Under the pieces are notes generated by a model that was given only the letters and a program-made list of their open reading frames with translations, was not told the DNA's origin and made no database searches. From the NCBI GenBank assembly GCA_009746045.1, contig RPFO01000050.1:1175381-1239380 (forward strand): DNA of 64,000 nucleotides. Reading direction: 5' to 3'. Both the position numbers and the translations under genes were made by a program. Of the stretch, positions 1 to 64,000 are shown piece by piece. Source of the stretch: Mesostigma viride. Lineage: Eukaryota; Streptophyta; Mesostigmatophyceae; Mesostigmatales; Mesostigmataceae. The first letter of the stretch is position 1, and the number at the start of each line of letters is the position of its first letter.

Positions 1-226
1 GCCCTTGCTTGCCCTTGCTTGCCCTTGCTTGGCCTTGCTTGCCCTTGCTTGCCCTTGCTTGCCCTTGCTTGCCCTTGCTTGCCCTTGCTTGCCCTTGCTT
101 GCCCTTGCTTGCCCTTGCTTGCGCTTGGTTGCCCTTGCTTGCCCTTGCTTGCCCTTGCTTGCGCTTGGTTGCCCTTGGTTGCCCTTGCTTGCCCTTGCTT
201 GCCCTTGCTTGCCTTTCCTTGCCCTC
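1..226. repeat. 10-bp minisatellite in BBS1 intron
   Basis: About 22 tandem copies of GCCCTTGCTT, a few with one substitution (GCGCTTGGTT), run from the window edge to just before the 3' splice site at 241-242. The pyrimidine-rich strand lies on the sense side, so the array also serves as a long polypyrimidine tract for the next exon. It is open in several frames but codes only for a Leu/Ala/Cys repeat, which I do not take as protein. Confidence 0.95.
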
Positions 227-242
227 CCTCCTTCATCCACAG

Positions 243-6100
<5,858 letters not shown>

Positions 6101-6660
6101 AATGACCACAAACGCTCAACTATGGAGCTGCCCCTGAGCAGAACTACAAGTGGAACTCAGAAGTCAAGCAAACACAGACTGATATAGCTAACCCCTGAGC
6201 ATAAGTAGAATAGAACATAAACCTATTTAGAATGAGAGCGCAGACCGAAGGCTGGCCATGCACTCTCGAGCAAGATTGAGATGCAGTTGTTGCAGATACG
6301 AAAAGCATGGAATCTGCCACTGGACAGCCCAACGGGCTCAGGATGTGTGTTTTCTCATTTTCAGGTTTTCCTCAGAATTGAGTAGTCTTATGTGCCGGAC
6401 AGAGCCGGCTGCTTTGATCTCTGATGTCATGGGTGCGACCCGTGCACCGTTGAAGACATGATGTCCACTATGGTTGCCTCGCAGCCAGTCAATAAGCAGA
6501 AAACAGGTTCGTTAGGTTATAGTCACCAGGGTTCTCATGATGTTGAGCCTAGCTGTGCTAGTCGTGTAAGTGCAAGGCTTCGGCTGTCCTTCGTTCATGT
6601 GGCTGGGCGTCTGTTTGCAACAGTAGTTGCACTAGATCGTAGATTTATTAAAAAGAAAAA
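6101..6660 (+). other. BBS1 3' flank / probable 3'UTR
   Basis: The sequence after the stop contains a decayed copy of the coding end at about 6124 (GAGCTGCCCCTGAGCAGAAC) and a second trace at 6192 (CCCCTGAGCATAAG). No other gene is recognisable. The end of the transcript cannot be placed. Confidence 0.5.
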
Positions 6661-6700
6661 GATAACTCGTGCTCCCGTTGGGGAGTCACGGAGCATTAAC
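6661..6700 (-). mobile_element. Short 3'-end fragment of half-LINE subfamily A
   Basis: The stretch CTCGTGCTCCCGTTGGGGAG, then TCACGGAGC, equals the 3' end of the subfamily A elements at 8389 and 34523, including the terminal hairpin CTCCC-GTTG-GGGAG (6672-6685). A GATG tetranucleotide run follows at 6707-6727. Confidence 0.7.
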
Positions 6701-6783
6701 CCCGCTTGATGGATGGATGGATGGATGGGAACATGCAATCCTACCCGTCTATTCTATCTATAGTTACAAACAATCCTACTGGT

Positions 6784-7102
6784 GGACTTTTCGTGATAGA
6801 CTCGGCGTGGACATGTGCTACACTAGACGTGACGGGCTCACCCCCGGGCAGCCTCCTGGTTTGTCTGTAATATGGAGGCAGATGGTGCGCAAGGATAGAT
6901 GGCAAGTAGTGATGAAGGAGACCACCCCCAAGCCTGTGGGGGCTCCGCGTGTGACCAAGTATGGCATTCATAGCGATTCGGGCCGCGGTGCCCACACCCC
7001 TGTAACTAGGACCTATAGATAGCTTATACCATCCATTCCATCCCATGTTCCCCTCCCACTGAGGACTTATGCTCACGTGACGCAGTCACGTGTCTATTAA
7101 TT
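6784..7102 (+). mobile_element. 5'-truncated LINE copy, ORF2 C-terminus plus 3' end
   Basis: The insertion is flanked by a perfect 12-bp duplication AATCCTACTGGT (6772-6783 and 7103-7114). It holds the end of the LINE polyprotein (TFRDRLGVDMCYTRRDG ... VRKDRWQV), a 3'UTR, the palindrome CACGTGACGCAGTCACGTG (7074-7092) and a TTAATTAA-type tail. It is about 95% like the copy ending at 9483. The orientation is fixed by the tail. Confidence 0.88.
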
Positions 7103-7240
7103 AATCCTACTGGTCTTTATCTAGTGTGTGCCAGATCCTAGGGGTCCTGCCTAGCATACTTCCCGCGCTTGCAAACATGGGGCTTTCCCACTGTGGCCGG
7201 GGGTGTGATTGTCCTCTATAACCTGAGCCCATGCAGTTGG

Positions 7241-7671
7241 TAATGGGACCCCCATGGATGTTGCATTAAGAATTTAGCTATGCTATGCCTATGCAGAGAG
7301 ATGCTCTCTGTCGAGAAGCCATGCCCGGCCTAGCCCTTGTATAGCCATGATGATCTTCCCCCCCATGGCATGCTCCGGCCCCCTTAGCTGGGCATATAGC
7401 GTGATAGACCATGAGGGTGCGGGTGCCCTGGTGCGCCTAGAGCAAGTGTTGCTTACATTCCACTCTTGCAGGAAGTAGCCTAGAATGTATTAAAAGCCAT
7501 ATCAAAGAGACAACCAGCGCAGGCCAGAAATCGGGAGAATCCGGACCATGGTAGCTCGAGCCTGCCGTTATCTTTTCCGCGTTTTCGAGTCGTTCCCGAA
7601 AAGCCATATGCCCCTTCTCAGGGATATGTGCTACATATTCTCCCAACGGAGTTATGTTACAATTCAATTCA
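7241..7671 (+). mobile_element. 5'-truncated half-LINE subfamily B, 3'UTR only
   Basis: A perfect 10-bp duplication ATGCAGTTGG (7231-7240 and 7672-7681) flanks a segment equal to the 3'UTR of subfamily B. It contains an internal hairpin (CAGAGAGATGCTCTCTG), the terminal hairpin CTCC-CAAC-GGAG (7640-7651) and an (AATTC)n tail. A SINE-like repeat is nested inside it. Confidence 0.88.
7503..7598 (-). mobile_element. Truncated SINE-like repeat with TSD
   Basis: A 96-bp insert starts CAAAGAGACAACCAGCGCAG and is flanked by the perfect 11-bp duplication AAAAGCCATAT (7492-7502 and 7599-7609). It lacks the half found at the other end of the 172-bp copies. Because target-primed retroposition truncates 5' ends, the retained GAGACAACC end is inferred to be the 3' end, so the sense strand is minus. 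Confidence 0.88.
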
Positions 7672-7889
7672 ATGCAGTTGGCCTTTTCCATAATCTTTTT
7701 CCAAATCACGGAGAGGCCTAGGCCCGATCTACGAGCTGCGATCCTTGAAAGTGCGGGCCTTGCATGCGGCATCTAGCATTGCTGGGCCCGTCCCACGTGA
7801 GGAGGTGCCTGCCAGGCTAGCTGAGCAGGTCGCAGCCCTGCGGAGCTGGGCCACGAGACCTCTGTCTACCTGCATGGTTGGTGCGAGCT

Positions 7890-8376
7890 AATTAAGTGCC
7901 CTACGTACTATAGTTGCAGGCGACGCTGCTTGATGGTGCTGGTGCAGATACGTGGCATGCCTAGGTACAAGCCCTAGCTTCTTGCGGCCGTGTGCGGCAT
8001 AGCCCACATGGAAAATTGACCGCAGCATGTTGGTGACCGCGCGCCGTCCAGCTTTCTGGCAAGGTCGGCTGTGAGGGTCCACTTCTCGGCCCCATAGGTA
8101 AGAACAGGAAGGACCAGGACCTCAAACAGGTCCTGTTTCTCTAGCTTGCCCAAGGGCTTTGCGCCGGACCCTGTCTTGGCGTAAAGCGTGCCAGGTGAGG
8201 GAGATACGGTGGTCCACGTCGGCCTCGCGCACCTGGTACTAAGCTACCCAGCAGCTTGACGCGGTCCCCACGATACTGGACACGAGAGCTGGCCATCAAG
8301 AAGGAAGAGGTCGGGCGGTGGCTGAATGAGCCCGACCGCCAGAGCCTCTTTATTCTTGCTGACCTCGATCGTTGAT
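7890..8376 (-). pseudogene. LINE reverse transcriptase fragment, broken
   Basis: The minus strand, in pieces of different frames, reads EVSKNKEALAVG, then LEKQDLFEVLVLPVLTYGAE and KWTLTADLARKLDGA. This is the thumb/post-palm part of a LINE RT (the YGAE-WTLT motif is typical). It resembles the + strand fragment at 8797. Frameshifts and stops break it. A half-LINE (8377-10111) has inserted into it, and a little more of it (GDTSTIEV) seems to continue at 10123. Confidence 0.7.
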
Positions 8377-8785
8377 TAATTAATTAATCGTGCTCCCGTT
8401 GGGGAGTCACGGAGCACCGAAGTGCTTTTACTCCCTGTGTGTGCACAACAGGAGAAAGGGCAGAGACCCCCATTCTCCTTCATGCCACAGCTGCAATCGG
8501 ACACGCTAAACAATCGATCCGGCAGGATCTGCGGGTGCAATATGACCCATGTGAGCATGGCATAACAAGGAGCGTGGGCAAGTAATCTGAGCATAGTCAG
8601 GACGTAGCATGGCTGTACAAGGACTAAGCTAAGGCTATGGCTGGTTGTGTACCGTGCGTTAGCGGTGCACGTGACTTCGTATGTAATTGGCACAGCTAGG
8701 CAAACATTCTAAGCATGGCTGCCGTAGCGGCAGTGACTACCAATGGATACAAGCTAGGGCTATGATGCAAGCTATTCTAGCCCGC

Positions 8786-9483
8786 CCTACCCCGGATCGT
8801 CAAGCGTGACCTCTTCAAGGTCGTCATTCTGACGATCCTGACCTACGGCGCCGAGACGTGGACACTGACGCAGGAGCTGGAGCAACGACTCGACGGCGCC
8901 GTCACCAAGATGCTGCGCAAGGCCCTTAACATCCCCTTTGGTTTGCACATTAGTAATGAGGATTTGTACGCTGATTTGCCCTATGTTTCCCACATTATTA
9001 GGCACAGGCGCCTGGGCCTATAGCCGGGCACCTGGCCCGCACAGATCAGGTAGATACATCAGATAGACTAGCTGGCACCAAGCCCGCGGGCAGCCTGGGC
9101 GAAATGTGCTCACCTGGCGTGCCCCCGGCCGCGCGCGGCAGGGCCGCCACCCGTGGACTTTTCGTGATAGACTCGGCATGGACATGTGCTACACTAGACG
9201 TGACGGGCTCACACCCGGGCAGCCTCCTGGTTTGTCTGTAATATGGAGGCAGATGGTACGCAAGGATAGATGGCAAGTAGCGATATGAAGGAGACCACCC
9301 CCAAGTCTGTGGGGGCTCCGCGTGTGACTGCGCATGACATTCATAGCAATGCGGGCCGCGATGCCCACACCCCTGTATCTAGGACCTATAGATACTTACA
9401 CCATCCATTCCATCCCATGTTCCCCTCCCACTGAGGACTTATGCTCACGTGACGCAGTCACGTGTCTATTAATTAATCAATTA
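8786..9483 (+). mobile_element. 5'-truncated LINE copy with RT C-terminus
   Basis: A perfect 12-bp duplication ATTCTAGCCCGC (8774-8785 and 9484-9495) bounds the copy. It encodes TILTYGAETWTLTQELEQRL, then DLYADLPYVSHIIRHRRLG, and after a frameshift near 9020 AGHLARTDQ and TFRDRLGMDMCYTRRDG to a stop at 9288. This is the RT C-terminus of a LINE with the usual arginine-rich end. The 3'UTR carries the palindrome CACGTGACGCAGTCACGTG (9446-9464) and a TTAATTAA tail. The clade (RTE-like or other) is not settled. Confidence 0.88.
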
Positions 9484-9495
9484 ATTCTAGCCCGC

Positions 9496-10111
9496 AGGGG
9501 GCGTCCACATCTAGATCTTGTGGTTGATCATCGAAGGTCCCCGCCCCTCCAGTACACCTTGGGCTGCTGGGGGTCCTGCTTGTGGCGGAGGTATTCCGGC
9601 CACAGGTCGCGTCGCTGCTGCTGCTGAGCGGGGGTCAGGTCGTCGTCCAGCGTCCAGGTGAGGTCGTGCAACCGCTTGCGACGAGAGAGGAACCGCTGCT
9701 TGTCCTCACGGGAGGGGAAGGTGAGAAGGACTGGTGGGGGAGCCGCCTTGTCCCGTGAGTGGGAAAGGCGGTGGCACCCACGCAGTTCTTCCTCACCTAA
9801 CAGGCCCATGAGGGTAAGGAGCTGGTCCTTGAGCTCGTCGGCAAGGGAGGTTGACGTCTCACCTGGCTTCTGGGGGAAACGACGCAGCATCACTCGGCAC
9901 TCACGGCGAGCGCGGTCTGTGGCCTCCCGTTGGTTGGCCTGGCGGTGGTCCTCCGGCCAGCTCCTGGAGCTTCGTGGCGATGGCGTCGGTGGTTGAGGCG
10001 GTCGCTGACCGCAGCAGGTCCGCATAGGAGAGCGGCGGGAGGTCGCCAGCATCCTGCCGGGGTGGCTGGGATGCGATGGTGGCCTGCTCCTCTATCTTTG
10101 GGACCTGTGTA
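9496..10111 (-). pseudogene. L1-ORF1p-like protein, subfamily A, N-terminally truncated
   Basis: The frame is open from about 10111 to the codons near 9530, where homologous copies continue to a WRGGDL end. Readable motifs are RRECRVMLRRFPQKPGE (RRM-like start), CHRLSHSRDKAAPPPVLLTF, and TWTLDDDLTPAQQQQRRDLW followed by PEYLRHK. The last matches the basic C-terminal domain of L1 ORF1p, where DDL/S then a basic R-rich helix recur. It lacks the coiled coil and N-terminus because of 5' truncation. Family assignment is by pattern only. Confidence 0.7.
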
Positions 10112-10122
10112 CGATCGTTGAT

Positions 10123-12614
10123 GTATCCCCCATTGTCATTAATATATATTGAATTTGTGAGGGCTGGTTAAGAAATACGGTCACGTGAGATCCTCTGTGA
10201 AACGGGAGTGGAATGGGATCGACGGGTGTCTTTCTTACCTCTAGTTGCAGGTTTGCGGACACGACGGCCTGTGCGTGAATATCGGATGTTTTCCGTATTT
10301 GGCCGGTCACACGCGTCACCCCCCACCTGACACGTACCTCTAGGTTTGGTATACATGTAGTGAGACAACTATGATTAACGTCCTGTTATTTCTATAAGAT
10401 TTGCATGCGCATGCGAGTGCGTCAGATCGATCAACCCCATATCATCTAGATTGCAGCTGAAGCCAGCTAGCTAGGCTGCCTGCGGTTCTTCCTTGGACAG
10501 CACATGTCTGGTGCAGCTGCCTAGCCTATCATGGATCGATCGAAAGTCCGCCATGGGGGCGCATGGTACTTAGCTAGCAGACACACACGGTACGCAGGGG
10601 CCCGCCATGTGAGTACTCAAGTTGAGCGCCCTGGTTGGTACCTGGGATCGCTACAATAAACCATTTTCCATTAGAGATCTATGCTCCATAACTGTGAAAT
10701 GTGATTTCCAACTACTCAGTTTAGTCCATCGCGCTGGATCCACCCTGACATTGCCCTACTGGCTGGTTTAGGTAGATTACTGTTTCTTCTCCTAAGTGCT
10801 AGCTAGCTCGCTACACAGCTACTTACTGCCATTTTCTTGTGCTTACTAGAAAACTACCAACCACATGGTGGATTCCCCGAGAACCTGGCAGTACCATTAT
10901 AGGGTTTGCACGCCTGATGTCCAAGCCATGCACCGGGCCCCCAAATGGGCCTGCAACCCACCACGGGTTGTCAGCTCCAACAGCTCCTCAACTGCTCGCC
11001 AACTGCCCTGATTGCTGTTCTACATGCTGCACTGCTTGTCTACCGTGGGCCAGCATCCTGGCAGCCCGCTTTGCCCCCCCGCTCCACACCACTTCCCGTA
11101 GCAGCACCAGGAAAATACCGACGTGCCTGCCAGGCTATGGCATGCGCTTCTCATTTGACTGTGCCCCCGTGACAACCGCATTAACTTCCACGCGGCAGTG
11201 GTCAATTCTACCAAGTGGGGCAACCAGTACTGGATCCTAAGTTTCCCAGGACATTGGTTTTCTTCACTTCCACGCGCTATGCACTCGTGCGTCCGGGACC
11301 TTGCCATGCGACCGTGCAGCCCCATCCCTCGTAGTAGTATGAGGCCCAAGCTGGATGGATACTGGCATTGTCACATTGTCAGTCACAGCATCATTGTTAC
11401 TGCGCAACTGGTATTGTTATCGTGCCACCGACGTACGGTGCAACCGGCGCCGTTGGCGCACAACGACCAGCACAGGTGCTTCAAGGCCAGGCCAGCGATG
11501 CCTCCAAAACATTTTGTTTTCTGTCTCTTCCTCCTCCCTCCCCCGGAAACCTTGGTGTGCGGTCATCTTCTCGCCCGGACACCCATGCATGCCACCACGT
11601 GCCTGGTCGCCCCGCCAGCTCGCGAGACTGCGGTTGCAAGGAGAACAACCCTCCAACATTTTCACAATGGTACAGTCTTTGCGAACCAATCCAGGGTGGT
11701 TGGATTCCAATACTCTCGACCCAGGCAGGTCATCGACACGTAACTTGCCGATGGCACGTGCCGAGGGCTGATGCCCCCTGGCTACATGAACGGGCAGCAG
11801 GAGGTGGCTGGCCGGGGTGTGACAGGGACCAAGCCATTGGCTTTGGAGGCAAAAAAGAGAAAGGTGGGGAATCTGCCCTTCCTGTTATTGGAATGTTCTG
11901 CCTTTGGTCCGCAGATGCGCATGAAGGCCCAAAAGGCGCTTATTGCCCCAAACACACCTATCACTAGCTCGACCACCCCGACCGAAAACACCAGAGAAAA
12001 GTGCCACCTCCCTTCCTTGCACAGAAAAGCGGTGAAAGGGGGCGGGAGTCGGTGAGAAATACATCCCCTCCCTCTTCCTTTCGAGAAAAGGGACGGTACA
12101 AACCGGCGCAAAGGGCCGCGCTTACGATTTGTGACGTCACAGGCACAAGGGACCCCCAGGGATGGCCGGACCTGCTCCCGTTGTAAGAATAAAAGGACTG
12201 GCCCCAGGCCCCAGGCACAGGGCGCAGGGCACAGGGGCAAGAAGGAGAACAACAAGGAATGCTAGACCCACACAGTGGCGCAGGCCTCCACCGTCGCCGC
12301 GCTCTTCTCCCGGAACAACTGCGCGCCTCTCGACCGCGCGCTGAAACAAAGGGCCACTGTCTAGCGCTCCGATCAAGTCCAGGGCCGCCGCGCTCCACCC
12401 TCGGTGCTCGTGACGAACGAGAGCAACGGCGTTGCCTTGCGAAGCCATCGCCTCATGACCATGATGAAGCAACCATGATGTAGGGACCGTACTCCCATGA
12501 GCGACGAGATCGCCGCACCCCTCCCTCAAGAGCAAACAGGAGCCCCTCCCTCAAAGCTAAACAAGGGCAATGACAAGGGCAAGCTCCTCGAAATGGAGAA
12601 CAAGAGGCGAGCTC
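10123..12614. other. Intergenic, no gene recognised
   Basis: This is the convergent space between the LINE cluster and the hexosaminidase stop. ORFs of 100-200 codons occur (for example + 11368-11967 and - 12137-12535), but none has a recognisable domain and they overlap in many frames in GC-rich sequence. The part next to 12615 is probably the hexosaminidase 3'UTR. I see nothing else that I can support. Confidence 0.5.
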
Positions 12615-15600
12615 TCACGTCCGCGCACGCCGCCGCTGGTCAAAGCAGCTCCCCGGGCCGTCGGGCGCCGTCCTACCGAGCGGGGAGTTGAGCGGCGCGG
12701 CAGGGATGTCCCTCGCCTGCAGCGTGCACCGGAAGTCCTCCAGCCGCGAATGCGCCGACCGCAAGTTGTGCAGCTGGTCCGGGTCCGACCAGAGCCTCTC
12801 GGCGGCCGCCGCAGCGCGTGGCCAGATGGTGTTGAACAGGACCGAGGGGTCGGCAGTCTCCGACCACATGCAGACCTCCCCCCCGAGGACCAACGGGGCA
12901 AGCTGGGGCAGCGCCTCGGGCGCGATCCCTGCCAGGGGCTCGTTCAGGTAGAACTTCTCCCAGTGCACGTTGAGCCAGTCGAGGTACCACATGTCGCTGT
13001 TGGAGACGATAACGCGGTACCCGTTGGCGATCACGTTCAGGGGGGACGCGTTGGGCAGCCAAATCTGGACGATCGTGTTCTTGTCGAGCGACGTGCCGAA
13101 GGTGTCGAAGACCTCCTGCCAGTGGATAGGCGTCTGGCCCTCGTGGCGCACGGCCGCGCCCGCCTGGGACACGAACCCCTTGTAGATGTCGTGGGCGTTC
13201 AGCGGGGGCTCGTGCTTGGCCATCCAGTCGGTGATGGAGGGTGTCGACTGCCAGCAGTCCATGTTGACCTCGTCCCCGCCCAGGTGGAAGAAGCCGTCCT
13301 TGAACACACTCGCGGCGTCGGAGATGATCCCCCGGATGACCTGGCTGGCGAGTCCCCCGACCGGGTTGAGTGGCTCCTTGCAGTCGGCACGCGGCCAGAG
13401 CTCAGGGTAGCTGCTCGCGCACGCAACAAACGTCCACCAAGGGGAAAAAAACAAGGAAAGGGAAACAACGACCGGAATAACACAGCAGGACTGTTTTCAA
13501 TAGAGAGACGGGTATGCTTTGGGAGTGAATGGGGCAACGGGTGTAAAGACCATTAGGTTCGAGATGTATATACACACATGTACATGTCTACATGTTCGTG
13601 GTATAACAAAGGGGGGCCGGTCACAAAAGGTACGAGAGCAGGAGGCCAAGTAAGCCACACCAAAACAAGATATGTCACATCACAACATGATACGTCCCAA
13701 GAAATGTAACACCAAGATAGTAGTATGTCACACCAAAACATGTCGCGTGAGTTGGGATGAGAGGCATTTCGGGACCACAAGGGCGAGGAATGGCTACAGC
13801 AGGCAGCGACACATGTCCCAGGTGCAATGGGAGAGACATCGCGGCCGCGGGGGCATCGACTCACCCTCCATTCCCTCGAGGGTGAGAAAGGAGCGAGGGA
13901 CAGGAGCGAGGGACTATGGGGGCGTAGAGGGACAGGTTACCGCAACCCCCGATGATCAAACGAGGGATCCTGTGGACATCAATCCCATCACAGATAAGAA
14001 GCATGGCTGGAGGAACCATGTGGACATCAATCCCATCATAGATAAAAGCATGGCTGGAGGAACCATGAGGCCATCAATCCCATCACAGATAAGAAGCATG
14101 GCTGGAGGAACCATGTGGACATCAATCCCATCACAGATAAGAAGCATGGCTGGAGGAACCATGTGGACATCAATCCCATCACAGATAAGAAGCATGGCTG
14201 GAGGAACCATGAGGCCATCAATCCCATCATAGATAAGAAGCATGGCTGGAGGAACCATGAGGCCATCAATCCCATCATAGATAAGAAGCATGGCTGGAGG
14301 AACCATGTGGCCATCAATCCCATCATAGATAAAAGCATGGCTGGAGGAACCATGAGGCCATCAATCCCATCACAGATAAGAAGCATGGCTGGAGGAACCA
14401 TGTGGACATCAATCCCATCACAGATAAGAAGCATGGCTGGAGGAACCATGTGGACATCAATCCCATCACAGATAAGAAGCATGGCTGGAGGAACCATGTG
14501 GACATCAATCCCATCACAGATAAGAAGCATGGCTGGAGGAACCATGAGGCCATCAATCCCATCATAGATAAGAAGCATGGCTGGAGGAACCATGTGGACA
14601 TCAATCCCATCATAGATAAGAAGCATGGCTGGAGGAACCATGTGGCCATCAATCCCATCATAGATAAGAAGCATGGCTGGAGGAACCATGTGGCCATCAA
14701 TCCCATCATAGATAAGAAGCATGGCTGGAGGAACCATGAGGCCATCAATCCCATCATAGATAAGAAGCATGGCTGGAGGAACCATGTGGCCATCAATCCC
14801 ATCACAGATAAGAAGCATGGCTGGAGGAACCATGTGGCCATCAATCCCATCATAGATAAGAAGCATGGCTGGAGGAACCATGTGGCCATCAATCCCATCA
14901 CAGATAAGAAGCATGGCTGGAGGAACCATGAGGCCATCAATCCCATCATAGATAAGAAGCATGGCTGGAGGAACCATGTGGACATCAATCCCATCACAGA
15001 TAAGAAGCATGGCTGGAGGAACCATGTGGCCATCAATCCCATCACAGATAAGAAGCATGGCTGGAGGAACCATGTGGCCATCAATCCCATCACAGATAAG
15101 AAGCATGGCTGGAGGAACCATGTGGACATCAATCCCATCATAGATAAGAAGCATGGCTAGAGGAACCATGTGGACATCAATCCCATCCTGGAGAGGGCAT
15201 GGCTGGAGGAACCATGTGGACATCAATCCCATCATAGACAAAAGCATGGCTGGAGGAACCATGTGGCCATCAATCCCATCATAGATAAGAAGCATGGCTG
15301 GAGGAACCATGAGGCCATCAATCCCATCATAGATAAGAAGCATGGCTGGAGGAACCATGAGGCCATCAATCCCATCATAGATAAGAAGCATGGCTAGAGG
15401 AACCATGTGGCCATCAATCCCATCATAGATAAGAAGCATGGCTAGAGGAACCATGTGGACATCAATCCCATCCTGGAGAGGGCATCACACAGCAGACAAG
15501 TGCAGGTGATGCGAGAGACGAGCGATTCGCGAGGCCAGCGCGCCAAGGACCATGTCAGCTGCCGGGCTTTGCGAGAGTCCCGTGTCCCACCTGGTGCGCA

Positions 15601-16131
15601 GGGCCATCGTGTCCATGGCACGACTGCGTGTCGATGGCGTCGTGCTGATGTAGGGATAATGACGGGTGGCAGCAAGCTCGCAAGGGGCCATGTTGGAACC
15701 ATGGCAGTGGACATGCGCATTAACGCACCCCTGACATTTCCCCCCCCCACCACCGTGAGAAGACAAAGGGGCTGATGACGGCAGAAACCACTCACCCCAC
15801 CCCCCAGGATGCCGCATGCCCCGGCACGTCGTACTCGGGCACCACGCGCACACCACGCCGCCTTGCGTACTCGACCACCTCCTCCATGTCCGCCACGCTG
15901 TAGCGCTCGTCGGGCGTGTAGCTTGCCTCCCACAGGCGGGGGAAGGAGGGTGTCTCCACAGGGAACGCCTGGGTGTCCACCATGTGCCAGTGGAGCACAT
16001 TCAGCTTGGCATAGGAGAGCGAGTCGATCTGGGGGGGGGGAGGGGAGGGCAAGTGTGCATGATTCAAACTCGCGTCAAGCTTAGCGCAAGAGAGCGAGTC
16101 AATCTGGGTCGTAGGGTCGTGGTGGTGGGGT

Positions 16132-16188
<57 letters not shown>

Positions 16189-17990
16189 ACGCGCGCATTC
16201 ATGCATGTCGAGCTTGGCGAAGGTCAATCTGGGCTGTGGGGTGGGGCAGGTGAACTAAGGGGCCCAGAACGGGGGGGTCAGCGTTTAGGGTAGGAGCTGC
16301 ATGGGGTGGGCGAGAGGATGGGGGCTTGGGAGGAAAGAAGGGGGGAGGGGGTCAGGAGGGACAGAAGGGAGGTGTGTGAAAATGAGGTTAAAAGGGGTTC
16401 ATGGGGGCAGGGAGGGGGGGGATGAAGGGGGGGAGGGTGAGCGGGGGGCAGAAGGGAGGGGGGGGGTATGCGTGGGCGTACGAGTGGCTGTAAAAGTGGG
16501 CGGACGAGAGGTTGTAAAATGGGCATAGGAGTGAAGGGAAAGAGCGGGAATAAGCGTGCTTGTGGGTGCTTGTGGGTGGCCACAGATGCGATTGCGAGAG
16601 TGTGACACCAACATGTTTACGGACCCGGGGTGGAACACGTCTCGTTGCCACCACTCAGCGTATGCGCTGTGGGTGGCTTCCATGCGTGTGCTTGCGGGTG
16701 AACTACTACCACCGCATGCACCACGCGCTGGACCGCACGCATAGAGCACGTGATGGTTGTGTGCGAAACTTATAGTTTGACAACCATGACCTGTTGCTGG
16801 GTTCCGTACCATGGCAAACACTCGACGCACTGAACAACAGGGAAGATCACAACGACCATAACGCCAGGCTTCGCAAGCGCCAGCCCTCGTCTCATGGTGA
16901 CCATTACAGTGACCATGACCATCATACCAGGCTTTGCGGGGGCGACCCCTTCCAAGAGTGGGTGGGAGAGAGAAGTGTTGCTAGCTAACTAACTACCGCC
17001 GCACGCACCACGCGCTTGATCACGGAGACCGGCTGGTAGTGCCGCGCAGTGTCCAGCAGCAGCCCCCGGTAGCTGAACCGCGGCCAGTCCCGCACTACCC
17101 AGGGCGCGCCCTCCACCTCCGCCTGCCGCGTCGTGAAGTTGAACCGGACCAGCTGGGAGAAGGTCTCCAGGCCCCTCAGCGCGCCGTAGACCGTCGGCGC
17201 ATCCAAGTTCACCGCGGTCGAGTTGTCGGGCACCGTCAGCAGGTAGCTCTCGTCCGTGTCCTGGTTGAGCGTCTCGTCCGAGGAATGTACCGTCACATAC
17301 ACCTCCTGGATGCAGCCATCCGGCTCCGAGCTGGAGTCCTGGGGGATGCCATCGTGGAGCACGTGCGCCAGAATTATGCGGCGGTACCGGAAACAGGCGT
17401 CGTTTAGCGCCGCCGATTTCGTTTCGGCGGTCACGACAAACCGGAGGCGGCGCGACACGCAGGTGAAGCTCTCCAGGTCGCCGTGGGAGACCTCCTGGGG
17501 GAGCGGCCAGATGTACACGCTGGGGCCGGCGGGGGCCGACGCGTCCGTGAGAACGGGCACGGGCTGCGTCGTGTCGATGCCGTTCTCGATGACGTGGAGG
17601 CCGCCCACGCCCCCGTCGGTCGCGGGGTTGATGCGGATGTTGTTGATGCTGACAGCAGCGGGTAGCGAGCAAAGGGGGAAAGAAATGGCGGACAGAGTGG
17701 CAGCAATTCGAAATTCAAGCACGGCGTAACCACGATGGAGGAACGGATTCGGTCCTAGTTAGCATTGCGGCACGCGTGGCATGGGTCAGACGACGGCTCG
17801 GCGGGCACGCAGCGCAGTAAGAGAGCTCGATGCTGGATGCGGCATACCTGGAGCCACGCATGATTTCGCGTCGATGGCGTTGGGTCCTGGCTAACTCTCG
17901 CCTTGCTTCAAGCTGCTTATCCACATCGGGCTGGCCCGCCACCAGCGTTGCACACATCATGCAAATGAGGAACTTCGCGAAAGCAGCCAT
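12615..17990 (-). CDS. Beta-hexosaminidase, GH20, secreted or lysosomal
   Basis: It removes terminal N-acetyl-glucosamine or -galactosamine from glycans in the lysosome/vacuole or outside the cell. Exons on the minus strand: 17990-17848, 17648-17009, 16028-15796 and 13410-12615 (TGA), total 604 codons, all in phase. Exon 1 encodes a signal peptide ([19 protein letters not shown]). Exon 2 holds the GH20b-like N-terminal domain ending in [19 protein letters not shown]. Exon 3 has [14 protein letters not shown] and [16 protein letters not shown]. Exon 4 has the catalytic Asp-Glu pair in [12 protein letters not shown], then NSDMWYLDW and GGEVCMWSE, and the family's usual end near ERLWSDP and [15 protein letters not shown]. 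The length is normal for the family. The start is the only Met before the signal peptide. The junction WGVG/YPELWP restores a conserved GH20 stretch and fixes the GTGAGT donor. Intron 3 contains a 1.5-kb minisatellite. Confidence 0.94.
13411..13974 (-). other. Hexosaminidase intron 3, part next to exon 4
   Basis: This non-coding intron sequence lies between exon 4 and the 48-bp minisatellite. Short repeats such as ATGTCACA..CACCAAAACA appear around 13670-13745. No other feature is seen. Confidence 0.6.
13975..15486. repeat. 48-bp minisatellite in hexosaminidase intron 3
   Basis: About 31 tandem units begin CATCAATCCCATCACAGATA and continue AGAAGCATGGCTGGAGGAAC then CATGTGGA. Variants toggle at a few positions (ACAG/ATAG, TGTGGA/TGTGGC/TGAGGC), and two units near 15180 and 15470 end CATCCTGGAGAGGGCAT. 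As 48 is a multiple of 3 the array is open in several frames on both strands, giving a 16-residue peptide repeat ([16 protein letters not shown]). I read it as non-coding because it lies between two in-phase exons. Confidence 0.97.
15487..15795 (-). other. Hexosaminidase intron 3, part next to exon 3
   Basis: This stretch runs from the minisatellite to the GTGAGT donor at 15795. It contains no recognisable feature. Confidence 0.6.
16070..16245 (-). repeat. Decayed copies of hexosaminidase exon 3 acceptor edge, with (GT)n
   Basis: The real exon edge reads on the + strand CAGCTTGGCATAGGAGAGCG then AGTCGATCTGGGG (16003-16036). Copies follow at about 16077 (AAGCTTAGCGCAAGAGAGCG, AGTCAATCTGGG) and 16208 (CGAGCTTGGCGAAGGTCAAT, CTGGG). 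Between them lies a (GT)n run at 16135-16187. The copies keep the acceptor AG on the minus strand. Confidence 0.75.
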
Positions 17991-18992
17991 GACGATGATT
18001 GTATAATTACGGACGTACGGTATATTTACAATCACCTCTCAAACTTCAACAACCCCATTTCCCGCAAGGAATAAATCTGTCTCGCCGAAACTTCAGCAAG
18101 GAATGATGTTCTATGTGCAGCGGAGCAATGCACGGTGGACGAGCATGAACCCGAATGGGTGGAAGGAAAAAGCCAAACACGACGGGGGAAAAAATCCCGA
18201 CACTTTGCCTGCCTTGTCGTTACGAAACGAGAGCAGAACCTTAAGTTATCATCACCGTCGCGTGAAATTGTTACGCTAGCCAACCTGAAGGCCGCCCGGC
18301 AGTCGCAGCAGGCAGAACCGCCATGAACAACCCGCCTCGCGTGTGTATGGGCGGTTTATCCTGCCACGCCGTGCGTTGATGGTTGTTGTTGTTGTTGTTG
18401 TCGTGACTCGTTGATTATGATTCCCACGCCGCAACATGTGCATCAGAGATTCTTTTAGTGGCGTGCGATTCTACGTGCGTAACGACTTGTTGGGTGTCAA
18501 ACTGGTGCCGTCCATACTTCAGATACGCACCTACAATGTTACTCATGTACATACTTACCTCTGTTTGTTAGTCTGCGGCCAGCGGCCCATGTGCGGCGTG
18601 GTAAACAACTGAACGTAACTGAACCTCTGTTAGTTAGCCTCTTACATGTTAACCTCCTAATTATTAGTTAGCGGCGTGGGACACAACAACAACCACAACA
18701 ACATGTACATGGCTGAGACTCTCACCCCCTGACTTGGCACGTCTTCAGTGACATCCGGTCAGGCATCCTCTACTGGCAGCTACACGGCGGACAACCCCTG
18801 TTGTTGTTGTTGTTGTTGTTGCCCACGCCGCACATGCGTAGCAGAGATTTGGAAACGGCCGAGGATAACCCCTATCGAGGTATACCGTGTTCTCATCCGT
18901 CCGAGCTAGTACGTAAGACCTGGAACGCAGCACGCGCGTGCCCGACTGCCCGTGCGAGCACGAGCACGTACGGTCGTGGAGAGTAGACACTA
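17991..18992. promoter_or_regulatory. Divergent spacer upstream of hexosaminidase
   Basis: Together with 19606-19906 and the MITE between, this separates the divergent hexosaminidase (-) and cytochrome b561 (+) start codons. It must contain the hexosaminidase promoter, but I see no clear core motif. (GTT)n runs lie at 18382-18400 and 18800-18821; the latter, with CCCACGCCGCACATGCG after it, recurs inverted at 54770-54832. Confidence 0.45.
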
Positions 18993-19605
18993 GGAGGAGG
19001 GGTGACATGTCCAGCCAAAATTTCACGGGTACTAGGGTCTGGCCCCAAGGCTGCCGGTGGCTGCATTGGTCCGGCCCCTATATAAATATAGGGGCTGCGG
19101 CTGAAATAGCCTGCCGGCGGGTGGTCATGGCCCCCATATGGCGAGCCTACTGCCAAAGGGGATTTGCCACGTGGCAAGTGCTCGTCTGCTGCGTTGTCTT
19201 CACACGCTTCCGCGTTGGCTACAATTCGCTTCCGCGGACACCTGTCAGCGGGGAAAGTCCCCCCGGGCTTCCGGGGCAAATTCAGCAAGCGCTGCGGAAC
19301 TTCGATACTAAAATTTCGTTTTTTGTTCGTACCGTACAGCCAATCATTTTGCGCCCGGATCAAATTGTGATCTGGTCACTGAACACGAAAATTTCAGCGC
19401 GTTGGGGGTGGGCATATGGGGGCCGGCTGTCGGCGCACCGGTGGCGGCGCCCCAGGGGGGCGCTAGCATACTGGGGGCCAGCAAGTTTCATTCCGGCGGT
19501 TGGCATTGGACCCTGAGTTCAATATGGGGGCCGGACATTTCGACCTGGCGGTGGCGGTATTGGGCCCCCAAATAGCATGGCTGTATGTCACCCCTCCTAC
19601 ACTAG
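18993..19605. mobile_element. MULE-like MITE with TIRs and 10-bp TSD
   Basis: A perfect 10-bp duplication GTAGACACTA (18983-18992 and 19606-19615) flanks 613 bp whose ends are inverted repeats. The left end reads GGAGGGGTGACATGTCCAGC. The right end in reverse complement reads GGAGGGGTGACATACAGCC, with a few extra outer bases. The interior has several CATATGGGGGCC/GGCCCCCATATG palindromic blocks, one of them GGCCCCTATATAAATATAGG near 19072. There is no transposase. A TSD of 9-11 bp fits the Mutator superfamily. It lies between two divergent genes. Confidence 0.75.
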
Positions 19606-19906
19606 GTAGACACTACCCTAGCACCTGGCCAGCAGGACTGTCGATACTGTCCAGCTAGTCGATATGGTGCGCGCGGGTGCAATAACAAGTTACATACGTC
19701 TTACAAGTTACAACCCCGGTCGATGCATTTTTATCCCACTAGAAGACGCTATTGCGCTCGGTTGCGATGTTGTTTTTGCGAGCTGGCAATTTGTCCTGAC
19801 ATCGCATTGCAGAGGTGGCATTCCCGGAAAGGCAAATTTACGTTGCGTGGCAGTCTTCCTCGCCGTTCCATCTCCCGTTCATACCTTCAACACGCCATCT
19901 TTGAAA

Positions 19907-22900
19907 ATGCAGCAGAGAAGGGTTACGTGCATGAATTCACTTATAATTTACTTAGTTGTTGTAGGAAGTACGCTCTTCTACTCGGTGAATTGTAGTATGA
20001 CAGGGGTGATTCGGAATTCCACTGTGGGATGTGCCCCCTCTGAGCTTCCAGGCTATTCCTGTTCGTTGGTAGTCAGGGAAGGCCGACTAAAGGTGCGTGC
20101 AATGCTCTATGCGTCACACGATGCTGGCATTTCTTGTACCGGATGATCGTGAATTTATCTTGCCTCCTTCTATCGTATACAATCCTTTCTGCTTCTTCAA
20201 AACGGCGTCAGGCCACTGATATACGATATTGGTTTGTATTTCTTGCATGTCGTAATGCGTTCAACTGCACCAGGTTCATTGGGAGACGTTCGCCGACATG
20301 GAAACGGATACGGTTCGCATTGCTGCGGAGACTCCCGGACTCGTTGGCTACTTGGGAGTAGGCTGGAGCGCTTCAGGTTCAATGATCCCAGGCTATGCTG
20401 TGATTGGCTGGTGGGTTAACCCGTGACCAAATATATGGTATGGTCCATATGTATGGTGATTCTTTTATTTACGATCCTTCCTCTTTTTCTGGCTTTTTTT
20501 ATGTTGCATGCCGATCTCATCTCCGTTGTTCATCATTCTCACTCTGTATATATATATTCTATATAATTACATTCTTGCACGTCGCTCATGGTTCGTGCAT
20601 CCTATGTGCACGCTTGTCTTGTCTGCTCTTGGCACGATAAACTCAAAACTTCACCGTTTTTTATGCCTGTACCTTCCGTTCATCAAAGGGGGCGAAATAA
20701 ACTAGTTCAGCTGGCCTATCAGGTCTTGACCCCAAGCACCCATCGATGAGTGGGCAGTATCCCACACCAGCATGCGTGGATAGAGAAATAGAAAATAAAA
20801 CAACCACCATTCTTTTTTCAAAGACCTAATGGGAAGAAAGTTCTTGCTCCACACTCCCTGCGGCGGTATCACCCACACCTACACACCTTCAATATCCCCT
20901 TATTCCCCTATAAAGCTGCCCCTACTTCCTCCCTGTACTCCGTTCCCTCTTGCTCCTCTCTCCCCCTGTAATCCTCCACTTTTTTCCTGCTTCCTATTTT
21001 CTTCTTCCTGCTTCCTTCGTCCTTCTCCCCTCTGTTCTAAAATTGAGAGATTTATTTCTACTTTACGCAATCCCGCATCATCTAATTACATATTCTCCTT
21101 CCCCCCCCCTCCCCATGGATTCCTCCCCACGGTGTTTCGCAACCTCCCGACAGAGCCACCGTTGCTCTCTTTAATGTATCACAAAGCCAGGTTCCTCAAT
21201 TCCAGTTTCCAAATCCCTTCCTTCTTTTGTCGCTATCTCATCCCTTAAATTGCAATGCCAACGCCCCCATTTCCAACCCTCCTTCTCCTCCCTCTTTCGC
21301 TCACCCTTCCCCCTCCACCCCCTGACCTCCCCTACTCTCTCCCCCTACCCCTACCCCTACCCCCTACCCCCCTCTCCTCTTCCCCCCCCCCCTCCCCTCT
21401 CCCCCCCCCCCCCCCTGGCCCTCGATCCAGGCTGGATGAACCCCGCCCCGACACCGCCGTCGTGAAGGGCTACTTCCTCAAGGCCAAGAAGACGTCAGGC
21501 GTGATCGAGACGAGTGACATCCCCTTTGTCAACCGCACCATAAGCTACGTGGACGGGGTGACACGCCTGGAGGTGGCCCTCCGCTACATGCCCAACGGCG
21601 GCCGGTCATGCCCTTTGTGCCGCCTGCGCGCAAGCGGCGACACCAAGTTCAACTACGCATACACCTTCTCCTACATCACTCCCCGACTCACGGTACGCGC
21701 TTTTTGGCTTTTGGCTGAACACTCGGGTCTAAGGTAGCACCGTGCAGAGTAGTGTAGTGGGGACACCCAGTTGAAGTACGCATACACGTTCTCCTACATC
21801 ACTCCACACATCATGGTGGGCCTTGAAGCGGGCAAAGTGACCCCTATCTAGCCGGCATTACCTGGCAACGCCTGGCGATACCTGGCATTACCTGGAATCA
21901 CTTGGCATTACCACGTTGTTGGCTTTTTTATCAGCATGGTCTTGGTGGGTGCATCCGTGCGCGCACCCACCGCATGTGGTTGGGAGCACACATGGGTGGG
22001 TTTCGGACCACCTGCGCCCTGCGCTCGTTCTTATTGTCGCACACCATGCCATGTGGTTGTGCATCAGGGTCGGCGGCCGGCCCTCGTCGTAAGTCCTTGA
22101 GATGTTGACAGTTGTATAGTACCGCACGTCAAGGTGAATCGGGAGGTTAGCTACGCGTATGCTTTTCCATGACCGGCAAGCCACGAGCGTACATGTCTGA
22201 GCCCAAATTCAGTCGGTCTACTTGCATCAGATGCGTCTTTTCAAGACGCATCTGCTAGCATAATCGGTTACGGCTGTAACGCAGTATTTTGGCAAATGCC
22301 ACCAAAACGCAGCCTCAACAAACAAATCGAGCTGCTGCCGGCATTTCCATTCGACAGCAGCTCGTGCGACATCAACTCCTGCGCACGCCAACCCTCTCGC
22401 GCTGATCCCAGCTCTGCCCCCGGGTCTGCCTCCCTCGACGCAATGCTCTACACCAAATTCGTCGCCCATTCCCAAGAAAACCCGAACTTCCCATACCCAA
22501 TGAAATGTCCGCCGCTCCGGCGCCAGCCAGCGGGATTTTCGCGTCTTGGAAATCTTTATGCTCACGAAGGAACAACGTGCCGATGTTATCAAGTTCCTAG
22601 CCCGCCATGACGAACTTTTTCTGCCTACTCCTGGTGACAAGGTCACCAAGTCCAACAGGGAATGGCTGCTTCAAGAACCGGAGGCGTACTTGAAGGCAGT
22701 CATCATGTGCAGCTACCTGCGCTGCGATGCCCAGCAGGACTTCACCCCGATAGGCTATGCTGGCCTCAAGAGCCTCCTGCACGAGCGCAGACGGGCAGCC
22801 CCAGCAGCTGCAGCATCCTCGCAGAGCGGCACCTCCCCCAGCACGGACTCTATCCGAGCTGCAGTGGCGGAGCACCTGGCGCCGATGCCTGAGCAGCTTG

Positions 22901-25900
22901 CCGCCCTGAATGCGCCTGACGGCCCACTCAACGCTCTCGTGGCCAAGGTCAACAACATTGAAGCCAGAGTCGCACTTAAGCTCCAGCCTCAGTTTACTGC
23001 TACGCGAGAGCACATTGTCACCAAAGTGTCCGAGGCCACAGCCACTGTGACCACCCGCCTTAAGCAGGTGGAAGGCCGAGTCGGCCAAGGCACCGTGAGA
23101 CTTGAGGCAGTTGCTACCAAGGTAGACGCCCTGGCCACGCACGTCCCCGAGATCGCCGAGCGAACGGCCACCATCGCCGCCCAACCTGCCAGTAGGGCTA
23201 GTGATGACCCCTCAACTCGCGCCTCCTGGGCGGACCTACTCTTGAGCCAGGCAACCTCTACCACCACCGCCATCACCACCAAGCTCCAGGAGCTGGAAGA
23301 CACGTGCCGCGAGGCCGCAGACCGCGACCGTCGCCGCTGCCGGGTCATCCACAGGCGCTTCGACATGCAGCCGGGGGAGACCCCAGACTCTCCTCTCGAC
23401 GAGCTGAAGAAACAGCTCTTGGCGCGCATGGAGCTGCCAGGTGCGACACTGCAGGGCGCCTACCGCCTGCCCCATCCACGGGACAAGGCTGGGCCCCCTC
23501 CAGTGGTCCTCACCTTCAGCGACATCACAGCCCGAGTTCGGTTCCTCTCTCGCCGCAAGAAGCTGGTGGACACCTCCTGGTCGCTTGACGACGACCTGAC
23601 GCCAGCCCAGCAGTAGCAACGCCGTGACCAGTGGCCCGACTACATCCGCCACAAGTCCAGCCCCAAGAAGGCCCAAGTGTACTGGCGGGGCGGGGACCTT
23701 TACGTCAACAAGAAACTATGGAAGCCCCTTCGGGCTCCCCCGGGATTGAGCACTCAAGCTAGTTGTCTAGATGGGGGCAATCGATGATGGGATAGCTTAG
23801 GCATTACAGCACTTGAAATGATGTTAGCGCCCAGCGTTATAGTACCTTCAATTAGCTCTGGCACCTTGTGGCCATCAGCTTGCGCCTTAGCCGACGTCTT
23901 GAGCGGCCCACCTCACCTTTGTAGCATAAGCTATGCGTCAGCCTACCTATTGTATTGCACTGGTTGTATTGCACCCACAGTGTTGTGCCCCGGCATGCAC
24001 CCTGCTGTGGAGAGAGCGCTCTGTGGCCTGCCCACTTGCGGCAGTGAGAGAAGCTAGGGCGCCCTCCCTCCTTCTCGCTGTGTATATAGGGTTGAAGGTT
24101 CGTTTACTCTGTGTTGGCACCCACGTGACGCAGTCACGTGCTTATAAATTAATTAATGCTTTTCCATGCATTACTACATCTAATGTAAACATCTCAAAAG
24201 GCTCAAGTCCCTGTGGTCCTGCTCCCCCTGTCCCCCTTATTCTCTCACCCTCTCCCACTATTTCCCTCCCCCCTACTGACTGTCAGTCCTCCCCCGCCCC
24301 CCCTTATTTGTCCCTCCCCCCCCACTTTCCCTTCCCCCCCCCGCAGATGCACTCCCACGACGGCCACTTCACCCTCGACTTCCAGCACGCGCTCCCCCCC
24401 TCCCCCCGCGGCTCCCCCCGGCCCCCCCACGTCGGTCTTCACGCGCGGCGCCCACATGTTCGACAACGACGCAGTCGCCCACGGGCTCGCCATGATCGCG
24501 GCCTTCGCGCTCATGTTCCCCTTGGCCGTCTCGCTGGCTGCGAACGCGAGGCAAGGGGGCGGGCTGCTCAAGCAGGCGGCGCCGATCCGGGGCGTCTCTG
24601 CCTGGTTCCAGTGGCACCGCGTGCTGAACAGCATCGGCGCCGGGTTTGTGGTCGTGGGCCTCGCGATCGCGATCTCAGAGTTTGACATCGGGCGCATCTT
24701 CAGCGAGCACGCGCGGGTCAACCGGGTGCGTCTGATGATAGACATGGTGTTGTTCTCTAGCTAACAAGAATGACACAAACAGATGCAATAGCAAGCACGC
24801 ATGCAAGGATGTACCGCCCAGTAAAGAGATGTTTGTCATTTTTTTACAAATGCAATAATCGTGAGAATCGTGAGAAGAATTGTGAGGAACGGCCGGGTAA
24901 GAAATGTGGTACCGATAAAGAAATGTGGACCTGTGTTTGTCTCTTGATTTAATTTGGTCGCAAATTGCGAGGATCAACCGGGCGCGTCAGTAAGGTAGGA
25001 ATAGGGTTTAACTGGTGTGTGTGGCTGCTTTTTAATGCGGGGAAACGCCTGTTGCCTCATATACCTCACTTTGCACTCCCGATGGTCATCCGTGGCCCGA
25101 TGCTCGTACTCGCGTTTGTCTCCCTGTACACCCCACGCTGCGCGCTTTGAGTATTTCTCGTGTGCGTGTCGTTGGGCGCTGGTGGTCCGCATGTTCTGCT
25201 GCCTGGTTGTGGGGTGTGCCTAGTTGTCTGCGTGCCTGGTGGTGGGTGTGCCTGGTGGTGGGTGTGCCTGGTGGTGGGTGTGCCTGGTGGTGGGTGTCCC
25301 TGGTTGCCTGCGTGCCTGACTGGTTGCGGGTCTGGTTGTGTGCCTGTCTGGTTGCGTGTCTGGTCGTGTGGACTTTGGCATGCTGTCACCGGCAACTCCT
25401 CTTCCTTGTCCTCCCATCTCCCCCCCCCCCCCCCGCCCGCACAGCTCCACGCGGTGTGCGGCATCTTCTTCGGTTCCCTGGCACTGCTCAACCTGCTGGT
25501 GGGGTTGCTACGGCCGGCCAAGGAGAGCCTGTCACGGCCGAGGTGGTGCGTCTGCTACATCTTTCTCCTATCTTGGAAGACGCGTTGCGTCTGCTCTGTT
25601 TTTTTAAGGGGGGGGGGGAACTGGGGTGTCTGGAAAAGGGAAGGGCAACGTGTCCCAAGGGTGAACCCCGGTTTTGGGACCCGTTTGCCCAAAGCTAAAA
25701 TGGGACTGCGCGTCCAAGAAAGTCACCTGTTTGATCTGGTGGTTGCCGTGCAAGTTTGAAGGAAACACTGTGTTGGGGTGTGTGAAGGAAACACTGTTGG
25801 GGTGTGAAGAGGAGGTTTGCGTAGGCGAGGTGCAGGGGAGGCTTGTCTTCAGGGTGGAGGACAGGAAGAAACGGGTCTCAATCAAGCAAGTTCGCATATT

Positions 25901-27230
25901 GTGGGGAACAGGGATGGAAGGGAAGGCGTGCACACGCTGCTTGGTGAACATTCTGTGCGGCATGCAATACTACCAAAGCTGATTCCAGGCCATTCAGTGC
26001 AGCGTGCCTCTATGTGGGACATTTTGGAGATGTGAAAGGCTCGGTCAGTCGATGCCAGCGAACCGAGGGTGCTGATGAAAGGCCGTGACACGTAGAGAGA
26101 GAGGTGCATGGCATCATCAAGGATACGGCAAGAGAGAGGGAGAGCAAAGTGTGTGGCAAGGCGTACCACAATCACCGTACTGCTGCATTTTCGGCATGGT
26201 TGCACTGGCTGGGCTGAATGAGATGTGTGTCTCACGCTGATCGGCATGCAGTACGAGCCTCGGGCATGCTAGTGCCAGCTGCACACCCAGCGAGCAGGTG
26301 CATCCCATGCCCAGCTTAAGGAACTGGTGTGCATCCCATGCCCAGCTTAAGGAACTGGTGTGCATCCCATGCCCAGCTTAAGGAACTGGTGTGCATCCCA
26401 TGCCCAGCTTAAGGAACTGGTGTGCATCCCATGCCCAGCTTAAGGAACTGGTGTGCATCCCGTGCCCAGCTTAAGGAACTGGTGTGCATCCCATGCCCAG
26501 CTTAAGGAACTGGTGTGCATCCCATGCCCAGCTTAAGGCACTGGTGTGCATCCCATGCCCAGCTTAAGGAACTGGTGTGCATCCCATGCCCAGCTTAAGG
26601 AACTGGTGTGCATCCCATGCCCAGCTTAAGGAACTGGTGATAACCCGCACTGGATTGCCTGCATAACCTCGTACAACTCTAGGCGATGAAGGCACTTCGT
26701 GCACTTGGTTTGTACCGTGGGAATGGCGTCCCACGCCAGCGCGCATGTATGTTAGTGTCTAGGTCGTAGTTCCTTTTCTATTGCGTAGTTTGCTTGCCTT
26801 GGTAAGTTTTTTGAAGGTAGCGTTCTCAATAAATATACATGAATGTGTTGTGATGGAGTTGGTGCCTCCGTACACTTTGGCTGGTTGTTTGGTTCAATGC
26901 AGGTTGAAGGTACATTTGTATTGTGGCCGGGGCACCGTCATCGGTGGCATCATCACCTGCTTTCTCGGCATTCTGGCATTTATGAAGGATGACGACGAGT
27001 CATCCGCCCTTTTATGGGTCTGTTACATCTTATTCCTGGCAGTGTCTGCCCTTGTCCATTGGAGAGGGCGGGCACGGAACAAGGCCGCCGGTGGTCAGCC
27101 GGCCCCTCCTACGGGTGTTGTCGTGTCTAGGGAAATGTCGTACGCGGTGGGGATTGAGGAGGTGGGTGCTCATCGGCTGGAGAGGAACGCGGGCGGATTC
27201 CAGCGTTTCGAGGATGAGCGCGTAGGTTGA
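19907..27230 (+). CDS. DOMON domain - cytochrome b561 membrane protein
   Basis: Such proteins pass electrons, often from ascorbate, across a membrane through two haems in the b561 core, and the DOMON part binds a further haem outside. Exons: 19907-20092 (signal peptide around LIIYLVVVGSTLFYSVNC, then LPGYSCSLVVREGRLK), 20274-20410 (VHWETFADMETDTVRIAAET to the MIPGYAVIGW motif of DOMON), 21431-21692, 24347-24725, 25445-25545 and 26903-27230 (TGA). The b561 core keeps four histidines: AHGLAM, FQWHRVL, LHAVCG and KVHLYCGRG. About five hydrophobic segments follow the DOMON part. Phases match at all junctions, but in exon 4 a run of seven C near 24422-24428 puts the DOMON end (HDGHFTLDF) and the TM part (VFTRGAHMFDN) out of frame by one base: a sequencing slip or a real frameshift. 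Start: 19907, or Met 19931 just before the signal core. Confidence 0.88.
20820..21428 (+). other. Pyrimidine-rich part of b561-gene intron 2
   Basis: More than 600 bp with over three quarters C and T on the + strand leads into the acceptor at 21429. Open frames here encode only Pro/Leu/Ser-rich sequence. I see no exon. Confidence 0.7.
21760..21815 (+). repeat. Decayed copy of b561-gene exon 3 end
   Basis: GACACCCAGTTGAAGTACGC, then ATACACGTTCTCCTACATCA and CTCC, repeats the exon 3 end (GACACCAAGTTCAACTACGC at 21639 onward) about 125 bp downstream, with the donor lost (ATCATGGTGGGCC). A similar trace of the exon 4 end lies at 24967-24985 (GCGAGGATCAACCGGGCGCG). Confidence 0.8.
22172..24155 (+). 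mobile_element. Half-LINE subfamily C, near-complete ORF1-only retroposon
   Basis: A perfect 13-bp duplication ATGCTTTTCCATG (22159-22171 and 24156-24168) bounds a 1984-bp element inside intron 3 of the b561 gene, in the same orientation. Order: 5'UTR starting near GCCACGAG; a perfect hairpin AGATGCGTCTT-TTC-AAGACGCATCT (22229-22253); one ORF1-like frame (22296-23787); a 3'UTR; the palindrome CACGTGACGCAGTCACGTG (24122-24140); and an AATTAATT tail. There is no RT or endonuclease. The ends are exact, so this is a whole mobile unit and not a LINE with a lost part. Confidence 0.9.
22296..23787 (+). pseudogene. L1-ORF1p-like protein of half-LINE C
   Basis: About 497 codons in one frame apart from a frameshift near 22540 and one TAG at 23614. 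It starts MPPKRSLNKQIELLP. An N-terminal domain (RADVIKFLARHDELFLP ... CSYLRCDAQQDFTPIGYAGL) is followed by a long heptad region (about 22930-23300, EHIVTKVSEATATVTTRLKQ and similar), an RRM-like part (RCRVIHRRFDMQPGE ... AYRLPHPRDKAGPPPVVLTF) and a basic C-terminal part (SWSLDDDLTPAQQ, TAG, QRRDQWPDYIRHK, VYWRGGDLYVNKKLW). The order coiled coil, RRM, CTD is that of L1 ORF1p, an RNA-binding trimer. The TAG replaces a CAG kept in related copies, so a single transition has closed the frame. Confidence 0.75.
25210..25380 (+). repeat. GGTGGTGGGTGTGCCT minisatellite in b561-gene intron 4
   Basis: Short imperfect tandem units of about 16 bp (GGTGGTGGGTGTGCCT) and related GGTTGCGTGTCTG units lie upstream of exon 5. 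They show G-rich strand bias. Confidence 0.8.
26299..26640 (+). repeat. 31-bp minisatellite in b561-gene intron 5
   Basis: Eleven nearly identical units (GCATCCCATGCCCAGCTTAA, GGAACTGGTGT) lie between exons 5 and 6. Only single substitutions separate units, so the array was homogenised recently. Confidence 0.97.
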
Positions 27231-27622
27231 GACTGTCTACGATACGTAGGGAGCGGCAGGAAAAGTTCGCTCCAGATGCCACTATGTGCACATTGCTGAC
27301 GTGGACTTTGATGCCAAAAATCTTACGTGCGTGAAAGTTGTGGCTGCGAAATCACCCTTGCAACTTATTTATAGGCCAGGCATCTGCATACATTGGCTAG
27401 ATTCTAGTTTCCATCTCCATCTACACCTCTACTGACACCTTTGACGATTTATGGTCACGTGACAAAGTCTACAAGCATTAAATGAGAAAACTATACTTAG
27501 TTGTCGCCAGGCTCGAGCTAACCTGGTCCAGATCCTGGAGCCAGAGTCCTGGCCTGCGCTGGTTGTCTCAATGACGCAGTCTCCCTTGATGTAAAACTTT
27601 GGGAGACCATTGATAAGTGCAT
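27231..27622 (+). other. b561-gene 3' flank with SINE-like remnant
   Basis: The probable 3'UTR is followed at about 27500-27575 by a diverged minus-oriented piece of the SINE-like repeat, ending CTGGCCTGCGCTGGTTGTCT then C. No gene is seen. Confidence 0.5.
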
Positions 27623-27840
27623 GCACACATTAATTAATATGCACGTGACTGCGTCACGTGGGTGCCAATGTACAGAGTAAAGGAACCTTCAACCCTATAC
27701 ACACAGCGAGGAGGGAGGGCGCCCTAGCTTCTCTCACTGCCGCAAGTAGGCAGGCCACAGAGGGCTCTCTCCACAGCATGGTGCCGGGGCGCAACACTGT
27801 GAGTGCAATACAACCCGAGTGCAATACCAAATTAATTTAG
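27623..27840 (-). mobile_element. 3'-end fragment of half-LINE C
   Basis: After an ATTAATTAAT tail come CACGTGACTGCGTCACGTG (27642-27660), GGTGCCAATGTACAGAGTAA and further sequence that matches, inverted, the 3'UTR at 23950-24155. It is 5'-truncated. No clear target duplication was found. Confidence 0.75.
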
Positions 27841-28081
27841 ACCCTGTTGGATAGGAGACCCCCGGCCGGGCACCATGGGCGCTGACAAAAAGAACTCCTG
27901 ACCCATACTCCAACATCGCCTGTGCCTCACCACATCCCAGCAATGACCTTTCCTTTATTCCATTTTTGTTTTTGTTATTATTATTACTCTTTACTTTAAA
28001 TAAAAAAATAATTAATTAATAGACACGTGACTGCGTCACGTGAGCATAAGTCCTCAGTGGGAGGGAAACATGGGATGGAAT

Positions 28082-28405
28082 TGAATTGAATTGAATTGAA
28101 TTGTAACATAACTCCGTTGGGAGTATATGTAGCACATAGCCCAGAGAAGGGGCATATGGCCTATCATACATTCTAAGCTACTTCCTGCAAGGGTGGGAAT
28201 GTAAACAACACTTGCTCTAGGTGCACTAGGGCACCTGCACCACCCAGAGTTTCAGGCAACACCCAGCGAAGGGGAGCCTGTCATAGGTGGGGAAGATCAT
28301 CATGGCTATACAAGAGCTAGGACATGGCTTCTCTACAGAGAGCATCTCTCTGCATGGCATAGAATGGCGAAATTCTTAATGCAACATCCATGGGGGTCCC
28401 GTTAT
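28082..28405 (-). mobile_element. 5'-truncated half-LINE B 3'UTR inside LINE relic
   Basis: A perfect 12-bp duplication ATGGGATGGAAT (28070-28081 and 28406-28417) bounds it. It starts (in + reading) with a TTGAA-repeat tail, then the terminal hairpin ACTCC-GTTG-GGAGT (28111-28124) and the inner hairpin CAGAGAGCATCTCTCTG. Confidence 0.9.
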
Positions 28406-29244
28406 ATGGGATGGAATGGATGGTGTAAGCTATCTAGGTCCTAGTTACAGGGTTGTGGGCACCGCGGCCCGAATCGCTGTGAATGCCATACGCGGTCACA
28501 CGCGGAGCCCCCACAGATTTGGGGGTGGTCTCCTTCATCACTACTTGCCATCGATCCTTGCGTACCATCTCCCCCCATATTACAGACAAACCAGGAGGCT
28601 GCCCGGGTGTGAGCCCGTCACGTCTAGTGTAGCACATGTCCATGCCGAGTCTATCACGAAAAGTCCACGGGTGGCGGCCCTGCCGCGCGAGGCCTGGGGC
28701 ACGCCAGCTGAGGACATAACGCGCAGGCTGGGCGGACTAATTGGTGCCAGCTAGTCTATCTGATGTGTCTAGCGCGAGCACGGCGCCTGGCGCATAACAT
28801 CATTAATTAATTAATTATCAACATCACTCCGTTGGGAGTAGATGTAGCACATAGCCCTGAGAAGGGGCATATGGCTTTTAATACATCTAGGCTACTTCAT
28901 GCAAGGGTGGGAATGTAAGCTACCCCTGCTCTAGGTGCACCAGGGCACCTGCACCCTCATGGTCTATCACGCTATGCCCGGGTAAGGGGGGAGCATGCCT
29001 GTGAGGGAGGAAGATCATCATGGCTATACAAGAGCTAGGACATGGCTGCTCGACAGAGAGCATCTCTCTGCATGGCATAGCATGGCTAAATTCTTAATGC
29101 AACATCCATGGGGGTCCCATTATAGACAAAGCATGGCTAAATGTTGAAGGCATCATCCATGGGGGCCATTATGGGCGCACATGCGCGTGGGCCACATACT
29201 AGGCTAAGCCTTACTAATCTACACTACTGGTATATATATTCCTA

Positions 29245-29658
29245 GTATAAGCTCCTGGCCTACGGCGACGTCGGGCACCATCGTGTGGTGCCCTTTGTCC
29301 TGGAGGAGTTTGGGGCCATGGGGCCCCTGACCTCCGCCTTCTTCAAGGAGTGTTGCCGGCTCCGGGAGGACCGGCTGGACCTGGAGGGCCAGCGGGCCCC
29401 ATGGTCGGCGCGGACCTGGACGTCATATTGGCGTCAGCGCTTGTCGGTGGCGCTGACTCGGGCCATGGCTGACATCATGCTCCGCCGTACGCGGGCTGAT
29501 TTTGCGGTGCAGCAGGGCTATTAGGTTCCTCCCGTTAGGCGTTTCCATTGGTCTTATCGTAGTATAGAGCTTTGACATGGCTCTGTATATAGGTTTATAG
29601 CTGGGCGTTTGCTTTGGTTTGAGTGATTTCACTCTGCTGTAAGTAATTATATTTTTAA
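29245..29658 (+). mobile_element. 5'-truncated LINE tail copy 1, C-terminal protein end
   Basis: It is bounded by TATATATATTCCTA (29231-29244 and 29659-29672). It encodes YGDVGHHRVVPFVLEEFGAM, then FFKECCRLREDRLDLEGQRA, and WYWRQRLSVAL-like helices (TSYWRQRLSVALTRAMADIM) to a stop at 29522. The 3'UTR of about 130 bp ends TAATTATATTTTTAA. This matches the extreme C-terminus of algal LINE-type RT proteins that follows a PD-(D/E)xK-like domain. Confidence 0.75.
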
Positions 29659-29672
29659 TATATATATTCCTA

Positions 29673-30142
29673 TGTTGTATTTGCACACTGTCCTCCTGAC
29701 GGTGGTGCTCGCCATGATTCGGTCGGTTTTCCCCCACGCGAACATCCGGTCCGAGGATGCGGATGGCGCTGCCTTCTATTCCCCCAACCACCGGCCTGAC
29801 ATCGTGGTGCTGGACTTTGAGGGGGGTGGCCGGCATCTGCTTATTGACGTTTCGGTGGCGCGGCCCTTGGCTCTTAGCCACGTGGCTGGGGCCTCCCTCA
29901 CGGCAGGTTACACGGCGGACCGGGCGGAGCGGGCCAAGCTCCTGGCCTACGGCGACGTCGGGCACCATCGTGTGGTGCCCTTTGTCCTGGAGGAGTTTGG
30001 GGCCATGGGTTCCTCCCGTTAGGCGTTTCCATTGGTCTTATCGTAGTATAGAGCTTTGACATGGCTCTGTATATAGGTTTATAGCTGGGCGTTTGCTTTG
30101 GTTTGAGTGATTTCACTCTGCTGTAAGTAATTATATTTTTAA
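29673..30142 (+). mobile_element. LINE tail copy 2, with PD-(D/E)xK-like domain
   Basis: It sits between the second and third copies of the same target (29659-29672 and 30143-30154, the latter 12 bp). It encodes HRPDIVVLDFEGGGRHLLID, then VSVARPLALSHVAGASLTAG, then YGDVGHHRVVPFVLEEFGAM. The PD...hhhDVSV pattern resembles a PD-(D/E)xK nuclease fold. The part after GAMG that copy 1 keeps is deleted, and the shared 3'UTR follows at once. Confidence 0.75.
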
Positions 30143-30151
30143 TATATATTC

Positions 30152-31512
30152 CTAGTCTGAGGTGGCAGGAGGGGGCTGCCAGGGCTTGTGGTCAACGTGG
30201 ATGACCGCCCCCCTCCAGTATACCGGCTTCCCCCTTGCGCTCTGCCGGAGCTGAAGGTAGGTCGGCCATAGCTCGCGTCGCCGCTGTTGCTGGGCCAGGG
30301 TCAAGTCGTCGTCCAGCGTGAAGCGAGTCTCCGAGAGCTTCTTGCGGCATTTAAGGAACGCCAGCTTGTCCGCCATGTACTTAAAGGTGAGGAGCACGGG
30401 TGCCGGGCCAGCCTTCCCCCGCGCGCGGGGGAGGCGGACAGCCGACATGTCCAGCTCACCAGTGAGTAACATGGGGGCAAGAATGGCGCGCTTCAAGAAG
30501 GCTCGTGGAGGTCTCACCTGCCTGCTGGTCGAAGTGCTTGACGATGACATTGTGGCTGCGCCGGGCGATGTCGGCTTCCTCGCGAAGGTCGAGGGCTTGT
30601 TGCTTGAGTTGTGCCGAGATGGTGGAGGTGGTGGAGGTGGTGTGTTGCTTAAGCAAGTCCGCCCAGGTGGAGGGAGCATCGCCGACCGGGCCAGCAGGAG
30701 CCGGCTGGGCGGCGATGTCCTTCACCGCCTGGGCGGTGAGGCCGGCGCGGTGTCATGCAAGCTCTCAAGGGCGTTGGCGGTGGCTTGAAGGCGTTGGTCG
30801 AGGTCGAGGAGCTGGGCTTTGATGTCGGCAGTGGAGGCGGAAATGGCAGTGGAGGTGGAGGCGGCGGCGGTGGAAATGTGAGGAAGTTCAGCAGTCAGCG
30901 TGCCGCCGATTGCTGCTATGTCGGCAGCAAGGGGGGTCACGTGCTGCTGAAAGGCTTCCGTCGGTGAGGATGGAGCGGAGGGTGGGGACGGAAAGGGGTG
31001 AAGCCCAGATCTCGGCGTCAGAGCGCTGGAGAAGGGAGTTGAGGATGGCGTGCTGGAGATGGGGGCGGAAGCTGCCGATGAGCCCGTAGATGTTGGCCCA
31101 GCGGCTGCCGTCCGGGGCGAGGAGGCGATTGGTGGAGTAGAGATGGAGGCACAGGTCGTTAAGCGAAGCGTAATCCCCGAAGAAGATGCAGCGCATAGCA
31201 TCGGTCGGAGAAATGGTGGCCCAGTCGTAATCTGCGACCTTGAAAGGCCGGGGACGAAAGCTCGGTTCTGTGTATTGGGGGCGTGAAGACCCTCGATCCT
31301 GTGTCGTCGGCTGGGCGGGTGCGCTTGGGGTCAGGCGATGCAGATGGCGAGGCGTTAAGCCCGGGGGGTTGCGGGACGACCACCAGTGCACGACTAGTGT
31401 CATCGCCGCCTGCCGGACCTGATGGCGAAGCTGCAGCCGGAGCTGCAGACGTATTGTCATTGCCGAGCGCGGCCGCCAGGCTGCGTTGCGTCGGGGCGCG
31501 TTTGTTCGCCAT
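30152..31512 (-). pseudogene. L1-ORF1p-like protein of half-LINE B, frameshifted
   Basis: It starts MANKRAPTQRSLAAALGNDN and ends KPVYWRGAVIHVDHKPWQPP. Segments, in different frames because of several indels, are a Ser/Pro/Ala-rich N-terminus; YDWATISPTDAMRCIFFGDY; a heptad region (TADIKAQLLDLDQRLQATAN); the RRM-like part (RSHNVIVKHFDQQAGE ... VRLPRARGKAGPAPVLLTF); and the C-terminal part (FTLDDDLTLAQQQRRRELWP). Two other B copies (32880 and 52858) share this order. Confidence 0.75.
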
Positions 31513-31670
31513 ATATTGCGTTTTAGATTCGGAAAATTATATCAGCATGTGCGTCTTAGAAAGACGAAGCGATAGTGATATTCACGGCTAAATTCGGTGC
31601 TCAAACGTGAAAGTTATGAGCTCCGACAGCCATGGCTACCTCGTGGCCGGAATTTCGTGGGGCTTAACAT

Positions 31671-32095
31671 AATCCACTACAATAATAAACAGGTACGGCG
31701 ACAGGACGCAACCCTGCCAGACGCCGGTCTGCAGTGGGCATGGCGGGGTAAAGCCGTGTTGAGTGCGCACCGAAGTGGTCGACCCCTCATACAGCGTGCG
31801 GATGACGGTAATCAGGGGAGTGGGGACGCAAGCGCGAGCAAGTACAGCCCATAGAGCGTCCCAGAGGACAGAATCAAAAGTCTTGATGAAGTCGACGAAG
31901 ATCAGGATGGCGGGAAACTCACCAGGTTGCAGGAGCTAGAGCGATTTCCTCAAAGAGGCGACGCGCGACGAAGATGGCCATGACGGTGTCAGTTGCGGCC
32001 AGGACGAAAGCCCATTTGACTTTCCCCTAGGTGACGGTCGAGAGCAGAACAAAGGCCGCGGTTGCTCAAGGATCATGCGCATGAACTGATTTATA
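31671..32095 (-). pseudogene. LINE reverse transcriptase palm fragment
   Basis: The minus strand reads QMGFRPGRN, then after a frameshift TDTVMAIFVARRLFEEIALA, then EFPAILIFVDFIKTFDSVLW and GVWQGCVLSPYLFIIVVDYV. These are RT motifs 1-4 of LINEs: GFRPGR, FVDF.K.FDSV (catalytic Asp) and G(V)RQGC.LSP.LF, here with Trp for Arg. The YADD box is missing because the half-LINE at 31661 interrupts the gene. Frameshifts and a stop show it is dead. Confidence 0.82.
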
Positions 32096-32121
32096 ATATG
32101 AAATGAACATTGTACTGAATG

Positions 32122-32466
32122 GGAGTGTCTAGTGGTGAGCACCGTTGCTGCGATCGCTCTCCCACCATTTACGAGGAAATACCCGCAAATGGAAAACCAC
32201 TGAAAAGGTCAAGCTAGTGACAGTCATTACGTTAGCCATGCCATGATTCCAAACGTCCAAGAACTGCACACGGTGCAAAGGCAAAATTCCAGAGGACAGC
32301 ACTTTCGCATGTGCGGCGGGAACCAAAAGCCCGCGTATGCAAGAAAACATTGTGTTGCTGCAGCGACACGACGATGTGGACAACGAATCCAGTGCCAAGC
32401 TCAGAACGGCTGCAAAGGAGATCTGGCATCACAGGGTTCAGATGTGCCGAGATACTGCGCGATCCA
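32122..32466. repeat. 345-bp dispersed repeat, copy 1, with a conserved frame
   Basis: From GGGAGTGTCTAGTGGTGAGC to GCGATCCA the segment is over 90% identical to 36309-36652. On the + strand one frame reads NCTRCKGKIPEDSTFACAAG, then MQENIVL and KEIWHHRVQM, with a CxxC; on the minus strand another long frame exists. I do not recognise either. It could be a mobile repeat or a copied host exon. Confidence 0.6.
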
Positions 32467-32879
32467 GCCGGTCCACGACCTGTTTGTAGAGCCTGTGCCA
32501 AAGGGCAGCACCGAACAGATGTGGGTGACAGTTGCAGTGACAATAGGTTGCTGCCTAACGGGCCGGTCGTTTCAGAGCTCAGCGCTGCAGCTAGCCAGGC
32601 TGCGTTTTTCGTGGTGCGTTTGCTGACTGGCCATTATTTTGCGTAATAGCTTCGGGCTTGTCACAATACTGCGTAATACAGATTATAGTAGCAGATGCAC
32701 CTTGATGAAGTCACTCTCTGACGAGCCACGAGCCACGAGGTAGCCATGGCTGACGGCGGAGCTCATAACTTTCACGTTTGAGCACGTTTTAGCCGTGAAT
32801 ATCACAATCGACGCGTCTTTCTACGACGCATATGCTGATATAATTTTCCGAAGCTATTACGCAATATATTGACGAGCAA

Positions 32880-34295
32880 ATGCTCCTCGACGCAACGTGC
32901 AGCCTGGCGGCTGCGCTCGGCAATGAAAATACGTCTGCAGCTCCAGCTGCAGCTTCGCGCCATCAGGGCCGTCCGGAAGGCAGTGGTGACACTAGCCGCG
33001 CACTGGTGGTCGCCCCGAACCCTCCCGGGCTTTCCTCGCCCTCTGCATCGCCTGACCCAAAGCGCAGTCGCCCAGGCGAACCTGGCTGATCTGAGCGTGA
33101 TTTTGACGTTGATCGGCTCTTTACCACCTTCGACGTCAACAGGCCTGCCTTTTTCGACATGCCACCCATCAAGATACTGGAGCTCGTGTTTTATGGGTCA
33201 CGCGCCTCACTGCTGGCCCTGTGCCAGCAACTCAATTTCAACAGTCAACACCCACTTTTTCCTCAACGGAGCTGACGGCCGGTTTTCCCACCGCGTATCT
33301 GACGCCCCTTCTTCGACCAACCAGGCGCTGGCTGGTCTCGCCCCCGCCTTCAGCTCGCAGCTCTCTTTACCCTCACTAAGCGTTCGGCCGAGGAGCAGTT
33401 CTGCACCCCGCCCCCATTACCGAATCCACCTTCGTCCACCACCTCCACGCCGCCCTCTCACAGCACGTGACGCCCATTGCTGCATCGATGTGGCAGCTGT
33501 GGGTCGCACGCTGGCTGCTGAGCTCCCCACCATCCCCACCGCCACCGCCGCGCTCCTCGCCTCCACCCCCCCCTCCCCCTCCGCCTCCACCGACTCCATC
33601 ACCGCCCAGCTCCGCAACATCGACCAGCGCCTTTTAAAGGACAATGCCATCGCTCCTCCAGAACACCGCAGGCCTCACCGCCCAGGCAGAGAAGGACATT
33701 GCAGCCAAGCCAGCCCCATGGCTGGCCTGGCCGGCGATGCTCCTCCCATCACGACCTGGGCGGACATGCTTAAGCAGCACACCACCTCCACCACCTCCGC
33801 CGTCGCAGCCCAGCTCCAGCGGCAGACGCTTGACCTCCGCGAGGAGGCCGAGCTCGCCAAGCGCAGCCTCAACGCCATACTCAAGAACTTCGACATGGAG
33901 GAAGGTGAGAATTCCGAGAAGCTTGCACGTGCGTTTGAGAGCAAAATCCTTGATCGCGTGGGCCTTTTGGGTGAGATTAAGCTGACCGCCCACCGCCTTC
34001 CCCGCGCGCGGGGTAAGGCAGGGGCGCTCCCGCTTCTTCTCATCTTTGAGAGCCCATCGGACAAGATTCGTTTCTCAGACGCGCCAAGCGGCTCGAGAAC
34101 ACTCCCTTCACCGTGGGCGATGACTTGACCCTGGCGCAGCAACAACGGCGACGGGAGCTATGGCCGACCTACCTCCAGCTCCGGCAGACCAAGGCGGGGC
34201 AGCCGGTGTACTGGAAGGGGGCGGCCATCTACGTCGGCCACAAGCCCTGGCATGCGATCCCCGCGGCCCCCGTGACTCCAGACACCCCAGCTTAG
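32880..34295 (+). pseudogene. L1-ORF1p-like protein of half-LINE B, plus copy
   Basis: It has the same layout as the minus copy: N-terminus SLAAALGNENTSAAPAAAS and PSASPDPKRSRPGE; a middle domain (FDMPPIKILELVFYGSRASL); a heptad region near 33500-33640; EEAELAKRSLNAILKNFDME; AHRLPRARGKAGALPLLLIF; and TLAQQQRRRELWPTYLQLRQ to PVYWKGAAIYVGHKPW, with the stop at 34293. Several frameshifts separate these segments. Confidence 0.75.
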
Positions 34296-34500
34296 GGGAA
34301 TACAGCAGTAGTAGTGTAGAATAGATAGTTAGACCGTGGCCATGTACATGTAAGCCTCCTACAGGCTCTATACCAGCTGATGCACGAGTATTATTTAGCC
34401 ATGTACATGTGTGCCTATGATGTGCCACACTCCAGATGATGTCTAGCTTTATCTAGTTATGCTGTGCCCATGCCTGCAGAGAGCTGCTCTCTGCTGAGAT

Positions 34501-35338
34501 TAATTAATTAATTAATTAAACTCGTGCTCCCGTTGGGGAGTCACGGAGCACCGAAGTGCTTTTAATCCCTGTGTGTGCACTACAGGAGAAAGGGCAGAGA
34601 CCCCCAGTCTCCTTCATGCCAAAGGCATGCCACAGCTGCAATCGGGCGCGGCTAGCTAAAAGGACAGGCTAACGATCCGGCAAACTGTGGGTGCAATAAG
34701 ACCCATGTGAGCATGTCATAGCAAGGAGCGTGGGCAAGTAATCTGAACATAGCCAGGGCGTAGCATGGCTGTACTAGAACTAGGCTAAGGCTATGGCTGG
34801 TTGTGTACCGTGCGTTGGCGGCACGTGACTAGGTTTGTTGGCACAGCTAGGCAAACATTCTAGGCATGGCTGCCTTAGCGACAGTGACTCCAATGGTTAC
34901 AAGCTAGGGCTATTGCTATTCTAGCCCGCTGGGGGCGTCCACATCTTGTGGTTGATCATCAGGTCCCCGCCCCTCCAGTACACCTTGGGCTTCTGGGGGT
35001 CCTGCTTATGGCGGAGGTATTCCGGCCACAGGTCGCGTCGCTGCTGTTGCTGAGCGGGGGTTAGGTCGTCATCCAGCGTCCAGGTGAGGTCGTGCAACCG
35101 CTTGCGACGAGAGAGGAACCGCTGCTTATCCTCAGGGGAGAGGAAGGTGAGCAGGACTGGTGGGGTGGCCGCCTTGTCCCGTGAGTGGGGAAGGCGGTGG
35201 CACCCACGCAGTTCTACCTCACCTACCAGGCCCATGAGGGTAAGAAGCTGTTTCTTGATCTCGTCAGCAAGGGAGGTTGACGTCTCACCTGGCTTCTGGG
35301 GGAAGCGACGTAGCACCACTCGGCACTCGCGGCGAGCG
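34501..35338 (-). mobile_element. Half-LINE subfamily A, 5'-truncated, nested
   Basis: A perfect 12-bp duplication CTCTGCTGAGAT (34489-34500 and 35339-35350) bounds it. On the minus strand: the last 139 codons of the ORF1-like frame (35338-34921, RRECRVVLRRFPQKPGE ... VYWRGGDLMINHKMW), a 3'UTR of about 395 bp, hairpin CTCCC-CAAC-GGGAG (34540-34527) and an ATTA tail. The frame is intact over this length, unlike older copies. Confidence 0.92.
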
Positions 35339-35609
35339 CTCTGCTGAGATGCCACGCTCTAGCTTTTGTATCTATAGCCATGCTGATCTCCCCCCCCATG
35401 ACAGGCTCCCCCTTAGCTGGGCATAGCTTGATAGATCATGGGGCTGCAGGTGCCCTGGGGCACCTATAGCAAGTGTCGTTTACATTCCCACCCTTGTAGG
35501 AAGTAGCTTAGAATGTATTATAGGCCATACGCCCCTTCTCAAGGGCTATGTGCTACATATACTCCCAACGGAGTTATGTTACAATTCAATTCAATTCAAT
35601 GCACCTTGA

Positions 35610-36060
35610 AAAGACGCATCGGTTGCAAGTGATCTGACTGAATTTGGGGCTCAGATGTCAGCCATGCCGCTCGTGGCTCGTGGCTCGTGGCTAAAGTAAT
35701 AATTGGATCGTGCTGAAATGCAGATAAGATAACAGCACGGGCTTGAGCTAGCGCCGGCATATGGTCCAGATTCTCCAGATTTCTGGCCGGCCTGCGCTGG
35801 TACGTACGTTTTCTCTTGACATCGACACGTCAGCGCCCCATGCAACTCATGGCGCCCCATGTACAAAATAACAGGCAGGGACCCATGTCATGTAGATTGA
35901 TCAGGTGGATCAAGAGCATCTTAGTTGAGCACTTTCAAATTGGTCATATTGAAGCCAACTCCATGTGGTCCGGATTCTCCCGATTTCTGGCCTGTGCTGG
36001 TCGTCGCCTTGATATTGAAGCCAACTGTTTATTGAATACATACAATGTGGACAGAACTGC
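35610..36060 (-). mobile_element. 5' end of an older half-LINE plus SINE-like remnants
   Basis: Read on the minus strand, 35695-35610 gives GCCACGAGCCACGAG, then CTGAGCCCCAAATTCAGTC and GATGCGTCTTTTCAAG, the 5'UTR of the A/C type up to its hairpin, where the B element inserted. Diverged minus copies of the SINE-like repeat follow at about 35738-35812 and 35966-36018. Confidence 0.65.
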
Positions 36061-36067
36061 CTGGTAT

Positions 36068-36239
36068 CAAAGAGACAACCAGCGCAGGCCAGAAATCGGG
36101 AGAATCCGGACCATGGTAGCTCGAGCCTGCCGTTATCTTTTCCGCGTTTTCGAGTCGTTCAGGATGATGAAGATGAATGGTGATGGAAATGTGTATCCTT
36201 GTGCATTGAAATTATGGCTGGCTTACGTGTGGAGCGACT
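36068..36239 (-). mobile_element. 172-bp SINE-like repeat, complete copy
   Basis: It starts CAAAGAGACAACCAGCGCAG and ends CTTACGTGTGGAGCGACT. It is base-for-base identical to the reverse complement of 52286-52457. The sense strand is inferred to be minus because truncated copies keep the GAGACAACC end. No clear TSD is seen at this copy. It carries no ORF that I take as real and no convincing pol III boxes. Confidence 0.85.
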
Positions 36240-36308
36240 AGATGACCTAGACGGTGGGGCCGGAAACAGCATGCTTGATCAGGGCGTGTGTTTCTAGCCT
36301 AACTGGCC

Positions 36309-36652
36309 GGGAGTGTCTAGTGGTGAGCACCATTGCTGCGATCGCTCTCCCACCATTTACGAGGAAATACCCGCAAATGGAAAACCACTGAAAAGGTCTA
36401 GCTAGTCAGTCATCACGTTAGCCATGCCATGATTCCAAACGTCCAAGAACTGCACACGGTGCAAAGGCAAAAAGCCGGAGGACAGCACTTTCAAATGTGC
36501 GGCGGGAACCAAAAGCCCGCGGATGCCAGAAAACATCGTGTTGCGGCAGCGACGCGACGATGTGGACAACGAATCCAGTGCCAAGCTCGGAACGGCCGCA
36601 AAGGAGATCTGGCATCACAGGGTTCAGATGTGCGGAGATACTATGCGATCCA
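36309..36652. repeat. 345-bp dispersed repeat, copy 2
   Basis: Partner of 32122-32466. The + frame reads NCTRCKGKKPEDSTFKCAAG and continues open beyond the repeat to 36921 (LKTLEYLLERPWEYQYQIYL). That makes an origin from a longer coding sequence possible, but the protein is not recognised. Confidence 0.6.
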
Positions 36653-37200
36653 CACAGATCTGCCTGGTATGTTCTTCTAGAGACAACAATAGCAACTTCG
36701 TTGCTGTTTCAAGGCCTCATGCCAACAGCCGACTCAAAACACTTGAATATCTGCTGGAACGCCCTTGGGAATACCAGTATCAAATATACCTGTTTGTGGC
36801 TACGAAACAGCTGCTAGTGTGGATAGCCCACCATGTGATGGCCCAAGGCTGCTTGTCCATGTCATCTTATCATCCCAGGGCTCACCCGACACTTCCAATC
36901 ACTAAAATAGGGATTCAATAAGATGAAAACACTGACAGCCTTGCTCAGCCCGCTGAGCCCCTCTCCCACGTGTGACCTAGGCCTCGGTGGTTTAGAACTG
37001 GAGCCGCCCTATTTGTTGCAGGGGTTTGCATAAGCTGCCGACATACTAAAATGCAAACTCAGGGAGCCGGCACCGCAACCGCGCGTGACACGCCCCGGCA
37101 CCTTGTACAACACTTTGCACCTGGGCATATGCATAATAATCCGGCCCTATGGATGGTATCTCCTTATTCCGAGTTCTCTGTGCCCACGCATCACAGGCAT
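36653..37200. other. Convergent end of the nest, TRAP-alpha 3' flank
   Basis: Up to 36921 this continues an open + frame of unknown meaning. From there to 37200 it is probably the TRAP-alpha 3'UTR on the minus strand. No signal is certain. Confidence 0.4.
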
Positions 37201-44642
<7,442 letters not shown>

Positions 44643-45302
44643 GTTTACTGGCCAGGACCTACAGGTATCGGACGTCCTAAACCTACGCTGCTACTACTCC
44701 ATTACAGCACTGCGGGCAGGACGCCATTGCCAGGGTGATTAGGTGTATGCGCGCGTGGCGGGCAACGAGGAGGGGAACTTAGGTCGCGCCGACTGGCGGG
44801 CCGAGTCCGCGCGGCGTTGGGCAACGCGGAGTTGGGCTGCCAAATGCAATTTGTCTCCCCGGACGCCGGGTGACAAAATTTGCACCCCTCGCCCCGAGGC
44901 CGACAGCAACTTGGACTTGCCACTCTGGCAGAGCGGGGAAGCCGCAGCCGACAGTAGCCAGTTTCGGCCGCAATGAGATACGCCAGCAGAAGTCCGGGAT
45001 GTCTCCCGCGCATTTGCTGTTGTGCCTGGTGAACGAGTACGCTGAAGATGTACGCGCGCGCTCATAGCTGTCTATTTGTCACGACCAGTCAGTCTCAAGT
45101 CACGGCCGCTCCTGCTGCATAATTAACTTTGGTTCCATCAAGTTTAAGCCCAATATCGCAATAGGTGAAGTTGAGAAAATTGCCTGTTGGTGGTCGTGAT
45201 TGTTTTCATTCGAGGTTTTCTTTTTGCGAAAGCATGGAAACACATTAAGTCGAGTCGTTGCACGTTTCTTCGAGTTCGGGTACCTGCCTAGCGTCTTCGA
45301 GA
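44643..45302. promoter_or_regulatory. Shared divergent promoter region, TRAP-alpha / TMEM147
   Basis: Only 660 bp separate the two start codons, and no repeat lies in it, unlike all other spacers here. It is GC-rich near TRAP-alpha (44750-44960) and more AT-rich towards TMEM147. A bidirectional promoter is inferred; I see no certain core element. Confidence 0.5.
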
Positions 45303-48300
45303 ATGACTTTCTTTCATACGGTGAACTGCGCGGCGTTGGCGTTCGCCCCCCATTTCGTCTTCTATCATGCGTCGTATTTGTAAGTTTGTCAGGGTGGATA
45401 GCACGTAATCGCGTTCTGTAGCAGAGTGCATGTAGGCACATGGATGCTCACCGGCACTGTCGATTCCTGAAACTCCGAGAGATTATTGCTCATTCAGGCA
45501 TTCTTCCGTCTCCCACCTATGCTGGACAGGTTTAGTGCGCCGCATCGTGTACACTGGGGTCCAAAGTGCTTGGAAGGCTCTGGGGTGGTAGATGGCGTTG
45601 TCCCACTCCCAGGGACAAAATATGACCTTTTGCACGTTTTCCTTACCATGTGACTCAAGCATCTTCTTCGGCACAGCGTTTCTTTTCGCGGTTTACTATG
45701 GGCAGTACTGTTCGTGCAACCTATTTTTCTAGCAGAAAGTTTTCGGGAATTCTAGACTTGGCAGGAATTGTAAATAGGTATGTGGGGGTAGTGGCAGCAT
45801 GTACTATACTCAGCGCTTGCTTGTATCGATGAGGCAGTTTGCAGTTGGGGAAAATGCGTGCAGAAACTAACTTTCTTCTTTGAGGATTACACCTGGCATT
45901 GTTGTACAAATCGATCGTGCTTGAGGGTCGCCCTTACCCCATACTTTCCACATTCATCTGTTTCTCTCACCCCAGATTTTCGGCTTTCACCCGGTTTCTT
46001 TTTCTGGACACTTCATCACTTCCACCTGACAGTACGTGTGCGACCTCCTTATTTTTTGTGGCGTCCCTTTCATGTTCCCTGTATTTCTCCTTCTGCAATT
46101 TTGCCTTATCTTCTGTCAGGGCGGAATACGGCGCCAAGTGGTCATGCCTCAAGGCCGGACTCATCTTTGCGTGCACCGCGCTCATGAAGGTACGCGGGGA
46201 GATGGGGCCAGAGGGGGGTAGAGAGGGGGTTAGAGAGGGGAAGAGGGGGCGGGAAGAGAGGGGGGTAGAGAGGGGTTAGAGAGGGGAAGAGGGGGCGGGA
46301 AGAGAGGGGGGGAGAGAAGGGGGGGAGAGAGGGGGGAAGAGAGTGGCAAAGGGAGGGGGGAAGAGAGGGGGAAAGGGAGGAGGGGCGAGAGGGGGGGGCG
46401 GGGATGGCAGGGCGGCTGTGGGGGGATACATATGGGGGATGAGAGGACAAATGGGACCTGCCTTGGCCCCCATGTATGAAGGGAAACTTTCATACGTGGG
46501 CAAAAATTTCATACAAAACTTCTGAAGTTCTTTTTTCCACTTCAAGAACACTTTCTAACTACCACATCTACCCATGGTTGGCCAAACTGTTTTGACTGCC
46601 TAATGGACCCTTGGCCACATCACACGCCCTTGTCTCACCGTTAATGTCTCACCATGTGAGCCCTTTTGCCACACCGCGTGCCTTTGCTCGCCCGCTCCTG
46701 TCACATCATGTGTGCCCCTTTTGGCATACCAGCTGGTGTTGCAAGCGACGTTCTTACAAGTGTCCGACGGCGCGCATTTCGACTTGGGGCAGGTACGGCG
46801 CGTGCGCTTCTCTGTCATGGATCGCTGTCTAGTCGTGACCCTACCTGCCCTGTCATGACCCTGCCAGAATGGCGGAAGTTGGTGTTACCTGCCCTTGCCA
46901 TAACGTACCATAACGTGGCGCAGTGTGCCATAGTGTACAATAGCGTACCCATCGTGTACTACAGCGAACCCAGCCGTTTCCTCCCCACCCCTTTCACCCC
47001 CAACCCACCTCAACGCCAAAGCCTGCCGCGCCCACCCACGATGAAAAGCCTCAATAACCAGCACAGGATACATACATTTGCCCTTCCCTCCTCGCACAAG
47101 TGCCCTTCTCGTCCCCCGCTCGAAACCATGGCCCCCTTGCCCCCGCCCCTGCGGCAAGTCGGCAGAAGCGGACCTAGACGCTCCTTTTTTTCACGCAACG
47201 TTAAACAGCCCCATCAACCCACACTAAATCTAAATACCTCCGCCTTTGCATCTATCACCTACTATTATGAATACCTCGACCTGTTGCATGCATTACCCAC
47301 CACTATCGTTACCTCTACCCTTGCATGCCCCACGTGTACGCAGGAGTGGACCGAGACTCTCTTGTATTATGCAACCCTGATTCATCCTATAACCCCACCC
47401 CCACTCTCAATCTTGTGCACTTGTGCGCAGGATCTGACCAAGACTCTCACCGGCCTAGTCACGTCGACCCCCTTGATGGACCCGTGTGCATGCCTCACCC
47501 CTACCCCTTTCTCCTTTACGTCCAGGAGCTGACCAAGTCGTCTATCGACTACGCGATGCCATCGCCTCTACGCTTTTATCTACCCCACCTCCACCGTTGC
47601 ACCATGTCCGCTCGTTATGAACAGGAGTTGACCAAGACGCTAATTGGCCTGATGGACGTCGGCGGTGTCTACTACGCGCTGACCCAGGTCACGCACCGGC
47701 TGTCGGGGACGTGGGAGACGCGGTTCCTCGCGGTGGGCTTGGGTACGTGCGCCAGACGTTACTGCTGTCCTCGGCTTTCGATATCCGCCCCCTATCATGG
47801 GCTGTGTGAAGGGAGGCGCGCTTCCTGGCGGGAGGGCTGGGTACATGCCCAGTGAAATACGAAAGTGTTGTCGAATTCTATGAATGGCTCAGGGGCACCG
47901 GATGAGGCCATCGGCACACATGCGCGCACACTCAACACATGGCATGCGAACATGGTCCCTGTCCCCACATGCCCAAGCGCAGGCTGGTCGCTGGCCAACT
48001 CTCTTCTCCAGCGCGCGCTGGTGCTCCTGCTGGCGTCCCGCAGTACCGAGTTCACCTGGGACTACGTCGTGTACGCGCTGGAGTCCAACGTGGACCTGGT
48101 GAGGGCACAAGGAGGCAGGGGAGCAGCACACAGCACACAGCACACAGCACACAGCACACAGCACACAGCACACAGCACACAGCACACAGCACACAGCACA
48201 CAGCACACAGCACACAGCACACAGCACACAGCACACAGCACACAGCACACAGCACACAGCACACAGCACACAGCACACAGCACACGAGGGGTGCAGTGGA

Positions 48301-51132
48301 TAAGGAGCTTTGAACACGCAGCGCGCCGCATCAAAAGATGAATGCACAATACCTGTTTCAACGTGGGATGGTTACTATACTATCTTGTCATGCACGCTCT
48401 TGCATCAAATGGGGACCTGGTGAGGTCGATGGGAACTTGCGTACGGCACACTTTATAGTAGCACGAATAGTGTCACGGAGACAACCAGTGTGAACAGGAC
48501 GCACGATCAAATGATTAGTGCAGACACAGCACACTTTTGTGTCAGCAGTGTAAACACAGCATGCTTTGTAGCAGCGTGAGAAGTGTAAACAGAACGCACT
48601 TGTTACGTATGCCAGCCAGTGCGCGTCCAATCGGACCTGTTGAGGGTAGTAGGAATTAGGATGCTGTCACCGTGGGGGCGATACTGACCTGCTACATGGC
48701 ACGCATTGAATAGTAATGCCTGAAGTCAAACATGAAACTGGTGAGGGCATAAGGAGTGAAGGCGCGGTATTCTAGGGTTTGACGATGTGTCGGGGTAGAA
48801 GCGAGGGTGCTGCGACAGTGAGGGCAGTAGGCATGGTAGGGCTGCGGCCGGGCTCAAAGGGCGCTACTTCTAAGTACTGCTACGAAGGGTGCTGTGAACC
48901 ATGCCGTGCACGTCACTCTCTCAAGTCCATCCCACCCAACGTGAGGGTGCTATGAGGCATGCCGTGCACGTCACTCTCTCAAGTCCATCCCACCCAACGT
49001 GAGGGTGCTATGAACCATGCCGTGCACATCACTCTCGCAAGTCCATCCCACCCAACATGAGGGTGCTATGAGTCATGCCGTGCACGCCGCTCTCTTACTA
49101 AACAAGCACGGCGTCGGCAAAGGGAAATGATTGCACTGCAACTGCGGCAGCTGTCATCGCGGTCCTGCCTTGACACTTACCAGGGCAACTCCCAAAGAAA
49201 AGTGGAGGGACTTGTATGTTCTAGCCACGAGGTCGCCGCATCATGTCGGACGTGGCCCGAGACTTGATTTCCATTTTATTTCATTTTCCTTCCCTACCAT
49301 TAGTCCCTGGATCTCTTTGCCCCTTGCAGCTCCAGGGAATTGTGTGCAGCCACTCATGCGTGCCCGGGCTGTCCTCTAACCACGCTTCCCTCTAGCCACC
49401 ATCGTTTTTGTTGCTACTCTGTTTTGTTCCAATTCATGTGTGCCCAGGCTGGCCTCGACTGGTGCTTCTTTCTCCTGGCCTACCATTTCTTCTTTCACCT
49501 GAATCATGTCCTCCCGCGCTTGCCTCCATGGGCGTTTGCACTTGCCACCACCGGCCATTTGCCACCGCCGACCCTTTCCCCCCGCCCCCCCTGCCCCCTG
49601 CCCCCCTCCCTTGTGTGCCAGCTCATCACCATGTCGTTTGCGTGCGTGATGGCGCTCCTGTCGCGCAAGAAGCGACCCGCAGCGCTCATGCCGGCGCTCT
49701 ACGCGGGTGTGCTGGGTTACGCAATCATGCCCGCGCTGTCCAGGTAATTATACTGGTGGGATATGCGTGTCTGCCGTTGAGTATTTCTGTCAGCCGCTGA
49801 CTACGACATGCTCTTGTATTGTGCTAGCGTACGCACTTATACCTCCGCGGTCCAGGTGCGGTTTGGTGATTAGATTACCTTGCCATCAGGCACCTTGTTG
49901 ATGTCTTACTGCCATGATTTCTTACTATAAAGCAGTTGGTGTGCTGTGCACGCACTCATGCCCGCACTGTCCAGGTGCGGTTTGGTGATTAGATCACCTT
50001 GCCATTAGGCACCTTGTTGATGTCTTACTGCCATGATTTCTTACTATAAAGCAGTTGGTGTGCTGTGCACGCACTCATGCCCGCACTGTCCAGGAAGGTG
50101 TGCACCGTGGGTTGTCTGCCTAGTGGCGCGCACCTTGTTATGTTCTGAAGACTTGGACGTTCTTACTTGAACGGCAGGATTGTGGTCAGTACGTATGCAT
50201 GGTTCGAGTCGTGTTTCGGTTTGTGTCGTCAGTACTTGGCGGTTCTTGGCCGGTTAGCTTCGCAAAGAGATATCGTAAAGGACATATTTGTTGCCCAGGT
50301 GGATGCATGCCATGAGATGTGGGGTGCGTCAAGTTACGTGGTTGGTGAGTCGTCTTGGCTATTGTTGTCTAAGTACTAGGCGTGGCGCTAGTTAACTACA
50401 GCGCTTGATGTAGCTGACTTGCCCGTCATTCAACCCATCTGGTAGTTATGCGCTGCTGGGCGCAGGATGATTATGGAAAAAGAGTTCATACTAGGATCAT
50501 AGTGGGATCATACTAGGATCATAGGAGGATGGAAAGAGAGTTCATACTAGGATCCTAGTAGCTTATGTGCTGCCATGCTCATCCTTTTCTGGGTTCCTAG
50601 CCAGAATTAGTAATTTAGGAACATGCACAGAAAATGAACGGCACAACTGCGTTGATCTTGTACATGGCGCAACACCTGACATGGCATCCCCTGTGCGCTC
50701 ACGGGCCCACCCATAACCCCCTCCAATTAACCTCTCCTCCCCCTGCCTTTATCTCTGAACATTCTTGTGGACGTTGGATTAGCACATGTGCGCAGTTTGC
50801 TGTTAGCTGTGTTGTTACCCTTCAGCACTCGGCCAATGGACAGGTCTGCCCTTTTACAATTGTTCTGTCCCATCAAAGCTTACCTACACTTCCAGGTGCA
50901 TGCTTTTTCTTGTGTGGGAAACTGCCCTTGTGTGGGCACCGTGCTTGGATCAACGTCATGGGCGACGGTGGTTTGTCAACCCCTTCTTGATACCAGTTAT
51001 CTGCGGCTGGGACTCAACTTGGCCCCAGCCACAAGAATCGGCTCCGAGTTTGCGCTGGCCATCGGCTTGGCATTCCTCTCTTGGCGAGCATATGCCTACT
51101 ATAGCAAGTCGGTTTCCGAAAAAACTGCTTGA
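45303..51132 (+). CDS. TMEM147: TMEM147, multipass ER membrane protein of the BOS complex
   Basis: TMEM147 binds nicalin and NOMO (the BOS complex), part of the multipass translocon at Sec61. Seven exons: 45303-45379 (MTFFHTVNCAALAFAPHFVF), 46120-46189 (LAEYGAKWSCLKAGLIFACT), 46733-46792 (LVLQATFLQVSDGAHFDLGQ), 47625-47742 (ELTKTLIGLMDVGGVYYALT), 47983-48098 (GWSLANSLLQRALVLLLASR, then STEFTWDYVVYALESNVDL), 49622-49743 and 50997-51132 (stop). They sum to 232 aa in one phase-consistent frame (human 224). The start MT.FH..NC.ALA..P, the SEY/AEYG-K-C block and the GW...R...S..FEW/FTWDY block match the family, and seven hydrophobic segments are expected. No alternative upstream ATG is needed. Introns next to exons 4, 5 and 6 carry serial copies of the exon edges. 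Confidence 0.93.
46190..46440 (+). repeat. G-rich GAGGGGG repeat in TMEM147 intron 2
   Basis: Purine tract of irregular GAGAGGGGGG/AGAGGGGGAAG units directly behind the exon 2 donor. Long frames on the opposite strand are only Pro/Ser/Leu. Confidence 0.85.
47341..47560 (+). repeat. Three decayed copies of TMEM147 exon 4 5' edge
   Basis: The real exon begins at 47625: AACAG/GAGTTGACCAAGACGCTAAT then TGGCCTGATGG. Copies are at 47341 (CAG/GAGTGGACCGAGACTCTC), 47428 (CAG/GATCTGACCAAGACTCTC, then ACCGGCCTAGTC) and 47523 (CAG/GAGCTGACCAAGTCGTCT). Each keeps CAG before the exon-like part. Spacing is about 87-100 bp, and the units include upstream intron sequence (TACCC..GCA). Confidence 0.9.
48125..48285. 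repeat. (ACACAGC)n heptanucleotide array
   Basis: About 23 perfect 7-bp units lie just downstream of the exon 5 donor of TMEM147. Beyond it, copies of the exon 5 end recur at about 48404, 48628 and 48728 (ATGGGGACCTGGTGAGG, AATCGGACCTGTTGAGGG, CATGAAACTGGTGAGGGC). Confidence 0.95.
48890..49095. repeat. 55-60-bp minisatellite
   Basis: Three to four units of ATGCCGTGCACGTCACTCTC, TCAAGTCCATCCCACCCAAC, GTGAGGGTGCTATGA lie in TMEM147 intron 5. Confidence 0.93.
49829..50093 (+). repeat. Copies of TMEM147 exon 6 end, 119-bp tandem units
   Basis: Exon 6 ends ATCATGCCCGCGCTGTCCAG/GTAATT at 49743. Copies end at 49855 (GCGGTCCAG/GTGCGG), 49974 (ATGCCCGCACTGTCCAG/GTGCGG) and 50093 (same, donor changed to GAAGG). 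The last two intervals are exact 119-bp duplicates with few changes, so here the unit of duplication can be seen whole: intron sequence plus about 30 bp of exon-like end. Confidence 0.92.
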
Positions 51133-52285
51133 ATAGGTTCATCTGAGAATATACATTAAGTGAGAAAACTATTCCTGGACGCATGGCGATCCAACGTCGT
51201 GGAAGGACCAGGGTACTTGTCTGAGAGGAAAGACATGAAGATGTCTGTTAGGGATATTGTATCAATGAGACGTTCGAATTGACACAGGCTTGATGTCACG
51301 AGGATTCATACTGTCAAGGGAGACAGTGGACAGTGAAGGGGTTGTGCCATTGTGTTCGGAAGGCCGGAGCCGTTTATGGACGCCCGTACCTACCATTTCC
51401 CGGTTAGCTAATGCGAGATCGGAGGCCACCTGTCCAGAGGTATACTGGGCCAGGCACTGGGAAACTGCATGGTTGTCAATCGCTGAAGATTCCTCGACCA
51501 TGCAGCTTGTGCACACTATCAATTTTTTGTATAAGGAAAGAGGCATGCATGCAGACTGATGGGCAAATCTGTAGCTAGGTAATATGGTCCGGATTCTAGA
51601 ATGAATGTGTCGGATCCCGATTTCTGGCCTGCGCTGGTTGTCTCCTTGAAATCATAGATACCCTTAATTTCTGTATACGTGCACGTTGTCTCACTTAATG
51701 CGTCAAGCCAGCTTGTATAGTAATTCGCATGCAAAACACAAATAAGTGCAGCTAGGGCTGTCAATGGGATAAACTTATAACAGAATATACGCTTGGCTGA
51801 TCTGGATAGTACCGGCTACGCCCCCTTCTAAAGAAGGTTCCAGCCGTGTTCAGCCCGTCTCACGTGTCGAGACTGAACAAGTCTCGAGTGGACACGTGTG
51901 TAGTACTCCTACACACACAGATCTCGAATGATTTATCTAGTACAAAATCCGAATGGCTTGCATCACTCCCCGGAAAGGAGAACTTTTAATTGCTGTTGGA
52001 CTGTAGGTGTCAGCCGGCGATGCCTTCGGATCAGGAGACGTCCGTCCTATAGTCAGCAACAGTGGGTGAGAGAGGTCCCCAGTTCAATTCCGGCCTGGAT
52101 TCATTTGCAGATCGCGTTTTCCGCGGACCGGCACTGAACGCAAATGGTTTAATTCACCTTTGCGGCGTGCCAAATCAGAAAATCAGATTATAATTGCTCT
52201 GCAGCTAGTTGTTAATTTCACCATGTACTGAGGCTAATATACATTTGGGACAACCAGAGCATGCAGGCGCCAGATATATGAATCT
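51133..52285. other. Intergenic, TMEM147 3' flank
   Basis: It holds a minus-oriented SINE-like remnant (about 51580-51648, TCTGGCCTGCGCTGGTTGTC) and nothing coding that I can recognise. A stretch near 52081 (CAGTTCAATTCCGGCC) resembles a tRNA B box, but no cloverleaf can be drawn. Confidence 0.5.
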
Positions 52286-52457
52286 AGTCGCTCCACACGT
52301 AAGCCAGCCATAATTTCAATGCACAAGGATACACATTTCCATCACCATTCATCTTCATCATCCTGAACGACTCGAAAACGCGGAAAAGATAACGGCAGGC
52401 TCGAGCTACCATGGTCCGGATTCTCCCGATTTCTGGCCTGCGCTGGTTGTCTCTTTG
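52286..52457 (+). mobile_element. 172-bp SINE-like repeat, complete copy with TSD
   Basis: Flanked by the perfect 10-bp duplication ATATGAATCT (52276-52285 and 52458-52467). Identical over its full length to the inverted copy at 36068-36239, so one or both moved recently. In the inferred sense direction it begins AGTCGCTCCACACG and ends GGTTGTCTCTTTG, without an A-rich tail. Confidence 0.9.
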
Positions 52458-52601
52458 ATATGAATCTGGAGAAGCCTGACTATGGAGATGGATGAGCTGT
52501 CCATTAATTGTCCTATCCGTGTTTGCCGAGTCGTTCAGCATGCATGATGGAAATGAACGGAGGTGGCCGAATGTGTAGCCTTGTACGTACGTTGGCAGTA
52601 T

Positions 52602-52705
52602 CAAGGAGACAACCAGCGCAGGCCAGAAATCGGGAGATACCGGACCATGGTAGCTCTCGAGAGCCTGCCGTTATCTTGTCCGCGTTTTCGAGTCGTTCAG
52701 GATGA
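52602..52705 (-). mobile_element. Truncated SINE-like repeat
   Basis: Begins CAAGGAGACAACCAGCGCAG and stops after GTCGTTCAGGATGAT. A few differences separate it from the complete copies. It retains the same end as the 7503 copy. Confidence 0.8.
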
Positions 52706-52857
52706 TTTCGTCGTCAACTAGCAGTATAGAGATTGTCATCAGAAAGCAACAAACGTGAAAACGCTGGCTTCGCAAATCTGAGATCGCTGCTGCGGAACAC
52801 ATGCAGAAAAAAAGGAAGCTTTGAAGCTATACCAGCAACCTTGTATGCAACATAGGA

Positions 52858-54055
52858 CCTTGAGAACCGCGCTTTCGGCCCCGGCCTTTCCAGGTCGATG
52901 ATTACGACTGGACCAACATGCCTCCAACCGATGCTATGACATGCATCTTCTTCGGGGACTACGCTTCGCTTTACGACCTGTGCCTCCATCTCCACGACAA
53001 CAATCGCCTCCTCACCCCGAACGGCTGCCGCTGGGTCAACATCCACCTGCTTTTCGGGTGCACCCGCCTCGAACTCCAGCATACCATTCTCAACTCCCTT
53101 AGAACTCATGCGCTCCGATGGCGAGATCTGGGCTCCATCCATCTTCGCCCCCACACTCCGTTCCATCCAAGGTTACGGAAGCCTTCCAGCAGCACGTGAC
53201 CCTCCTTGCTGCCGACGTCTCAGCGGCACTGGGCGCCACGATAGCTGCTGATCGAGCTTCCTCACCTTTCCACCACCGTCGCCTCCACCTCCACTGCCGT
53301 TTCCGCCTCCACTGCCGACATCAAAGCCCAGCTCCTCGACCTCGACCAACGCCTTCAAGCCACCGCCACCGCCCTTGAGTGCTTGCATGACACCGCCGGC
53401 CTCACCGCCCAGGCGGTGAAGGACATCGCTGCCCAGCCGGCACCTGCTGGCCCGGCCAGTGATGTTCCCTCCACCTGGGCGGACCACCTCCACCACCTCC
53501 ACCATCGCGGCACAACTCAAGCAACAAGCCCTCGACCTTCGTGAGGAGGCCGAGCTCGACAAGCGCAGCCACAATGTCATCGTCAAGCACCTCGACCATC
53601 CGGCAGGTGAGACCCCGACGAGCCTTCTCACGGCACTTAAGCGCGACATTCTTGCCCCCATGCATCTCATGCTGGTGAGCTGCAGATGTCGGCTGTCCGC
53701 CTCCCCCCCACGCGGGGTAAGGCTAGCCCGGCACTTGTGCTTCTCACCTTTAAGCCATGAGTACATGGGGGACAAGCTGGCGTTCCTTAAATGCCGCAAG
53801 AAGCTCTCGGAGACTCGCTTCACGCTGGACGACGAATTGACCCTGGCCCAGCAACAGCGGCGACGCGAGCTATGGCCGACCTACCTTCAGCTCCGGCAGC
53901 GTGCAGGGGGGAAGCCTGTGTACTGGAGGGGGGCGGTCATCCACGTTGACCACAAGCCCTGGCAGGCCCCTCCTGCCACCTCAGATGACTAGGGAACATA
54001 TACCAGAAGTGTAGATTAGTCAGGCTTAGCCTAGCATGTGGCCCACGCGCATGTG
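52858..54055 (+). pseudogene. Half-LINE B, ORF1-like frame, 5'-truncated
   Basis: It starts inside the frame (PSFQVDDYDWTNMPPTDAMT-like, CIFFGDYASLYDLCLHLHDN) and runs through a Ser/Thr-rich heptad region, EEAELDKRSHNVIVKHLDHP, LSASPPRGVRLARHLCFSPL and FTLDDELTLAQQQRRRELWP to the stop at 53990. About 65 bp of 3'UTR follow, matching 29170-29230 inverted. Several frameshifts. No TSD found, and the 3' tail is missing. Confidence 0.72.
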
Positions 54056-57000
54056 CGCCCTCCTTGTTGAACAGTCCTTGTTGTACAGCCATGCGGCTAC
54101 GTGGTACCCCTTTACCTACCGATATTCATCCCATTGGTTAATAAAAATTACCCATTTACCCGGAAATCTGGGCACGACCGGTACACCCCTAGCTCCACGT
54201 TTAAGATTGGGGTCCGACCAATCCAGGGCTCACGAATCGGCTGCAGTTACTTTTATGATTCGATTCTACCGACTAAGTTCTACTACATTCTACTACTATT
54301 CTACTAGTAGAGGCCGGTCAAATCCAGGGCCGTCTCAAGATCTTAATCCTGGAAATCTTAAACGTGGGACTAGGGGTGTATGCTGGTATAATTATGTACA
54401 TACGAAGACCGGTAAGCTTACGAAGCTGGTGCTGCCGTCACCATTTGGGCTGGAATTTTTATCAGAATCGCTCGGGTGAATATTGTCTGCGGTTCCGCTT
54501 ACAGCACTGTAGATAGATCCGCTCGGGTGAATATGATCGTGTTAAAATTTTATTTCTCCAATTATTAACCAGAGATGTAACATGGGATACTAGAATGAGG
54601 CATTATACAGTCGTGGCAAACTGGCAATGTCAAAGATCTCACGACGCTTGACGAAGAAATTTGAGTTGGACATGTATTTTACTGGGGAGCATGTGTAATA
54701 CGTTCAAGTTACTACCAATAGAGCTCGACTGGTTATAGCCGAATAAGCCGATAGGGTTAGGTGGCTGGCCCTCGGCCGTTTCCAAATCTCTGCTGCACAT
54801 GTGCGGCGTGGGCAACAACAACAACAGCAACAGGGTTAGGTAGCTACTAGCTAGTCGGCGGGAAGAGATTCGGACGGGTTCCAAGATTCTGACGGGTTCC
54901 ATTTTTCATCCGTCATCACCGCACCGCTTCTGCAATCTGCTTTTTGCCCTCCAACCTTCTGCTTCCGCTTACGTCATTAATTATTCACTCGTCGCCTGTA
55001 CATGATGTCCGTGGAGCGTGAATGTGAGCATGATCATGGCCGCCATGGGAGACATGGCCTAAAGCTGGTTTAATTTGGGACTGCGCACATGTTGACTACA
55101 ACGTACATTATATTAAGATAATCGCGCCGATATACGAGACGAATTCGAAAATATAGCCGGAACGCCCAGCTGATGATCGCGCGTGCAGACATATCCGATA
55201 TCGCCAGTACTTACGGACTATTGATTAAGTGATCCGCTAGCTAGTTAGCGCAGCGCAGCTGGCCGGCCGCGCGCGTGCACTACAGACCGCGTCGTGCTTA
55301 CAATAGTATATATATTGGATGCGCCACTAGATATCCTGCAGTACGTACCGTGGCCGCCTGCACAGTCTGGGTTTTCTTCGTCGGCGCTGTCTCCATTATT
55401 ATCCTCTCGGCGCGGCCATTATCTCCCTGATCATCAATGCCGCACTGGGTTTTCTTCATCGCCGTCTCCAATATTATCTTCTCGGCCAATCTCCCTGTCG
55501 AGGTCCAGGCTGGAGGCGTGCAGGCTGCACTAGGTGCCTGGCAAGATGCCGGTCCTGGGCCGTCACGTGGGGGGCAAACGGAGGTAATGTCGATTGCCTA
55601 GTACAGTATTTAATGTCGATTGCCTAGCAAGTGCAGCGCGCATGCATATGCTGCATGAGGCGCTGCTACTACTTCCAGCGCTGGAAGGTATTACGCTTCA
55701 TGCAATATTGTCGGTCGCGTGCATGGTCAAGGGTTGGCGGTAGACCGGCCTACAATCGTGCAGGACAGGGTCTCGAAAACCAACCCCGAATTTTATTTTG
55801 AGTAGCGCAATCGACAGATCTCCGTGAGAGGATCCTGGGTCACACCTTAGATACCGGAAAGTCCATTTCCGGTTGGGTGACAGTGCGTCTACAAGGGAGG
55901 TGAAAATGGCTGTATGCTGGCTCCTTAATTAGCATCAAATCGGCTACTTACTCTGCTTAAGTCAAGACAACCCAAGTAGGACATTGGGGGGTCCAATCTA
56001 AAGCTAAGTCGCGCAATCGACAGATCTCGATGAGGGCACTCAGAATCGGAACTTAACATGCTAGGAATGGTCCATATTTGGGCGGCAGGGGTCGAAATCC
56101 AATACTCCATACGCCAAACATTAATTAATTCGCCAAAACGTGCTTTTTAAAAAGGGTAGACCGGTCTTAATCGCCAACCCTTTCAATTTCTGGATCGAAC
56201 TGATCGTGATCGGAAGAGCTGTTAATGCAATATATACAGTAGTATGTATATATACATATATTCGGGCTGATTTTCTCCCTCAGTGTATGTACGGACCTCG
56301 CCGGTGCCTCGGGACTTCTGCGTGCTGCAGGGTCCCGGTCCGAGTAATTGATCATCTGCTGAAGTTTTGCTCTGGGCTTTATGCTGACCATAAGTCGGCG
56401 TAGCTACTCAGTATATTCGCTAGTTTCTTTTCTTTTGCGTTGTTTGGTTGCCTTCAATTTTTTAAACGTAACATTCTAGTCACTGAATATATATATATAT
56501 ATATATATATTGGGTGCCTTCCCTCTGATATAAGTATTTATAATTTTGAATATATATATATATATATTCGTAACATGGATATCTTATTCGTAATATGGAT
56601 AAATTAGTTGGCGTCGTGTGCGCGATCCAGCTGGCCATCAATTGAAAATTTGAAATATAGTTATATACTATTTGTGGCTATTTTAGTAATGGCTGGGCGG
56701 CCTGGGCCTATAGTAGTATGAATAATATACTATGCATTTAATTAATTAGATTATATTGGGCTGGGCGCAAATTTTGCTACTATCTTGCTGACTGACAGCG
56801 TGCAGCGTTATGTTAGGTAAGATGGGAGCTGCCTATCGTACCTAGTCAACATTATGAGAATTTGTCGTACTAGTAGTAGTATTACTTGATTGTGCAGTCT
56901 TCTATAGTGTTCACCTGATCAACTATCAACCGCAGCGGCTAGAGTGCGCTGCAATCAGCAGGCGCACGCAGTCAGCTCAATTCATCTGTACAATGGCGAG

Positions 57001-57834
57001 TTCTTGAATGTTGATCTTGTTGTTGTTCTCTCTTTGTTATTAAGTTGATACAACAGAACACGCACTGTTTCGGTACAAGCAGCCTGAGAACTAGGCCAAT
57101 AATGTACTTAGTTAATAAAATTTATAAATCCTGAATTTCGTGCGCATGAGCCGCTGAGGCTATGTGCATGAGCCAGCTAGGCTATGGCAATTTACATGTA
57201 CCATGACTAGTTCTAGAAGATCTTGAAAATAGTTATTATGGTTCTTGAGGCATATAATTTTGTAAAGCTCGTAGACAACAGAACACGCACTAAATTTTGT
57301 CAGTAGAAGCGGCTTGAGAACTAGGTCAAGTGCTGCATATAAAAACAATTTCTGCTACAGTCTGGTTTCATGCATGTAAGTGCATGAGCCATGCTATGGT
57401 CGTGCAAATTACAGACTACGTCTAGTGCATGATTGGAAAAGTTTCTTGCGCAGTCTTCTACGTACTTTTGAAGATTTTGAAGTTGTGAGCAGGCGGGGGG
57501 GCTGAGCACTGTTAGAGCTAGCTCGACGGTTGATTCGTGTAATGAAGCAGGGGATTAATATGCTTGTTGTGGTCGACCACGTAGTTACTACATGGCTGGC
57601 TGCCGCGCTGCTGATGCATTTTGTAGAAGTCTGCGCGATCGATGCTTGTCGCATTTAGCCGAATAGGTCAGACTTCTAAGTTCTCGTAGCTGCATCATTG
57701 GGGCTTGAGCAGGCTCAGGCTTAGTAGCCCCTTAGTAGCCAATATTAGCTGGGTGAAGACGGCAGTAGCTGCACAAATGTATCTGCAAATTTCAAGTTTT
57801 GCTAATGGTCCACTGGCACTGACAGTACTGCACA
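54056..57834. other. Intergenic, AT-rich, no gene recognised
   Basis: Features seen: an inverted copy of the 18800 repeat at 54770-54832; two related blocks (GCGCAATCGACAGATCTC at 55807 and 56010); AT microsatellites near 56485-56510 and 56550-56567; and a 235-bp tandem pair around 57055-57215 and 57288-57440 (CAGAACACGCACT, GAGAACTAGG, GTGCATGAGCC). The promoter or further upstream exons of the Asp-box gene should lie at its right end. Confidence 0.5.
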
Positions 57835-60800
57835 ATGCCCGGCCCCGTTGTCTACTATAACAACCACAAATATCTGCAGAATATCCGCCGAGGTCCCGAT
57901 TCTATTCACCCCGAGAATGATGTGGTGGGGGCTGTGAACCGGTGCGTTCTCATTTATGCATCATGGGGCCATTACTGATATGTAAAGGTCTGACTGACAG
58001 TGTTACTATAACTAGGAAATTATTATGCCCTGCACTGCTGTCGCTTGTTCTCTGTCCCCCCACTCTGAACAGTGGTTCTTCATTATATCGAGTGACTAGA
58101 GCTGCTGGCGACATGCTCCATATGTTGCGCGCATTCATCGTGTCCTGCTCAGGCAATATATCCACCTGTTATTTGCAGTAACAGCTGTGTGCTGTAGTAG
58201 TGTGTTAATGCTTATAGTACTAAAAATGCTACTAATAAGGGCAATAGTTCTTCCTGCATTAATGGTCGCTACACATAGAGTTGCAGATCGTTTACAGAGC
58301 TCTGGCGGGCCTCGCAACTCTTATTCCCTCTCCCATTGAGTCGAGTATATTAGTGGACTGCCTGCTACTGGCGCGGCACGGAGCTGGCCCTAGTTGGGTC
58401 ATAAACAATCGGCTGCGTAAATTACAACACTAAATACTAATTGTTATTATTATATGCACAAAATAAGGCATGTCATATTGATTTAAATCAATAATAATAA
58501 TTATGAACTATAGTTGTTGGAGCTGTTAGCAGCACTAATGAAGCCCACTGGTCTCATCGCCGGTATTAAGTGCCATTTCGCTCTCGAACCCGGCATGCAG
58601 TGTTAACGCCCCCTCCCTATATGACGTTAATTGGCGAAAGCCCGGCGGCCTGGGCCGCGTATTCTTGCAACTAGTGACTGCTACATCAGATGCCGCCAGT
58701 GCTCATGATACGTTATGTTGACTGCATGCCACGTACCATTTTATAAATATTGTATCTACGTGGATATGTCCAATCGGCCGCCACCATGATTCCATCACGT
58801 CCCTGTGCTATACCATGTTAACTTCCCATTTCACGACTGCATGGGTCATCGCAGGATCGCGCCCCACCCAACCGACCCCAACATCATGTACATCGCGACG
58901 GTACGGGCTTATGGACTGCATGTTAGAGCGCTGACGCATGTCACTTAGAGTCTGAGACTCTGGAATGCTATAATTAAGTAATACTACTGATTGACATGGC
59001 CAGGGTGCACATTGTCTGGCCATTAGTTGATCCAGGCTGCACACGATCGTCGATCTGGCCATTGAGACCAGGCTGCACATAGTCTGGCCATTAACACCAG
59101 GCTGCAAATTGTCTGGCCAATGATCATATAAACACAACAGATATGCGTGTACAAGCAGGCTGCATGCATGCATGCATGCAGGATTCGGGCAGCTTCAATG
59201 CAATCCCCAGAACTAAAATACTCAACCGACATTGGCCTGTGTCCACGATTCATGATGCCCCTGGCATCTATGGGCAACGCGGTGTGCCGGTTTGCTGATG
59301 TGGCAAGAGTGTAATAATTGAGGCATTGGCGTGAATGCTGTAGTCAGTGCTGACGACAAACACAGTCTGTGCTGGCCATGGCAACCAGATGCAGGCCCAG
59401 GTGTGTGGCCGGGCAGGCGGGTGCATTGGTGCCTGAGTGGGGTTGGCTTAGTTAGTAGCTAGGTGCCTTCCAGGGGTATAAGTTTAATTAAACCTGTAGG
59501 CCGGACTTGTGCAGTTTACCCGTCCGGCATAGTAGCTAGAGGTTTATAACTACATATGTAGGACACACAATTGGAAAAAGTGCCACATAATGCATGGCAT
59601 TTTTTTAAGGAATGACAACATGATGGATTGAAACCAGGCAGACATAATTGATGACACGTTTATACCACACATTAGTATATCATATCGCATCATATCACAT
59701 CACATTAGTATATATCACTTGTAGATATGGAGGTGAGCGGCCCAGGATGCATGCATGCTGACATCTGGAAATATATAGTATGCTATACTGCTGCTATGTT
59801 TTAATATTGCTGCAGGTCGGCGGCGGAGTCTGGAAGACCACCAACGCGCAGGGGACACCCCCCACCTGGACCCCCTTGACGGACCACGTGGCCAAGTCCC
59901 TGTCCATGGTGGCGCTCACACTGGACCATCACAACCCTGACACAGTGGTCGCAGGGTTCGGGATGACGTCGTCCTGGAGGCTGGGAGGAGACCAGCTGGG
60001 CATCTTGCGGTCAGATGACGCGGGCGCCACGTGGCGACACCTGACACACCACCTGGTGATGAACACGCGCGTCAGCAGTCTCTTTATCCACGGGTGAGTG
60101 GGGCAAGTTGCCGCTTATGAATGCCACTGTCAGCTAGGAGAGTGTTCAGAGTGAACTGCATGAGGGATAGATCAAGGCTGTGGTGATGTGGTGATTGGTC
60201 TCCAGTGTTACTTTATTCAGAGGCGGTCGAGTCCCGGTTCAGGCAGCTCGATCAGGCTGCGGTGCCATAAGCGCCAGGTATACCCTACTATACAGTGAAC
60301 CTGCATGGCCTATAATTGCCCTGTCAGGCATAAATCATGATGAACTGTAGTAGGATAATACCTGTATATTTTAGAAGCCACATAGACCGGAGGTTGAGCT
60401 GCCGCTTGCCGTAGTTCTGAGTTAATCAATTAATCAGCACGTGGCTGCGTCACGTAGGTGCCAACCAACACAGAGTAAAGGAACCTTCAACCCCTATACA
60501 CAACGAGAAGAAGGGAGGGCGGCCTAGCTTCTCTCAATGCCACAATTGGGCAGGCCACAGAGCGCTCTCTCCGCAGCATGGTGCCGGGGCGCAGCACTGT
60601 GGCTGCAATACAACCATGCAGTACCATAGGGCATAGATAGGCTGACGCATAGCTAAGCTCTGAGTGGGGTATGATAAACATAAGTGCTTCAAGCTCCAAG
60701 CATCAGCGGACATTTATGGTAACACTACAGCAAGCAAGGAACATTTATGTTTATTATTCTGGAGTCCTTATCCTCGTTTTCCCCGAATTCATCATTCATT

Positions 60801-62695
60801 CATTTGTATGCCTGCATTAGGAGGGTCACGGAGTTGCTAGAAACTGCTTGATTGAGTAGAAACTGCTTGATTCGGTAGGGACCCTGCCTTAGTCTTTTCA
60901 AAACTTCCTGATGCTTGATGCACTGCAAGATCAAGGGGGCAGGGACCACCGCCTTCTCTCATTGCCTGGAAGGCCACTGAGGTTGAACTAATTACCCGTA
61001 TGTCCAATTGGAACTATTTGATGTACTTTTACTTCTTTTTACTTTGAGGCAACTGGCTGTGGGGCTGTGCATACTGTGTGTGGTGTCCAGGCCTGAGCAT
61101 GCACTGAGCTATTTAGCGCTTTGATAATGGGTAACTAATTAGGGGTCACCTGTGTAGGACTCTGCAACCGGCACCCCAGGCAATATTTGCCACTGAGCAT
61201 GATTGATCGATGCAGCCCTATGAGGCAGCAGCAGGCATTCTCCTGAATGGCAAGGCGCATGGCAAGCTACCGGCCCACATATAAATATGCATAATAGTAG
61301 TATTTTTTTCAGCCCGCAAGGGTATACATGAGCAGTGGGGACGTCCCTGGTCTGGGCATGCCATGATAGCTGAGCGGATATCCAACGAGGGCATGCCATG
61401 ATAGCTGAGCGGATATCCAACGAGGGCATGCCATGATAGCTGAGCGGATATCCAAGGAGGGCGTGCCATGATAGCTGAGCGGATATCCAACGAGGGCATG
61501 TCATGATAGCTGAGCGGATATCCAAGGAGGGCATGCCATGATAGCTGAGCGGATATCCAACGAGGGCGTGCCATGATAGCTGAGCGGATATCCAACGAGG
61601 GCATGCCATGATAGCAAGAGTTTATAGCAGTATCTTTTTGTCGCACATGTCACGTACACGTGCACATGAATGCGTGCAGGGACGTCCTGGTGGCGTGCAC
61701 ACTCGGCGGCCCCTACGCGGGCATCATCCGCAGCCAAGACGGTGGCAGCACGTGGGTGCGCAACGCTGGCCTCACTTTCAACGCCTGCTATGACATGGCC
61801 TTCCGCATCCCCAGCACGCCTCAAGGTCAGGATTTAATGCCTAAAATTAGAAATTTTATGCCAGTAGCTTCATGTTGGTGCTCGTGAGGGTGTGGGGGGG
61901 GCGGCGGCGGCAGTGGCGGCGGCGGCGGCGGCGGCAGTATGACATACACATCCATGCGGTGGCAACCCATGCATGGCTACCCAATGTCCCATCGCACCAT
62001 CATCCCTGCAGGTGTCCGCCTCATGCATTTTACAATGCTGGCCACTGCAATCATGCGCTTTTTAATTGGGCGCCTCTCTTTAACAGAACAAGGCTCCATT
62101 CTATTAATTTAACTTATGATCATTCATAATTTATCTCATGCTGTTCCTATGTTGAAATTCACTTTCGCGCATGCAGAGCCCCTCTCCCTCGGTTTTGCAT
62201 GGATGGACGAGGCACTGAACCCAATCATCCCGCCGGGCCTGTACCGCACAACTGACGGCGGCATTTCGTGGCTCGCTTACGACGACTCGACGGGCGAGCC
62301 TCTATTCCCTGTCATCCAGTTGCCGGAATCAGACCCCATCCACAACGCAAAGGTTCGCATCCACCCGGTCACGGGCAGGGTCGTCGCGTCCTGGGTCCTC
62401 AACTCCGACAGGTTCAACGCCCACCTTTCGTACAGTGACGGCCAGGGGGCAAACGGCACCTGGCTGCCCCTGCCCAAGCCCCAGACCCTCGAAACAGGGG
62501 GCACGCAGGGCACCAACCCGGGGTACATGGCAGGAATTCGGGCAAGTCCCGTCCGAAAGCCCACAGGTGACCTGCCCACGGCGCACGATCTGTCAGAGGT
62601 CCCTGGCGGCCACGCCAGCTTGCATTTTTCGATGAGCATGCACCCTGCAAATGACAGCTACGTGTTCATCGGTGGTGACCGACAGGATTTGACCT
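57835..62695 (+). CDS. Asp-box beta-propeller protein, 5' part (runs off window)
   Basis: Exons: 57835-57941, 58855-58900, 59816-60093, 61680-61825 and 62177-62695, joining in phase (2, 0, 2, 1, 1) to 365 codons. The last ends at a GTGAGT donor, and further exons lie beyond 64000. Sequence: NDVVGAVNR/IAPHPTDPNIMYIAT/VGGGVWKTT, then three Asp boxes (S/T-x-D-x-G-x-T/S-W): SDDAGATW, SQDGGSTW and TTDGGISW. These mark blades of sialidase/sortilin/BNR-type propellers. No catalytic residues can be assigned, so the function is open (glycan-binding, glycosidase-like or scaffold). The first Met (57835) may be internal: no signal peptide is seen and an upstream exon is possible. Confidence 0.82.
58990..59122. 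repeat. 32-bp minisatellite in Asp-box gene intron 2
   Basis: About four imperfect units of CCAGGCTGCACATAGTCTGG then CCATTAACA. Confidence 0.85.
60424..60670 (-). mobile_element. 3'-end fragment of half-LINE C
   Basis: A tail TTAATCAATTAATCA is followed by CACGTGGCTGCGTCACGT (60438-60455) and sequence matching, inverted, the 3'UTR at 23940-24140. An imperfect flank GTTCTGAGT/GCTCTGAGT (about 60414 and 60656) may be its target duplication. It lies in intron 3 of the Asp-box gene. Confidence 0.75.
61357..61616. repeat. 35-bp minisatellite in Asp-box gene intron 3
   Basis: Seven and a half units of GCATGCCATGATAGCTGAGC then GGATATCCAACGAGG, with C/G and A/G toggles. It contains GATATC and palindromic GCATGC. 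Confidence 0.97.
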
Positions 62696-62924
62696 GTGAG
62701 TGACTGCATGCATGTGCGCGGCATTTCTGTTGTATACCAATCTTTAGTCCGTTACTACCAATCTGGACAATGGTTTCCGTGTGGTCTCTGTTGTATACCC
62801 TGTAAGTCCAACTTTTTTAGAAACTTGATGCTCTGATGCGCAATATTTTTTTCAAACTAACATATATTTGCGTTTTATAGTATCAGTGTAGGGTATTGAT
62901 AGTTGTTTATCCACCCAACCACGT

Positions 62925-63712
62925 CTCCCTCCCTCCCTCCCTCCCTCCCTCCCTCCCTCCTCCCTCCTCCCTCCCTCCCTCCCTCCTCCCTCCCTCCCTC
63001 CTCCCTCCCTCCCTCCTCCCTCCCTCCTCCCTCCCTCCCTCCCTCCCTCCCTCCCTCCCTCCCTCCCTCCCTCCCTCCCTCCCTCCCTCCTCCTCCCTCC
63101 CTCCCTCCCTCGCTCCCTCCCTCCCTCCCTCCCTCCCTCCCTCCCTCCCTCCTCCCTCCCTCCCTCCCTCCTCCCTCCCTCCCTCCCTCCCTCCCTCCCT
63201 CCCCTCCCTCCCTCCCTCCTCCTCCCTCCCTCCTCCCTCCCTCCCTCCCTCCCTCCCTCCCTCCTCCCTCCCTCCTCCCTCCCTCCCTCCCTTCCCCTCC
63301 CTCCCTCGCTCCTTCCCTCCCTCCTTACCTCCTCCCTCCCTCGCTCCCTCGCTCCCTCCCTCCCTCCCTCCCTCCCTCCCTCCCTCCCTCCCTCCCTCCC
63401 TCCCTCCCTCCCTCCCTCCTCCCTCCCTCCCTCCCTCCCTCCCTCCCTCCCTCCCCTCCCTCCCTCCCTCCCTCCCTCCCTCCCTCCCTCCCTCCCTCCC
63501 TCCCTCCCTCCTCCTCCCTCCCTCCCTCCCTTCCCCTCCCTCCCTCGCTCCTTCCCTCCCTCCTTACCTCCTCCCTCCCTCGCTCCCTCGCTCCCTCCCT
63601 CCCTCCCTCCCTCCCTCCCTCCCTCCCTCCCTCCCTCCCTCCCTCCCTCCCTCCCTCCCTCCCTCCCTCCCTCCCTCCCTCCCTCCTCCCTCCCTCCTCC
63701 CTCCCTCCCTCC
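62925..63712. repeat. (CCCT)n array with interruptions
   Basis: Nearly 790 bp of CCCT/CCT units. A block around 63290-63355 (CCCTTCCCCTCCCTCCCTCG, CTCCTTCCCTCCCTCCTTAC) recurs at 63530-63595, so a unit of about 240 bp has been duplicated within the array. It is not coding. Confidence 0.97.
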
Positions 63713-63720
63713 CCCCCCCC

Positions 63721-63994
63721 ACTCACTCACTCACTCACTCACTCACTCACTCACTCACTCACTCACTCACTCACTCACTCACTCACTCACTCACTCACTC
63801 ACTCACTCACTCACTCACTCACTCACTCACTCACTCACTCACTCACTCACTCACTCACTCACTCACTCACTCACTCACTCACTCACTCACTCACTCACTC
63901 ACTCACTCACTCACTCACTCACTCACTCACTCACTCACTCACTCACTCACTCACTCACTCACTCACTCACTCACTCACTCACTCACTCACTCAC
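63721..63994. repeat. (ACTC)n microsatellite
   Basis: About 68 uninterrupted ACTC units to the window edge, directly after a C-run. It follows the CCCT array in the intron of the Asp-box gene. Confidence 0.98.
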
Positions 63995-64000
63995 CACCCA

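Follow-up and report, generated by a model that had tools for sequence, protein, structure and literature searches.

ORF1-only half-LINEs of the streptophyte alga Mesostigma viride end in the same 3' hairpins as complete LINEs and probably borrow their reverse transcriptase

The window analysed here, a stretch of 64 kb of the Mesostigma viride genome, contains several retroposons with a single ORF1 and no reverse transcriptase (RT), which we call half-LINEs. Five of them had been proposed in the original prediction, at 22172-24155, 28801-31661, 32706-35598, 8377-10111 and 34501-35338, and all five exist. A further ORF1 copy, E, had been overlooked. The half-LINE copies and related pieces of the window are the following.

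22172..24155, plus strand: half-LINE A1, with 5'UTR, ORF1 remains (22296-23745), 3'UTR, hairpin and AT-rich ATTA tail
22159..22171 and 24156-24168: 5' and 3' copies of the A1 target duplication ATGCTTTTCCATG, perfect over 13 bp
about 22228..22254, plus strand: 5'UTR hairpin of A1, from folding
24122..24140, plus strand: class I 3' hairpin of A1 CACGTGACGCAGTCACGTG, 19 nt, from folding
27629..27827, minus strand: A1-type copy, 5'-truncated to its 3' end, class I hairpin
60423..60654, minus strand: A1-type copy, 5'-truncated to its 3' end, hairpin carrying two changes
8377..10111, minus strand: half-LINE A2, 5'-truncated, ORF1 part 9484-10111, class IIa hairpin 8391-8416
34501..35335, minus strand: half-LINE A2', 5'-truncated, nested in C, class IIa hairpin 34525-34550
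28801..31657, minus strand: half-LINE B, several frameshifts in ORF1, class IIb hairpin 28820-28845
32706..35598, plus strand: half-LINE C with broken ORF1 and class IIb hairpin 35555-35580, contains A2'
about 52863..54110, plus strand: another ORF1 copy, E, of the B-like kind (86% to B)
7241..7671, plus strand: 5'-truncated copy of B/C type with a class IIb 3' end, flanked by a perfect 10-bp duplication
28082..28405, minus strand: class IIb 3' end (B/C type), 5'-truncated, inside LINE D, perfect 12-bp duplication
40927..41206, minus strand: class IIb 3' end, diverged, flanked by a perfect 10-bp duplication
35600..35712, minus strand: 5'UTR of a remnant element, X, which C divided when it inserted; X continues from about 32694 downwards

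The elements were thus correctly located, but the lengths first given for three of them were inflated by later inserts: the span of A2 includes a LINE D 3' end (8786-9483), that of B two pieces (about 29240-30149) from an unrelated LINE on the plus strand, and that of C the reverse-oriented copy A2' (34501-35335). Target duplications had been described as perfect in four of the five elements, and this holds, with 13 bp for A1, 11 bp for A2 (8366-8376 / 10112-10122), 11 bp for C, and for A2' a perfect run of 12 bp within a 15-bp duplication carrying one mismatch. The duplication of B is imperfect (13 bp, two mismatches); among 400 boundary pairs drawn at random, 7.75% score as high. None was found at the ends of copy E. 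The proposal of several subfamilies was also borne out. The 3' hairpins fall into class I (A1), class IIa (A2) and class IIb (B/C); covariation gives the class IIb hairpin little support, as 55 of 500 shuffles score equally well. No known RNA family was recognised at the element ends: at gathering scores Rfam had no hit anywhere in the window, and the two Rfam matches in 22100-24200 were both at chance level.

The sequence matches gene models of Mesostigma viride. The ORF1 of A1 matches an intact 482-aa gene model at 88% (tblastn), its own frame being broken by one frameshift and two in-frame stops. An intact ORF1 frame was found in none of the half-LINE copies of the window.

We searched the genome from A1, and scored 40 of 3753 first-look candidates; 39 further copies were fetched. 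These are 99.5-99.95% identical to one reference copy among them, and the family, with an element length of ~2.0 kb, is very young. The 482-aa ORF1 is kept in 30 of the 39 copies, and 26 encode an identical protein. The hallmarks of non-LTR, target-primed insertion are present, with clear target duplications in 33/39, graded 5' truncation in 13/39, and one common hairpin followed by an ATTA tail at the 3' end in all 39. A1 itself is an older relative of this young family.

The check proposed with the original prediction asked for an RT between ORF1 and the 3' end; such an RT was found in none of the 39 fetched copies (40 of the 3753 candidates having been scored). The distance from the ORF1 stop to the 3' hairpin is 370 nt in 38 of 38 copies measured, which leaves no room for an RT and rules out one hidden between ORF1 and the 3' end. 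Together with the near-identity of the copies and their duplications, these data support the original proposal that the ORF1-only form is what moves. Spread by segmental duplication or misassembly instead of retrotransposition is very hard to believe: three pairs of the 39 copies do have flanks in common, and many segmental duplications are reported in the Mesostigma genome (PMC6947507, section 2.3), but there are 36 distinct 3' flanks, along with the duplications and the graded truncation. Scans of viral contigs confirmed no relatives there.

The ORF1 protein had been proposed to resemble L1 ORF1p. In the structure model of the half-LINE protein, an RRM is followed by a CTD with the L1 ORF1p fold, and the best PDB match of the modelled RRM-CTD is human L1 ORF1p, so that the model supports a protein that is L1-ORF1p-like by fold. 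As to a coiled coil before the RRM, the full-length model, which is of low confidence (pLDDT 45), shows long helices at 209-294 and 304-352. Searches of Pfam (E <= 1), NCBIfam and PDB sequences matched the protein to no named L1 ORF1p family, a result that divergence of its sequence would equally give. The dN/dS of ORF1 is 0.25 (interval 0.09-0.63) between two copies with a common RT-less 3' half, and its upper bound lies below 1 in 11 of 15 ORF1 pairs; the interval includes 1 in the other four, e.g. B/E with 0.80 (0.51-1.28). These ratios support purifying selection on ORF1. The original statement that the protein is kept needs one amendment: within the window every frame is broken.

The window also contains pieces of RT-bearing LINEs with the same 3' hairpins, which the first reading had missed.

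8786..9483, plus strand: LINE D, 5'-truncated, flanked by a perfect 12-bp duplication (8774-8785 / 9484-9495); ORF2 C-terminus followed by class I hairpin (9446-9464) and ATTA tail
6784..7102, plus strand: LINE D 3' end, class I hairpin 7074-7092, perfect 12-bp duplication
31662..32066, minus strand: LINE D RT fragment (RVT_1, E 2.3e-10); half-LINE B interrupts the element
28406-28800, minus strand: LINE D resuming beyond half-LINE B and ending at about 28005, class I hairpin 28024-28042
6650..8370, minus strand: LINE G, with ORF2 C-terminus (7990-8363), 3'UTR and class IIa hairpin (6670-6695)

Genomic LINE D has two frames of 452 and 1010 aa, the ORF2 containing an RT (RVT_1, E 4.5e-25) and APE-type endonuclease motifs recognised by eye only, in a piece for which Pfam reports no family. 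Judged from its sequence, LINE D is an L1-type two-ORF LINE with RT. It is interspersed, with flanks that differ in 29 loci except for L060/L061 and one partial pair; this comparison ruled out a tandem arrangement or a fixed target, suspected from an antisense frame. Remnant X and LINE D (28005-32066, minus strand) may be parts of a single two-ORF element; they lie in a suitable order and orientation, but the duplication scores no better than chance (score 7, reached in 7.75% of 400 draws). LINE G, reconstructed across two later inserts (6784-7102 and 7241-7671), is known only from its ORF2 end and 3' region. An alignment of the 3' regions of LINE G and LINE D as homologous DNA is not significant (score 23, shuffle maximum 30).

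The class I hairpin of 19 nt is common to half-LINE A1 and LINE D, and the class IIa hairpin, which differs from class I, to half-LINE A2 and LINE G. That a half-LINE and a complete LINE end in the same hairpin suggests that half-LINEs borrow the copying enzyme of complete elements (trans-mobilisation), and LINE D and LINE G are the likely RT donors. LINE D is a young donor too, since its copies are 97.4-99.7% identical among themselves. It is improbable that the RT comes from another element, the common hairpin being merely an RNA-end or processing signal. Further LINEs do lie in the window, e.g. one with tails inside B, and no RT-bearing partner for the class IIb hairpin of B/C was found among the sequences seen. 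Against this, each of two distinct hairpins pairs one half-LINE subfamily with one RT-bearing LINE, LINE D is young as well, and both half-LINEs and LINE D end in ATTA tails.

We consider it probable that the elements are HAL1-like half-LINEs, with ORF1p supplied in cis and ORF2p taken in trans via the shared 3' hairpin. The putative transcript would consist of the 5'UTR motif shared with LINE D, the single ORF, the 3'UTR, the hairpin and the ATTA tail. Because ORF1 appears to be under selection, new ORF1p would package its own RNA in cis, and because the hairpins are identical, ORF2p of an autonomous LINE would recognise the 3' hairpin in trans and use target-primed reverse transcription to copy the half-LINE RNA into a nick. 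Such copying would explain the target duplications, the 5' truncation and the variable ATTA tails, all three of which are seen. A1 would use LINE D through class I, and A2 would use LINE G through class IIa.

The origin of the half-LINEs can be read in two ways, both with this same mobility mechanism. They may form an old, self-standing ORF1-only lineage that adopted an RT partner via its 3' hairpin at least twice (A1/LINE D, A2/LINE G), keeping its own diverged ORF1p in cis, a reading that falls just short of an even chance. A plain HAL1-type origin is a serious possibility that we would still not favour: a LINE with two ORFs, the first of half-LINE type, would exist or have existed in this genome and would simply have lost ORF2, perhaps repeatedly, the hairpin and 5'UTR being inherited and not adopted. 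It agrees with the 3' hairpin and the 5'UTR motif (55-70 nt, 71-78%) common to half-LINEs and LINE D, with the relationship of their ORF1 proteins (26.9% identity, E 2.8e-9), and with the emergence of HAL1 several times in mammals, as reported in passages of PMC5753468. However, the DNA match of a young half-LINE to LINE D is limited, besides the 5'UTR motif, to the terminal 39 nt (92%) and a single stretch of 34 nt (82%), and the 3'UTR bodies are unrelated. Judged by this comparison, the half-LINEs did not arise from LINE D simply by deletion of ORF2.

We found no half-LINEs of Mesostigma among the papers listed on Mesostigma retrotransposons, ORF1-only elements and HAL1/half-LINEs, which is no proof of absence. 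Mammalian HAL1s raise the open question of why a non-autonomous element retains ORF1. Here, a very young half-LINE family stands beside complete LINEs with the same hairpin, outside animals, in an early-diverging streptophyte. With 26 of 39 copies encoding an identical protein and with such LINEs at hand, one can test directly whether ORF1p acts in cis, whether an L1-type ORF2p recognises the hairpin, and whether the hairpin class (I versus IIa) determines the partner.

Among known systems, HeT-A of Drosophila is likewise a non-LTR element with an ORF1/Gag and no RT. It is directed to telomeres and has a zinc-knuckle Gag, whereas half-LINEs lie at dispersed sites and carry an L1-type RRM-CTD. 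SINEs with the same 3' tail as their partner LINE, in stringent-type recognition, resemble half-LINEs in the short common 3' hairpin with unrelated sequence upstream; such SINEs are non-coding, while the half-LINE hairpin sits on an ORF1p-coding RNA of ~2.0 kb whose ORF appears selected. Half-LINE ORF1p has the ORF1p fold of L1-type two-ORF LINEs, but half-LINEs are without ORF2, whereas LINE D has ORF1 and an ORF2 with RT. HAL1 ends in poly-A; the half-LINEs differ in their hairpin and ATTA 3' end, in their streptophyte algal host, in an ORF1 that is only 26-38% identical to that of the LINE compared, with an unrelated 3'UTR, and in two subfamilies carrying two different LINE hairpins. The likeness is that both are ORF1-only L1-type retroposons without RT that retain ORF1: passages of PMC5753468 and PMC3627910 describe HAL1 as a mammalian element of this kind whose coding capacity is kept, and which is thought to require ORF1p in cis and ORF2p in trans. 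Given the algal genome and the ATTA tail with hairpin, the Mesostigma half-LINEs are HAL1-like and not members of the mammalian HAL1 families.

All five ORF1-only elements of the original prediction were present in the window, and a sixth ORF1 copy was found; none of the window copies had an intact ORF1. The half-LINE A1 (22172-24155) has ATGCTTTTCCATG on either side, at 22159-22171 and at 24156-24168, with a duplication score matched by 1% of random boundary pairs in the window (n = 400). The score was 10 or more at 9 of the 16 sites tested (A1, A2, A2', C, two LINE D ends and three further 3' ends), 7 at B, two A1-type ends and X-D, and lower at LINE G (6), the 5'-truncated LINE D reading (4) and copy E (3). 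Later insertions split three elements, B, C and A2.

Later inserts and sixth ORF1 copy in the window
29240-30149, plus strand: insert in B, two 5'-truncated tails of another LINE
34501-35335, reverse copy: insert in C
Insert in A2: LINE D fragment
~52863-54110: sixth ORF1 copy

The C-terminal frame of the tails in B, PDIVVL..DVSVARPL, recalls a PD-(D/E)XK-like nuclease, with no Pfam family reported for it. A repeat of about 340 bp, at 32126-32466 and 36318-36652 (93% identity over 246 bp), starts with GGGAGTGTCTAGTGGTGAGCACC, which we take to be reminiscent of a tRNA-derived SINE head. A short dispersed repeat contains GAGCCTGCCGTTATCTT, has one copy within a class IIb 3' end, and is possibly a MITE.

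Other repeats in the window
7500-7595, 36065-36243, 52282-52460, 52599-52694: short dispersed repeat, 98-179 bp, copies partly 100% identical
1-300: long tandem array, 10-bp unit
13950-15590: long tandem array, 48-bp unit
38225-38930: long tandem array, 14-bp unit
62850-64000: long tandem array, 8-bp unit

In the genome DNA search with the half-LINE, 40 of 3753 first-look candidates were scored and 42 matches listed, so that copy counts are lower bounds. The 41 matches besides the window's own fall in 39 retrieved stretches with one main copy each, and these main copies (at least 39 among the matches listed) are 99.5-99.95% identical to copy L009; A1 is an older relative of this young family (93%). 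Among the same 39 listed copies, 30 carry a 482-aa ORF1, which in 26 equals exactly the gene model P0002 and in L035 deviates at residues 12-19; of the nine others, eight are 5'-truncated and L033 is broken, 5' truncation affecting 13 copies altogether. All 39 end in CACGTGACGCAGTCACGTG followed by an ATTA-type tail, and the distance from ORF1 stop to hairpin is 370 nt in 38/38 measured copies, the 39th falling outside the measurement because a changed residue kept it from matching the search string. The 3' flanks are of 36 distinct kinds, three locus pairs having flanks common to both members, and target duplications score 10 or more in 33/39 copies against 1.5% of mismatched pairings (n = 800). 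The young copies arose from an ORF1-only RNA by target-primed reverse transcription, and the proposal that this form is what moves is borne out by their youth, duplications and constant spacing. Many full-length young copies (L010-L029) vary at the extreme 5' end in CCACGAG repeat number, and some have extra leaders, e.g. ..CTGGCACG.

The ORF1 protein is modelled with an L1 ORF1p-like fold and is under selection, in line with the L1-ORF1p-like frame and the kept protein of the original prediction. The protein search returned four proteins, three of them Mesostigma viride gene models (90%, 55% and 54% identity). With P0002 encoded exactly by the young copies, the genome searched is probably that of Mesostigma or of a very near relative. 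The fourth, P0003, bears the label Prorocentrum lima but has the same sequence as P0002 over that protein's last 287 residues; this probably reflects contamination or mislabelling, the alternative being a transcript.

The RT-bearing LINE D has both ORF1 and an RT-encoding ORF2. At a joined, 5'-truncated locus on contig C1593, the ORF1 and ORF2 frames are 452 and 1010 aa (RVT_1, E = 4.5e-25), with an endonuclease-like start one frameshift off, spotted by eye and with no Pfam family reported. Five other copies match this locus at 98.95% (5.2 kb), 99.0% (4.1 kb), 99.2% (3.8 kb), 97.4% (2.5 kb) and 99.7% (0.9 kb), so LINE D is also young. In the window, an RT fragment is encoded at 31662-32066 on the minus strand (RVT_1, E = 2.3e-10), the closest solved chains being R2 and human L1 ORF2p. 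In LINE D on contig C1491 of G000 (joined L080 and L053, ~1330-1650), the 5'UTR, read by eye, occurs at least twice in tandem, resembling monomeric L1 promoters.

The LINE D fragment within A2 is enclosed by a perfect 12-bp duplication and carries the C-terminal end of ORF2 and, downstream of it, the class I hairpin. When this fragment was searched against the genome, scoring covered 40 of 1402 candidates, with the window's own counted in; among the matches listed, 27 of 29 further LINE D loci had the exact class I hairpin at the expected position, L067 and L071 being those that did not. A1 and LINE D have an identical 19-nt hairpin, their termini being 90% identical over 31-32 nt and the remaining 3'UTR unrelated; a 5'UTR portion is common to A1, B, C, remnant X and LINE D. 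The second half-LINE/LINE pair with hairpin identity involves LINE G, interrupted in the window by two later inserts, to which A2 and A2' are fully identical over 29 and 32 terminal nt, the upstream sequence being unrelated. G-type ORF2 C-termini in L074 (91%), L063 (85%) and L065 (59%) are followed by the G 3'UTR and a class IIa hairpin (exact, one mismatch, and five mismatches of 26, respectively). For the class IIb hairpin of B and C, no RT-bearing LINE partner was found among the sequences examined; pairing survives two double changes among four distinct sequences, a weak covariation signal that 55/500 shuffles equal.

A recent origin of the half-LINEs by ORF2 deletion from LINE D is ruled out. 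The young half-LINE matches LINE D DNA at 92% over the 3' 39 nt, but beyond this and the 5'UTR motif only 34 nt align (82%), and the ORF1 proteins are 26-38% identical in the RRM part. A two-ORF parent closer to the half-LINEs than LINE D may exist. We propose that the half-LINE would be transcribed, that ORF1p would bind its own RNA in cis, and that ORF2p of LINE D or G would bind the hairpin and copy the half-LINE RNA in trans.

In the Mesostigma genome paper, repeat section 2.3, which covers repeat classes and LTR elements, does not name half-LINEs (PMC6947507). HAL1 has been described as a derivative of L1 that is non-autonomous, codes for ORF1p alone and has several origins in mammals (PMC5753468), and the persistent coding capacity of guinea pig HAL1 was interpreted as a requirement for ORF1p in cis and ORF2p in trans (PMC3627910). 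The Mesostigma half-LINEs would be like HAL1 in their mode of working but differ in host, 3' end and divergence from the LINE examined, and we therefore name them HAL1-like.
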